From positions 31,370,609 to 31,434,608 of the forward strand of contig CM055896.1 in NCBI GenBank assembly GCA_029582155.1: a stretch of 64,000 nucleotides of DNA, read 5' to 3'. How positions within the stretch are numbered: position 1 is the first letter of the stretch; each line of letters starts with the position of its first letter. The position numbers and the translations under genes are program-made. The stretch is from Panopea generosa. Its lineage: Eukaryota; Mollusca; Bivalvia; Adapedonta; Hiatellidae. The notes beneath the pieces are model-generated. The model was not told the origin of the DNA. It made no database searches and saw nothing but the letters and a program-made list of their open reading frames with translations. Of this stretch, positions 1 through 64,000 are shown in pieces.

Positions 1-615
1 CAATCTAAACATGATTATTGTAATTTTGATGAGCATTACATTATTTTACTTATACAGGGGACTTACAAAAATGTTATATAAACCTAAAATAGATAAGTTG
101 TAATGCAGCTTACTACAGTCTTTCAATCACTGTTCACAATATGAATATCTACCAAGCCTAAAAGCACTTCATACACTAACCACTGATTTTAATTTTTCAG
201 CTTTAAAAATTGTCCATGTTCAACAGAAACATTGATAACATACACCAAAGAAACAGACAAAAAGCAAATATAAAGCACACACAAAAGGATAGAGTTTGAA
301 AAAGCTATTCTACATGGAAAATGTATCTAAATATTTCAATTTTTATTTAGTGCAATTGTTATATCTTTATTTGGCTGTTGTTGCTGTAAGTGCAGAGTTT
401 TTGCTTAACAAACTGGAGTTCATGTTACTCCATGAGGCTACCGATTTTCCGTCATATTTGTTTTCTGCCAAATAATATTGTAACACATCATGGTTGGATC
501 CTTAATGCTCATCTTTTCGAGCGATTATCCGTAATTATGCACGATATAAATATAATAGTATACCCCGTTATACGGGAAATACATATAGTTTCGATATATT
601 TTACATCTCCCCCAG

Positions 616-733
616 CGTCGTCGTCTCCACAAGCAGCCATTGTCGGTGGTGTTTCCGCTGCTGCTGCAGTTGTTGTTGTTGTTGCTGTTGTTGTCACTGT
701 CTTAGTTTTAAGACACAGACGTAAAAAAGGGAG
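616..733 (+). CDS. Transmembrane exon of a type I receptor (orphan exon)
   Basis: The exon has an acceptor after a pyrimidine-rich tract (ctcccccag) and a possible donor (GGAG/GTTAAT). It starts in phase 1 and ends in phase 2. It encodes a short Ser/Pro stalk (SSSPQA), about 25 hydrophobic residues rich in Ala and Val, then a basic stop-transfer cluster (RHRRKK). This is the layout of a single-pass type I receptor. The phase-1 entry matches the phase-1 exits of the F5/8 exons further right, so it could be the membrane exon of the preceding member of that family; this is inference. No cytoplasmic exon is visible downstream. The reading frame upstream of the acceptor is intronic and is not part of the protein. 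Confidence 0.55.
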
Positions 734-1570
734 GTTAATAAAGTAACTGCGTACAGTGTACTAATTAATAAAGAGTGTATTTAATTAATACTTTGATTTC
801 AGCTTCAATACTATTACGTGTACCATCATATATGAAGTTGCTTAAAGTACACATGTACTTTGTCACTTCAGCAGGAAATGTCATCTTACATTTTATAGTT
901 ACTTGATATTCATCATGTTCTTCATTGTTTTGTAATTTTATAATGTCCATATATATGGTAAATTTGTAATTAAACAGGGAATAACTAAACCAAATCAAAT
1001 ATAAACGTATATTTACAGTTTACATGTAATTCACATATCCGCAATTCATTGACCTGATATTTGAGTTAAGTAAAACAAAACAAAATATACATACTTTATT
1101 ACTGTATAAACATAGAGAGTTTTGATAATAATGAGTTTATATAATATTTCAGTTTAATAAATTAATAAAATCAGTAAACTGTTTATAATTTAACTGATTT
1201 ATATTGGATATCCAGCAAAAATATTACTTATAATCGAATTATCAGATCAATAATTCTACGAACTCTATCAGTAGTACCAAGTCATCGATCATTTCCCAGT
1301 AACTATTTCAAAAATTACACATTAACTTTATGCTTGAACTGGTTTTTGGGAGCTAAAATATTCAAATCAATGAATAATTTACCTGATTGTGTAATATCGT
1401 TCAATACTTAAAAGACAGTAGCATTTTATAAATATAAGTACACATTTTTTTAAGCAACACCCAAAGGAACGAAAGCCAACACGATGCTTTACCAAGTGTT
1501 GCGTATAATGCGGACAACCCTGCAAACAAGTACGATGCCTTACAAGTGACCCATGGTACGAAAGCACATA
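734..1570. other. Non-coding, AT-rich; nothing recognised
   Basis: There is no exon-like open frame with splice signals, no tRNA-like box and no tandem repeat. It is probably intronic or intergenic. Confidence 0.5.
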
Positions 1571-1574
1571 CTAT

Positions 1575-1913
1575 CTTATTTTTTGTATTATACCTACTTT
1601 AAATGACTCAATGGAGAGGAGTGACACATGTCTTATTCACCTGACCACGGAATATTTTGGAAATATTTTTTTTCCATTTTCGGGATTCGAACTCACGTCC
1701 CCTGCGACCTCAGCGCCTACTACATTAATGACGACGTTTTTATAGACTGCGTAACCACAACAACGCCCAAAGACGTTGCGCAAATAGCGCATATATTGGC
1801 GTCGCCATTAATGTACACAGGACATAGGAGGGTATTATTATTATTATATTTATTTATTTTTTGTATTATTCCTCCTCTAAATAAATCAATGGAGAAGAGT
1901 GACACATGTCTGG
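1575..1913 (-). repeat. Antisense tRNA-like SINE head between ~60-bp direct repeats
   Basis: A segment of about 60 bp containing CAATGGAGARGAGTGACACA occurs at about 1,575-1,636 and again at about 1,852-1,913. Between them, on the - strand, is a pol III-like B box (GAGTTCGAATCCC near 1,690) and an A-box-like TGGTTACGCAG near 1,750. This suggests an old tRNA-derived SINE with duplicated flanking sequence. The repeats are longer than a usual target-site duplication, so a local tandem duplication around the SINE is also possible. Confidence 0.4.
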
Positions 1914-2317
1914 TAATAAAGAAATGATGGAGTCTTAACACGGTACTTGTACAGTATAACACATATAATTATACAACCACAAATGTTTAGATAGTTATAA
2001 AGATATTTAAGTAAACGCACATGTATGTCACATTAGGCTTTATATCAAAACTGTTATAAAATTTGTCTTTGATGAATAATATTGGGGGGAAATAATGTGT
2101 AAACGTCTATTTAACTGCTTAAAAAAGCAAAATAATACAAATGTTAATTTGCTGTTTTCTGTATAAATTACATTCATGGAAATATGTTTTGTTTTCCATG
2201 AAACATATATTGATTCAGATGGCATTGGTGATAACAATGTTAAAAACTAGACAAACAAACACAAACTCAATAAATTATAATAAGACATTATCATTAGAGT
2301 ATATTAACTATTCATCC

Positions 2318-2500
2318 CGCGAAGGTAGAATAGTGGATAGTGTCCGCTCATACTAGACGCCTCATGATCGATGCCAAGCCCGACCCAATGACTCTTAAAC
2401 AGTATAAGTACTGGTTCTACCCAGGAATCAGACTCAAGAACGATTCACAAGAGCACTGAACTTAACTCTCATCTGAGTTAATATAAATCGTATGAAATAA
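2318..2500 (+). mobile_element. tRNA-derived SINE, family with GTGGxxAGTGT..CCGCTCA head
   Basis: It shares a head (gtggatagtgtccgctca), a mid block (cagtataagtactggttctacccaggaa) and a tail block (gcggactcaagaacgattca-like) with copies near 12.1, 24.2 and 54.05 kb. The B box is degenerate here. The best-preserved copy, at 54.05 kb, shows clear A and B boxes. Confidence 0.6.
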
Positions 2501-4430
2501 ACCAAAACAATTTCAAGACATTTTGTCAAACAAGCTTAAATAGTATTAACTGTGACAATACTGTACAATAGTTATGTTCTGTACACGCGATGCTCCAACG
2601 TTACCGAAAACGAAACACAAAAGACAGCTGGTAATGTATAATCTTTATATTAAAATTTAACTTATTTCTAAACGGAGTGCAATTACATGCATCTTTCCAT
2701 GTACCATGTAAAATGCACCACATGCGTGGTTATTCCAAATAGGAAAGATAAGGCAACATCAAAATACTCATGAAGCCTAATTCCACTGCTTTTCAGCCAA
2801 TGTTATGATATGTACATCGTACCAAACACAAGTATGGTCACTTTAATATTGAAACCCAATTTGCAGTAGGCTAAGGTTAATTGAAAACAATAAAAAATCT
2901 TGAGAATTTATAGATATCTAAAGTGAAAATAAAATGTTATGATGAGGATTATAAACATATCATGTTGAAAACTATGAATCTGGAGGACTCACTAGATTTT
3001 ATGTAAAACCAACCGATATCTGACACCTAACTCATTAGTATATATAATAGCGAAGTGGCTCAACCAATCTATTTACAGAGTTAACTCCATGAGTAATTGG
3101 CAACCAGAAAGAAACGGGAAATCTCATATTGTTTTGTTTGGGAACAAAAACTTTGAATTCATTTAAATATAAATCTTAAAGGAACACATTATACGGATAT
3201 AACAGATTTATTTATAGAGGCATATTTTTAAAGAAATTTTGTCATGCATATGTTCACGAAATATAAGTGTACTTTTGACATGTTTATTCTAATTGTTTTT
3301 CCTTGTTCTAACTTCTTCTACATGCTTATCAGTTAAGCAATCATGGCTTTGATTTTTTTACAATGTTGTGAACGCACAGCCAAAATGGTGCATTGTCTCC
3401 AAATAAGGCCTTGTTGTGAACATCTTTACTCAAACACAAGTTTTTACCATTTTATACCATAATACTCATTTCATTATTAAATTCATATTTCATACATAGA
3501 TAATCTGATTTTCCGCCATTTTTATTATTTGATATAGTATACGGTTTAGCTCCGCCAATAATTTGCTAGTCGAATGTATTTGAATGTAGACGTAGATGTA
3601 AATGCTAATCTTTAATAGAATATTAACAAAAAAAACCAGCATAGTAGGTGTTTGACAGTAAAAGGAGTAACGCACTCAGAAATTGTTTGCTGCTCATTGC
3701 ATTCATCACAGATTAGAAATAACATATATTTTTGCAACCATTACGTTTGATGTCCGGTAAATAACATTGCTCGCTCTGGATAACGTCCACACTGCTCCTA
3801 CAAGGCAATACATCGGCTAACTACAGCCACATAGGAAGGGTGTCTAAGGAAGTATTTTGATAACATCTGTGTAATAAGGAATATTATTTCCGAGTCCTCA
3901 ACCAATAAATAAACGACAGCATGTCAAGAAAATAAAGCAAGATAATATTCCAATACTTTGGCATTACATTTTATATTGTTCCAATTAAGTAATAAATACA
4001 TATATATTATGGTGTTCAAATAGTTCTTCTTAGTCACCGTCTATCGTAATCATGTTAGCAGCAGATTGATAAAGTTCCTTGTTCAAGTTCATGTGTTCAT
4101 TTCTTTCATGTCATATATTCCATCTTTCATTGTAAAATTGACTGATGTATAGACCTGCATGTATGTTCCCGTCGAAAATGTACATTGTATTAGCACCAGA
4201 GGGGCGTGGCATTGTGGTATCCTTTCTCTCTCTTGCAACTTTTCGCAGACTTTACGATGATACGGCTTAATTATATAACAAAACAAGATCGAAAATCTAT
4301 CTAAGTTATAAAAATATAAATGGGATAATGTGTACAGAGACTCCCACCTCGTTCGATAAAAAATTGTCTCGACAAATAGAACAAAATTGATTTTTTTGGT
4401 AAACATAAATAATTTGCAATATTGGGAGTG
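2501..4430. other. Non-coding; nothing recognised
   Basis: The stretch is AT-rich with only short chance reading frames. No splice-bounded exon, RNA gene or repeat family was identified. Confidence 0.5.
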
Positions 4431-4439
4431 TTAAGTGTA

Positions 4440-4545
4440 TTATATTATTATATGATACGATGCGATGCGATGTGATACCATACCATACCATACCATATCA
4501 TACCATACTATATACTACTATATCATATCATATTATATTATAAAG
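4440..4545 (+). repeat. CCATA/TCATA-type pentanucleotide microsatellite
   Basis: Runs of gatgc, then ccata repeats, grade into tatca/tatta variants over about 100 bp. It is simple sequence with no coding potential. Confidence 0.85.
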
Positions 4546-4720
4546 TTTTAAAATGAACAAATTACTTTGTAAATATTATTGATAACCACATATGCGTTTG
4601 CTTATTGTTTGAAGAAAGATCTTGTTACATTGTACATATACAAGAAACATGAAATCAACCATGGCTTAATTAAACACATTGTAACATATCTTAATAAATC
4701 TATGTGTTTTCTAATTCAAG

Positions 4721-4890
4721 ATATATTGCGCTTGGGGAATATTGCCGACAGAAAGATGATATCAACCCACCACAAAATCCTTACATTGCCGCAGACGGCA
4801 ACACAACAACGTGTAGTAGAACATTCCTATATAGTATCATATCAGGGTGGAGACTTGTGTTGGCTTGTAAAGAACTCGTCACTTGACGTG
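4721..4890 (+). pseudogene. Decayed F5/8-type (fucolectin-like) first-half exon
   Basis: The frame reads YIALGEYCRQ, then NPPQNPYIAADGNTTTCSRT. The ADGN..TCSRT block is the counterpart of AVDGNLETCSRT in the intact exon at 31,149-31,346, followed by the corresponding KELVT/KELIT segment. It is then stopped by TGA at the position matching the end of that segment. The apparent acceptor (attcaag/atat) is one base out of the phase-1 register used by the intact family members, and no good donor follows. It therefore looks like a relic of another family member. Confidence 0.6.
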
Positions 4891-6400
4891 GATTGATTCG
4901 TTATGTTTCATAACACTTATCATTTGAATAAGAAACATTACATGCATGTAACGTTATCATTGTCCATATGTTAAACATATTTCTATTATAAATATAACCT
5001 ATTCTGTCGAGAATAACCTTCTTCATCCTTCTTCGTCTCTGTTACAATGGCCATATTGTCACTCCAACATAAGTTGAAATTAATAAGTTGCGTTATACTA
5101 CACAAAAGTAATACTTAAATTGAGCAGTTTGCCGTTTTCACATGTTGAATCTTAGAGAGAAGATTCATGTGATCATTTTATTTAAAGATATTAGCTAGAA
5201 ATTTCTTTAGAACCTTCAAAACTGGATTGAAAACTGGCGAAGTAACATATCGAACTTATCCACAAGTAGTGATATATCAACTTACCTATATAACTTGATT
5301 ATTGGGTAGACTTACCAAATCGATATCGGAACAACATTCTAGGGTTGCATGATCAAAATGATAACGCTAAAATAGTGGTGTGACCTTCTTCAAACAAAAT
5401 TAATTATACTGTTATTGCTTAATCCCAATATCCTTAAATGTGACATTTCTTCATAAATGTTCATATATGTAGCGCGAAATGAATCATATTTTTGGCACGT
5501 AATCGCTCAAAGTTGAATGTTAATTATAATGAGAAAGTTTTGAATTTTAAATGGTTAATATATAATTGAAAAATACAGGGTAATCTGAAATATGTAAGCA
5601 TTCAGTGATGTTTGTAATTATCTAAAAGGTTATATGTAGAGTTTTACTTCAATTTCTGATTAGGATATAAGGTATTTAAATGGGGTTGGTGGGGTTGGGC
5701 GGTTTGGGTGTTCAACTAAAAACACCAACATGTTTTTATATTGCCTATGATTTTTAAAAAATTTCATTGAGAACTATTATATTAACAAATGTGTTAGAGC
5801 TTGTTTCCAAACATGTTTGAAAGTGTAAATTCAAATTTAATGGTAAAGTGTGTGGTTATGATACAATTATAAAACATTTGAAAGTGATAATGATATTGTC
5901 TTTCCTCGAATTCAGAGCATCGCCTTTTGCCTCAGTGGTATTCAGTTAAACGGTGTATTGTGTTGTCAATACCAACGACAAGTGGTATTCATATAATGTA
6001 ATCACTGGACAGTATGAACTCACAGTATGTTAATGTAGTTGTACGTGTTGTAAAATAACGTTTAAAACCACGTGACAGTAATAATGAATGTTTTCCGCTA
6101 ATATGGCTTCATGTAATAATATGGACATTGTTTTTGCATTGAAATCACGAATATATATGTAACTGTGTGAAAACTATTGTTGGAATGTGACCGTCAAATA
6201 AATGTGACAGCTCACTAGCCTATCGGGATTCAGCGTACATGTACGTGTTTGTTGCTACGTATATTGTAAATATAATATAACATAGTGACCTGCTCGCTTT
6301 ATTGATTGTCATTTTTATAACAGGCCCTGGACTAAAATATGTTATCATTGTCGACTTCTTCAATTAATTCCTATGAGTTATACCGACGATCTTGTTATAT
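4891..6400. other. Non-coding; weak repeat similarity only
   Basis: No second-half F5/8 exon follows the 4.7-kb relic. Around 5,925-6,050 there is a tRNA-like stretch (GCCTCAGTGGTATTCAG) too degenerate to classify. The rest shows nothing recognisable. Confidence 0.4.
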
Positions 6401-6475
6401 TCCTATTCAGCGCATTGGTAGATCAACGGATTGTCGCTTGGGCGATCCGAGTTCGAATCCGGTGATAAGAATTAC
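6400..6475 (+). mobile_element. tRNA-like SINE head remnant
   Basis: An A-box-like block (GCATTGGTAGATCAACGG) is followed at tRNA-like spacing by a strong B box (GAGTTCGAATCCG). No body or tail could be aligned to the other families, so it may be a short SINE fragment or a dead tRNA copy. Confidence 0.4.
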
Positions 6476-6529
6476 GTTGTATTTGTTCATTCGCCTAGCA
6501 ACTATTTCATATCTGCATTAGATTACAAA

Positions 6530-7560
6530 CGCAACTTTTAATGTAGCCACTGTTTAATAATCAAGGATGGCGGGTTTTCCCAGTATATACGTCTGAATCG
6601 GAACTATTGCGATGAGTTCCGTCAGCGAAGCAGCTTATATGCATATTAGCATTACTCATATGTAAATATATAGTTAAACTGATTTAATGACGTGTAAGAT
6701 GGGTACAGGCTGATATGAATCTATGGGAGGCGGTGAAAGTTCACGAAAAGGATCGTCATTCATAAACATGTTGAACTTCTTGGTTTCTTTATTACAAACA
6801 CCGTTAGTTACTTGTTATGCAACTTTCATATTAAACTCGACTCGGTCGTTTTCAATATGTATATGTTTTCCATAATAAGTATACACGTTGTGTAAATAAT
6901 ATTTTTACTGTTTTTGTTGATGTCATGGAAAATGCAATCAGTGTAGGCTAACGTTATTGAAACTATAGTACGGTTTATATGCATATGTTTGTATTGCAGA
7001 GAAACTTACTATAAAGGATAAGCATACGGATCATATTTCAAAATGTCTAACAAGTAACAAAAATATATTTTAACCAAAAAAGTTAGATTCAGAATATAAC
7101 AACTATTAAAGAAATGCTATTTAATTTACTATTGTTTTTAGTTACTGCAAATTAACTCACAATAGCTTTGACAATAGGAAGATGTATGTGTGAATAAGAA
7201 AGAATCACTCAATGGTCACCCCCTGTCTATTTACAAATAGTAAAATGGACTCCCAACCCCAAAGTGCCCATCCACAAACAGCAAGGTGTGAACTGTTTGT
7301 GAATAACCAGAAACAACAGTTACATACATTCTGTATAATGTGTATAATTTGTTTTATATTGAAATAAGATATAACAGCTCTATTGTAGTATTGTTAATAA
7401 GGAATCATATTAACTATATAAATTTTATTACATGTAATATCAACTTCTACACTGTTTAATATACACATTTTACTATTATAACTATCGTTTTGTTTTGTTT
7501 TTATAACACCTTTACTAGGTTACATTTTTACCTGGATGGTATGATGGGCGGATGGTTTAA
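6530..7560. other. Non-coding; nothing recognised
   Basis: AT-rich sequence without splice-bounded coding frames, RNA-like boxes or repeats that I could identify. Confidence 0.5.
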
Positions 7561-7574
7561 TGTGCCCAATCGTG

Positions 7575-7780
7575 AGTACTAACTGATGAGGTCAGAGGTC
7601 CAGCCTCAGCTGAGTCCACATGCAAAATACGTTATATTAGTAAAATTGCCAGTTAACTGCAGAAAGGCAGTGGTTCTTCTCGGATTAATTCTTGACTAAT
7701 TTTCCACCAGTAATACCGCAAGTCGTACATGTATATATCCTGAAATGTGTAGAAAATGGCGTTAAACTGCATTTAATAAA
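7575..7780 (+). mobile_element. SINE 3' portion with bivalve-type conserved core
   Basis: The block contains a GCAGAAAGGCAGTGGTTCTT core, a TTTTCCACCAGTAATACCG stretch, and an ending CCTGAAATGTG ... GGCGTTAAAC. The same architecture recurs at 15.09-15.30 kb (AGAAAGTTTGTCAGTC, CGGAAGGACGGTGGTTCTAC, CACCAACAAAAC, CCTGAAATGTG). The AAAGTTTGTCAGT...GGTGGTTCT core resembles the conserved domain of widespread bivalve SINEs; the family name is not claimed. Confidence 0.6.
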
Positions 7781-7789
7781 TCACATATT

Positions 7790-8630
7790 AGGATTTGTCG
7801 TACAAAAGACAAAATCAGGTTATTGAAGGGGGCTGACTGGTGGTGTTTATTATGACAAAGTGATTCGAACGGTGACTCCGTCTAGCTGTCTCTTTTCAGC
7901 AAAACGGGTATCCATTCGATATTTGTTTTTTTACGGTTCTTGAACTATAAAAAAAAATATTACTTTATATATATAATATATTTATAACCAGCAGTATATA
8001 AAGGACCCTTTTTTACCTGTACAGGGACTCGGATTTCGATATACTTTTATACCTCATTACATTGACGAAACTAAATGAGAGTACGGCGTCGTGAACATTT
8101 AAGTTAGAAATTAAACTTGTGATTACTTTAAGAATTGTGATAACTCTCATACGGACCGAAACAACCATTCCCCACTCACACAGAAGGAATGTTAATATAC
8201 ATAGCCTGTTTTGTCGATATTTCATTCGAACATGTTGTTTTTTGTGTTTTCTTTTGATATTTTTCACTATCTGTTCATCATTTTTTTTTTAAGTTGGTTT
8301 TAGGTAAGGTTTTAAGTACCGTTGTGGTCAGTTCCGAGTAAGAGTGGTTATTTCACGAGCTGTTTGTATGGTATTACAGTATCCGTTATATAATGTGTTC
8401 TGGAATTACTTAAAATTATTATGATTAGTACTGTAGGTTTAACTTTAACCGTATAAGTATGCAATTTCACCTATAGTGTTGGGGGTGAATAATTGACACG
8501 ACGAAAAAGAAATGTATTGCAATCAAGGGAAGTAACCGTTGGTAGTATGTTATCAGATTTGAATAGTAGTTGACTCCCTTGGGTAAAATAAAACATAAAT
8601 GAATAAATTAAAATAAAACAGTTATATATA
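7790..8630. other. Non-coding; nothing recognised
   Basis: AT-rich sequence with short homopolymer runs (A near 7,950, T near 8,280). The - strand frame at 8,013-8,267 has no recognisable similarity or splice context. Confidence 0.4.
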
Positions 8631-8639
8631 CACTTACCC

Positions 8640-8775
8640 CTCGATGGCTTCCTGTTTTAAACAAGGTGGTACCGTGTGATAAGTTATCACGTCCGGAGCA
8701 GGAGCATACACGCTTTGTTGGGATTCGAATTTAAAGCGTGTCACATAATAGTCAAATGCGTTAACTCTTTACATT
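8640..8775 (-). mobile_element. Possible antisense tRNA-like SINE fragment
   Basis: On the - strand there is AATTCGAATCCC, a B-box match, upstream of a short GC-richer stretch. No A box is convincing, so this is weak. Confidence 0.25.
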
Positions 8776-8936
8776 GTTTAAATAATAATAATATTTTAAC
8801 AACAAATTGTTACGAATATGTAGGCAATGGGAGAGTAAAATTGTTATGAATATTTAGTCAATGGGATATTAGATGTGTAGTAATTTTTCCAGATTTATAA
8901 CTACAAGCATGCCAAAGCGGCGATCCATGAGCCAGT

Positions 8937-9500
8937 ATGGCACCCGCAGCAGGAAGAGGTCGTACAGCGGCAGCGGCGGTAGATGATGATTTGGTGGAGC
9001 CTCCAACAGTTTCGCCAGAGCTGGTTCAGGAGGTCGTGAGGCAGGTGATACCCCAGTTAGTGGAGGCCATCAAAGCTAGGAGTGAACCAGCACCATTACA
9101 AGCTCCTCTGGCACCGCTACCCAGGCATGACTCGAGTAATATGTTAAGCTATGATGACGCTTCAGGTGTTAATGTAGGTGCCTACATAAAACTAAAAATT
9201 ATGAACGGGGAGTTTGTTGCGTTGGGGCTGCTCATCAGCAATGTTTCACATCCAGGGGATTCCAGTAACAGCGTCTCTGTGGTTGCAGCACAGCTGGTGT
9301 TGCAGCCAAGGGTTCCAACTACAAAGATCATTGACAAAAGGCAATGGTCTGATGCCTTTATAGTTTTTATTAGTTTATGAACAATAAGTCACCTCGAATG
9401 TGTTCAGGGCTTACTGAAATACATTAGCACAGTCCTCCTTGATGCGCAGCGACATGGTGATATAGGGTGGAAGCTTTATGATGCGCAATTTTGAGCAAAT
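8937..9500 (+). pseudogene. ORF1 (Gag-like) of the DIRS-like element
   Basis: An open frame of 147 codons begins MAPAAGRGRTAAAA, followed by a conserved-looking helix (PELVQEVVRQVIPQLVEAIK) and later the signature IDKRQWSDAFIVFISL. This resembles the QWxxAFxxF segment of ORF1 proteins linked to mollusc retroelements. The frame closes at 9,380, but homologous-looking codons continue in another frame to about 9,500 (LLKYISTVLLDAQRHGD, GWKLYDAQF), so a frameshift separates them. The product is expected to be a nucleic-acid-binding structural protein; the function is by family context only. Confidence 0.55.
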
Positions 9501-9559
9501 AAAGCTCGGAAACCAAATAAAAGTTAGAGTATTGTAGACCAGGAACTATGGTTGCTGTA

Positions 9560-9710
9560 TATGTTTCATACGTCAGCATCCAGTGACGGTTCCAAATCTG
9601 CTCGTAAATGTTATGACTTCAATAATGGTCGGTGTAGCAAACAGCCGTGCATTAACAAACACATTTGCACGCGCTGTTCTTGAAATCATCGTTATTGGCG
9701 TTGCAATGTA
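9560..9710 (+). pseudogene. CCHC-like zinc knuckle remnant (DIRS ORF1 C-terminus)
   Basis: A frame reads CYDFNNGRCSKQPC, then HICTRC. This spaced Cys/His pattern is typical of the zinc-binding tail of Gag-like ORF1 in this element type. It ends at an in-frame stop just after the last Cys pair. It lies between ORF1 and the reverse transcriptase, as expected. Confidence 0.55.
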
Positions 9711-10059
9711 AACGGTTCAGCTAAGGTATTAATGGTTCTTATTTTAGGAATGGTGTCGGCGGTCAGCGAGTGCCCACTTCACATCTACACAAAGGTTCCC
9801 CGTTCGAGCAAGTTCCAGCGTCAATTCACCAGATCGAGGTTCTCCAAGGGGTTTCCCGTTGGTCCTCAGTCAAACAACAATCAAAATTGAGTCGTTATAT
9901 CGTATTTTAAGCTACTATCCTAAACTAGAAGCACAAAATGAATTAAATAATGGTTTTAAAACGTGCTTCATTTGCAATTTTTAGATCCAAGAATCTTTAC
10001 TGGTTGTAAAAATTTGGTTTCTGTAAAATGTAATGAAAATAGGCATTAAATTTGGTACT

Positions 10060-10480
10060 TAAGGAAGTAGCTTAAGGACGAATGGCGGGCGCATTCAATA
10101 TAAGCCCTTTACAAATATAAGGCTGTCTCCCATCGGCATTGTGCCCAAAAAGGATAAAACCTTTATATTAATGCATCACTTGTCATATGCTCAAGGAGAA
10201 AGTGTTAAAATAATTATTGATGATAATTCATCTAGAGTGCATTACATACCTTTTATTAAAGCAGTTGAAATTGTCAGTTCACTTGGTCATGGACATTATT
10301 AGGTAAAATGGACATCAAGTCTGCATTAAGACTGCTACCTATTATTCTGCAGGACTTTGAGCTTTTACGGTTTAGTGTAGGAATCAATATTTTATGATAA
10401 AGGTTTTCCCATGGGCTGTTCTATATCTTGCGCACTTTTCGAAAAATTATTCACTTTTTTAGAGTGAGCAGTATTCACAA
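10060..10480 (+). pseudogene. Reverse transcriptase remnant of the DIRS-like element
   Basis: Broken frames retain NISPLQI, a PKK/PKR block, an HHLSY-like block, then MDIKSAL/RLLPI and the downstream FPWAVLYLAHFSK, which correspond to RT fingers and palm segments. Several stops interrupt it and there is no continuous reading frame. It catalysed reverse transcription in the ancestral element. Confidence 0.6.
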
Positions 10481-10614
10481 GAGCCAAATTGATTCAATTG
10501 AAATGAAGATCAGAATCCCTATTGAAAAGTTAGGGAGAACATTAAAACTTGGTTAATGTTTCTAGATTATTTTAATGGTATATGTTACTTTCCAGAGTAA
10601 TTCCAACTGACAGC

Positions 10615-11156
10615 TCTTTACAGATGCATCTGGTTATGCTGGTCTAGGATGCGCCGCATATGTTGAACCCTTTTGGATTTTCTTTGCATGGCCTGATGCC
10701 TGGCAGTCAACCGATATATTAAGGGACATAACCTTCTTAGAGTTGGTGCCAAACGTATTGGCTTTTCAAGCTTGGGGACATTTCTTTCAGGGCAAAAATA
10801 TTATTCTGATTTCCGATAACCTTGTTCTTGTTTCTATCCTTAACAGAAAGTCGTCCAAATCAAAGAGAGTAATGCATTTGTTACGACCATACGTTTTGAC
10901 GTTTTGCAAACACTGCTTTGTAATGTACAATGTAAAAACATTCACATTGAAAGTAAACTTAAAAGCACTGCAGATGCTCTTGTACGTAGGCAAAGAGTTC
11001 GTCTTCCGCAACTGGCACCCAGGGCGGAGCGACACCCTTTGTCAGTTCCATATCTTTCAAACAGATGATATCAGGTCTCGATCTCAAGTGCTGTTAGATT
11101 TATGTTTAGCGGTCAATACTAGAGAAGCTCATAACACCGGAGAAATAACATTTTAA
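10615..11156 (+). pseudogene. RNase H and connection domain of the DIRS-like element
   Basis: The segment starts LFTDASGYAGLGCAAY, the RNase H strand with its first catalytic Asp, then ITFLELVPNVLAFQAWG (the catalytic Glu helix) and ISDNLVLVSILN, where Asp is retained within the usual DNxA block although the following residues differ. It continues KSSKSKRVMHLLRP and then a diverged ADAxSR region. The part from 10,743 is still open for 137 codons. It has no intact start and is a relic. Confidence 0.7.
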
Positions 11157-11214
11157 TTGGTTAATTATAAAATGGGGTTAATTTGGCCTCCAAAATACAG
11201 TAAATGTCTGACTT

Positions 11215-11585
11215 TATAACCCACTTGTCATTAAAAGGCAATTCCCCAGCAACAGTTAGATCGTATCTGGCAGATGTGTGTTTCAGATGCAAAATGAATC
11301 ATGTTGATGACGTTACTTAGAATTTCGTTTTAAAAAAAAATGGTTTCCGGTATGGAGCGCCTTGATAAGAGGGTTGACTACAGATTACCAATTGACCCTG
11401 ATCTGTTAAAATATGTTTGAAGTATCACCAGTAATTTGCAGTTCTTCCGCATTTGGGGCATCCACTACTGTCTCAGCTAGGAGTTTGTCCGACACCGAAA
11501 TAAAAGAAATTGGTAGATAGGAGTCGAAAGCTTTTACTACTTATATAAGGGTCCCAACTGAACAGTTGATTTTTCAGTTATATCA
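11215..11585 (+). pseudogene. Tyrosine recombinase remnant of the DIRS-like element
   Basis: The N-terminal part reads SPATVRSYLADVCFR and later KMVSGMERLDKRVDYRLPI, the SAM-like DNA-binding region of tyrosine recombinases. It is followed after a large internal deletion by a C-terminal block, FGASTTVSARSLSDTEIKE, ending in KAFTTYIR with the catalytic Tyr retained. The catalytic Arg and His region between is missing, and TAG replaces the usual Trp after IKEIGR. This integrates the circular DNA intermediate in live elements; here it cannot work. Confidence 0.7.
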
Positions 11586-11599
11586 ATAATATGACCTGC

Positions 11600-12090
11600 C
11601 AGTTTGGTGTATAAATCATTTTTATTCAAATTTAAGATAGGACGGTATATGGCGGTCTCAGCAGCATATAGTGATCGGTATATAAAACAATTTTATCAAG
11701 ATGATTGTGACTAAATGTTGAATAGCTGTCTTTGTGAATGTCTGTTCCCAGGATTCATAGAGTCAAGTTAGTTGTTACAATTCAATATATCTGATGTGTA
11801 TTCTAGATAAACGTTTCGTGACTGCACAATTTTAATCCATATTTGCCAAACTTTCTATTTTTATCTTGAAGCCATGGCCATTTATGCCAATAAATATTAA
11901 CTATAACTATTATTTACTTATGCCATTATTATAACAAATAATTGTTTTTACATGTCTGTATTGCTGCGTCACAAAACATTTTTTTTCTGCTTTAATATTC
12001 CAAATGTATAGTTTTGGATCGTGGAAGTTAAATAAAAAACATAAAAAATATGGTGTTGTGTGCATCCATCTTATATCAAATCAAACAATT
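11600..12090. other. Non-coding; nothing recognised
   Basis: AT-rich sequence downstream of the retroelement; no repeat or exon recognised. Confidence 0.4.
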
Positions 12091-12096
12091 TATAAG

Positions 12097-12262
12097 TTGG
12101 GCGGAAGTGTTGTCCGCTCACGACAGAGGTTGCGAGTTCAATATCAAGCAATACCTGATGCTACTGAAATAACAAAACTTAATACTGGTTTTACCCAGGA
12201 AGCGGACTCAAGAACGATTGATTGAGTATTTGAGCTTTCCCAGCAATCAGCTTAATTTAATA
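12097..12262 (+). mobile_element. tRNA-derived SINE (same family as 2.3, 24.2 and 54.05 kb)
   Basis: It shares the GTTGTCCGCTCACGACAGAGG head with a tRNA-like B box (GAGTTCAATATCA, degenerate) and the TACTGGTTTTACCCAGGAAG and GCGGACTCAAGAACGATT blocks. The spurious 73-codon frame across it is not a gene. Confidence 0.65.
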
Positions 12263-12984
12263 ATATGATAATCAATATAAATTGTTATAAACTGTTTGCA
12301 TGATATACAGGAACAAGAATTCCACCGCGTAGAAATTATTATACGGATATTGTTTAATATTAATTACGATGTTTGTTGTGCAGCAATTGTTTAACGTTAC
12401 TTGTTACATAATTGATTTTGTCTAGTCTATTTCAATTGATGAATTCTCATTTATTAAGATTTGACATATAAAACGTGTTAAGTAAATGAGCCCCGAAGTG
12501 TTGTCAGTTCGTTGCTTATTGCATGAAAGAACAACAAATTACGTTTATATTAATAAAACGAATGCACACAGTTTGTACCAAAATAAACAATGTATCCATT
12601 ATCCAGCATCTTAAACAGCAAACGAATTATTTGATTGTTGTATCTGCATGTGAAAATCGATTAATGTATCAGCGTGTAGTGTACCCCAACCGCTGTAGTA
12701 AAACTAAATTGTTACGGTAGAAACGAGAACAAGATCCATAACAATATCTCGGTTACATTTTAGTTTATTACAACTAAACATAACGGTTAACGGTTATGCT
12801 TTCATGGGGTGTAAAACGAAACAATTCAAAATACAGGTTATAGTTTTATGTCAGCTTAAAAATGAACTTGATATTAGATATTATTTGTACTTCACCACCA
12901 AACAAGTGTTGCTGTGTACGCCAAAAAGGTAGTTTGTACCAGCGTTCATTTCCAGAATGTCCTTATATAAACTGGAATGTAGTA

Positions 12985-13432
12985 TGGTAAAAATGTCTTA
13001 GTTTTTAGTTATAAGTCCAGTCTGTAGAAGTCATTCATGTGCCATGTATCACATGGTAGAATTAACAACCGTTGCATAATAGAGTTTTGCAGCTTACATC
13101 GATACCGATACGGACTAAATTCGGGGATCTAGTAAGGTAAAAATGTGTTAGTTTTAAGTTATTGGTCTAGTCTGTAGAACGAACCTAGGTCTTGGTCCGT
13201 TTAATAACAGCAAATCCGAGCACGTTACCGTAGTTTAATGGACAATTTGAATGATATCGTAGTTTAGTAATCGTTCAACTGCTCTGAGTTGTGAGACATG
13301 CATATAATTATCTGCTTTTCTCAATGGGGGTTTATAGACCTAATTCGGGAGATGCAATATATCAGTAGAGAAAGATGAAGTCATCCATGTGCCATTTGTC
13401 ACACGGTTAAATTAACACCCGTTGCATAATGG
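12985..13432 (+). repeat. Imperfect direct duplication, second copy interrupted
   Basis: The block GGTAAAAATGTCTTAGTTTT ... CTGTAGAAGTCATTCATGTG ... CCGTTGCATAAT (about 12,985-13,084) recurs from about 13,136. In the second copy about 190 bp of other sequence separates CTGTAGAA from GTCATCCATGTGCC. Part of the interrupting sequence (TAATTCGGG) resembles sequence after the first copy, so the history is more than one event. Confidence 0.6.
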
Positions 13433-13439
13433 GCAATAA

Positions 13440-15060
13440 ACCCTAATCGAAGAAGTAAACCGTACTTATTACTAAATAAATGGTGAGGTTTTTTTATGTT
13501 TTAACAGTTATACAGAAGATCTCCACCAAGATGAATAGTTTTAACATTTATTTTCCATGATATTGTTCTTAATTATTCAAAAGACAAAAGTAGCAAGAAG
13601 AATAAGACATAATTATATCAAATATAAATGTTCAAGACAAACCCGAAAACCCAGCCTTTAATATCACATACAAAAGTATAAATATACCAAGTTATATTTA
13701 AACAGTTTAACAATACAAATTATATCAAAACAGTACAGTACAAAAAAATAGCAAATATTTATTTTAGAGTTGTGACTTCGCGTTTTAAAGTGAAAACAAA
13801 AAAGGGAACAGCAGTGAACAAATTTGGCAGTATAAGAATATGTCATTGATTTGATGATTGGTCTAGGCAACAGTTATGAGTAACATTTAACGCTGTTAAA
13901 ATATTTCTAGTAAAAAGAAAACAACAAAAAACAACACAATAACAAAATTTAATTCAGTCTACTACATAAAAGATTTATATGCATTCCAGTATTTTTCAAA
14001 TTTTACTATCTACCTTACTTATTTCCTATCGAGCTAACTTCAAAGGTGGCATTGCGTCATAAAACTGCAAAGCCATTAAGTAATTGGTCAATGTGCTAAA
14101 ATCATTTTATAACCTAGCGATAGTGATTTGAATTGGATTAGTTAATCAAGTTATCTGAAATTCTTACATCAATATGAATTAAAAGAATATTTTTCAACAA
14201 TCGAAGTTTTTAGATAAATTATCAGAAATTATTTAGTTATCATTAATTTGAATATAAACATGAAATTATATTTAGCATGTTACTTTTCATGATTTAACAT
14301 TAACTAAATTCATCAAGGAAGGCATGGAAATATATTTAGCAAATATAGCATGGTTACACATGTTTAAAACAATGAATTTATTATGAAATAAAGCAGAGTA
14401 CACTTAAATATCACAATATTTAGACAATGTACAAACTCATCCTGGTAAAATGCTTGTAAGCTTGCAATGCTTGTATTTGAAATGATATGCAATCGTAAAC
14501 ATCGTTATACTTTAAATGAGAGTTGTTTTCGTTCTAGTAAAGTGTATTTTAACTTTAATGCATACATAATGTAACAGTGCCAAGTAATAGATAAATGTTT
14601 AGGAAAAGTATACGTGTATGTTAAAGGTACATGTATTAATTGTTATTCTGGTGCTTTTGTATGAAGCGTACATTTTACCATGGGTTGTTGACATTTTTCT
14701 CTGTCTAACTGCAAAAAATACAATCGAGTGAGAGCAATGTAACCAAACCATGTCATTATTTACGCTTCATATAAAAACACGAGATTGTAATGCTACATCT
14801 GTTTTACTCTATCATAGTTGTGTATATATTATCAAAGCAGTTCCTTATTTTTGTGTTTTCAAATTTTCTTGAGTCGATATTATCTTCTTTTAAAAGCGCA
14901 ATGGTTTTGATAGCGGGAAATGCATCATCTGATCATAGAAGTCATTAATGGTAGAATTGTCCGTTATTGTCAATTTCACCATACCCAAAAACAACCGAAA
15001 AACATTATTATTGAACCACATTAAGTCGCTGAGAAACACTAACTATTTCCATCAAACAAT
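13440..15060. other. Non-coding; nothing recognised
   Basis: AT-rich sequence. No coding frame with splice signals, RNA-like box or tandem repeat was seen. Confidence 0.5.
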
Positions 15061-15084
15061 CCAATCAGTTTTCAGCTATTGATC

Positions 15085-15300
15085 TGTATGTCCTCCAAAT
15101 GTCACTTACCTGTCACCGAGAGCTCGTAGGTTCATGTTCCGGTAAGTCCAAAAACGTTATGTGAGAAAGTTTGTCAGTCACATGCGGAAGGACGGTGGTT
15201 CTACTGTGTATTAGTCCACCAACAAAACTGAAAACGCCATATACATATATAACCTGAAATGTGATGTTATTGGCGTTACACACGACCAACACGGGTTCAG
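15085..15300 (+). mobile_element. SINE with bivalve-type conserved core
   Basis: The head has a B-box-like GTAGGTTCATGTTCC. The core has GAGAAAGTTTGTCAGTCAC and CGGAAGGACGGTGGTTCTAC, then CCACCAACAAAACTG, CCTGAAATGTG and GGCGTTACAC. It matches the layout at 7.6 kb. Confidence 0.65.
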
Positions 15301-15334
15301 AAGGTGACGGAGCTTTGAACCTCAGCTACTGACA

Positions 15335-15590
15335 CTGTCTGACGAGCTCATTATATAGAATTGGATCGAAGGAAACAGCGTGACCTTGCTCTTTTAGATT
15401 CCAGCAAAGCGTTCGACCATTTACGAACCAATGAGGATCCTAGTCACGTATGAGTATTACATGAAAGCCCACTCACTCGAAACAGATTCGACAACAAAGT
15501 ACCTCGCAGTTCACATGGCCTAGAACCTCCCGTAAATTATAACATCGACAAGACTGCGAAGAGAGATAACAGCACAATTGGTGGTAAGCG
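15335..15590 (+). pseudogene. LINE reverse transcriptase fragment with internal deletion
   Basis: The frame RKQRDLALLDSSKAFDHL matches RT motif A (LLDxSKAFD, catalytic Asp). Shortly after comes TKYLAVHMA and YNIDKTAKRDNSTI, which resemble the distal TKYLGV...L.W..HID block of jockey/CR1-like LINEs. Several hundred bases that should separate the two are missing, so it is a deleted relic. Confidence 0.55.
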
Positions 15591-15639
15591 TGGTCGTACG
15601 CTCATCAACAATTGGGGAAATTAGATCGCAAAATCAATC

Positions 15640-15765
15640 GTAGGTAATCGTGCGACTAGTGGTGGCGATCAACGACTGATCGTATGACCAGTCGTGGCGA
15701 CCTGCGAGCGCTCGCACGATCGAACGCAACCAATCACAGCCAGTCGTGAGATTGGTCTCTCGATC
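15640..15765. repeat. Clustered inverted repeats at the left edge of the Harbinger-like element
   Basis: ATCGTGCGA (about 15,646) and TCGCACGAT (about 15,712) are exact inverted copies. CGACTGATCG and ACCAGTCG variants lie between and after them. The GC content rises abruptly here. It may be the subterminal region of the Harbinger-like transposon; this is inference. Confidence 0.4.
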
Positions 15766-15862
15766 AGATATAAAGGTTAACGAGTGTTCGTCAGCCTCAG
15801 TAGTCACATAGCTCTCAAAGAGTACACTTCGACGACATTTTCAGCTGAAATTACAATTCACT

Positions 15863-17290
15863 ATGGTTACTAAGAAAGGAAAGGGCCAAAGAAAGGAGGA
15901 GGTTCCAGCCAGAGCCAGAGAGATGTCGGGGAGATTTTGGCTGAGATTCACCCGATAATGGCCACGCAGTATGAACCCGCTGGTGACACGCCAACCAAAC
16001 AACAGGATGTACGTGACGACCCAGTAGAGTATGAAAGGGCGGCCAATAAGAACAAGATGCCAGACTGAAGCCAACAGTAGAGCAGGCTCTCTGCGAATGG
16101 TTCGCCGACCACCCCGTGTTTTACAATTTCAAGAACCTGCAGAGGAAATACTGCCAACTGGACCAGAAGGGCAATGAGCTCGACATTAGGGGTGAATACG
16201 TATATTGAGCATCATGACCCAAATCTATGAATGTTGCAGTCCATCTCTTTCGATTGTTTTGTGATATATTTGTTTTAAACTAACAGGCGACCAGCTGGCC
16301 ATCTAGTGGAAGTCGCAAAAGATCATGATTGGGAGACTATACAAGAAGGAGAGTAGCCAAGCGACGATGCGGATGACCGAGCGTCAGTGCGGAACATGAC
16401 GTACCTAGGTTTCTTCAAGTCATACATAGCCGACCGCGCCGTGACCAAGCAGTTGGGCAATTTGCAGTCTTTCAGCGCATACATTTCCATTCGATTCCCA
16501 AGCATGTCCATGCATTTGCATCATGTACGACCTGGTATAACTTTAAATTATTATAAATGCCTGTTCTCTACTAACAGGTCCCGTGTTCGAAGCCTCTGGA
16601 AGACGATGGGCTACCCTCGGATGCCCGCTCATCTGTCCCCTCCACTTCCGCTTAGGCCGACCAGCACAAGCAAACCTCGCAAGTCTCCAGGCGAAAGCAC
16701 CATCAGACGACGTTCTCTTCAGGCTGGCATAGCAGGTGTCAGGGACATAATTATTCAACCGACACGTCGGCGAGCACTCCAGTCGGAACCCCTGCACCGT
16801 GTTCAGCCAGTGGATCGCGGCGGAGATGGAATGTCTGACTGACGAGATGTTCCGGTGGTTCAAGACGGATGTGTTCGTGTCCGTAATGAGGTAACGCGAC
16901 ATACCAGCCCCAGTGGCCCCATGTTTTGACCGTGCCAAACGTCATGCTGCAGCGTAAGAGCACTCCGAGCACTCGTCCTACCTCGGTTCCGCAGCCCGTC
17001 ACTTTGGCCTGGCAGCAGTCCACCCAGGCAACCGCTCAGATTGTCACCCAGTATTGACCCCAGGCGCCGGCTCATCAGAACAATGACCAAGACCGGCCCC
17101 AGCACCGCAGCAGCTACCTACTGGACTGTCGTCCCAGGGCTTCTCAGGACTCAGCGGACCTAAATTCTCCCCCATACCAAGTAGTGATACTGGTACTCCG
17201 ACAAACACTGAGTCACTTATTTCTGACACTGGAGCCCAGTTAGATTGGAGTAATCAGATCTTGCAGGGGCATGACCACTTGAACGAGTGA
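15863..17290 (+). pseudogene. Harbinger-type accessory ORF with MADF-like domain, decayed
   Basis: It begins MVTKKGKGQRKEEVP, runs through an acidic linker, then VEQALCEWFADHPVFYNFKN, which resembles the start of a MADF/Myb-like DNA-binding domain (E..L.EWF..HP.F). An intron-like gap with a good acceptor (ctaacag at 16,285) precedes DQLAI (then TAG) WKSQ and RLYKKESSQATMRMTERQ. The C-terminal part after 16,600 is Ser/Thr/Pro/Gln-rich and broken. The GC content is higher than the surroundings. In PIF/Harbinger elements this second protein helps the transposase enter the nucleus and bind DNA. Frameshifts near 15,940 and 16,065 and several stops show it is dead. Confidence 0.55.
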
Positions 17291-17813
17291 TGGACTTATA
17301 CAATTTCTGTGTTTTCTAGTGTTATTTCGGTGATAGTTGTTTGAAGGTATTGCATGTTTTGTGATGTTTTTTGTTTATAATAATGATACATTGAAATTAA
17401 AAGTTGTTTGTACTTATCTTTTAGCATATCTGACCGATGGTTAGCGTAAGTCATTGGCGTGATGTTTCGTCCGCCGTCACTGTGTCACCGTGGCCTAGCA
17501 GCTTAGTTCTGCACATTACATTATTGTGATAAAGACTTTACTTTGACAAAGAACTTTGTTTGTGTATACATGTATTGATATAATTTGTATTCAAAATAAT
17601 ATTTTTTTCTATTTAAATATAAACCAGACATTTATTACTTAGACCATTCACAAACAATAAAGCCAACCAATTATTACTTTTTCTCCTGACTTACCATGAA
17701 ATAACATGTTTATTATACAAGTTCATTGCAAAATAGATATGCGAAAAAAAGATCATACACATAGCATATAATATATGATACACATATCTAAATATCAAAG
17801 AAATATTCAACAT

Positions 17814-18710
17814 TCACACAACAGTTCTTATCCTACACTGCCGACATTGTTGTAGTAGCACAGCTTCATCCCCCCCCCCTGGTAGCACGATTCCCAACCT
17901 GTATGTTCTGCATGTCATGAAACACTGCCTCGTTGCTCCAAGCGCCAGAGATGATCTCGTGACCATTCCCCTCACGGTCAACGTCCCGGTTCTGCAGTCC
18001 AAGGTACCGAATCCGCATCATGTTATGCAGGCAGAGGCACGCACATGGGGAATTTTTGACAATCTTGTGTTCCTGTTGTATGACCGTTAGGTGTGCAAGT
18101 ATTCGCAAAGCGTTTTCTACTATCCTGCAGCCACTGGAGAGTCGGTAGTTGAAGAAACCCTCTTCCACGGTCATGTTTCTATGTCCTTAAGGCTTTGCAG
18201 GAATAAACGCATCATCCAAAATACGAATAATACGGGATGCCACTGTTGTCATTGGGTAGCGGTTCAGCTGGTGAAAATCCGATGTCACCAGTCACCTGAA
18301 AACACAAAACAGACATATATTAAATAAAAGCGACAACACACAAAACATGTACAATACAATATAATTCATGTCAATGCTAAAACTTACACTTATACGGAAT
18401 ATCATTCACCTGACGCCACATCTGTGGAGTGGTCGGAAAGTCGAATACCTCGCCTTCTTATTCGGACATGATGAGAGCTTCGTTCACCTCGCCGGATATT
18501 GTGTTTTGCTGCACCCAGAATGAGTAAGACCAAGTGGCCATATACAGTAATGTGATAGGCAGCTTGATCCCGGGTTGGGGAGGACGTTGATAGTTAGTGT
18601 CCCATTTCGACAATCGGGGCGTTACCCTGAGAAGCCGTTCATGGAACATGCACAGTTCCATGCAAATGTAATTGGTGAAATCGCCCTGCGACTCCCTCTC
18701 CAGTTGACTT
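17814..18710 (-). pseudogene. PIF/Harbinger transposase with the catalytic middle missing
   Basis: On the - strand, from the 5' side, are segments typical of Harbinger transposases: ELCMFHERLLRVTPRLSKWD and IKLPITLLYMAT (N-terminal region), QQNTISGEVNEALI, then after a gap GIPYYSYFGYDAFIPAK, VEEGFFNYRLSSGCRIVENA, ACLCLHNMMRIRYLGLQNRD and the C-terminal GNRATRGG block. The stretch between ALI and the YY block is far too short, and the segment carrying the first DDE residue (LDGKHI-type) is absent. A C10 run at the C-terminus shifts the frame. It is convergent with the MADF-like ORF, as usual in this superfamily. Confidence 0.75.
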
Positions 18711-18719
18711 GCGGTGTAT

Positions 18720-19140
18720 GGAATTGTAACTTAAATGTGTGCAACATGTTCATGCGTGAAATATACGCTATTTCCTTCGTGGTGTCAGATATATTAATAC
18801 AGTTTGTTGTGTATTAAATTGTACACATGTTCAATCAAATGACTTTTATTTAGCGAGTTCACTTTGCAAGTTAAGAGGAACAGACTTTTCCCAATATATC
18901 ATGCGTATATATACTCATTGACACCGTATTGTCAAAATGATATATATTTAAACATGCCAAAAAAATTTTCCTAACTCGATCTATGCGCCTAAGTTAGACT
19001 ATAATAGATTTTCCGCTTAAAATTGCATATTTTGTGACGTATTGAATATGGCACGTAATGCGCTCGTTTTGTTTTACGATATTCAACGTGAAAAATAATC
19101 AATACTGTAACCTTCTCCGCCTCCATGTTTTAAAACAGAC
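18720..19140. other. Non-coding; nothing recognised
   Basis: AT-rich sequence downstream of the transposon. Its right terminal repeat should lie here but I could not recognise it. Confidence 0.35.
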
Positions 19141-19149
19141 CTTACTCAC

Positions 19150-19325
19150 TTCAATATAGAAGTTACACAATTGAATATAAAACTCACCTAGTTAAATATA
19201 GAAGATATACCGTTGAATATAGAAGTTTCATACTTAAATAAAGATGTTACACATTTAAGTATAGAAGTTACGCATTAAATATAGACGTTACAGTCATTTA
19301 ACTATAGAAGTTACATACTTAAGGT
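19150..19325 (+). repeat. Minisatellite of ~25-bp units (AATATAGAAGTTACACA)
   Basis: About seven imperfect head-to-tail units share the core ATATAGAAGTTACA, with variants such as ATAAAGATGTTACA and ATAGACGTTACA. Spacing is about 20-30 bp. Confidence 0.75.
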
Positions 19326-19339
19326 AGCTCAGCGTTCCT

Positions 19340-19915
19340 ATTTGATTTGTTTTACATTTAGCGTCATTAACAAAAACCTGTACAAAAAACCTTCTATAAA
19401 GAAGTCTCAGCTTTCGTTTAAGCTTTGTTTTTTTTTAATAAAGTACCACAGTTTCTCATTTACAGCGCCCCCTGGTGGTAAATATTTTTCCGACGATTTT
19501 CGCTGTTTTTTCCCTTGTAAATAATTAGTATTATTAAAAAAATTGATTATAATAATATTTATTTATTGATTTACTTACTTTATTTCCTGTGATAAGATTA
19601 TAACTTTTATGCAGATAAAATACAATTGTTTACATCTAATCATTACGCCGGGGCTAATCATAGTATAAACGTGGGTTTAAAAACAACGAAATTTCAAAAT
19701 TCACGGCTGATTGCGTGAACAAGCTCTGGTTCAAGTTCTTGAATTTCACATATGTTAAACTTTATTAATTCCACTAAAATATGACTGAATAAAACGAATG
19801 TGTGTTCAAGCAAATTTATTTTTCATCAATTTGAATCTAAATTAAATTGAAAAAATTAAAAAACACGACGTTTGCTTGTGATTTCGGACGAAATAAACCA
19901 TAATATGAAATTATA
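19340..19915. other. Non-coding; nothing recognised
   Basis: AT-rich sequence just upstream of the first duplicated promoter/first-exon segment. Confidence 0.4.
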
Positions 19916-19919
19916 ATAA

Positions 19920-20720
19920 GCCAACAAACTATATAATACCTGCAAAATGTTTGTCAATCTTTACTTCCTTCTCCATTGATGTAATGATCGGTATCAGTAA
20001 AAGATAATACAATTTTGTGGTATCGCAAATAAAGAAGCGTTCACGCATGCAAATCATTATGGATCAAACCAACGTTTAACTTAACACCCGGTCTATATTG
20101 TGTAATATTTTAAGTGTGTTGTATTTGTTATGTCCAATGTTTTACATTTAATGATCGTTTGAAGCTAATCCATACACACTTATGATTATGATTGATATTA
20201 TAAACGTGTACATTAAATGATTGATCAGGCTACTGTAAACAAAATATATAAAGCTGCCATATTCAATAATTATAACTTATATTACGGCCATATACCCTGT
20301 TTAAAAATGTTGTTAAATGCACTGAAAGAAGACCTACACAAACGCATAGTTAAGAAAGCAATGTCTATTCAAAGTCATTTATATGCTATACACATTATAT
20401 ATGGAGGCTAGACATGTCAAGCTTGTAGGCCTATTACTACATTTTGTTTATAAGTTATGTCAAAAGAGACTATATCAATTGTATACATGATGTCAACATA
20501 ATTTTATTAACTGGTCTAAAGGGAAGATTGGCGATATACTACCGCAATCACCCTCACCCCTGGATGTTTCATCACTAAAATCTGTTTTGTGTGTACTAAT
20601 AGTAATTATAATGATTAAAGGTAAATATTTGCGAGGGACGCCTTAGTGAGACCTATACTGGACTGTGAAAGTGGGTATGTTCTTTAGGCATTTTGGCCAA
20701 TAGAAAAATTTACCCAAAAA
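19920..20720 (+). repeat. Duplicated promoter/first-exon segment, copy 1 (decayed)
   Basis: It is collinear with 22,970-23,780: CTTTACTTCCTTCT upstream, CATTATGGATMAAACMAACG at the start codon, TTATGTYCAATGTTTTA and AATGATCGTTTGAAG in the intron, and GACTGTGAAARTGG at the far end. The two copies lie about 3.05 kb apart. Confidence 0.75.
20059..20122 (+). pseudogene. Dead signal-peptide first exon
   Basis: The ATG and the next codons (MDQTNV) align with the intact first exon at 23,110 (MDKTNV), but TAA follows at codon 7 and the GTAAGT donor is lost. The surrounding non-coding sequence still aligns, so this is a decayed duplicate rather than chance. Confidence 0.7.
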
Positions 20721-20739
20721 CATCATGTATTACATAAGA

Positions 20740-20985
20740 TTATTTTTGTCGGATCAGAAGATGATGCTTACGTACACCTCCTATAGCATTGTGTGTATTC
20801 TTGTGTGATTGTTTGCTCCAGCCACAATCACAAAGAAATGTGATGGCTAGAACACATTGCCGTAATGAATCGCCTCTTTCACTTACCAGAAAGCGTTTGT
20901 CAGCACCAGCCTTCATTAGTTCCTCACTACATAGCTCCTTCCACCATGATCCAATCTGCCTTTCAATCAATGTAAACCTTTAGGA
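20740..20985 (-). pseudogene. Fragment of a transposase-like protein (possibly Mutator-like)
   Basis: A 76-codon frame reads IGSWWKELCSEELMKAGADK, then RFLVSERGDS and CGWSKQSHKNTHNAIGGVRK. The WSKxSHK..YNAxGGV block resembles the conserved segment of Mutator-like transposase domains abundant in invertebrate genomes, normally preceded by a DG pair; here it is CDCGW. The fragment is short, lacks a start context and has no flanking partner, so it is a relic. The family assignment is tentative. Confidence 0.4.
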
Positions 20986-20999
20986 CTGACGCTTGGCAG

Positions 21000-22960
21000 G
21001 TCCAACGTTACAGTGAAATTATTCAGTAAAACTGCACAGCCCTGTTTAAAACGGCTGTATTCTCTTCACATTAAATTTAATACAGTATCTAATAGTGTTC
21101 CTGCATTTATACATGTGTTAGCCAACTTGTAAGGCTTACCAGTGTTACTTGTATTTATAGCTTGCTTTTCCTTTTTTTTTTTTTTTTCTTTTTTTTGCTT
21201 TTGTTTATATCTCCAACAGTTGGTTGAATTTCCAACGCTGCGTCCTCAGTTTAAATTTACGTGCCCTGATGAAAAAATGTTAAATTTTAATTAAATAGTA
21301 CATGGATTATTTGCTCCATTTAACCACGATTTTATTTTCAACAGATACACATGAATTATCACCGTGTTCAAATGTGTTTGTTATGATTACTGAAGGTTAT
21401 GATTACCTACCTTCATCCTACCTGATTATAGGAAAATATGCGATTATCACGAATGAATTATTTCAATTTACGAAAACAAGACAAAATTAATTTCTTACTC
21501 TTCTGCGATGACGACGAAAGTCTTGTACCTCTCTTATAACAGCAACGGAATCTGTCAGAAATAAGATTTTCATGTCAAAAACAATATTTTGATACTGTGC
21601 AATAACATCCATATTTACTCGATAAATTGTACTCTTTTGCAAATATAAAAAATACAATATTTTGGTGAAATTTTTTGACAAAATACGATATTGCACTGTA
21701 AAAATAAATTCCGCAGATGAACATAACTTCAGTAGTTCCGTTATTAGGCTGTATCGAAAATGTTAAATGACTTCACACAGATCCTTATCCCTTTTGGTCG
21801 GCATTTTGTCAAAGGCGTAACCCTGCTTATGCCGTGTTGATCTCTGCAGTATTGATTACCGCTATAATGATCATACGCGGCTTGGACTATTTTTCAATTC
21901 TTAGAAACGTTAAAGCATTTTAAACGTGTAGCAAATCAAACAATAAAACATAGTTGTATAAAATAAACAAATCGCTACAAAAAATATGAATCAATTTAAG
22001 AAGGCCGGCTATCAGTACTTTTGATACTTGGATTTTAAAAAAAAATATTTGTCGAATTCTGGATTAGCATCTCTTTGCTTTATTTATGAAGTTAAGCAGG
22101 TAATTATTTATTCTAAATTTAGGGGTTTTGTTTTCGTGTATGGAGTCTTAGATAGGCAGGTTAAAGCATAGTCAATGTTTACGCTCTTCACCTTCAAAAT
22201 AAAAATGGCGCCTTCCTTGCTGTTTGTTCAGCTTTTTTTCCAACGATGGTGACGATGATTCTTCGTTTACAAGCTTTTGCATAAAGAGTTACTTTATAAA
22301 GGTGTTTGCCGTTAAAAAATATTTATTTTTGACTATTAATTGCCATTTATAAAACAAATACTTCTAAAAATGCAACTACCTTACAATAGTATAAATGTTA
22401 TTTTCGCTTATCATAATGTAGGACTAAAATGACGGTCACATACAGCATGAATATACGTTCTTACATTTTCGTCAAGAAAAAAATCTAGAGGAAGCAATGG
22501 AATATTCTGAACTAGTCAGTCAGTATGCACTAGGCAACAAATCATATATACTTACTACGACGAGCATGTGCATTCCGATTATTGAACTGCGTTAAGTGTT
22601 AACATAAGTTAACATTCATTAGACATTAAATTCATGGTGATCGGGTGACAAACATTTTCTTGCTACATTTAAAACTTTAATAAGTTATGATGTACATGTA
22701 CAGTCCGATAATAGGCTTAGTGTACTATTACACAAATTGAAAAAAAAAGTTATTTTTGAAATATTGATAGATTTTCATGAAATAAAAACACGAACATTCT
22801 GTGAATTAAAAAAAAAACAACTTTCTTAACAAGAAACTGATAGTTGTACTTTTAATTACAAACAGATACAATGATATGAATTCATTAACTATTATATCAC
22901 TTGCCGTGATAAATTGTGTGTGTTGTTCTCATTGTATTTTGAAAATGCAAATAAACGAAA
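21000..22960. other. Non-coding; poly(T) tract only
   Basis: The stretch contains a T-rich run near 21,170-21,200 and generic AT-rich sequence. No exon, RNA gene or repeat family recognised. Confidence 0.5.
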
Positions 22961-22969
22961 ACAGATATA

Positions 22970-23780
22970 CTTGCCACAAACAAACATTTGTTATCCTTTA
23001 CTTCCTTCTAGATTGATGTAACGATAATTTTCGCCAGGAAGGTATGACAATATTACATCAGGTGTTACTTGTGTGTCATTTAAGGAAGCCTTTACACTTA
23101 CACATCATTATGGATAAAACAAACGTTTTAATTTTCACCCTGCTTATACTATGGTTTCTGTTTCAATCTACGTGTAAGTATACTCTTTTTGTTATGTTCA
23201 ATGTTTTATATTAAATGATCGTTTGAAGAAAACATAAGGATAATAAGTGTTATATTCAGCGTCTTTCATTAAAAGTTATGCTCTTCATCGAGTGAATCAC
23301 ACACAATTATAAAAAGTATAATTACCATAATTTTGGTATATGTTAAGGCAATACTTTTTATATACTGTTTCAAAAATGTTGTCATATTAAACACTAAAGG
23401 AGAGGTACCGCTCAAGATAGGGGTGGGGGGGGGCATTTAGTTAGAGAAGTAGTATATAAGTAGTATATACTATTCGAAGTCATCAGCAACATATACAAAA
23501 ACACAAGGATGCTTAACATGTTAAGCATATAAACCTCTATAAATACATAAATATTTTAAATGATATCAAAATAATTTCACTAGTGGATTCAGAGGAGGAT
23601 AGACATTATATCCCTCCACAAACATCCACCACTCACCACTAAATGTTATACTATTTTGTTTGAACAATAACGCCTTAATAATGATAATGATAAAAGGCAA
23701 ATACTGGTGAAGAACTTCTAAGTAGAACATATACAAGACTGTGAAAATGGCCATATTTCCTCGCCACCATGGACCTCACA
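22970..23780 (+). repeat. Duplicated promoter/first-exon segment, copy 2
   Basis: It aligns with 19,920-20,720 over upstream, first-exon and intron sequence and carries the intact first exon at 23,110. Copy 2 differs by small indels and a G tract near 23,424. Confidence 0.75.
23110..23173 (+). CDS. Signal-peptide first exon (receptor/lectin family)
   Basis: ATG followed by 21 codons, MDKTNVLIFTLLILWFLFQST, plus one base, ends at a consensus donor (T/GTAAGTA), so phase 1. The Leu/Ile/Phe-rich core of about 14 residues after a Lys is a typical secretory signal. The next exon with a phase-1 start is the EGF-like exon at 29,302, so this could be an alternative first exon for that gene or the surviving start of a deleted duplicate. 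No cDNA evidence is available. ATTATGG gives a suitable start context and no other ATG precedes it in frame nearby. Confidence 0.65.
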
Positions 23781-24196
23781 ACTGTAATGGTTATAAGAAC
23801 ATAAACTGATTTAAAAATGCGCGAAAGAACATGCCAAAAACGATGCACGCTGTGATGTATTTTAACTATTTAAATATGTAAATGAGTTGATACATACACA
23901 ATATACGCAATAACAAAGTTATTTTTTTATTGAAAAATGAATAACATATTAAACAAATTTCTGTAACCTCGAATAGTAAATTATATATATATACGACCGA
24001 CGTTATTGTAAATCGCTCAAGCAGACTATAAATTGAGTGCGTTCTATTGTATTAGGTTTTAACAATCTTAATTAATGAATACAAAAGAAGATTTTACACA
24101 GAGATTACTTACAAAGCACGGAATAGTAGGAAAGTTAGAAAATGACAACATGTTGGAAATTATTTTTACATAGTATTTAAGGATATGATTATGAAT

Positions 24197-24385
24197 GTGG
24201 TAGCGCAGTCGATAAAGTGTTTGTCAATCACGATAGAAGCAACGGGTTCAATCCCAGACTCGATCTGATAGTATCTAAAAAAAGAACGTTAAGTACTGTT
24301 TTAACTGTGAAATCAGACTCGAGAGCGATTCATATAAGCTCTGAGCTTCTTCATAATCGAACCAAAATACATTACAGTAACTATA
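24197..24385 (+). mobile_element. tRNA-derived SINE (family of 2.3, 12.1 and 54.05 kb)
   Basis: It has an A-box-like TGGTAGCGCAGTCGATAAAG, a B box GGGTTCAATCCC, then TACTGTTTTAACTGTGAAATC and CAGACTCGAGAGCGATTCAT with the shared ATAAGCTCTGAGCTT tail. The neighbouring duplicate has only GTGGTATTGCAG at the matching place (near 26,177), so the SINE was either truncated there or inserted after duplication next to a similar sequence. Confidence 0.7.
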
Positions 24386-25105
24386 AGATGAGGACATACA
24401 TGTACTAACATTATAGTAATAAATTGTAGTTACATGTAGTTCGCCCGTTTCATGTTACATGTAATCAATAGCACATGGAGACTAAATAATCATCTATTTT
24501 ATATGATTCCTCACCGCCAAACTAGTAATTTTCGCTTGTCACAATTTCCTCAATTTTCACCTAACCTATACCAAACATTGTATTGTCTTAAAACAGAACT
24601 ACCAAGTGCATTTGTGCTCGGTACAAATTATCATATCAATTATCACAAGTTGTATGGTGCACGAGTGTAAAACAACCCATGACATATTGAGACGTCACAT
24701 CATACCACGAATGACGGAAACAAATATGCTGGACTTTTTCTTGCTTCTTATAGATATGATATGTTAAATAAATGGTAAATGTACTGTTATTCTGAATTAT
24801 GATATAAAATGAATCTTGCATTCGTTCTTGTTTGATATCTAATTCATCAAACACGTTATACGTGAAACTTGCTTAATATAATTTAGCTAATTCGTTTAAT
24901 CAATTCATTTATAAATGAACACTCATGTAAGATCCTCTATTTTTATAATTATCAACTGCTGTGTTAGATTTTACATTCAATTTGGTTTGTTGTATACTGA
25001 TTGTTAAATAAACGAATTATAATGATATCCCTACATATGTGTAAATACACAGACCGCTAAGGCAAATCAATCGCACAAGGATCAGTGATTGCAATTACGA
25101 ATTAC

Positions 25106-25113
25106 ACTTCCTG
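25106..25113 (+). promoter_or_regulatory. ETS-type site upstream of the 25.23-kb first exon
   Basis: ACTTCCTG, the reverse complement of the CAGGAAGT ETS consensus, lies 124 bp before the ATG and is followed by the block ATCATTATACCACAAGAAATAT, which is conserved before the 27.12-kb exon. Position conservation between duplicates supports a promoter role; factor identity is inference. Confidence 0.3.
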
Positions 25114-25229
25114 TTTGATCATTATACCACAAGAAATATACTATTAAACCAGTGTCGTATTATAATTTTGTTAGTGGCGTGACAAAGAAAGAAAGAAAGA
25201 AAGAAGCTATACACATAGTTAATAAAACA

Positions 25230-25299
25230 ATGGACGTAACTGATATAGTGTTAATTTACACCTTGCTTACAATGTTTGTCCCCAATACTCATTATTCAC
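25230..25299 (+). CDS. Signal-peptide first exon (receptor/lectin family)
   Basis: ATG plus 23 codons and one base, ending at TCAC/GTAAGTG (phase 1). It encodes MDVTDIVLIYTLLTMFVPN, then THYS, a short secretory signal with a hydrophobic core IVLIYTLLTMFV. It is clearly homologous to the exon at 27,121 (MDEQMIVLIYILFTM) and of identical length, 70 nt. It lies about 1.9 kb upstream of that exon in a duplicated segment. It has an open frame, a start context AACAATGG and an intact donor, so it may be functional. Confidence 0.7.
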
Positions 25300-25504
25300 G
25301 TAAGTGCATTTTTAAGCTGATTTAACTAGAGTTAGTGTACTGTACGAGTATTTTTAAAATATGCCGCATTCAATGTATCTGACTGATTATATTTCGTGTA
25401 CTAAACAACTAGAAAAAGACAGATCAGATCAAAACTGAATAATTCATTAACGCATTAACAAGAAAATGCAAACTGCTTAAAGGCATAAGTACGTGTTACA
25501 ACAA

Positions 25505-25805
25505 TTTTCCGAGTAATACGGCCATGACGACTCAAATGAAAAATCATCATACTTGGTTTACAGACATGTACATCCACCCTACTCCCCGGACCTCGCACCC
25601 GTTTACTTTGCGTATTTCACTAAACTGAAAGCGCATCTGTGCGACAAATGATTCAACACGGTCGATAAATTAATGAAAGAAACATTAAAATCCATAAAGG
25701 GTTCGTCACAGAATGGTTTGGATTATTTTCGAAAATTGTGTCAAACGCCATAGAAGGTGCGTTGAGGATAACAGAGAATATTTTGAAAAGGAATGACTTT
25801 TATGT
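25505..25805 (+). pseudogene. mariner-type transposase C-terminal fragment
   Basis: The frame reads HPPYSPDLAPVYFAYFTKLK, the hallmark block preceding the third catalytic residue of mariner transposases. Here the catalytic Asp position of LAPxD is Tyr. It continues FNTVDKLMKETLKSI and NGLDYFRKLCQTP with stops at several places. No terminal inverted repeats were seen. It sits between two duplicated first-exon segments. Confidence 0.7.
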
Positions 25806-27017
25806 GGACATCGTGTAAATAACGTTATGACGTCATAACACCTGTATGTTACAGTGTTTAAGTTAAAACTGTTGTGTATAACATTCAACTTATAATTTCC
25901 CGATATATGTCACGATATATGTCACCCTCGTACATAATTTACTCAGTTTTAAAACTTATTACTATAGAAAAGGGAATAAAATTACCATAACAAAATTGCT
26001 GTAACCTAGAAAAGCATATATACACGACCAACGTTATTGTTAAACATTCAAGCAGACTATGAATTGTGTGCTTCTACACAGAGATCACTTACAAACCACG
26101 GAACTTAGGGACAGTTTGAAAATGACAACATGTTAGAAATTATAGTTTACATAGTATTTTAAAGATATACTTATGGATGTGGTATTGCAGTATGTAACTT
26201 ACAGAACATTCATTTGAGAGTAAATAATCAATTATTATCTATGATTTCTCACCGTCTAAATGGTAAATTCGCTTGCAACTATTTTGCACGGTTAAATTAA
26301 ACCAATTAGGTTACTTTCTTAAATCAAAACTACCAAGCGATTTATATCATTGGCGCACGGTGCAAGTTATCATATAAATTATCACATAGGTGCAGGAGTG
26401 AAATAAACTCATGACATATTTTTAACAATAAACTACTAGAAGTGTAATATCAACTTCTGATTTATCGTTCGGTGCTTTCCATATAAAATATGTTTTGTAC
26501 GTTGAATACCGATCTATGTTCCGCTTTTTTCTAAAAAGATATAAATGACGCCGAGTTATCATGATAAAATGACGTTATTTTGAGACGTTACATCATACCA
26601 CCAATAACGGAAACAATTATTCCGGGATTTTCCTGGTTCTTTATAGTTATGATATGCTAAATAAATGGTTAGTGTACTATTTGTCTGAGTTATGTGATAA
26701 AATGAATCTTGCATTAGTGCTCATTTATTATTGAATTTATTAAACACCTTGGCAAAAAATATATGCAAAGCTTGGCAGTGCATCGCTTGATATATTTTTG
26801 CCAACTCGTTTAATAAATACAATAAAAAAAGAGCACTCATGTATGATTCTCTATATATTCTATACATATCAGCTGTGTTGTAGTCTTTACATTTATATTA
26901 GTTCATTGCGTCCTGCTTGATAAATAAACTAACTATAATTATAGTCCTTACATAAATGTGTAAATACACTGAACGCTAAATAAACTTATACGGATCAGTA
27001 ATTACAATCATGAATTT

Positions 27018-27027
27018 CTCTTCCTGT
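27018..27027 (+). promoter_or_regulatory. ETS-like box upstream of the 27.12-kb first exon
   Basis: CTCTTCCTGTT sits about 100 bp before the ATG at the position equivalent to the ACTTCCTG box of the 25.23-kb copy, again followed by GATCATTACACCACAAGAAA. Confidence 0.3.
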
Positions 27028-27120
27028 TCGATCATTACACCACAAGAAATATATCAGGACAGTGTCGTATTTGTCAATTGCGTGACAAAGAAAGACGCTT
27101 CATAGATATATAATATTATA

Positions 27121-27190
27121 ATGGACGAACAAATGATAGTGTTAATTTATATTTTGTTTACAATGTGTATTCTGAAGGATCGTTATACAC
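27121..27190 (+). CDS. Signal-peptide first exon of the EGF-F5/8 gene
   Basis: ATG plus 23 codons and one base, ending CACAC/GTAAGTG (phase 1). It encodes MDEQMIVLIYILFTMCIL followed by a polar KDRYT. The hydrophobic core and length fit a cleavable signal peptide. Being nearest to the EGF-like exon at 29,302, it is the default first exon: the split codon (C + AT) joins in frame. The gene product is predicted to be secreted or membrane-anchored. Confidence 0.7.
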
Positions 27191-27269
27191 GTAAGTGCAG
27201 TTTTATGTTTAACACGTTTACCTGAATTTAACTAGTGTACTGTAAGGATTTTATTGAAATATGTCGCAT

Positions 27270-29290
27270 TCAAAATATATGACTGTTCCGTTTTTCACAA
27301 TGTATGTATTACACAATAAGAAAATATGCGCTCGATCAGATAAAAACCGAAGAATTCATATATTCTCATATATATACTCGTAACTGATTAGGTTGTTATG
27401 TGTATATATCCTTATATTAGCTGTGGTAGTATTGGTTTATGAATATGTAACGGTAGTGTGCACGTTTCCCATTTAGAGACATCGGATCCCGTTATTGACA
27501 TATCCACTTAAACTCTATCCACTACACTACATGTACCACCCGCTTAGATTTAGCACATCCCACCGACATAAACACTTATTTCTTACACGTTTTGTCAAAG
27601 TTGATTATCTTTAATAAATAATCAATGATAATATTTGTGTTTTGCATGTATTTCGTGTTTCAATATTCAACAGGACAATAACCTTAACATTATCCTTTTC
27701 CGCCTTCAACATTAAAGAGTTACACAGCCAGTAAAGGCGAATACCAAACTAACTTCTAGTTAGAGCTTAACTTCGGAATGTGTTTTTTTTTTCTATGACC
27801 CGAGACTTTCGGAACACTATTATCATCTACCGATACACATACACACATCTAAACATAATAGTTGCGTGTTAACTTTTTATTTTAATAGATATGTTCCTAA
27901 AATAGTCTAGTCATATTGAGCTTTGTCTAGTGTGCACATGTTAAATCAGTATATTCAATCCATTTGACAGAGTATAGGTATTGATCATCGTCACTTCAAT
28001 TCGCCTGGATTTGAATACTACGATATCTTAATAGTAAATACATACAGCTGGCAGCCAATACAGAACATTTCAAAACGATTAATATACTTCAATGTCGTAT
28101 TTAACTTCTTATTTTAAATACCAGTAGATGTTTAGTTTACATTGAATAACGTTAATGTTTATGTAGGGTATTTGATATTGAAATTGAATTGGGATGGGTG
28201 CATGTTCACCTAGTGTAATGATAGGCGGTTAATATTATTCGTGATTTGGAAGTCAAGTATAAACTGACTAAACGATACAACATTTAATTGTAGGGGAGGT
28301 TATCAAAACTATTTAAATATAATAAATGTATAGTTTGAGTATATGTACATAAAACGGTATGGAACACGGAAGAGAAGTTTTAAAAATCAATCAAGAAAAG
28401 ATCTATTATAATAAGTACTAAGTAATTATTATTATATAATAGGAAAAAGTGTTAAAATTATTAATGTATTCATGAAATGAATCTAAGCTTGATGTTGAAA
28501 TGACGGCATTGCAACCATATTAATTTGAAGTTGTGAAATCAAAGTCGTACTGATGATATGAATATAAAGTCATGATATTGAAAAGTAGATATGCGGTTAG
28601 TCATAATGTTAGTTTAGCATGACAATATCCTAAATTGACTTTATAGTCATAGTTCTCACTTTTCATAGCTGAACAACAATATAGCATTGCAGTTATAGCA
28701 ATATATCCAGATAGTAGAGTAAGCGATTATTGAAAATAAGCCCTGATCTGACAACAAAGATCAGTTGCCGCTCACGCTTCCCCCTCCCTTCCCCCTCCAC
28801 CCCCCCCCCCCCACCCCCAAACACACACTTCTCCCTCACATTATGATGTTTTTACTTGATAGATGTATACTTCACGTTATTGCTATCTGGCAGTATTAAA
28901 GCTGCGCTGTTACCCAACAGCTATTTTATTATGCTTTGATATTGTGAAATACGGAATGTGTGAATCGTTATCATTGCGTTATCTTATGTGCTACTAATGG
29001 TGACTTAATGAACTAATAAAGTTTAAGCAGGAAGACATAATATAGGTTATAATCAGATTCGACATTATCTAATTGGTTACGCGGCTGCCAGTATAACGAT
29101 AACTATAACATCGACTAAATGACTTGAAGAAAGTACAGTACCAGTTGCTCTTTCGGAATGTTCTGTGAGGTCTTCTTACAACTAAAAAATACGCCTTGTA
29201 TATTCTAACTACAAAGTACAATTTTCATGAATGTGAAATAAACAATTGATAAAAACTGTTATTGTTTCTTACAAATTGGACTTTATTGTT
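27270..29290. other. Intron 1; C tract near 28,800
   Basis: No exon or mobile element recognised. A C-rich run at about 28,785-28,815 is the only simple repeat of note. Confidence 0.5.
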
Positions 29291-29301
29291 GTATCTTACA
29301 G

Positions 29302-29448
29302 ATGCATCGAATACACGTGTACTGAAGTTCGGACCCACATACAAGTATATGTGTCACTGTAAGAATGAAACGGAGCAATGTGGTGATGTGGATGGAACTT
29401 GTACTTCCGGCTGTGCTGATGCTTGGATGGGACCCGGATGTCAATACC
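29302..29448 (+). CDS. EGF-like Cys-rich exon of the F5/8 gene
   Basis: It has a strong acceptor (TTGTATCTTACAG) and a donor (TACC/GTATGT), is 147 nt long, and is symmetrical phase 1-1. It encodes YKYMCHCKNETEQCGDVDGT, then CTSGCADAWMGPGCQY. The CxC...C...GxC..GC...WxGPxC pattern with six Cys is the EGF-like or laminin-EGF-like module that precedes or follows F5/8 lectin domains in many bivalve receptor-like proteins. It should fold as a small disulfide-bonded extracellular domain. Nothing suggests decay. Confidence 0.8.
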
Positions 29449-29449
29449 G

Positions 29450-31140
29450 TATGTATAACAGCATTATTGTGTTGACAGCACACGTCATTATAATATTTTT
29501 TACACCTACAATAACATACAATTGACATAAAATTTAATTAAATTGAAATAAAAAATACGAAATAAGCAATGCTCAAAGGTTGACAAACGATTTATTTCAG
29601 TATTTTAAGCTTCCCAGGTCGTTATGTGAGATACTATTCAACAATAAGGAGATAGATTTAAAGCAGAAGTGATAATCAATGTGACCCCATAGAATTCCAA
29701 TTTCGACGAAAAAAGGAATTTCGTGTACTGCATAATTATATAAAAAAACAAGTTGGGATAGACGAATAACATATACATAGAGAAGATCATAAATAGTCAC
29801 GTTCTCGTTTTCAAAGAGCGAAAACAAAGTACTCAGTGGAAATCGAATAAGCAACATCGAAGCGGAGAATTGGCGTGACGTTTAAAGGAAATGATAATAA
29901 TGATAATGATGATGATGATAATGAAACTCATTAAGAAACAGTTGAACTTACATTTAGAACTAATATTTGTTTCTTAAGGGATTTTACAAAGTGAGTTCCT
30001 TCGATAATCCTTTAAAAAGAAATAGAAAAACACAATAAAGAACATTTAAGACATGATCAACTTTGAGTTTTGATATTAACAATCAAATTATCTGAGACAG
30101 TTATTTAGATATGACAGAGGTCAAGGGGATAGTGCAGGAAATTGAAGGCGAGTTTTATATTAAAATTTATTATGATAGAATATACACAGTTTATAAGTTT
30201 CAGCTTGACATATTCAGAGATTTATTTATTTGAATTTTATTTCGACATAACAGTTCATATCTTGTATTAAATGTCAATGTCAATTGTCAATGCACATGGC
30301 ACTTTAATGAAATATTTATTTACTTGCTACTTACTTATCAATTATAGTGATAAAACTGGAAGGCATTTTGCATAATTTGTCATACATTATGAACAAACTA
30401 TTGCAAATTTAAGGTCAGTTTCACAATATATATCTCATTACAAAGCAGAAACTAAATTGGGACTTTTCATAGTCTTTTATGTTTTTATTTCATTTTAGCG
30501 CGATATAGTGATGTGCTTTTGTATCATAACTGTTACTGTTTTGAGAAAATGGTTCAAGACTAGCGTGTGTTTCATGAATTACTACACCAGTCTCATGCTA
30601 AATGGAGACGACATCTGAGTAAATATCATTCAGTAAATAATATCAAAAGTGTTTCAAAGTGCTGGAACATGACTGTTTACAACTATAAAACAATACTTTC
30701 ATTGATATTTTGCATCTATCCTTTGGAGGGGGTGGGGGGGGGGGGGGTGAGGGGGTCCTATTCTCGTATATCCATTTTCTCTGCCTGTCGGTCATACTTG
30801 TCTCATTCCCTCAACTCTTTACAGTTGTTAATATATTGCCTCTAAACATAGACAATTAATATCTTCTCCATAAACAATGAAGCCTACGGAAGGGAAATGT
30901 AATTTGATGTTTACTTGTACTAAGGAACAATCAGATATACAGATTGGAATTTAGGGAATATACTGTATATCGTTCCGCTTTCATGAAATACCATCAACGC
31001 TGTTTTATTTGAAAGGATTGACATTATAGACCTACATTAATGACGTAAAATACGATATATACTGCTCTTGCTGTATTTGTCTTGATTCGGTGCATTCGTA
31101 ATGCATTTGTGTCTGAATACATTTTAATATTGTTTCTCTG
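29450..31140. other. Intron 2; (GAT)n and a G tract
   Basis: A short GATGAT/AATGATAAT run lies at about 29,889-29,925 and a G-rich tract at about 30,727-30,757. No exon or recognised element. A - strand frame at 29,597-29,857 lacks splice context and similarity. Confidence 0.45.
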
Positions 31141-31148
31141 TGATTCAG

Positions 31149-31346
31149 GGGATGTAGCATTTAATCAAATTACCAATCACAAAAATAACATTTTCCCACC
31201 GGAGTATTCTGAACTAGCCGTCGATGGTAACCTGGAAACATGTAGCAGAACAAATAAAAGTACTAACAAACCGTGGTGGAGGTTTTGGCTGCCTCAGAAA
31301 GAACTCATCACGGGTTTAGTTCTGATCACGGACTCAGAAGTATCAG
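31149..31346 (+). CDS. First half of F5/8-type (fucolectin-like) domain
   Basis: The acceptor is GATTCAG and the donor TCAG/GTAATA; 198 nt, phase 1-1. It encodes DVAFNQITNHKNN, then YSELAVDGNLETCSRTNKST, then KPWWRFWLPQKELITGLVLI. The features DGN...TC and PWWR.xLxxxxxI are the conserved N-terminal part of F5/8 type C / fucolectin (eel-fucolectin-tachylectin) domains, which bind sugars such as fucose. It joins in frame with the EGF-like exon before and the second-half exon at 34,570. The fucose-contact residues cannot be assigned with confidence by eye. Confidence 0.85.
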
Positions 31347-32265
31347 GTAATATCATAAATTTCGTATTTTAAAGCTGTCTTCTGAGAATAGGACAAATTC
31401 AACACATTTCAGATGCATGTTTATTTCTTTTATAGGTTTATTTTACTAACAATTTTAGCAATAATGCGTCTTTCAAAGTTGTTGTATCATTTGTAACCAT
31501 GATATGGTAGAGATATTAATACACTTAATTTTAATAATCAATACACTCGCAAAACTATCTTCGTACACTTAACTTTTCATAAGGATTCACCATAAATGTC
31601 ATCAACAGTCACGAACCTAGTTCAAGCCTTATAAGTGTTGATCAATTTTTTAATTGGATAATTGTGTAGCACAGATTTGAGAAATATAATGATATTAAAA
31701 TGTTGTTTATTGTCGAGTTCTAGTCAGAGAGTACTCTTAGCTTGTGAAACTCCTATTCTATTCCACTTTATTGTAATGATTAATAATAATGGTCTTACTG
31801 CTACAAAAGTGCCTTAAAAACAACATTTGTCTTAAAGAAATAGATAAGAATTTCTAATGCCGTCAGTAAAATATAATTAACAGAACAGAACATATATTTT
31901 ATTAGACTTATACATGTACTTTCCCGTCGGAACATATACATGATTGTATACAAAATTCAATAAACACGTGAAAGGTTATCACACAAAGGCACGCACACAC
32001 GCACAGATGCATACACCCGCCCGCACACACACATACGATTATTATATTACTATTTTTTTATTCAGTAAGTTATTTACAATTGCACCTGATAGCATTAAAC
32101 ATATATATTTGATGTTGTTATACATGTACATTATTAATTTAATCTTTTTGAGGATAAACTTTAGTTGTAATTTACACCGTTTCTTATTGTAAATGCTCCT
32201 TTCAAGTAAAAAGGTAAACTATTCACATTTTTTCTTCGCTTATACTTGCATTTATTCAATAAATT
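31347..32265. other. Intron 3, left part; CA-rich microsatellite
   Basis: It holds a (CGCACA)n-like run at about 31,988-32,035 and no exon. The remainder of the intron is occupied by an antisense LINE. Confidence 0.5.
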
Positions 32266-32269
32266 CAAA

Positions 32270-34520
32270 TATACTTGGGTTTTTATGATAATATTTTTAA
32301 CCTATAAGTTACGAATATGTTCGTACACTGGACAAATCAGAATAAAGTGAAATGCACCTTCTATATCTCTTGAATTACAAATTGTACACTTTCTGTGGTT
32401 TCTTGCTTTTCTATTTTATGTTATTTTCCAGTTTCACTTCTGAGTGTATGTGCTGATAGCCGCAATTTTGTCATCAATGGTTTTAATTTAGAAGGTATCA
32501 TGTATAAGTATATCTCATATCTAAACACATTTTTTAATTGTTTATACATATCCTAAACACTGTTATTTACAATGTCATTTTGACATTTCTGTATAAAAAT
32601 ATATAATACTCTTTGTTTAAATAAGACAACAAAATTATTCAGATTGTTGCTATGCAGCTCATTCCAAATATAATTAAAACCAAAACTCATTTAACAATGT
32701 TTTGATATTATAAGTCCTATTATTACATCCTTTCTCACAATCTTTCAATGAATCTTCATACAAAGTAGGAATCTTTATATTTTTGAGGATACAACTTTAC
32801 TCCAATACCTAATTATTCTGATATATCTTGATATATACATGGGGTACAATGTTTCTGCCAAGTTCCCCATACAATCCTGCATTACTAGTAATACATGTTT
32901 CCATAATTTTAGATTTACACGTTCAATTTATTTTGACTTCGTATAATTTCCGCTCCATAATTTAGAATTAACTCATCAAAGGCATCAAACAGTTGACAAC
33001 ACGTTTTAGGCTTAAAGTTGTATTTCTTCATATTTGCAATAAGCGCATTCAATGTCTTTAAACCTTTACCTGCAAATGTTTCCTGATTTATTATAAATGC
33101 TTCGGTAAAAGTAAACACAGTTCCTAAATAATAAAAAACATTAACCACTTCCAAATTTATCCCAGCTCTTAAATGATCTCTTGTTCTGAAAACTTATACT
33201 TTAGTTTTATCTTCATTAACCTCTCTGCCCCATTTATTACAATACGCTTTCAACATATCTAAATAATATTATAATTCCGCGTGTGTTTGGCCAATTAAAA
33301 CCATATCATCAGCAAAAACAATATTGATTTAAACATATTTTATTGCCAAATATGTACAAGTGCATTGCAATTGGGTCGGGCCACAAGTGATACCCACATT
33401 AGTTACAGCCCTTCCCTAAAAATGAGTTAACAAATAACATGGATATGGCTAAACATAAATAATAACATATATTAACATAGAGTTGAGTTTAACTGTTAAC
33501 TAATGTTGCCTTTCACAGACATACATGCACGCACGCACGCACTCACTCACACACAATCGCATTTACACACACGCATTCAAAAGAGAGAGAGAAAAAAGAA
33601 AAAGGGATATTATTTACGTTATGTCATTGATACTTAGTCCTGACATATTATTACCCTGTAAAAACAGTTCTAGATCATCAATAAACAAAGCGAATATAAT
33701 TGGTGAGATTACCACCCCTTGCCTTAATACAACTGAATACTCGAAGAAGTCCGAATATGAATTACAGCACCATACAATTTCCCTTTGTTGTACATGTCCG
33801 TAATTACCCGTAACAATATTCCGTTTAGACGAGACCTGTACAATTGCATGCATTATGCATTTCGATATACACTATCATAAGCCTTGTTAAGTCTACAAAT
33901 GCACAAAATAGGCGTTTGGTTCCATTTAAGAATAGTAAGTGCTTGTTAAACAAGCATAGCATCTACGGTTGAGCAACTCGCCCTAAACCCAAATTGTAAG
34001 TCCGATAGTATAATGTTTCCCTCACACCATTTACTTATTCTTTTGTTAAGGACACCTGTAAATATCTTAGACATACAACTTACTAGCGTTATTCCCCTAT
34101 TAATATTAACGTAGTCCAATACCATTAAATAAGTATGTCAGGTACGGAGCAATGATACCCACCATTTCATAGAAATATTCATTTAAAGGCAATCTCCTGA
34201 ACAAGCTTTATTTCTTTTCAGTCTTTTCACCACGGACAACACCTTAAATATACTTATTTCCTGGTCCAACTCATCACTATTACACTTCAAATCATAAACG
34301 TCATCACTACTACAGAAATATTCAACATCTATATTTTAACATTTGAAATAGCATTCGATAACTCAGAAAAATACATATAAAACGCCTCTTTCCTTTTTCG
34401 TCAAAAAAGTTTCCCAAAATCTTTCGGTTTTATATTCCTCATTTTTTCAATGTCTCTCCTTTTTCTTGAATTCCTAAGCTCGGCGTTTTTTGTAATTAAT
34501 CCTTTATACATTTTTTTTAT
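32270..34520 (-). mobile_element. 5'-truncated LINE in antisense, intron 3 of the F5/8 gene
   Basis: Reading the - strand from 34,520 down: LITKNAELRNSRKRRDIEKM, then RT segments including FGFRASCSTVDAM, RQGVVISPIIFALFIDDLEL, the catalytic FADDMVLIG (near 33,300), VVNVFYYLGTVFTFT, a thumb-like LFDAFDELILNYGAEI and a terminal CTICNS...FHFILICPVY zinc-finger-like block. The order fits a non-LTR element of the jockey/CR1-like type. The endonuclease is absent (5' truncation) and stops and frameshifts are frequent. Its 5' edge stops about 50 bp before the exon at 34,570. Confidence 0.75.
33325..33610. repeat. Insertion splitting the LINE RT just before the FADD motif
   Basis: The LINE frame stops after GLSINDIT and resumes at VFADD about 290 bp away. 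The intervening DNA is non-coding and contains a (GCAC)n/(CACA)n microsatellite at about 33,521-33,570. It is either a nested insertion or a microsatellite expansion. Confidence 0.5.
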
Positions 34521-34569
34521 CAATAGCCATAATACATTTAATTTAATCAAGTCTTGTTTATGCTTTCAG

Positions 34570-34794
34570 GTAATTTTGAAAGCTATAAAGTAACGGTCGA
34601 AGGCGCAACCACGAAAGCCATGGGAGAAAAACATTATACCAACCAACAACCATGTTATGCTACATATGGCTGGAATCCTCCTAATCATATAATCAACGTG
34701 ACATGTAATCAACCTTTGTTGAACAATCAAGTCAGGATCACGCTAGATGGCACTGATACACAACTCGTCATATGTGATATTAGAGTTTATGGAG
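34570..34794 (+). CDS. Second half of F5/8-type (fucolectin-like) domain
   Basis: The acceptor is ATGCTTTCAG and the donor GGAG/GTAATA; 225 nt, phase 1-1. It encodes NFESYKVTVEGA, YTNQQPCYATYGWNPPNHII, VTCNQPLLNNQVRITLDGTD and QLVICDIRVYGG. The C..PP..I.V.C..P..GN/NQV.I.L ... L.ICDI.VYG arrangement is the conserved C-terminal half of fucolectin-type F5/8 domains with its Cys pair. Together with the exon at 31,149 it completes one lectin-like domain. The open phase-1 donor implies at least one more exon; a transmembrane exon like the one at 616-733 would fit, but none was found within the next 28 kb. Confidence 0.85.
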
Positions 34795-34799
34795 GTAAT

Positions 34800-37280
34800 A
34801 CATATCGTGTACTAAACGAAATGATTCGTTTTACAGTTTTACCTTTAAAGTATATATGTGTCGCCGGTGTTTGTATTATTTATATAATCTGATAAATTGT
34901 TATAGACTGTAATCAATTCACTTCAAATTAATTACTCTTCATACAATGCTTTCTCAAAGTCATTTTAGTATTCATATTCATTGTCAGTTGGTTCAACTGA
35001 AATTCAAATTCATACTAATTATTCATTTCTCAATGCTTTATCTTCACTATTATTTTCTCTATTTTTACCAATCTCGATGTAAATTACAACTGCCTACTTT
35101 CAACATAATTATAAATTATCTCAACCACAATGCAATATAATATACAATCATTTTTTGATTATAACTAACTAAAAAACTACAGCTACGCACTATGGAAGGG
35201 TATAACCGTCATAACTCTAAGTTTTCAATTTGTCGTTTGTTTTTTGTGCAATGGGTGTAAATGTTTCTTTCTTCTTTGTTCTTTGTAGGAAATGAAATAT
35301 TTCACCTTTGTAACTTTGCTATTTGTCCGATATGTCAGCTTGAACCCACGATTCCAAACACGATGCGCTAACCAACAGAGCTAATTATCCGATAGCTATA
35401 CTATAGCTTACAATTACTATAGTATAAATGAATCGCCTCAGTATACACAAAACACACGTCAGGGGCAATAACCTAAACGCGACGCCTTGCAAGTTTTATT
35501 TCATATTGAGTTTGAAAGTAATACCAGTCAAACTTAATAAAGGAGGATATGTTTGGGACTCGTTATACTAAATCACAATATTAATTATCTGAGAGTTTAT
35601 CAGTCCTTGTTCCAGCGACGAAAGATCCCTGGTTCTGGTGTTCCTACATTATATCTTGACAATAATGATGGGTGATTGGTAATGAGCCCCTGTGATCACT
35701 ATTTTTTTAGAATATCCCAAGTAAACATCTACCAAACACAAGCTCCTTCGTTGATGTTGAATCTATCGGTGAAAGATGTCAATCGTGATGTGTATAGAAC
35801 AATGAATGAAGAATTTTAGAAAAAAGTTTGGCGACATTGTCGCCGCTGGTAACTCAATCATTGTATATGTCGGTGGTAGGCTTGGGTGACAATATAAATA
35901 GAATGAGGGGTTCTTATCTTCATTTATTCAATGCATCTAAATCTGATCACTCACTCTCTCTCTCTTTCTCTCTCTGATTTGATCTGCAATACAAATACTA
36001 CATTCAATCAATAACAATATATACATATTAAAACATTATATTATACATGCTATGTTGTGTAATGAGCATATCAAAAAATGTAAACAATGCTGATATTTAC
36101 AATAATATCCTATTCAATTATAATGTAATAAGTAGTTTGATACAATAATTGAAACATATAACACGTATGAAAATAAATGGTTATTACCTGTAGATATATT
36201 TACATATTGGCACATGTATATATCCTGATGAAATGATTTGTTATTCTACACATAACTTGTTTAATATCCAGTATGGCTGACAATATGTACCGTGCAGTGA
36301 TGTTACAACTGAGCGGGTTAATTGGGGTTGGGAGTAACTTAATAATATAATAAATTTAGTAAACTACACTAATTAACAAACCACTTACTTATAATATAAC
36401 AATATAACATAGGTCTTGATAAAAAAATGTTAGAAGAAGAGGAACTAAAACACAATGCAAGTGCCCCATTCAAGTGAAATCCTGATGACGGTCCTGACAC
36501 TGTTACATGTTGTATTGTCAGTTTTAAGATTTCCAATTTAATAATTAAACGCTTATTTTCACAAATAATGAACATTAAGAGCATGTGTACAATCAACCAC
36601 TATTACAAAGTATAAACGGCAGCCAATTCAACCTGGCATTAAGTATTTCTTTATATATTTAGGAAAAGTATCAGTTATATGTACTACCAAAAATGAAAGT
36701 GATAATTAGTGAAAAAGAAACTAACACTATGACAAAGTATCGATGATCGGATTTCAATACAATATTAAATCATATTAAATCACCAAATATCACAAACCAA
36801 AGACATATAAACAATTAGGTAACTGGATAAACAGTGGCCAATTTGTAAAAAAACATGTACAGAAAATGTATTCAATTAGATTGTAATAAAAGCAACACAG
36901 TTTAGATAATTACAAGAACTGTTAAAACATTTCGTTAGCAATTATATTGTAAACCGTTAACAATAGAGGTACATAGAGTATCCTAATCCCCCTTCCAACA
37001 TTCACAACATATGGCAATGCTATTTTGGTTTCCATATTGCACATATCAGTCGCAGGGTGAATAGAATCGATCACCCCAGGTTTTATGACGCTAGGGTTTT
37101 TGGCAGAATGTATTTAACATTAAGTCACATTATAGATAATTATCAGTTAATTAGGGGGGGGGGGGGGGGGGGGTACTTTGGTTCCTCCCATAGAAATAAA
37201 ATGTATCAATCGTGTTAAAAGTAAGCTTTCAAATTCCCTTGATAAGAATATAAAAGTATACTCTATGTTTTCTATCATTT
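34800..37280. other. Non-coding; tRNA-like head, (TC)n and G20 tract
   Basis: An antisense tRNA-like SINE head lies at about 35,325-35,400 (on the - strand TAGCTCTGTTGGTTAGCGC followed by GGGTTCAAG). A (CT)n run is at about 35,945-35,978, and 20 consecutive G at 37,154-37,173. No exon recognised. Confidence 0.5.
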
Positions 37281-37287
37281 TATAAAA

Positions 37288-37422
37288 CAAACAAAAAATA
37301 CCGGATACTGTCGATATATTACGAAAGTATCGACGAGTATCGCTCGTTAATTTCCGGCAATTCCCGAGAGCGATTAGCTGATGAAATATTGATTTTAACA
37401 GACGATCCGCGCAAAGAGTAAT
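37288..37422 (+). repeat. ~130-bp direct repeat, left copy (LTR-like)
   Basis: It shares ACTGTCGATATRTTACGAAA, TATCGCTCGTT, AGCGATTA and GATCCGCGCA, in order, with 42,231-42,361 at roughly 80 per cent identity by eye. It lies on the same strand, about 4.9 kb from its partner, with Gag-like coding relics between. Confidence 0.6.
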
Positions 37423-37849
37423 GGATTTACAAGTATAACATAACGTTTTTGGATATCAGCGCCATTGCGATTCTTTTCTCTCAAATTCCTTATCTTAATG
37501 AATTGTTTAAATCAAATGAAGTAAACACTATTTACGACATGGCTTTAAATTTTATTTTATTTCATCCTATGACATACAATATATATCAAACATTTGACAT
37601 TTGAAAGTGAAGTGAAGCTGAGTTGACCTCAGTGGTCATTCAACAAAACAAACAGATAGATAAAATGTATTTGGTTGAACTGAAATGTTAATATAGTATA
37701 TGACATAAAGAGGACTGAGACTTGCTACATGTAGAAGATAACTAGGAAGGAAAAATAATTGAAAGAAATGAAATATAAGGATCAGTTAGATTAAGAGACA
37801 AGAAGCAGCACAGTTGAGAGAGATATAAAGAGAAAAGATCAGAAATCAT

Positions 37850-38810
37850 AATGAATCGACAACAAGTTTAACAGGAAAAAGAAAAACTTAAGAAAATGAA
37901 GGAAGAAATGAAAATGAAACGATTAGAAATTATGGAACAAAGAGAATAATCTGTAAGAATAAACAGTAGATTTAGCCTTGTACATGTGATGTCACAGTTA
38001 AAGACAGAGTTACTAGAAACACGATGTGAAGTTATAAGTAAAGAAAGTATAAGCGAAAAAGACAGCTTACAAAGGAGAGCATATGGAAATCACTTAGAAA
38101 AAAACTTTCCAGACATAAGCATTATAGACAATTCTATAGAAAATAAAGCATTTATAAACTGTAATCAGATAGAGCATGGAGATAATGTTTTAGATAAAAG
38201 TGTGAGGTTGGATAAAAATGTAGGAAACTCGATGTTAGAAAAGAAATGAATACATATTAACGATTTCTAGAAGATCAAACCTTTGATATTGGACATGCAA
38301 CGAGCGCAAAGAGATGCATTGACAGTAGTGATATCAGTGAAAGCACATAAACTAGAGAACTGAAGTGGCTTGAGTTAAAATTGAAAGAAGCTGATGAGTA
38401 AAGATATAAAACAGGTAATACTAAGGACAGTATTATACATGAGTAGAGAAGGATAGTGACACATTGCATATAGACAGTTAAAAAACAAAGAGGGTTACAG
38501 TGTTTTGATCGGAAGCGGAGAGTAAATGCTGAAATAGAGGAAAGACATATAGACAGTTATTCTATAGATAGACACATGGTGTATCAGAATAATTGTGCAG
38601 GTAGTAAAGAAGAGGAAAAAGAAATAGATCAATTAGGACAAAAATATAATGAACTTGAGAGTGAAAGTGATAAAGAAAGTGAAACGAAAAGAAAGATCAA
38701 AATGTTGAAAGAACATAAACACATGGAAGATTTGCTTGAAAAACAGAGAACGTAAAAGATATTGATGGATAAAATGGCAATGTCGGTAAAACAGGAAAAT
38801 AAACAAAGGG
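37850..38810 (+). pseudogene. Charged, coiled-coil-like coding relic (possible Gag N-terminus)
   Basis: Purine-rich sequence translates into Lys/Glu-rich helical segments (KEKLKKMKEEMKMKRLEIME, an 87-codon open frame from 37,986, and KEEEKEIDQLGQKYNELESE near 38,620). Stops break it into pieces. The bias toward charged heptad-like sequence on one strand over about 900 bp suggests a former coiled-coil protein. Its place between the direct repeats and upstream of the Gag-like block at 41.5 kb suggests the N-terminal part of that Gag; the link is inference. Confidence 0.35.
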
Positions 38811-38949
38811 ATTGATTGGTATCAATTCATATAAACAACAACAAGGGAATACAATACATAAACAAAAACATAATACATGTACACACAGTTGAACGGCAAT
38901 CAAATGTATACAACACAGACAAAGATATAACTTTCGAAATTTCAATAAT

Positions 38950-41530
38950 TAATTATAAACAAACGAAATAAATTAATGATATGTCCATTGAAAGTGCAAA
39001 ACATATTGACATTTTTAGAAGAATATTGCCATATGTATCCCAATGACTGATATGAAACAAACATTAGAGCACACACTATATAGGTACTGAAAGTGGTATT
39101 AGTTCCAAATAATGTCTTCCAAAAAACAAAATGTACATTAAAGTTAAATGAAGAGATCGCATTATTTGATATTATATGATTATATATGTTTATTTTTTCA
39201 TAAACAAGTGCTACGAATATTCAATAGCAGAAATGGTGCATTATGATTTGTTTAAGATTAGCAACAGCTATATAGAGGATAAAAATCACGTTGAATACAA
39301 ACAATGAATATATAATACAATATTTAAAATTAGGATATTATATTTATTCTGATTTTCCCTGCCAATACGAGATAACGACGAGTTCAGCAACAAAGTGACA
39401 AAACACAATAGACGAAGCATTGTGTGTGTTATCTTCATAAAAGTATATCAATGCTTCAGTCATATGCTGCAAATGTCTAAATGTAATTTTTGAAATAGCA
39501 ACCGCTTGTTTGTCTCTCATTTTTAAAGAAGGATAATCAAAAACTAATTATATTATTTGATTAAATGCATCCATGTTACAAAGTTTATCGTATATGTATA
39601 ACCACATACTTTGTGTATTTAAAATAATAAAGTATGTTAGAGGGAGTTATTTGACGAACAGAACAAATTAAATGTTCAGCTACAGTTTCTGTAATGAGAC
39701 AGCACTTCGGACAAACAGTTTGATATTTGTGGGCAAATAATTTACCAATTATAAAGTGACAGTTCTACAGTATAGTAGATAATTGCGATATATTTGCGAG
39801 AAATACTAAAAAACTGTTTGGTACGATTTATTTTTGTATATTGAGAAACTTATTGAGACTGTCGTCTTGAATCAGTCTTGTTCTTAAATCAAATGTGGCT
39901 GATTTATGTATACTCGAGTCTTTTTTCAATTGTCTGAACGAGGGAAGGAAGCAGTAGAAATGTATTCCGTTAGGACATCGGTCAATTTGTATTTTCCTAC
40001 AATACGGTAGATATCGGGCATGAAACCCTGTGATTGACGTGGATGAGACATGAATTGTATATACAATAATTGTGTATATCCTTAAGCGTTTATCAATGCT
40101 ATATGACAAAACATCAAGAGCCTCCGCTTATCAATTTCATACTCAATTCGTGTAAGGCCAATTAGTGTTAGCGCGACGTCACTGCGAGTTTGTTTCGGTA
40201 AATATATATTTAATACATTGAACATGTACTAGTTCTAGCGATTTAAGTTGAGTGTCCATAATGGGGTTTTATATTTTGCAGCCGTACAAAGCTCGTGAGA
40301 GGACAACCGGTTGATATAAACGTCTAACCGCTATTGGATGTAAACCATTTTGATGGCTGCTACAGTCGGCTAATCCAAAATATGGTTTACGTAATTAAGT
40401 GCACGCGTCTTTAATGTTTTCATTCAGACACATTTCTTTACTACCTGAAATGCCTAGATCTACAGATTTATCATATTCCATGACAGTACTTTGGCCTTAA
40501 CGCCATTGTCTTCAGTTATTCTGTGACTAAGAAATACATTCATTTAAATCGAAATAACATTTATTTGCATTATAAGTATATCGTTTTCGTATAGAGTTAG
40601 TATGATATATTGACATAAGTTTTTTAAGCCGTTTTTATCAGCCGTTCTTAGTCAATGAACTAAGCACCAACTCGTCTGCCGATGTTGGGCAACTGTAACC
40701 CGTATCATTTATTTCTGACCGTAATAGGCTTGATCTACCTCACATATATTAAATAGATCATTTATGAAGAGTAGATAGAAGTACAGGCGCATTACTTGAC
40801 CTTGCCAAGTTCACTGTATAATTGGGAACCAATCCGAAGACCGAAGAATGACATTGTTTTATATAATCTAACCCTATTTACCAATTGCAGAACTCATTAT
40901 TGACCATTTCTGCCGATGTATAAAGGTCTTGTTCTAGGCTAGACAGATACGTTTGACCAAAGCGCGGTGGTCTTCACGGAATTTGTTCGTTTTTTTTTCA
41001 TGCCTTATTGTATCTATAACTAAGGGATTGATTATTACGAGGGCGATTTTCATATAACCATTGTACCCTTTTATAATTCATTTCATTATATAAATGAATT
41101 CAGTATGGTTCAATAAATGGTTTGAATTTTAATCTTGCAATGTATCTATTCGTCACATTATTCACTAAATTAACGCTGTATTCAAGGTGTCAACGTCGCC
41201 GGACGTATATATGTGTAATGAAAGCAAATCGTTTCGCATTATGTTGGCATTTAAAAAAATGCAGTAATATTTTTTTTGTCCTGCTTCTCTTTATGCCAAT
41301 TTATATTGATATAAGTTTCACTTGAATGAATATTATTTTCAATTTTACATTCTATTTTACAAACACTTAGACAACTACCATCTAAAATTTGACGTGACTT
41401 TAACTTGATTCAATTAATATGTGATTTCTGTCACTATTATATGGCACATTACTAAATTCTGGCTGAGTCATGAATATGTGTTATTGACGAAGCCTGGAAG
41501 ACTTGGTTAATGTAGTAAAGATTTTAAAAT
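38950..41530. other. Non-coding; nothing recognised
   Basis: AT-rich sequence separating the two Gag-like relics. No RT, protease or integrase motif and no splice-bounded exon was found. It may be an insertion into the element. Confidence 0.4.
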
Positions 41531-41540
41531 TTAATCAATA

Positions 41541-41850
41541 GGCGAAAAGTAAAGAGATCGTAAAACAAAGGTTTGAAGAATATAGTGATAAGAAATCTCA
41601 AATATTTAGACCAAATGTACCAAAGGTAAACGGGAACCAGTTTGAAGAATGGGAATTTGAAATCGGAGTCATGCTATGCTCAGGTTTGTACCATGAAAGT
41701 GTGTTTAAACAGGCCGTCAGAAATTGTTTAAGTAGTAATACAAGAACGATTCTTTTGACTACGAATATTCAAAGGCGACAACAAAAGAAATGATGAGCAA
41801 AATAAAGAACATTGTTTTAAATGTTAGTGTAATTTGATAAGGCCAAGCAA
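41541..41850 (+). pseudogene. Gag/PNMA-like capsid fragment
   Basis: The frame reads AKSKEIVKQRFEEYS, FRPNVPKVNGNQFEEWEFEI, then VMLCSGLYHESVFKQAVRNC and SSNTRTILLT before stops. The FEEWxFEV...L......QAVR..L...R.ILL pattern is that of the N-terminal capsid region in Gag proteins related to the paraneoplastic-antigen (PNMA)/Ty3-type family. The distal capsid and zinc knuckle are not recognisable. It lies just upstream of the right direct repeat. Confidence 0.5.
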
Positions 41851-42230
41851 AGAAAATATGAAAGTAGCAGTGTAATCATATAAAAGCTTTATTTTTAGAC
41901 GTTAGTAAATGTCTCGAGCAAATCATGTCCAATTTTGATTGAATGAAATCCAATTAAGTTTTGGAAATAAATCAAACAGCCAAAATGCATTAGCAAAAAG
42001 ATATCTTACTTCTTACAATTAAGTCTATATTTACTCAAGCAGATATCTGAGTAATAAAATTTCATTTCATGGGCTACATGTAATAGGACATATGAGAGCA
42101 TTGTATGAGGTAACAAGTGGATTAACAATGAGACTAGTAGGTTTGATAAATTTAGTGAATATTAGGGTATTATACAAACACTATCATCATCAATTGAATT
42201 AAGTACACATGTACCCACACAAACAGTATG

Positions 42231-42361
42231 CCGGAAACTGTCGATATGTTACGAAAGTCTCGGCGATTATCGCTCGTTTTATTCCGGATATTTCCGATAG
42301 CGATTACCTTTAGCAGACGAGATATATTTTTTTAAGCAGATGATCCGCGCAGTGCTATGGG
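42231..42361 (+). repeat. ~130-bp direct repeat, right copy (LTR-like)
   Basis: Partner of 37,288-37,422; it starts TGCCGGAAACTGTCGATATG and ends near GATCCGCGCAGTGCTATGG. No polypurine tract is obvious before it, so the LTR interpretation is unproven. Confidence 0.6.
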
Positions 42362-42421
42362 TATTCACCATTCACAGCTTATCGACGGTTTCCGTATACA
42401 TCTCTATCTCGTCTTTTATAA

Positions 42422-42899
42422 GGTCAGCTACCACCATTGCGTCTACCACCATTGCGTTTTCCATAGACTTACATTATAACGTTTGACCAAATTTTCACAT
42501 TTTTTAACATTGGCGGACCAAAAAGTCCTATATCATATTAAAGTACTGTCCTAGACTCAAATAAAAATGTCCCCAAAAATGGGGTCAAAAGTACCACTTT
42601 GTAACACTTTTTGCCTTCTGAAGTATGGTACCCACACTTTCAGCATGAAAAAAAAGTAAATTTCACCAATTTTACTTTCCATGCAGTTTCCTTGATAAAA
42701 TGAATTAAGTCAGTCACAGAAACATAATTCTAATTTTTTATTGACACAAACATAATAAACTTATATTTTATTGTGATCATTTGCCAGTTTCACATTTTCA
42801 TCCAACCAGAATTAAGCTTACTATAAAAATATACGCCCTGAACATCCTTATACTTTTTTCAGCCAATCAGAGAGCTCGTCTCAATGGTGGTAGCTGACC
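42422..42899. mobile_element. MITE with perfect 18-bp terminal inverted repeats
   Basis: The left end GGTCAGCTACCACCATTG and the right end CAATGGTGGTAGCTGACC are exact reverse complements. ATAA flanks both sides (42,418-42,421 and 42,900-42,903), fitting a 4-bp target duplication. The 478-bp interior has no open frame. ACCACCATTGCG is partially repeated inside the left end. The superfamily cannot be named from the ends alone. Confidence 0.75.
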
Positions 42900-42955
42900 A
42901 TAAGTTTATTCTGTTCAATCACGCGAAAACTCTTGGTGCCCAGAAGAAATTTGCA

Positions 42956-43488
42956 GCAGCAGTAGTAGTAGTAGTAGTAGTAGTAGTAACAGCAGCAGCA
43001 GCAGTAGAAGTAGTAGAAGTAGTAGTAGTATATTAAAAGCAGCAGCAGCAGTATTATGAGTAGTAGTAGTAGCAGTATTAACAACAGAAGCAGCAACAGC
43101 AACATCAGCAGCAGTAGTAGTAGTATTAACAGCAGCAGCAGAAGCAGCAGCAGTAGTAGTAGTATTAACAGCAGCAGCAGAAGCAGCAGTAGTAGTAGTA
43201 GTTGTTGTAGTTTTAACAGCAGTAGCAGTAGTAGTAGTAGTGGTAGTCGTAGAAGTAGTAGTATCAACAGCAGCAGTAGCAGCAATAGTAGTAGTAGTAG
43301 TAATAGAAGTAGTATTAACAGAAGCAGCAGCAGTAGTAGTAGTAGTAGTAGTAGAAGTATTAACAGCACCAGCAGCAGCAGCAGTAGTAGTAGTAGTAGT
43401 AGTAACAGCAGCAGCAGTAGAAGTAGAAGTAGTAGTAGTAGTATTATCAGCAGCAGCACGTCTGTAGTAGTAGTAATAGTAGTATTAA

Positions 43489-43520
<32 letters not shown>

Positions 43521-43854
43521 ATAGTAGTATTAATAGCAGCAGCCGCAGCAGCAGCAGCTGTAGTAGCAGTAGTAGTAGTAATATTAACAGCAGCAGCAGC
43601 AGCAGTAGTAGTAATAGTAGTAGAAGTAATATTAACAGCAGCAGCAGCAGAAGTAGTAGCAGCAGTAGTAGTAGTAGTAGTAACAGCAGCAGCAGTATCA
43701 ATAGTAGTAGTATTAACAGCAGCAGCAGCAGCAGCAGCAGCAGTAGAAGTAGTAGTAGTAGTATTAACAGCAGCAGAAATAGCAGCAGCAGTAGTATTAG
43801 TAGTAGTAGAAGTAGTAGTGTTGGTGATAGTAATAGTAGTAGTAGTAGTAGTAA

Positions 43855-43906
<52 letters not shown>

Positions 43907-43930
43907 TGTGGTAGTAGTTGTAAAGTATGT
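42956..43930. repeat. Long composite AGT/AGC trinucleotide microsatellite
   Basis: About 970 bp consists almost entirely of AGT and AGC triplets in alternating blocks, with AAC, AGA and ATT interruptions, ending in a purer AGT run (about 43,850-43,915). It gives poly-Ser, poly-Val/Ala and poly-Leu frames on both strands, which are artefacts of the repeat. Confidence 0.95.
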
Positions 43931-44411
43931 TTACTTTCGTTGCCCCAAAATACCTATCTTTTCAGAAAGAAATAGCAAAAATTTTAATAACGATTACATG
44001 CCGGATTACATGCCGGAACTGCATGTCTCAAAAAACTTCCGACACTATGGCGTCACGCAGCGTGAGCTAATCAGTGCCAGTGCGTTATTGTAATATCAAT
44101 GTTACCAATGACCCAGTAATCTCTGCTGGTGGGGTCATTAAAACGACAAAGACCATCAGTCTTAATTTAAAGGACATGATCATTGCCGTAAAGTGTCGAT
44201 GTTTGCCGAAGCATCAGTCGAATAGGTAATTAATATATACGAGTTATTTTAAAAAAGTGTAAAAAGAACAAGAGAGATAAAATCTTATTAAAATATAAGT
44301 ATTATCAATAGAAGCTTAATAAAAAAAAACATTGTTATATGTATCAGTACAACAATTTTTTTTTTTTTTTTTTTTGTGTTGTTTTTTTTTTTATTAAATT
44401 TATCAGTACAA

Positions 44412-44640
44412 GCCGGGCCCGATTAGCTCAGTCGGTTACGCGTCTGACTATCAATCCAGGGGTCGTGAGTTCGAATCCCCGCCCGGCAACAGTCAACGTG
44501 ATAATTGATATACGACATGGTGTCTCATTATCATTCGTCTCTCACCACTGATTCAAGTGGGAAAGTTATCAGTTACTTGCGGAGATGGGGTGTCTCGAGC
44601 TCTCGATGGCATAAAAATGACGCTAAATATTCAATCAATC
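44412..44640 (+). mobile_element. tRNA-derived SINE, best copy of the TAGCTCAGTCGG family
   Basis: The head has GCCGGGC (44,412) pairing with GCCCGGC (44,481), a TAGCTCAGTCGGTTACGCG A-box region and a GAGTTCGAATCCCC B box. The body runs through ATTGATATACGACAT, CATTCGTCTCTCACC and GGGAAAGTTATCAGTTAC, and ends CTCGATGGCATAAAAA then (CAAT)n-like. A few extra bases before TAGCTC and a poor T stem show it is a SINE head, not a functional tRNA. Relatives lie at 45.4, 45.7, 60.8 (antisense) and 62 kb. Confidence 0.8.
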
Positions 44641-44644
44641 ATTA

Positions 44645-44940
44645 ACAGTACAAATAAGGAATGATGTGTAATAGTAGTTGTAATAGAAATAGTCACAGTA
44701 TTAAACATAATTAGGACAATTATGACTGGGGGCAATATTGTCCTAGTTTATGAAGAGATTTATTATAAACTATAACTTAGGATACTGTACAGCTGTTGAC
44801 GAATTTGTTTTATTATTGGGGTTTTATATCTGTTTTAACATATTTAAAGTAAATACGGCGTATCCAGTTTTACTGGTGTAAGAAGAAACACAGAATCCGA
44901 GTAGAACAACCATACTTTCCATGGGTATCTTTATTTATAT
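44645..44940. other. Non-coding spacer
   Basis: Nothing recognised between the SINE and the second microsatellite. Confidence 0.4.
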
Positions 44941-44946
44941 TTATAC

Positions 44947-45235
<289 letters not shown>

Positions 45236-45420
45236 GTTCAGAGTAACATAGTTCTGACTGTATCACTTCACTGAGTATTGATGGGCAAATGACAATGAGC
45301 CGTAATGATGTATATAAACCATTAGGGACTGTTGCTGACCCAGCAGTGATATAATAATTTGAATTAATAGTAATCATTGTTAATGTGATTTTTTATCTTT
45401 AAATAGAGGATCTTGGATCG

Positions 45421-45700
45421 AATTGGATTAGCTCAGTCGGTAGTGCGTCTGACTATCAATCCAGGTGTCGAATTTTAAAATCCAAATATAATCAAGTCTC
45501 CATGATTGATATACGACATTGCGTTCCATTATCATTCGTCTCTTGACGCTGATTCTAGTGGGAAAGTTATCAGTTGCAGAAATGTGGTGTACTTGAGTAC
45601 TTATTAACCTGTTAATAGGCAAGAGTGGTTAGGTTGATCGATTGTCTGTTAGCCCTCGATATCATAAAAAGGATGTTACGTACTGAATCAATTAATGATT
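45421..45700 (+). mobile_element. SINE, duplicated copy 1
   Basis: It has the head ATTAGCTCAGTCGGTAGTGC, a degenerate B box, then the family body and an extra block CTTATTAACCTGTTAATAGG not present in the 44.4-kb copy. It ends CCTCGATATCATAAAAAGGA. Confidence 0.75.
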
Positions 45701-45736
45701 GACCAGGCAATGCTGATAAAAAATGTGTTTTTTTGC

Positions 45737-46015
45737 TGAACTCAGTCGGCAGTGCGTCTGACTATCAATTCAGGTGTCGAGAGTTAAAATCCAAACCTAG
45801 TCAAGTCTCCATGATGATTGATAGTACGACATTGCGTTCCATTATCATTCGTCTCTTAACGCTGATTCTAGTGGGAAAGTTATCAGTTGCAGAAATGTGG
45901 TGTACTTGAGTACTTATTAACCTGTCAGGAGGCAAGAGTGGTTAGGTTAATCGATTGTCTGTTAGCCCTCGATGGCATAAAAAGGATGCTTAGTACTGAA
46001 TCAATTAATGCTAAT
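45737..46015 (+). mobile_element. SINE, duplicated copy 2
   Basis: It is nearly identical to the 45,421 copy through head, body, the TTATTAACCTGTCAGGAGG block and tail. The two lie head-to-tail about 316 bp apart, so they arose by local duplication rather than two insertions. Confidence 0.75.
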
Positions 46016-46059
46016 AAAAATGTATTTTAACTGAGATTTGATCTAGTGTTTTTTCATGT

Positions 46060-46760
46060 GGGTAGGTAGAAACACTAACTTTGTCACGCATGGATGGATT
46101 TTGTTGATACTAACTACAAATGATCAACATAACATGACAACGTGTTGCGAGTAAGATCCAAATCCGTACCTCAAAGGTCAAGGTCACAATTTGAGTTTGA
46201 CAAAACTTTGAGTCTGTATGAGATTTCGTGTCCGACCTGTTACTTTGTCATGCATAGATAAATTTGAATAATACTTGCTACAAATGTTTAACATAACATG
46301 TCGACGTGACGAGAGTAAGACCTACACCCGTACCTCAAGGGTCAAGGTCACAATTTGAGTTTCTTTGACAACACTTTGAGTCTGTGTAAGATTTTGTGTC
46401 CGACCGGTAACTTTGTTATGCATAGATGGATTTTATAAATACTTGCTACAAGTGATCAACATAACATGGCGACATGTCCGAGTTAGACCCATACCCTTAC
46501 CTCAAAGGTCAAGGTCACACTTTGAGTTTGTTTGACAACACTTTCAGTCTGTTTGAGATTTCGTATTTGGCCTGTAATTTTGTCATGCATAGATAGATTT
46601 TGTTAATACCAGCTACAGATTATCAACATAACATGACGATGTGTCGCACGTTACACCCAGAATCCCACTTAAACGGTTAAGGTCACAGTTTACCTTTGTT
46701 TGATGACACTTTTAGTATGATTGAGATTTCGTTAAGTTTGTCACCTATGGATAAATTTCA
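46060..46760 (+). repeat. Tandem array, ~165-bp unit, with AGGTCAAGGTCA boxes
   Basis: About 4.2 imperfect units. The marker TCAAAGGTCAAGGTCACA occurs at about 46,171, 46,335, 46,502 and 46,670 (last copy degenerate). Other shared blocks are GATCAACATAACATG, CACTTTGAGTCTGT, GAGATTTCGTGTCCGACC and TTTGTCATGCATAGAT. Confidence 0.85.
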
Positions 46761-46784
46761 GAAACACTTGGCTCAATTATGCGC

Positions 46785-47930
46785 GACATTACATTTTCTC
46801 ACTCGATATTAAACATCCTTACTTGACTATAGATTTTTCTTACTGGGCACTAGATTTTCTAATCTATCTATACTCGACATCCTTACACAATATTCAAATT
46901 CTTTATTTGAAACTTTATTTTTTATACGCAACAATAGATTTTCTCACTTGATACTCAAAATCCTAACTTGACTATAGATTATTCTTACTGGGTACTAGAT
47001 CTTCTAATCTGTATTTACTCAACAATCTTACACAGCATTCAAATTTCTTATTTCACACTATATTTTCATACGCGACACTACATTTTCTCGCTTAATACAC
47101 AACATCCTTACTTGACAATAGATTTTTCTTACTGGGCACTTTATTTTTTAATCTATATTTACTCAACATTCTTACACAACATTCAAATTTCTTATTTGAC
47201 ACTATATTTTCATATGCGACACTACATTTTCTCACTTGATACAGAACATCCTTATTTGAATATAGATTATTCTTACTGGGATTTAGATTTTCTAATCTAT
47301 ATTAACTCAACATCTTAACACTACATTCAAATTCGTTATTTAACACTATATTTTTATATGCGACACTAGATTTTCTCACTCAATACACAACATCCTTACT
47401 TGACTACAGATTTGTCTTACTGGGCAATAGATTATCTAACCTATATTTTATCAACATCATAACACGACATTCAAATTCCCTCTTTGACACTATAATTTCA
47501 TACGTGACACTAGATTTTCTCTCTCAATCCGCAAAATCCTTACTCGACTATATATATTTCTTAATGGGCACTATATTTTCTAATTTATATATACTCAGCA
47601 TCCTTACATGTCATTTTATTGCCTTATTTGACACTATATTTTCATACGCGACATTGGATTTTCTCACTCAATACACAACATCCTTACTCGACATTATATT
47701 TTTCATACTGTGCACTTGATTTTTTAATCTGTATATACTAAATATCCTTACAGAACATTCAATTTTCTTGTTTGACACTTTATTTTCATACGCGACACGT
47801 GCTTTTCTCACTCAATACACATCTTTATTCAACGCTAGATTTTTCTTACTGGGCATTAGATTTTTTTATCTATATAAACTCAATATTTGAGTTGACATAT
47901 GAATTTCTTACACAACACTTAATTTCAAAA
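46785..47930 (+). repeat. AT-rich tandem array, ~146-bp unit, ~7.5 copies
   Basis: Each unit has ATTTTCTCACTCAATACACA, CATCCTTACTTGAC, TTCTTACTGGGCACT, AGATTTTCTAATCTATAT, TACACAACATTCAAATT and CACTATATTTTCATACGCGA. Copies begin near 46,790, 46,930, 47,085, 47,230, 47,375, 47,515, 47,660 and 47,805. The 116-codon frame across it is a repeat artefact. Confidence 0.85.
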
Positions 47931-47934
47931 CTAA

Positions 47935-48985
47935 GAATTAGTAAAGTTGTGAATTTCTAAAAGTTTATATATGTAAATATGACATCACACCTTGAAGGTG
48001 TCAAATCAAACATAAATTCTCAACAAAAGCACTCGTCAAAAAAATAGTTTCAATTTCCCCATTGTTCATTTTTTATAGAAAATTAATATAACTATTAGAA
48101 AACATAAAGATTTGTATGTTGTCAAATTAATAACTAGATTTTTCGAAAGCGAGGCAAAATATTGTAAAACAAATTAAAGGATTTAATCTCTTATATTTCT
48201 CTCAAAACACAATGAAAAATATCTTTATCTATATGTTTGTTGTTGAATGATATATTAAACTCGCATTTTAAAGGTCATAAAATAAAATAAAATAATTAAC
48301 ATTGTTTATTTAGGGTCCAGATATTTCTGAACAGTACACGCGTAGAAATAATGGGAAATGTTGATTTTTGGAAATGGATACATTTTGGAGGAACATTAAT
48401 TTTTTTATCAATTTAAGCTGATTAAGATAACTTTAAAAGTATCGGCGATTGAAAAAATAGTATACCAAATGGTTATTGTGAAGAATTCATATTGGTATTT
48501 TTTTATATATTTCGTGAATTAACGTTTTGAAAAGAACCATTTGATGCCGAACAAAATACATTGTTCGGAAATGAGTAAATTGTGGATGATTTGTTTTCTA
48601 ATAAAACTTAATTGATTGGTAACTGTGCTATATGACCGATTGAAAATGTATTACATCAAATGAGTTTTGTCAATTTTTCGTGTTTCTTTCTTGAGTTTCT
48701 TTCGAGAATCAAGGTTTCAAAAAAGAATGCATTGATGTAAAACAGCACATTTTGTCAATATTGTTCGATGTTAAATGTGATTTTAAACATTTTATTGGAC
48801 GAACTATTTCTTCTAACCTTCATCAATTTAAAGTTTAGATATTATGAAACAAATCATTTAAATATCAATTCATAACTTAAAGTAACACCAGATAAAAAAG
48901 CATAATTGTGCACCCACGAAGCGTGGACTTTCAGTAGTGCGTGTGAATATAACGTGACATCGGCACTTTCCAATTAAAAAAAACG
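47935..48985. other. Non-coding; nothing recognised
   Basis: AT-rich sequence without exon, repeat or RNA signals, apart from a small CCACGAAGCGTGG hairpin near 48,913. Confidence 0.45.
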
Positions 48986-48989
48986 GATA

Positions 48990-49135
48990 TCAATATTGGA
49001 ACCCTCCAATTGGTAAACCTCGGTTCACATTGGCCAATTCTAAAAATAGATTTCCAGTTCCAATTAGGAAATTAGAAATTCCACCTGGAAATTTATCTTT
49101 CCAACTTGGAAGAAACAACTTTCCAGTGGTAAAGC
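48990..49135 (+). repeat. Cluster of TTCCA/TGGAA dyads
   Basis: Short palindromic units (AATTGGAACCCTCCAATTGG, TTCCAATTAGGAA, TTCCACCTGGAA, TTCCAACTTGGAA) follow one another over about 140 bp. A + strand frame through them (49,030-49,233) is probably a by-product. Confidence 0.4.
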
Positions 49136-49219
49136 ATGCATTTTGGCGGTCTTTAGATTATAATTGTGACATAAATCGGCAATTTATTATGCTTTTGGTT
49201 ACCTTTTTGCGATACTTTG

Positions 49220-49600
49220 TCAATAAAAAATAACGAAAGATAAAAAAAGTTTTTTTTTGAAATTCACTGTGCTGTGTTCTACAATAAAAGTCATATATTT
49301 TTCCATATTGTTTGGTATGGCATTTATATACTTTCCAAACTTTCCATTTTTTTGCATTATAAGATGACCATCATATCCTCTTAAATTATGAAATACAACG
49401 GGAATATTTTTACTTAATCTAAATGATTTATTACACCTGTTATGAGCCTTACCACGATATTTTCCCGTATCATGACAATGGTCTCTTACAGGGTAATCCC
49501 ACCTTAGGTTATCTTCCGTATATTCCTTCTCGCAAATATGAAAAGAACTTCTTTGCTTAATTAACACATTCTGATTCAAATTGACCCTTTTCTGAAAAGG
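49220..49600 (-). pseudogene. Polinton-type DNA polymerase B fragment (inverted copy)
   Basis: On the - strand a 119-codon frame contains HICEKEYTEDN, a WDYPVRDHCHDTGKYRG block with AHNRCN, then VVFHNLRGYDGHLIMQ. This is the endonuclease-VII-like Cys/His segment plus the start of the exonuclease region found in polymerases of Polinton/Maverick-type elements. The first Cys of the metal site is Phe here, while HCH...CN is retained. It corresponds to about 58,555-58,800 of the + strand copy and stops abruptly on both sides, so it is an isolated fragment. Confidence 0.7.
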
Positions 49601-49667
49601 TCAAAACTATTGTTATTTGTAACTTCTGTTCTCGCGTATAAAATGATATTTGCCATTCCAGCTCTTC

Positions 49668-49860
49668 ACTGACTGAATTCAGCCAAACTTTATATTTAGA
49701 AGTCAGTTTGCAACTTCTGCTTTTGAAGGAAACCATTTTGCTTGCTGGCTGAATTCAGTCAGTATTGGGCATCTCACAATACATCATGAAAACTACGGAA
49801 AGTATTTTATACATTTTATATCGTTCTTCTGTAAAATATGCTTGGCTGAATTCAGTCAGT
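49668..49860. repeat. 19-bp inverted repeat element with CTGAATTCAG palindrome
   Basis: ACTGACTGAATTCAGCCAA (49,668-49,686) and TTGGCTGAATTCAGTCAGT (49,842-49,860) are exact reverse complements. A third copy, GGCTGAATTCAGTCAGT, lies at 49,747-49,763 in the same orientation as the right arm. Confidence 0.7.
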
Positions 49861-49869
49861 AGCATCACA

Positions 49870-51600
49870 TTTATCTGTAAGATAATTTTGTGAGCTCTTT
49901 TATTTGATTTTTCTTCTCAAGCTGTTTCAGTAGGTTAACAAGGAACGGAATGCAGCAAAAATGTACGACAACCTTTTAACATATAAACGAAAATATGAAC
50001 AAATACTAGCCTAGCACAAAATTAGTAGGATACTTTCCCTGTAATATGATAATATAAATCAAACAAAAAATTCAAATGCACGATCCATGGATCAAATAAA
50101 GCTGTTTGATTTGAATGAATATAAAGTAGCTTCTAATGAATAGATCATATTGAAACAATATTGGTTACAAATGATATCAACAGATAATATAAATTGATTT
50201 GGAGGTTTTTGTTTTGAAACTATCTATTTATTTTGATATCAGTTTATCTGCTTAAATTAAGAACTAATGCCATAATGACCAGAGTTACTGGTTCGATGGA
50301 GTTAAGTGCAAAAAGAATATTAGTTTAATATATTTGATTTATGCTCATACTCTCAGTTTATATATCATACACAATAATTAATTAAACTTTGAAGAAGGGG
50401 AAAAAATTAAAATAAAAGAATAAATTTAAAACAACATATATACACTTGATTGGAACTCAAATAGATTTTTTCAAAATCACAATAATGCCGAGTTTTCCTT
50501 GTATGTTAATCCATCTTGCAATGAAACATATTTTGCAAAAATCTTTGTGTCATGTTTCATACATGTACGATACATAGATACCATTTATAAATAAAATAAA
50601 TAAAAAACTCTTTGTCTCTCCATATATGTATAAGAAAAAAATGTAAACTGGAAACAACCGATACAAAATATTTATTTTGTCTGATGCTTTAGTATAAAAC
50701 ATATCTAAATTATGTGATTAAAAAGTTATAACTTCAGAAATATTGTTTTAGATAACACTACACATAAGAAAAAAGGGGGGAAAAGAAGAAAATACAAAAG
50801 TTTATTTGAATGATAAATGAAATGAAAACATGTTTTACTCTATTACAACATAATCATATATACTTCTTTTGTATTACATCCTGGTCCTCATACACCTATA
50901 ACATGTTGAATGAATGGACCACCATATTGGTGGTTGAAATTTAAAATGGTACAAAGGCATTGGAGGATGGGGTACTTTTAAGTGCAGTCTGCTTTGCAAT
51001 CAAAATTTATACATCTATAGAATAGCAGATTTAAAGAAAGAATGTAATTCTTCAAGGAATAATTTACGAAATAAACAATGTAATATATAACAATTTTATT
51101 TCATACTATAGTTAAAAGACATGTTATGCATTACATTCAGATATATTATTTGTACTATTGGATATAACAAAATACAACATAGTTTAAATCATATTCAAAC
51201 ATTTCCTTGTCTATCAATAAAATTACAAACGTTTATAGCCAGGTCATTTGAACAAAATAACTGCAAATGTGAAGAGGGATAAGTATTCATTATGAACTAT
51301 GTTAAGTGCTCGTTTGTATTACATCATCAATTAGGACATTGCTATAATATTATCCAACACTGATTTAACATTACGTTGGGTACATCACACGAGTCTCAGA
51401 GTATTAAAAGTCATATATATATTGAAATGGACTTGTGAAAAGCGATCGTAAAATCCATTTGGTTCTTTGGAAATATGAGCTTATGACTAGCATTTAGCTA
51501 GCCAAATCCCCTTTATCAATTGTAGAGACGGGATAGACAACGTGTATATACTTCAAAATAACAATTCTCTTTGTAAAATCATTTAATAAAGCCATATTCT
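49870..51600. other. Non-coding; nothing recognised
   Basis: AT-rich sequence with chance open frames only. Confidence 0.45.
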
Positions 51601-51633
51601 ATTTAATCTATGTTAGTTCTTTTGGCATAACAT

Positions 51634-51640
51634 TTTTATT
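51634..51640 (-). terminator. Poly(A) signal of the minus-strand gene
   Basis: AATAAAA on the - strand about 66 bp past the stop codon of the terminal exon at 51,706-51,878. Confidence 0.4.
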
Positions 51641-51705
51641 AGAATAATTAAATGATGCCATTATATCTGGTACATTGCACTTTCCACCTTTTGGTCATTA
51701 CACCA

Positions 51706-51878
51706 TTACCAGTCAACATATATCCCCTCTCTATTGAATAGCCATTTAAAATTAATCATCTGCTTTTTGGTAAAAGTTACTTCCTCTATCAACTTATCAC
51801 CGTCTGTGTCTGTTGGGGGACGAAATGATATCCACATGTCCAGATCGACAAAATATGGATATTCTTTCAAAGTAAACT
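51706..51878 (-). CDS. Candidate 3'-terminal exon of an unrecognised gene
   Basis: The acceptor on the - strand is good (TTTTTTTCAG), the exon starts in phase 1 and ends at TAA, and a poly(A) signal follows. It encodes FTLKEYPYFVDLDMWISFRP, then PTDTDGDKLIEEV and FTKKQMINFKWLFNREGIYV before DW. The residue composition looks like real protein but I do not recognise the family. The small exon at 52,827-52,886 exits in phase 1 and can join it. Coding relics further upstream on this strand contain stops, so the whole may be a pseudogene. Confidence 0.45.
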
Positions 51879-52826
51879 CTGAAAAAAATAATGTGAATGT
51901 TAGGTTAACAGTGGCATAAATGCATAACACTATATGGACGTTTAGAATCGTATAACTGTTTCTGTATTATACAAAGCTCAAGTGAGCTATTCAGATCGCA
52001 TTGTTCTGTATGTTAACATTTGGTTATGTGCACTCTAGCCCTCGTATTTTAAACTTGCAAAGTAATTATAATTACAGTATCAAGGAAACGTATTGAACTG
52101 ACTTAATCGAATATTTTATGTCAGAGTTATATAAATACCTTGAATTGTTAAAAAGTATGTGAATATATTTAAAATATAATATCTCAGAAAAAATAAACAC
52201 TTTAACATGCCAAATATGATAAATAATGTTTAGGTTACGAATCACAACAAAATCAAATGCGTTCCCCATCACCTGAACATGTTTCATTTTCATTGTAGTT
52301 GTATACCATAAGACCTCGGACAAGGTTTGAACAAGTCAATTCGGAGAGCTATGTATGTATTGTGGCTCTTGATCATAAAATTTTGCTTTATTTGCCTTTG
52401 TGTGCAGCATTATTTCATGATACTATGGAGAAAGTTTTGTACTGTTCAAATTGGACGATCAATGGCCGTGTTACAACACTTCAATCATCCTTATTTGTAC
52501 TATTTGAATTTTGCAAAATACAGTAATTATATATCTATAATGTAATCTTGTTAATGTCTGAAGTAGTATCAGCCTTCTTTAGTATGGTATACTGCACTAC
52601 AGGTGGGCGATTTATACTCATTGTGACCCTCTTGCAATGATATAATATCAAACTGGGAAGGTAATCATACTCATGGTGCTGTATTTAGTCGGAAATGTAT
52701 AGTATGAATATTAAGTTCTATTTATGTTGAATTACGTTAAATTTTATTTCAAAGTATTTTCCTGTTTACATTATAAAATTTATTCTTTATTCTCATTAAT
52801 TTCGTATTAGTAAGAAATATGTTGAC

Positions 52827-52886
52827 CTTCACTAGTTTCTTCACAGAGTTGCGTAACTTCTTCTGTTGCATAATTTCCATGAGGAA
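52827..52886 (-). CDS. Candidate internal exon of the minus-strand gene
   Basis: The acceptor is TTTATTTATAG and the donor GAAG/GTCAAC on the - strand; 60 nt, phase 1-1. It encodes PHGNYATEEVTQLCEETSE. Phase agrees with the block ending at 53,239 upstream and the terminal exon at 51,878 downstream. It is supported only by splice signals, phase and composition. Confidence 0.35.
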
Positions 52887-53238
52887 CTATAAATAAATTA
52901 TGTATAGTGAAAATACTACCTATTAAAATACATGTAACAAAGAGTACCCTGAGATATTTTATAAAATTTAAATTTTATTGATTTCATATAGTTGGTAAAA
53001 GTTTTCAAAAATTAAAAAAAAATAGTTTGCACACTATACTGGCTATGCTTATAGTGATGTTGAAAAAGTATTATGTTTTATTAAATCTAGGATAAATATG
53101 TTAAAATAATGTATGTATATTATTACTTACTGTTTTTACCCAAACAATGGTATACAGCCGTGTCCGATCATTGTTTTATATCGCAATAAGCTGGTTTTCG
53201 TTTGTAGGCTCAATCAATATCCATCTAAATAGGCATAC

Positions 53239-53434
53239 CTTCAGTCATGACATTAATATTTTTATTGTGCATATTGTTGTTTGCACCAAGCATTAAAGCT
53301 TCGTCTCTTGTCAATTTTGTGTAAATATGACAAAGGACACTGTTAACAACATAGCTTCAAGCTATTTCCTTTGTTCACCTTATAGCCTGAAGAGGATGGG
53401 TTCCATCAACTACAAGAACATTCTTCGCAAACTC
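53239..53434 (-). pseudogene. Minus-strand coding block with VVDGTH motif, broken by TGA codons
   Basis: It reads EFAKNVLVVDGTHPLQAI, then, after a 39-nt stretch, VLCHIYTKLTRDEALMLGAN and a Met/Asn-rich tail ending at donor GAAG/GTATGC (phase 1). VVDGTH is reminiscent of the ParB/sulfiredoxin-type VxDGxH motif, but this is a weak analogy. Two TGA codons (53,375-53,377 and 53,357-53,359) interrupt the frame; a third TGA lies just before the block. The 39-nt stretch containing the two begins GT and ends AG and is a multiple of three. Further upstream (to about 53,700) there are more coding-like but frame-broken segments. Confidence 0.4.
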
Positions 53435-54049
53435 TCACCGTAAATATATTCCCCACTTGGCTCCTAAATACTATTAATATCAATATGATATTCCCCTACA
53501 ATGTCAAATGTTTAATACATTTGAAGAGGCTCCCATTAGCAAATATTCTATAACATTATCTGCTATATTGTTGTTCAAGTAGTTTCACTTTCTATTATTT
53601 TGTGGATACTATTTATGCACTGACTCGTTGAATGTGCTGACCTTCATTTCACCGTTTCATTATATAATATGTTTGGAGGCCTCATTGGCTACCTAACATT
53701 TACTCCCTCCCGCCACTGAATGCTTGAACATCCTATTTGCTATCAGCATAGTTCATTTAATTGGCTGGATTAAGTATCTTTACATCAGTTATACTATTAA
53801 GGTTTCTCTATCATATACATTTTTGTATGCACAGCATAACACACCCTATTTGTATTTAAGGCAAAAGAACATATAAATAATCGGGTATATTTTATGTTTC
53901 AAGAAAGACAAATGTTTACACTTGCCACAGTCATTATGAATTGTATATTCCATACAACACATGTTTCAACTTATTATTAATCATTATTTATATATATATA
54001 TTGTTTATCAGTCTAATAATTGAACTGATGCAAGTGTATTAATTGCATC

Positions 54050-54235
54050 AGCGGGGTGGTAGTCTAATTGATATAGTGTTGGCCGCTCACGCCAGAAGTT
54101 GTGGGTTCGATCCCTAGCTCGACCCGACGCATCTCATAAAACAACACTCAGTACTGGTGCTACCCATGAAGCGGACTGGAAAGCGGTTCATATAAGCTCA
54201 GAGCTTTCATCGTAATCGAGCTAAAACAAAACATT
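54050..54235 (+). mobile_element. tRNA-derived SINE, best copy of the CCGCTCACG family
   Basis: The A-box region is GGGTGGTAGTCTAATTGATA and the B box GGGTTCGATCCC. They are followed by CTCGACCCGACGC, CAGTACTGGTGCTACCCATG, AGCGGACTGGAAAGCGGTTC and an ATAAGCTCAGAGCTTTCATC tail. Relatives lie at 2.3, 12.1 and 24.2 kb. Confidence 0.8.
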
Positions 54236-54504
54236 ATATACTAAACTAATTGTACTATCCTTTGAACTTTTTCTGAATCATACAGTTGGATTATTATGCC
54301 CGCCCCCCACTACTGGTACTCACATTACATTATTGCATGTCTAAAGCAAAACAACAATATTCAAGATCTCAGTTATATGTCAATTCAAACTTCCATGGTA
54401 GGTTTGTAAAACTGTGCACTTCATTATTGTAGTTGAAATTCACAACACTTATTTATCAATATATTCTTTTGAAATTAATATGATATATATTCCATATTTT
54501 TGTG

Positions 54505-54720
54505 GAGCGTGTGGTGCAGTGGAAGAACTTCAAACCCTGATCGGAGGGTCAGAGGTTTGATCCCGCTCACAGGCTACATGTATGTGTAGTGTCGTTAAGG
54601 AAGACACTATCTTTACATGTGCTTAGAACTGTTACGGTCGAATTCGAGCGTGATTTATCTAAGTTGTAAGAACTTGTTTAACAATGAAAGTGAAATCAAC
54701 AACTAACAACTAACCCGATT
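54505..54720 (+). mobile_element. tRNA-derived SINE of a third type
   Basis: The head is GTGGAGCGTGTGGTGCAGTG, with an A-box-like GTGGTGCAGTGG and a B box AGGTTTGATCCCG. The body has TGTCGTTAAGGAAGACACT and CGAATTCGAGCGTGATTTAT, ending in an (AAC)n-like tail near 54,700-54,730. Confidence 0.6.
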
Positions 54721-54729
54721 AACAACAAC

Positions 54730-55660
54730 GTATATATTTAACATTCAGTGTGTAACATTTTTTCATTCATAAAGAAATTTATAATATTCTATACCGCTGG
54801 TACTGCATTAAGCAATTAGTTTGTAGGATTTTCATCCACACACGCACATGAATTAAAATATCAGTTTTTGCATAATAAATAAAAAATATGTGAAAAAGTA
54901 TTATATTTGCACTTTTATTCATTTACACTCCTATTTCAAAAAATATACCATTATACACTACATTTTTAACATAACACTGTTAAACGGAAGTGTATCAGGA
55001 TTTTTCAAAATGTAAGAATTGACAAAACAAAAGACTTTTATTCAAAATGACTAAATGGTTTAATTATATATTCACTAAGTCCGTATTGCCATAAAAATAT
55101 TGATATAAATAGGCCAAAGACAAAGGATTTCCAAAATAGGCCTATGCGCTCAGTTTGTTTGGCTAAAATTTCAATGGTTGTTACAATTAAATCACCTGAT
55201 TAAATTTTTTATAAAATTGGTTACATATTTTAAAAATAATCACCTTTTTTCATAGTATAATCAACATTATACATGATTAGACGACTGAGATACTAAGATA
55301 GATGTTTTATCAAAGACCACCAATGTAAATATGACTAGGAAACCAGCTGTTCTTAAAATTAATTAGAAAACAGCGTTTACGTATCGCAGAGATAATAATT
55401 CACTCACACAGAGCAACCAAAGTGTAAATGGTACTTTCCTAAAAAGATAATTGCTCTGTTAAAACTGATATATTATATGCTCATTAAAGCTCAATTGATC
55501 AGTCTAGTTTTACTGAGGATCCAATAGAAGAAATGAATTATTTCCAAAGTTTATTTCAAAACTGGGTATTTACAGAGAAAAATCTTGAATTGTAAAGTAT
55601 GATTGGTTATTTATCTGACAGTGTTTTGCCTAAAATTCATTATTAGGCAAGATGAGTTTA
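54730..55660. other. Non-coding; nothing recognised
   Basis: AT-rich sequence; no exon, repeat family or RNA signal recognised. Confidence 0.45.
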
Positions 55661-55669
55661 ATAAAGGGT

Positions 55670-56350
55670 TTTTTTTATGGTTGTTTTTTGCATGAGGATT
55701 TTGTAGTGTTTTTCATGGTGATTATTATTCATGTCATTTCTCTCAAGTATTTTTATGGTTAATATTGTTCATGTTATTTCTTTCAAGGATTTTATGGTAA
55801 TTTTTGGTATGAGGATTTTGTAGTGATTATTTTTAATGCTATTTCTCTTCAATATTTCATAGTAGTTTTTGTGAGTGAATTATTTTAGTATTTTAATAAT
55901 TATTTTTTGCATAAGAATTTTGCGGGTGAATTAATTTAGTATTTTGATAATTATTTTTTGCATGAGGATTTTGTAGTGCTTATTATTTATGTTATTTCTC
56001 CTGAGTATATCATAGTCGTTTTTGTGAGTGAATTATTTTAGTATTATGATATTTATTTTTGCACGAGAATTTTGTGAGTGAATTATTTTAGTATTTTGAT
56101 CATTATGTTTTGCATGAGGATTTTGTGGTGATTATTATTTATGCTATTTCTCTCGAGTATTTCATAATAGTTTTTGAGAGTGAATTATTTCAGTATTTTG
56201 ATAATTATTTTTTGCATGAGGATTTTGTAATTGCATGAGAATTTTATAATGACTATTATTTATATTATTTCTCTCGAATATTTCATAGTAGTTTATCTGG
56301 GAAAATTATTTTAGTGTTTTGATAATTATTTTTGTTATGAGGATTATTGA
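55670..56350 (+). repeat. AT-rich tandem array abutting the Polinton remnant
   Basis: Imperfect units combine GCATGAGGATTTTGTAGTG, TTATTATTTATGTTATTTCT, CTCGAGTATTTCATAGTAG and GTGAGTGAATTATTTTAGTA with TTTTGATAATTATTTTTTGC. The full unit is about 160 bp, with shorter 60-100-bp subunits and internal deletions. Confidence 0.75.
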
Positions 56351-56407
56351 ATGTAGATTTCATGATGTCTTAGAAAGCATTATTTTTTCTCCTCACGTAA
56401 GGTTTTA

Positions 56408-57260
56408 TGGTCAAATTTATTAGAAAGATTAATCATACTGTTCACCAGATTAAATGTATATATTTGTAAGAACCAAAAGAAAAAGTGACGTGGCTTGCCA
56501 GAATTAGGAAAAGTGGAAAAATTATTAATAATAGTATGGAAATGATAAATGAGGTAATAAAACATTATGATAAAGAAGAAATAATGGGTGAAATAAATCG
56601 TATTAATTTGTTTATTAGTGCAGTGATTAGCAAATCAAGAGGGGTTATTGCCATAGATTATGATAATGCAAATAATAAAATAGAGTACAAAAACACAAAT
56701 GTTGCTCAAAAGGATTTAAACATAAATAGAGGATTATTGTTGATGTGTTGTAATGGAACTCATAGAATAAAAAGCGGATTTTCTGAAAATGATGGAAAAA
56801 GATACAGGTTTGCGTGGGCATAACAATTTATTTTCTTAATATAGAACATATGAACAAATACATTTGAAAGATTAATTATACTGTTCACCAGATTCAATGT
56901 ATATATTTGTTAGAACCAAAAGAAAAAATTGGTGTGGCTTGCCAGAATTAGGAAAAGTGGAAAAATTATTAATAATAGTATGGAAATGATAAATGAGGAA
57001 ATAAAAGGTTATGATAAAGAAGAAATAATGGGTCGAATCAATCGTATTAATTTATCTATTAGTGAGGTGAATAGAAAATCAAGAAGGGTTATTGCCATAG
57101 ACCATGATAATGAAAATGATACAAAAATAATACAAAAAAAACAAAAGTTGCTCAATAGGATTTAAACATATCAAGAGGATTAATTTTGATGTGTTGTAAT
57201 GGAATGCGTTAAAGAAAAAGTGGATATTCTAAAAGTGACGGTAAACGATACAGGTTCGCG
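56408..57260 (+). repeat. 444-bp tandem duplication containing an unrecognised ORF
   Basis: Two head-to-tail copies begin at TTAATCATACTGTTCACCAG-type sequence and carry a related reading frame: 56,485-56,823 is open for 112 codons; the second (56,929-57,165) is open for 78 and then frameshifted. The frames share WLARIRKSGKIINNSMEMIN, YDKEEIMG and INRINL. Both end with a CCNG...KSG(F/Y)S...DGKRYRFA block. The protein is Lys/Asn-rich with no recognised domain. The position just upstream of the polymerase relic on the same strand suggests it belongs to the same element. Confidence 0.55.
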
Positions 57261-57345
57261 TTGGTGTAGCAAATAACTTTCTGGATATAGAATATAGAAT
57301 GCTCTTTAAGAGTGTGAAAATATGAAAAAATAACACATATCAAAA

Positions 57346-60290
57346 TTATGAAAAAGATATAGAAAATAAATACGACCCGGAGATACAATTAAATAGAAGT
57401 ATAGAAACGTTAATAAATCTTTTAGTTTCTAATGGAGAAAATGTTAAAATGAATACCTCAATTGGCGTCTTGTTTGCTAAACCGAATATTGTCTTAACAG
57501 CGGATGGGGTTGAAGATATAGGACAATCAAAAAATGAGTTTACCAAATAGAAAGCACGAATAATAATGGAACATCAAAGTGATAATAAAAAAGAATTAGA
57601 TATAGTAAATAATCATAGAATTGGGGAATGGATTTCCGAGGGATCTGGTTGGGTGGTAAGAGAAATGACGAAACATTATATAATAATTATAACCTATAAA
57701 CCCATAAAAGGTTCTTCATACATTCCTCTTCCTGATATTATAAAAAAAAAAGGATTAATAAATATTAAAAATGAAAAAGATGATGAGTGTTTTCGTTGGT
57801 TTTATTTGGCATGTTTGTTTCCAGTTTAAAAGGATCAACAAAGAATAACGAAATATAAAAAAAAAACATAAAGACAAAGTTAATTATGATGGAATAAAGT
57901 TTTCTATTAAACTTAAAGACGTTTCAAAGGTAGAGTAAATGAATGATATAAGATTTAATATTTTTGGTCTCGGAGATGGTGAAGAACCAATTTATCAATT
58001 ATACATATTTGAAAAGATAAATCCTAAATAAGAAACTTTTATTAGTAGAAAACCATTATATCTGGATAAAGGATTTTAATATATTGATGACGACACAATC
58101 AAAACATAAGTGTAAATTATTTTATTGTAGATATTGTATTCAACACTTTACGACAGAGAAAATACTTGCTAAACATGTAGAAGTTTGTTTAGTTATTAAT
58201 GGTTTATAAAAAGTTAGAATGCCAGATAAAAAAAATAGTAAGTTAAAATTTATAAATTACCATAAACAATTGCCAGCCCCCCTTGTTATTTATGCTTTTT
58301 CGAATCGTTAATAAAACCAATAAATGAAAATCATGGTAAATCGACTGAATCTTACCAATAACATGAGGCTTGTGGTTTTGGTTATAAATTATTGTGCACA
58401 TATGATAATACATTTAGTAAGCCGGTAGTGATATATGGTGGAAATGATACTATATTCCATTTTACTGAAAAGATGTCGGAAGAACAAAATTATTGTGAAG
58501 AAATAATAAAAACGCATTTTAATAAGGAAATGATAATAACAGAACAAGAGAAAAGTAGTTCTTGTCATATTTGCGAGAAGGAATATACGAAAGATAACCT
58601 AAGGTGGGATTACCCTGTGAGAGAACATTGTCATGTTACGGGGAATATCGTGGTAGTGCTCATAACAAGTGTAATAGATCATTTAGATTAAGTAAAAAGA
58701 TTCCCGTTGTATTTCATAATAGGATATGATGGTCATCTTATAATGCAAGAAATTGGAAAGTTTGGAAAGGAGATTAATGCCATACCTAATAATATGGAAA
58801 ATATATGGCTTTTATGGTAGACAAGGTTTACAATTTCTCAATCAATCTTTGACTAATTTAGTTAATATTTTACCAGAAGAATCATTTTATTTTACGGGTT
58901 GGCGTGGGATACTTGTTTGAAAATGACAAAAATAAAATGAGATTTGATGAAAGATATTGATATGCATTTAATGATTGAAAAGGTAACTAGGTGTAGTATT
59001 AGTTATATAGCTCACTGATATTCTAAACCAAACAATAACTATTTAAATTATCATTATCCTGAAGAGGAAAATAAATATATTACTTATTAAGATGCTTATA
59101 TTTTTATGGTTGGGCAATGGGTCAACCTTTACCGACGGGAAAGTTCAAATGGGTTGATCCTAAAGTAATAGATAAAACAGATGGAGATAATTTCTTTATT
59201 GAATGTGATTTGATTTATCCTAAGAAAATACATAAACTACATTCTGACTATCCTTTAAGACCAGAAAAACTAATAATAAAAGATGAAATGTTGTCTGATT
59301 ATTGCCTTAAAGCAAGATATATGTGTGGTATAAGTAGTGATAAGACAACAAAGTTAGTTTTAATTGATATAATAAATAAAAATATGTTATTCATGGAAGA
59401 AATCTTTGTCTTTATCTCACTCTTGGTATGAAATTGGATAAGATCTATGGAGTAATATAATTTGAAGAAATATATTGATTTTAATACTCAAAAAGGAGAA
59501 ATGCAAACAAAATGTGTTTGAAAAGGACTTCTTTAAACTCATGAGCAATTCGATAATTGGTAAAACGATGGGAAACTTAAGAAAAAGAATTAATTCAAAA
59601 TTGACTCATGATGAGAAGATATTGGAAAAAAATATGCTGCTAAATCAACCTTTATTTCAGGATATATGTTTAATGATAATTTGTTTGAAATTAAAAAAAT
59701 AGAAAAGGAGGTGGTTTTGAACAGACCTTGTTTTGTTGGTATGGCTATTTTAGATTTAAATTTTTAATGTATGATTTTCATTACAATTACATTTTTAAAA
59801 AATATGAAAAGCATTAAGTACAATTATTGTTTACAGATACAGAGAGTTTATGTTATGAAATAAAAACAGAAGATATATATACAGATTTGATTAAAGTTAA
59901 TGAGCGTTTTGACATTAGTGATTACTCCAAAAACAGTCCATTCTTCTTCGATAATAATAAAAATGTGATTGGTAATATGAAGGATGAGACTGCAGGCATT
60001 CCAATTACAGAATGTGTAGGTTTAAGAAATAAAATGTTTTCAACTATGTTAAAAGATAAAGATAGTCAAATGTGTAACGGAATAACTAAAGGTGTTATTA
60101 AGAAAAATATAACACATGAAGATTATAGAAACATTTTATTCGATGCGTGTGTGCAATAGAATGTGATAAAAACTATAAAATCTAACAAACATCAAATAAA
60201 AAAGTATAAACTAAATAAAAATTAGTTTATCTAGCTTCGATAATAAATGATATATATTAGATAACGGTGTTAAGACCGTTGCATACGGAT
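57346..60290 (+). pseudogene. Polinton/Maverick-type family-B DNA polymerase, heavily frameshifted
   Basis: Consecutive + strand frames carry markers of protein-primed family-B polymerases of Polinton-type elements: GSGWVVREMTKHYI and YKPIKGSSYIPLP with FRWF (57,640-57,830); SCHICEKEYTKDNLR and REHCHVTG (58,555-58,640); GQPLPTGKFKWVDP (59,117); DFFKLMSNSIIGKTMGNLR (near 59,526-59,582); FTDTESLCYE (59,827); and DETAGIPITE (near 60,000). The catalytic DTDS motif reads DTES. At least eight frameshifts or stops separate the pieces, and the frame is lost again after 60,159 although similarity seems to continue to about 60,290. No capsid, ATPase, protease or integrase gene of a complete element was found. 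It is inactive. Confidence 0.8.
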
Positions 60291-60568
60291 TTAGTATATC
60301 CTAGTAAATTTGTTAGCCAGTTGCCGCTGATATACCAAACAGCAGTTTGATATATTTTGAAGATAAAATTCGTAAATATATAATGGTCTTACCAGTTAAA
60401 AGGTTATGTCTACATACAGTTCCGCTTCGGGATGTGAAATTATATTGATTTCGTTAGATTACCCGTAACTAACGATAGTATATGATATGTAGTGTGAGAA
60501 AATCATTTCATTAAGGTAGTAGAATAAGAACTAAATTTAATACAATTTTATCGGTTATGTTAATAGCT

Positions 60569-60710
60569 GTATAGAAAATGGGGGTCAAAGTGAAACAGTT
60601 CAACAACTTAAAATAACAAGGGAGCCTGGGAGAGCCCTGGAGGTGAGTCCGGGCCAGCTTGTCACTCTGAGATGGTTGAAAAAATGCGCTGTGATCCCCA
60701 TTTACTATAC
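60569..60710. repeat. 142-bp element with inverted ends and GC-rich centre
   Basis: The 24-bp ends (60,569-60,592 and 60,687-60,710) are inverted copies matching at 20 positions, sharing GTATAG, AAATGGGG and TCA. The middle (60,620-60,670) is GC-rich (GGGAGCCTGGGAGAGCCC, GGTGAGTCCGGGCCAGC), unlike the AT-rich surroundings. It could be a small MITE or a structured RNA-like element. Confidence 0.55.
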
Positions 60711-60794
60711 TTCTTTTGTTTTGATATATATTTATCCTCTATTTGTACTTGACCTATTACCCTTCATGCATAATTGACATCATTTTAGGGTGGT

Positions 60795-61020
60795 TGCTTT
60801 TGTTTGTTTGTTTGTTTGTTTGCTTGTTTGATTGATTGGTCGACCAATATTTGAGTACACCTATCTCTGCAAGTAACCGAAAACATCTCGCTTTAATCAG
60901 TGGTGAGAGACAAATTATAATGATGCAAAATGTCGTATATCAGTCAATTATCACGGAGACCATGGCTAGGACGTTTTCGAACACACAAACCCTGGATTGA
61001 TGGTCAAACACTGATCTATA
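60795..61020 (-). mobile_element. tRNA-derived SINE in antisense (44.4-kb family)
   Basis: On the - strand it has CCATCAATCCAGGG, GTGATAATTGACTGATATAC, TTGTCTCTCACCACTGATTA and TTACTTGCAGAGAT in the family order, ending in an AAACAAAC-type tail (the TTTG repeat at 60,797 on +). Confidence 0.75.
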
Positions 61021-61164
61021 ATTACATTCAACGATATATAGTATCATATTATTGATAATTTGGTCAATCGATATTACGTATGCAATACTGGTTGGATGAA
61101 TTTGGAGAATCAGTCATTAGTGATGATATAAAACACAAATGACATTGTAAATTATGACACCGAA

Positions 61165-61290
61165 ACGGTGGTCTTAAAACTGTCAGTCTCGCATGCAAAA
61201 GGTCGTGGATTCGATCCCCGACCAGAACATATAATCGACTTAATAAATGGTACTAGAAGCTTACACGGATGGAACTCAACATTTAGAGGA
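61165..61290 (+). mobile_element. tRNA-like SINE head, unclassified
   Basis: There is an AAACGGTGGTCTTAAAACTG stretch, then a GTCGTGGATTCGATCCCCGA B box. A short body follows (AATGGTACTAGAAGCTTACA) that I could not match to other copies in the window. Confidence 0.45.
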
Positions 61291-61299
61291 TAGTTCTAG

Positions 61300-61950
61300 G
61301 TCTGGTCAGCCCGGTGGTGCCAATTTTATATGAATGGGTGTGTTGAATTATCATACCGTGTGTCTGCAATATCATACTACACTGTGGCATCGCTTAGAAT
61401 ACTGTCTCAAGTAGAAACCGTCGCGATATGACTGTAAATTGGTAAAAGCGACGGTAAATACAACAACAGCAACAACACCAATGTAAAATCAGCAGTGGTT
61501 TGAACAAAAAAAAGAACACTACCGTTTACAGTTTCATTGATTAGTACAGATAAAGAATGTTATCATAACTTCAGTGAAATGCACCAGTTTTATAACATTT
61601 TTATTCATTTGTACAAGCATCTATACCAACTATATCGTCACATTTTAAATGATCTTCTTTTCAGTACCATTCAATGAAATGACATTCTTTCATTTTCCAC
61701 TGTTTTATCAATAAAATTGTTTCTCCTTGGTCAAGTGGTCTAAAGCATTGTCGTCTTATGATTATACTGTCTAGTAGAAGAAGGGTATCAAGATAACTAT
61801 ATTTCATGTTGAAAATGGCATTCAACCCTATCAAAATGTCATCAAACTATAATTTATATAAGTAGCAAACAAAAAGAAATTCTTTGTTTCAAGTAAAATA
61901 AAATTTAAATTTGAGCACCCGAAAGTGGATTGCTTACAAATGGTTAAAAC
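61300..61950. other. Non-coding; nothing recognised
   Basis: AT-rich sequence between SINE fragments. Confidence 0.4.
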
Positions 61951-61954
61951 AAAT

Positions 61955-62335
61955 GGTAATGACTATCAATCAACGGGTCATGAGTTTTTCGTGATGATTG
62001 ATAAACGACTATCCATATCATTGCCATTCGTCTTTGGCAGCTGTTTCAAACTAAAAAGATATCAGTTAGTTGGGTTAACTGATGGTCTGATCGTCTGTTA
62101 ACACTTACTTCAGCATTTATTTATTTTACTTTGATTGTGACACAAGTTATTATAACTTTGACAATAAACGCTCAAAGTATACCTCGGTAAAACAAGTACT
62201 AAGCATATGCAGATAATATGTCCGTATCACATATAACCGTGGTGGAGAATCAATTCATCGACACTCTGATCGTCTTTAAGCCCTCGATTGAATAAAAATT
62301 ACACTAAATACTCAAATAAACAAACAATCAAATAA
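61955..62335 (+). mobile_element. Degenerate SINE (44.4-kb family)
   Basis: It has GACTATCAATCAACGGGTCA and TGAGTTTTTCG in place of the B box, then TGATTGATAAACGACTATCC, CATTGCCATTCGTCT and AGATATCAGTTAGTTGGGTT, a CCCTCGATTGAATAAAAATT end and an (AAAC/AATC)n tail. It is interrupted by about 130 bp of unrelated sequence near 62,110-62,230. Confidence 0.6.
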
Positions 62336-62586
62336 TGAGAAGAGTGTATAATTTCAGTGTTCAAGTGATATTTTATCCAAAGTATTGTTGGATGTTTATT
62401 GTTGTTAACAACATCTTTTCATACTGGCACAATTTAGTATCATACCGAACCTATGACCGTATAGATCCGCAGACCACTGCAGTGGTTTATTTCATCAGAA
62501 TCAAGACCCATTATGTTATGACTGGAATCAGCGCCAATATCATTTATAGTCATATCACTATTTCTATCGACTTAAACTGTACATGA
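62335..62586 (+). other. Open frame of uncertain status
   Basis: An 83-codon frame follows an acceptor-like TTTCAG at about 62,353. Its C-terminal half (RTYDRIDPQTTAVVYFIRIK) looks protein-like, but I recognise no family and no donor, and the stop is at 62,586. It could be a relic or chance. Confidence 0.15.
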
Positions 62587-62589
62587 TAG

Positions 62590-62920
62590 TTTCTCACCAA
62601 GTTTCAATGTTGCAGTAACATGTACGTATACATGTATTAAAACACATAAACACAAAACAAGATGGATTATTGACATAAATTTACATTTTTCGAACACACA
62701 CAATAATATTTGTTAATCTACATTATATAAACTTCCTGGTAATGGCGTCTGGTTTCATAATTGTTATCAATTTGTATAAGTTCTGTGTATGCCAACATCA
62801 TTAGTTAAGATACACTCTCGGTTTGTAAGGCAATGAATTAGGCACATGTAGCCATGTGACGGTGCTAAGTTCTAACTAGTTTCCGTAGTTTAATTGCTAT
62901 CTTTTTTAAACTGTTGTTTA
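62590..62920. other. Non-coding; upstream intron of the next exon
   Basis: No signal-peptide or EGF-like exon was found before the F5/8 exon at 62,929. Confidence 0.4.
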
Positions 62921-62928
62921 TATTTAAG

Positions 62929-63132
62929 GCAAAAATTTGGCTTTCGGAAGACAAACAAACCAGAGTACATATAGCGGATCTAGCCCTAATGCTAAGCTGA
63001 CAGTAGATGGCGTGATAGGAACTTCTGTAGATGAATGTAGCACTACACTGGTACAGGATCAACCATGGTGGAGTGTTGACCTCAAGCATATAATGCGTAT
63101 ACAATCTATACGAATCTCGACTGATATTCTTG
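62929..63132 (+). CDS. First half of an F5/8-type domain (second gene or domain)
   Basis: The acceptor is TATATTTAAG and the donor CTTG/GTAAGTA (consensus); 204 nt, phase 1-1. It encodes GKNLAFGRQTNQSTYSGSSP, then AKLTVDG, then DQPWWSVDLKHIMRIQSIRI. NLAxGRxTxQSxxY, VDG, PWWxVDL and I..I.I are the classical N-terminal F5/8 type C signatures, better conserved here than in the 31,149 exon. No frame damage. Its second half should lie beyond the right edge. It is either a further domain of the same gene as the 27-34.8 kb exons or a separate family member; the 28-kb gap favours the latter. Confidence 0.85.
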
Positions 63133-64000
63133 GTAAGTATTTTGTTTGTGTTGAATCGGTGGCGCGTGTGATATTCAATTTAAATTGCCAGTCACGGCAT
63201 ATAAAATATAAAGTAATTGCAATATATAAATGAATATATTTATATTGACATAAATAGGACAGGTTTTAATATCATATTTTAGTGTTTAAATGTTAAAAAA
63301 TGCATACATCGCAAATAGAGACGTTTCACATATTTTGTGTTTAAACATGACAGACAGATTAAACAAACCTTGAAGTTAAATAAACTGTTTTCGTATAATT
63401 AATTTAGTATCTTAATGTTATCATAACATCATGTTTGTTTTGGAAATATTGATGTATGGTATCTCAATTTTATGATTTTATAGTCAATTTGAATCTATAC
63501 ATCTATCATGAATGTACATTCAAGTTATACCAAAGTGCAACACATGACGATACATGAAAACACAACATATTAAGCACAAATGTATACCTCCATATCCTAC
63601 AGTAATCATTGTCTATTGATGGTGTTGTTTCTTTTACTTGATATGTCACTGAGTAATTTGGTGCATCCTGTATTGGTGTAATTTATTTCATATCCATGTA
63701 AGTCCACTCTTAGTCATGTGTTGTGTTTTCATATATCTTTAGTGTATATAATGCATAGGAACATATTTGTGTTTAAAAATGTATCTTTATATTATATCAT
63801 ACTTATAATTTGAAAAGTGACTTAGTGATATTGTCAATCTCATTCAACTTCACTTTTGCTATAACACTTTTACTAATTATTTATTAACTTGAATATAGTG
63901 GTATACAGTTTCAATTATATGTTTTTATATGAGACGTTTTAAACCTGCTATTAATATCGTTAACACGTTTATAAATAAACTGACTTTATTCAAGTGGTGA
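63133..64000. other. Intron; nothing recognised
   Basis: AT-rich sequence after the consensus donor; no second-half F5/8 exon before the window ends. Confidence 0.5.

Follow-up and report, generated by a model that had tools for sequence, protein, structure and literature searches.

In the UGT1 and clustered protocadherin genes, much of the mature protein is encoded by the first exon. As excerpts of the literature describe them, both are variable-first-exon clusters, located ahead of common downstream exons (PMC3325998, PMC1885805), and each IgLON gene has two alternative promoters, 1a and 1b (PMC5288359). For the F-type lectins, the fucose motif is given, again in an excerpt, as HX24RXDX4(R/K) (PMC5712786). 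Among the papers listed by our literature search, none dealt with clusters of signal-peptide first exons in molluscs, which is no proof of their absence.

The window, by which we mean the whole stretch of DNA that was analysed, comprises 64,000 nucleotides from the geoduck Panopea generosa. It corresponds to C3:31370609-31434608, C3 being contig CM055896.1 of the 1.47-Gb assembly GCA_029582155.1; searches covered the whole genome. Judging from the sequence, we think it likely that the window contains one receptor gene in which alternative promoters are clustered in tandem, every one of them leading into a signal-peptide first exon of its own. The gene would be made up of a signal peptide, an EGF-like domain, an F5/8 domain, probably a second F5/8 domain and probably a transmembrane segment with a short basic tail.

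First exons of the window

The first exons are located on the forward strand and occupy slots E1 to E4. The original prediction of four homologous ATG exons, the one at 20059 dead and the other three intact, is exact in its coordinates. The E1 slot (20059..20130) contains the dead first exon, with a stop at codon 7 and a lost donor (no GT is present at the homologous place); open E1 relatives are found elsewhere in the array. The E2 exon (23110..23173, MDKTNVLIFTLLILWFLFQST) has 64 nt; the E3 exon (25230..25299, MDVTDIVLIYTLLTMFVPNTHYS), which has a long tree branch, and the E4 exon (27121..27190, MDEQMIVLIYILFTMCILKDRYT) have 70 nt each. As had been claimed, these three have an open frame from the ATG and end in phase 1 at a GTAAGT donor, and the body exons are phase 1-1. 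A common phase with a working donor is found in three of the four window exons and also array-wide, with losses and some weaker donors.

The exons are contained in two pairs of duplicated segments, likewise on the forward strand. The partner copies 1 and 2 of segment A (19908..20681 and 22943..23757) contain E1 and E2, and those of segment B (23895..25447 and 25931..27359) contain E3 and E4. Within the pairs the homology is strong, with alignment scores of 213 for 20059/23110 and 341 for 25230/27121, each reached by none of 500 shuffles. Across the two pairs, free local alignment gives marginal scores, which are attained by 23 to 65 of 500 shuffles. When the alignment is anchored at the ATG, none of 150 shuffles is as high for 23110 versus 25230 or 27121, two are for 20059 versus 27121, and 16 for 20059 versus 25230. 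A profile of E1 plus E2, run on the window, has 27121 (E=1e-4) and 25230 (0.04) as its top foreign matches, and the profile of E3 plus E4 matches 23110 (0.05), with 20059 absent from the list. Anchored alignment and profiles place the homology across the pairs in register, best between E2 and E3/E4 and weakest between E1 and E3. Like a variable-first-exon cluster, the four exons form a tandem array of homologous first exons.

Repeated sequence of several kinds is present in the window. One repeat family, which we take to be a tRNA-derived SINE, is found at 24197-24367 (inside copy 1 of segment B), 2298-2505, 12106-12285 and 54056-54253. Beside copy 1 of segment B, positions 25560-25830 look, by eye, like the end of a relic transposase of the mariner type. 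Further downstream, 42900-45400 is a long trinucleotide-rich stretch, 46076-47925 is a tandem repeat with units of about 140 bp, and 49220-60160 contains broken open frames that resemble a Polinton/Maverick DNA polymerase and include two opposite pieces 85% alike. Scanning the window for Rfam families and tRNAs gave nothing.

Signal-peptide junction and gene body

Body exon 1 (29302..29448, forward strand, phase 1-1) is shared, codes for the EGF-like domain and contributes the Ala at position -1 of the predicted cleavage site. At the junction, all three open window exons have a small residue at -3 and this Ala at -1: T-Y-A, S-H-A or T-H-A precede SNTR. Signal-peptide cleavage follows the -3/-1 rule, on which the site predicted here is based. 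Since the predicted cut falls one residue inside the shared exon, the mature proteins would be identical and regulation alone would differ. By the same rule, the first exons code for signal peptide only and would not vary the mature protein in the manner of a variable-first-exon cluster. Different signal peptides had been proposed for this locus; the exons do differ, but the mature protein is probably unchanged if cleavage takes place as predicted.

The EGF-like label of 29302-29448 derives from its cysteine pattern, Pfam giving no match at E up to 1. This exon is without two cysteines that are present in the other 27 rows read, as if one disulfide pair had been lost together; one of the missing cysteines coincides with a 9-base length difference to the closest siblings. 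Body exons 2 and 3 (31149..31346 and 34570..34794, both on the forward strand and phase 1-1) encode the N and C halves of the first F5/8 type C domain. The joined domain scores 29.1 bits with PF22633, above the cut-off of 27.8, and 23.2 bits with PF00754, under its cut-off of 28.2, and FBP32 (1e-7) is the only PDB entry that it matches at E up to 1. Like this F-type lectin, as described in the excerpt cited above, it is an F5/8-like domain and has the cation motif h2DGx (AVDGN). The fucose motif, in the form given there, is found neither in the complete F5/8 domain of the window nor in the N half at 62929, so that an F5/8-type domain is present but the designation as a lectin-type receptor is unsupported.

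The N half of a second F5/8 domain is located at 62929..63132 (forward strand, phase 1-1), its limits having been set by eye at an AG acceptor and a GTAAGT donor. Such N halves are found about 1 kb past the first domain in ten or so other units, 12-15 kb off in the three closest siblings and 28 kb off in the window. From this series of spacings, the 62929 exon most likely belongs to the EGF-F5/8 gene of 29302, behind a long repeat-filled intron. A transmembrane exon with a short basic tail, at about 642-743 on the forward strand, has about 30 related matches on C3 and may terminate the upstream gene (EGF exon at C3:31339678). The dead F5/8 N-half exon at 4725-4883, on the same strand, is a relic of another array unit; it has an in-frame stop and 40% amino-acid identity to the 31149 exon (tblastn E=1e-8).

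Among the first exons, no relic of a body exon (EGF, F5/8 or transmembrane) scores above 60 shuffles, the closest having 4 of 60 as high; the same test finds the dead F5/8 exon near 4.7 kb, for which none of 60 shuffles is as high. A six-frame motif scan of the window for further EGF or F5/8 exons returned the known ones only, and so did a scan for transmembrane exons on the forward strand outside 42.5-45.5 kb. A single set of body exons, as originally predicted, holds for 20-34.8 kb; for the whole window it is incomplete, given the relic at 4725-4883 and the exons at about 62929 and about 642-743.

Recurrence of the cluster along the contig

The genome lists contain the best 40 scored matches, which for the EGF exon are the best 40 of 43 candidates. 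This exon has at least 40 matches in the genome. All those listed belong to C3, where 39 are located in the interval from 29.1 to 32.5 Mb and a single one at 27.3 Mb. Among the 28 rows read (one place appearing twice, as L006 and L031), two have a broken EGF exon and the other 26 an open one. F5/8 C halves, second F5/8 N halves and transmembrane exons are likewise scattered along the array. Searches with E4, E2 and E3 found 20 copies of the E2 slot, 20 of the E3 slot and at least 24 of the E4/5 slot. Slot members precede 24 of the 40 EGF matches listed, at least two members being present before 23 of these, and the slot order E1, E2, E3, E4/5 is invariant on both strands. None of the listed EGF matches lies inside any first-exon series (24 bodies; a relic that is short or old might escape detection). 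Both in the window and across the best 40 genome matches, the downstream exons form one common set, with none between the first exons. That the layout recurs in about twenty sister genes suggests a real regulatory switchboard rather than the debris of lost genes.

The coordinate layout of the series was compiled by hand from the search lists. It omits divergent first exons before the EGF matches at 31553227 (two, 67 nt), 30460644, 29618043, 29735507, 29847972 and 30413964. Upstream stretches of 10 kb were taken for 20 of the 39 other EGF matches listed, and the remaining copies were taken in pieces. For the series at 32325325, the nearest following EGF match is 36 kb away. The units at C3:31219754 (-) and 31237017 (+) are arranged head to head, and the (-) unit is frameshifted in both first exons found.

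When 78 first-exon stretches are placed in a tree, each slot forms a single branch, with supports of 99/97 for E2, 98/99 for E3, 100/97 for E4, 99/98 for E5 and 87/90 for E1. The single branches argue that the cluster is older than the gene amplification. Defects shared between units, such as an E3 stop plus an E5 ATT in two of them, indicate that units were copied as blocks and therefore are not independent. At 12 loci between 29.5 and 30.5 Mb (L017-L028), the 10 kb upstream of the EGF exon contain one first exon in five cases and none in seven (E up to 1e-3); these loci weakly suggest that a single first exon may be the older state.

Constraint on the first exons

Twenty-two units were coded by hand, a first exon being called open when ATG, frame, phase 1 and GT were present (GTAAGT was not demanded). 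By this definition, 10 of 13 E1 copies, 14 of 19 E2, 13 of 20 E3 and 16 of 20 E4/5 are open. Of the 22 scored units, 18 have two or more open exons among E2, E3 and E4/5, and one has none. Donors weaker than GTAAGT are GTACGT, in 6 of the 10 open E1 copies, and GTTAGT, in 4 of the 16 open E4/5 copies; in the 32492691 unit the donor of E2 is GC, and this exon was scored as broken. The scoring omitted the units 30627161 (two E5-type exons), 31339678 (E2 with ATT) and 31553227. Three E1 copies (30866527, 31076360 and 27267186) were unassigned to a unit, and the E4/5 exons of units 31957438 (which did not align) and 32013601 and the E2 fragment 32432893 were unscored. Complementary loss between slots does not go beyond chance (no exon is open in one unit, against a mean of 0.77 units after shuffling; P=0.84). 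Two units have an open E2 while E3 and E4/5 are both broken.

On the class trees of 66 copies of equal, standard length (the shortened dead E2 copies being outside this test), 105 substitutions fall in 323 exon columns and 188 in 424 flank columns, an exon rate of 0.73 of that of the flanks (p=0.011). When the slots are taken one by one, E1 alone reaches p<0.05. Exon changes have no third-position excess (36/28/41, p=0.29), and pN/pS is 0.93 for E1, 0.88 for E2, 0.58 for E3 and 0.50 for E5. If E3 alone were selected, the neutral odds of the other four slots being open over the stems would be, roughly, 7e-4 or 1.3e-4. Constraint on the first exons thus appears detectable yet mild, as might be expected of redundant signal peptides.

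Among the window exons, the E2 DNA is identical (64/64) in four other units, the 50-base upstream flanks of which differ at 1-5 sites, and the E4 DNA is identical at C3:32490507; both exons look kept. E3 differs from E4 at 21 of 70 exon sites and at 139 of 657 flank sites, and its tree branch is 0.2. It looks near-neutral, evolving much as its flanks do, and for duplication B taken alone the neutral survival of an open E3 (0.09-0.15) is not improbable.

The CTTCCT element

Each open window exon is preceded by the hexamer CTTCCT on the forward strand, at 23001..23006 before E2 (-109 from the ATG), 25107..25112 before E3 (-123) and 27020..27025 before E4 (-101). The element was first noticed in the window and then counted in the copies, which share descent: it is present 82-123 bp 5' of the ATG in 40 of the 44 copies with enough upstream sequence, and in 35 of these 40 at 101-110. 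As background, 2.5% of 170-base stretches drawn at random from the window contain it. CTTCCT is also the top hexamer in a class-balanced scan of 45 stretches; it is present in all slots, and the bases around it differ between them. Its core resembles what we take to be an ETS site, which would fit expression in blood cells.

Discussion

In the mechanism that we propose, each promoter would start its own transcript, and each first exon would be joined to the shared acceptor at 29302, with the other first exons skipped. Cleavage one residue after the junction would remove the signal peptide, giving the same mature receptor either way, and the time and place of its production would be set by the promoter chosen. 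The cluster would have been born by local duplication of promoter and first exon in an ancestor of the subfamily, and would then have multiplied along with the whole gene. Alternative promoters, as originally predicted, are favoured by the ordered series before 24 of the 40 EGF matches listed, the single-branch slots and a promoter-type element at a near-fixed distance; the near-neutral window E3 speaks less well for them, and the use of each exon stays putative.

It is distinctly unlikely that only the proximal first exon (E4, 27121) is used, E2 and E3 being decaying leftovers of promoter duplication that are still open by chance. Such a history would accommodate the dead E1, the flank-like evolution of the window E3, the many single copies broken elsewhere and the weak pN/pS values, but it has to contend with the E2 exons that are identical in four units with differing flanks, with the two units in which E2 is open beside broken E3 and E4/5, and with the keeping of CTTCCT in all slots. 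The alternative raised originally, in which whole genes were tandemly duplicated and the bodies between the first exons then lost, we consider highly improbable. Bodies do die in the array, as the relic at 4725-4883 demonstrates, but neither the relic test nor the genome matches listed give any support for this between the first exons: no relic there exceeds shuffles, and no listed EGF match is inside the series before 24 bodies. Moreover, the spacing of duplication B, about 1.9 kb, is smaller than the distance between E4 and the EGF exon, 2.1 kb, and the slots are older than the amplification. Long near-repeats make the array prone to misassembly, yet an artefact with collapsed or falsely duplicated haplotypes is barely credible when the paired segments differ by 21-26% in their flanks, by indels and by private insertions, and when the same order recurs on both strands.

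A cluster of alternative promoters leaves room for an extension that we regard as doubtful: the slots may be promoter classes shared, in one order, by about two dozen paralogous receptor genes of the array, a cell picking gene and promoter class together, possibly cell by cell or stage by stage. As the signal peptides are discarded, the cluster would then serve regulation alone, as a switchboard copied together with each gene.

The locus resembles UGT1 and the clustered protocadherins, as far as the excerpts describe them, in having tandem homologous first exons and one downstream set, the first exons of UGT1 each having their own promoter. It differs from both in that the first exons of the geoduck window code for signal peptide only, and in that the cluster as a whole recurs ahead of some two dozen bodies. 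With the IgLON genes, on the basis of the excerpt, it shares alternative 5' ends feeding one body, but here four homologous slots have arisen by tandem duplication and are carried by many paralogues. If all promoters are used, this would be a receptor family with a UGT1- or protocadherin-like layout, multiplied along a chromosome, in which the variable part is discarded and selection has therefore acted on regulation alone. The about twenty replicate clusters, with individually dead promoters, form a natural series, and the value of promoter redundancy is thereby directly testable with RNA data.
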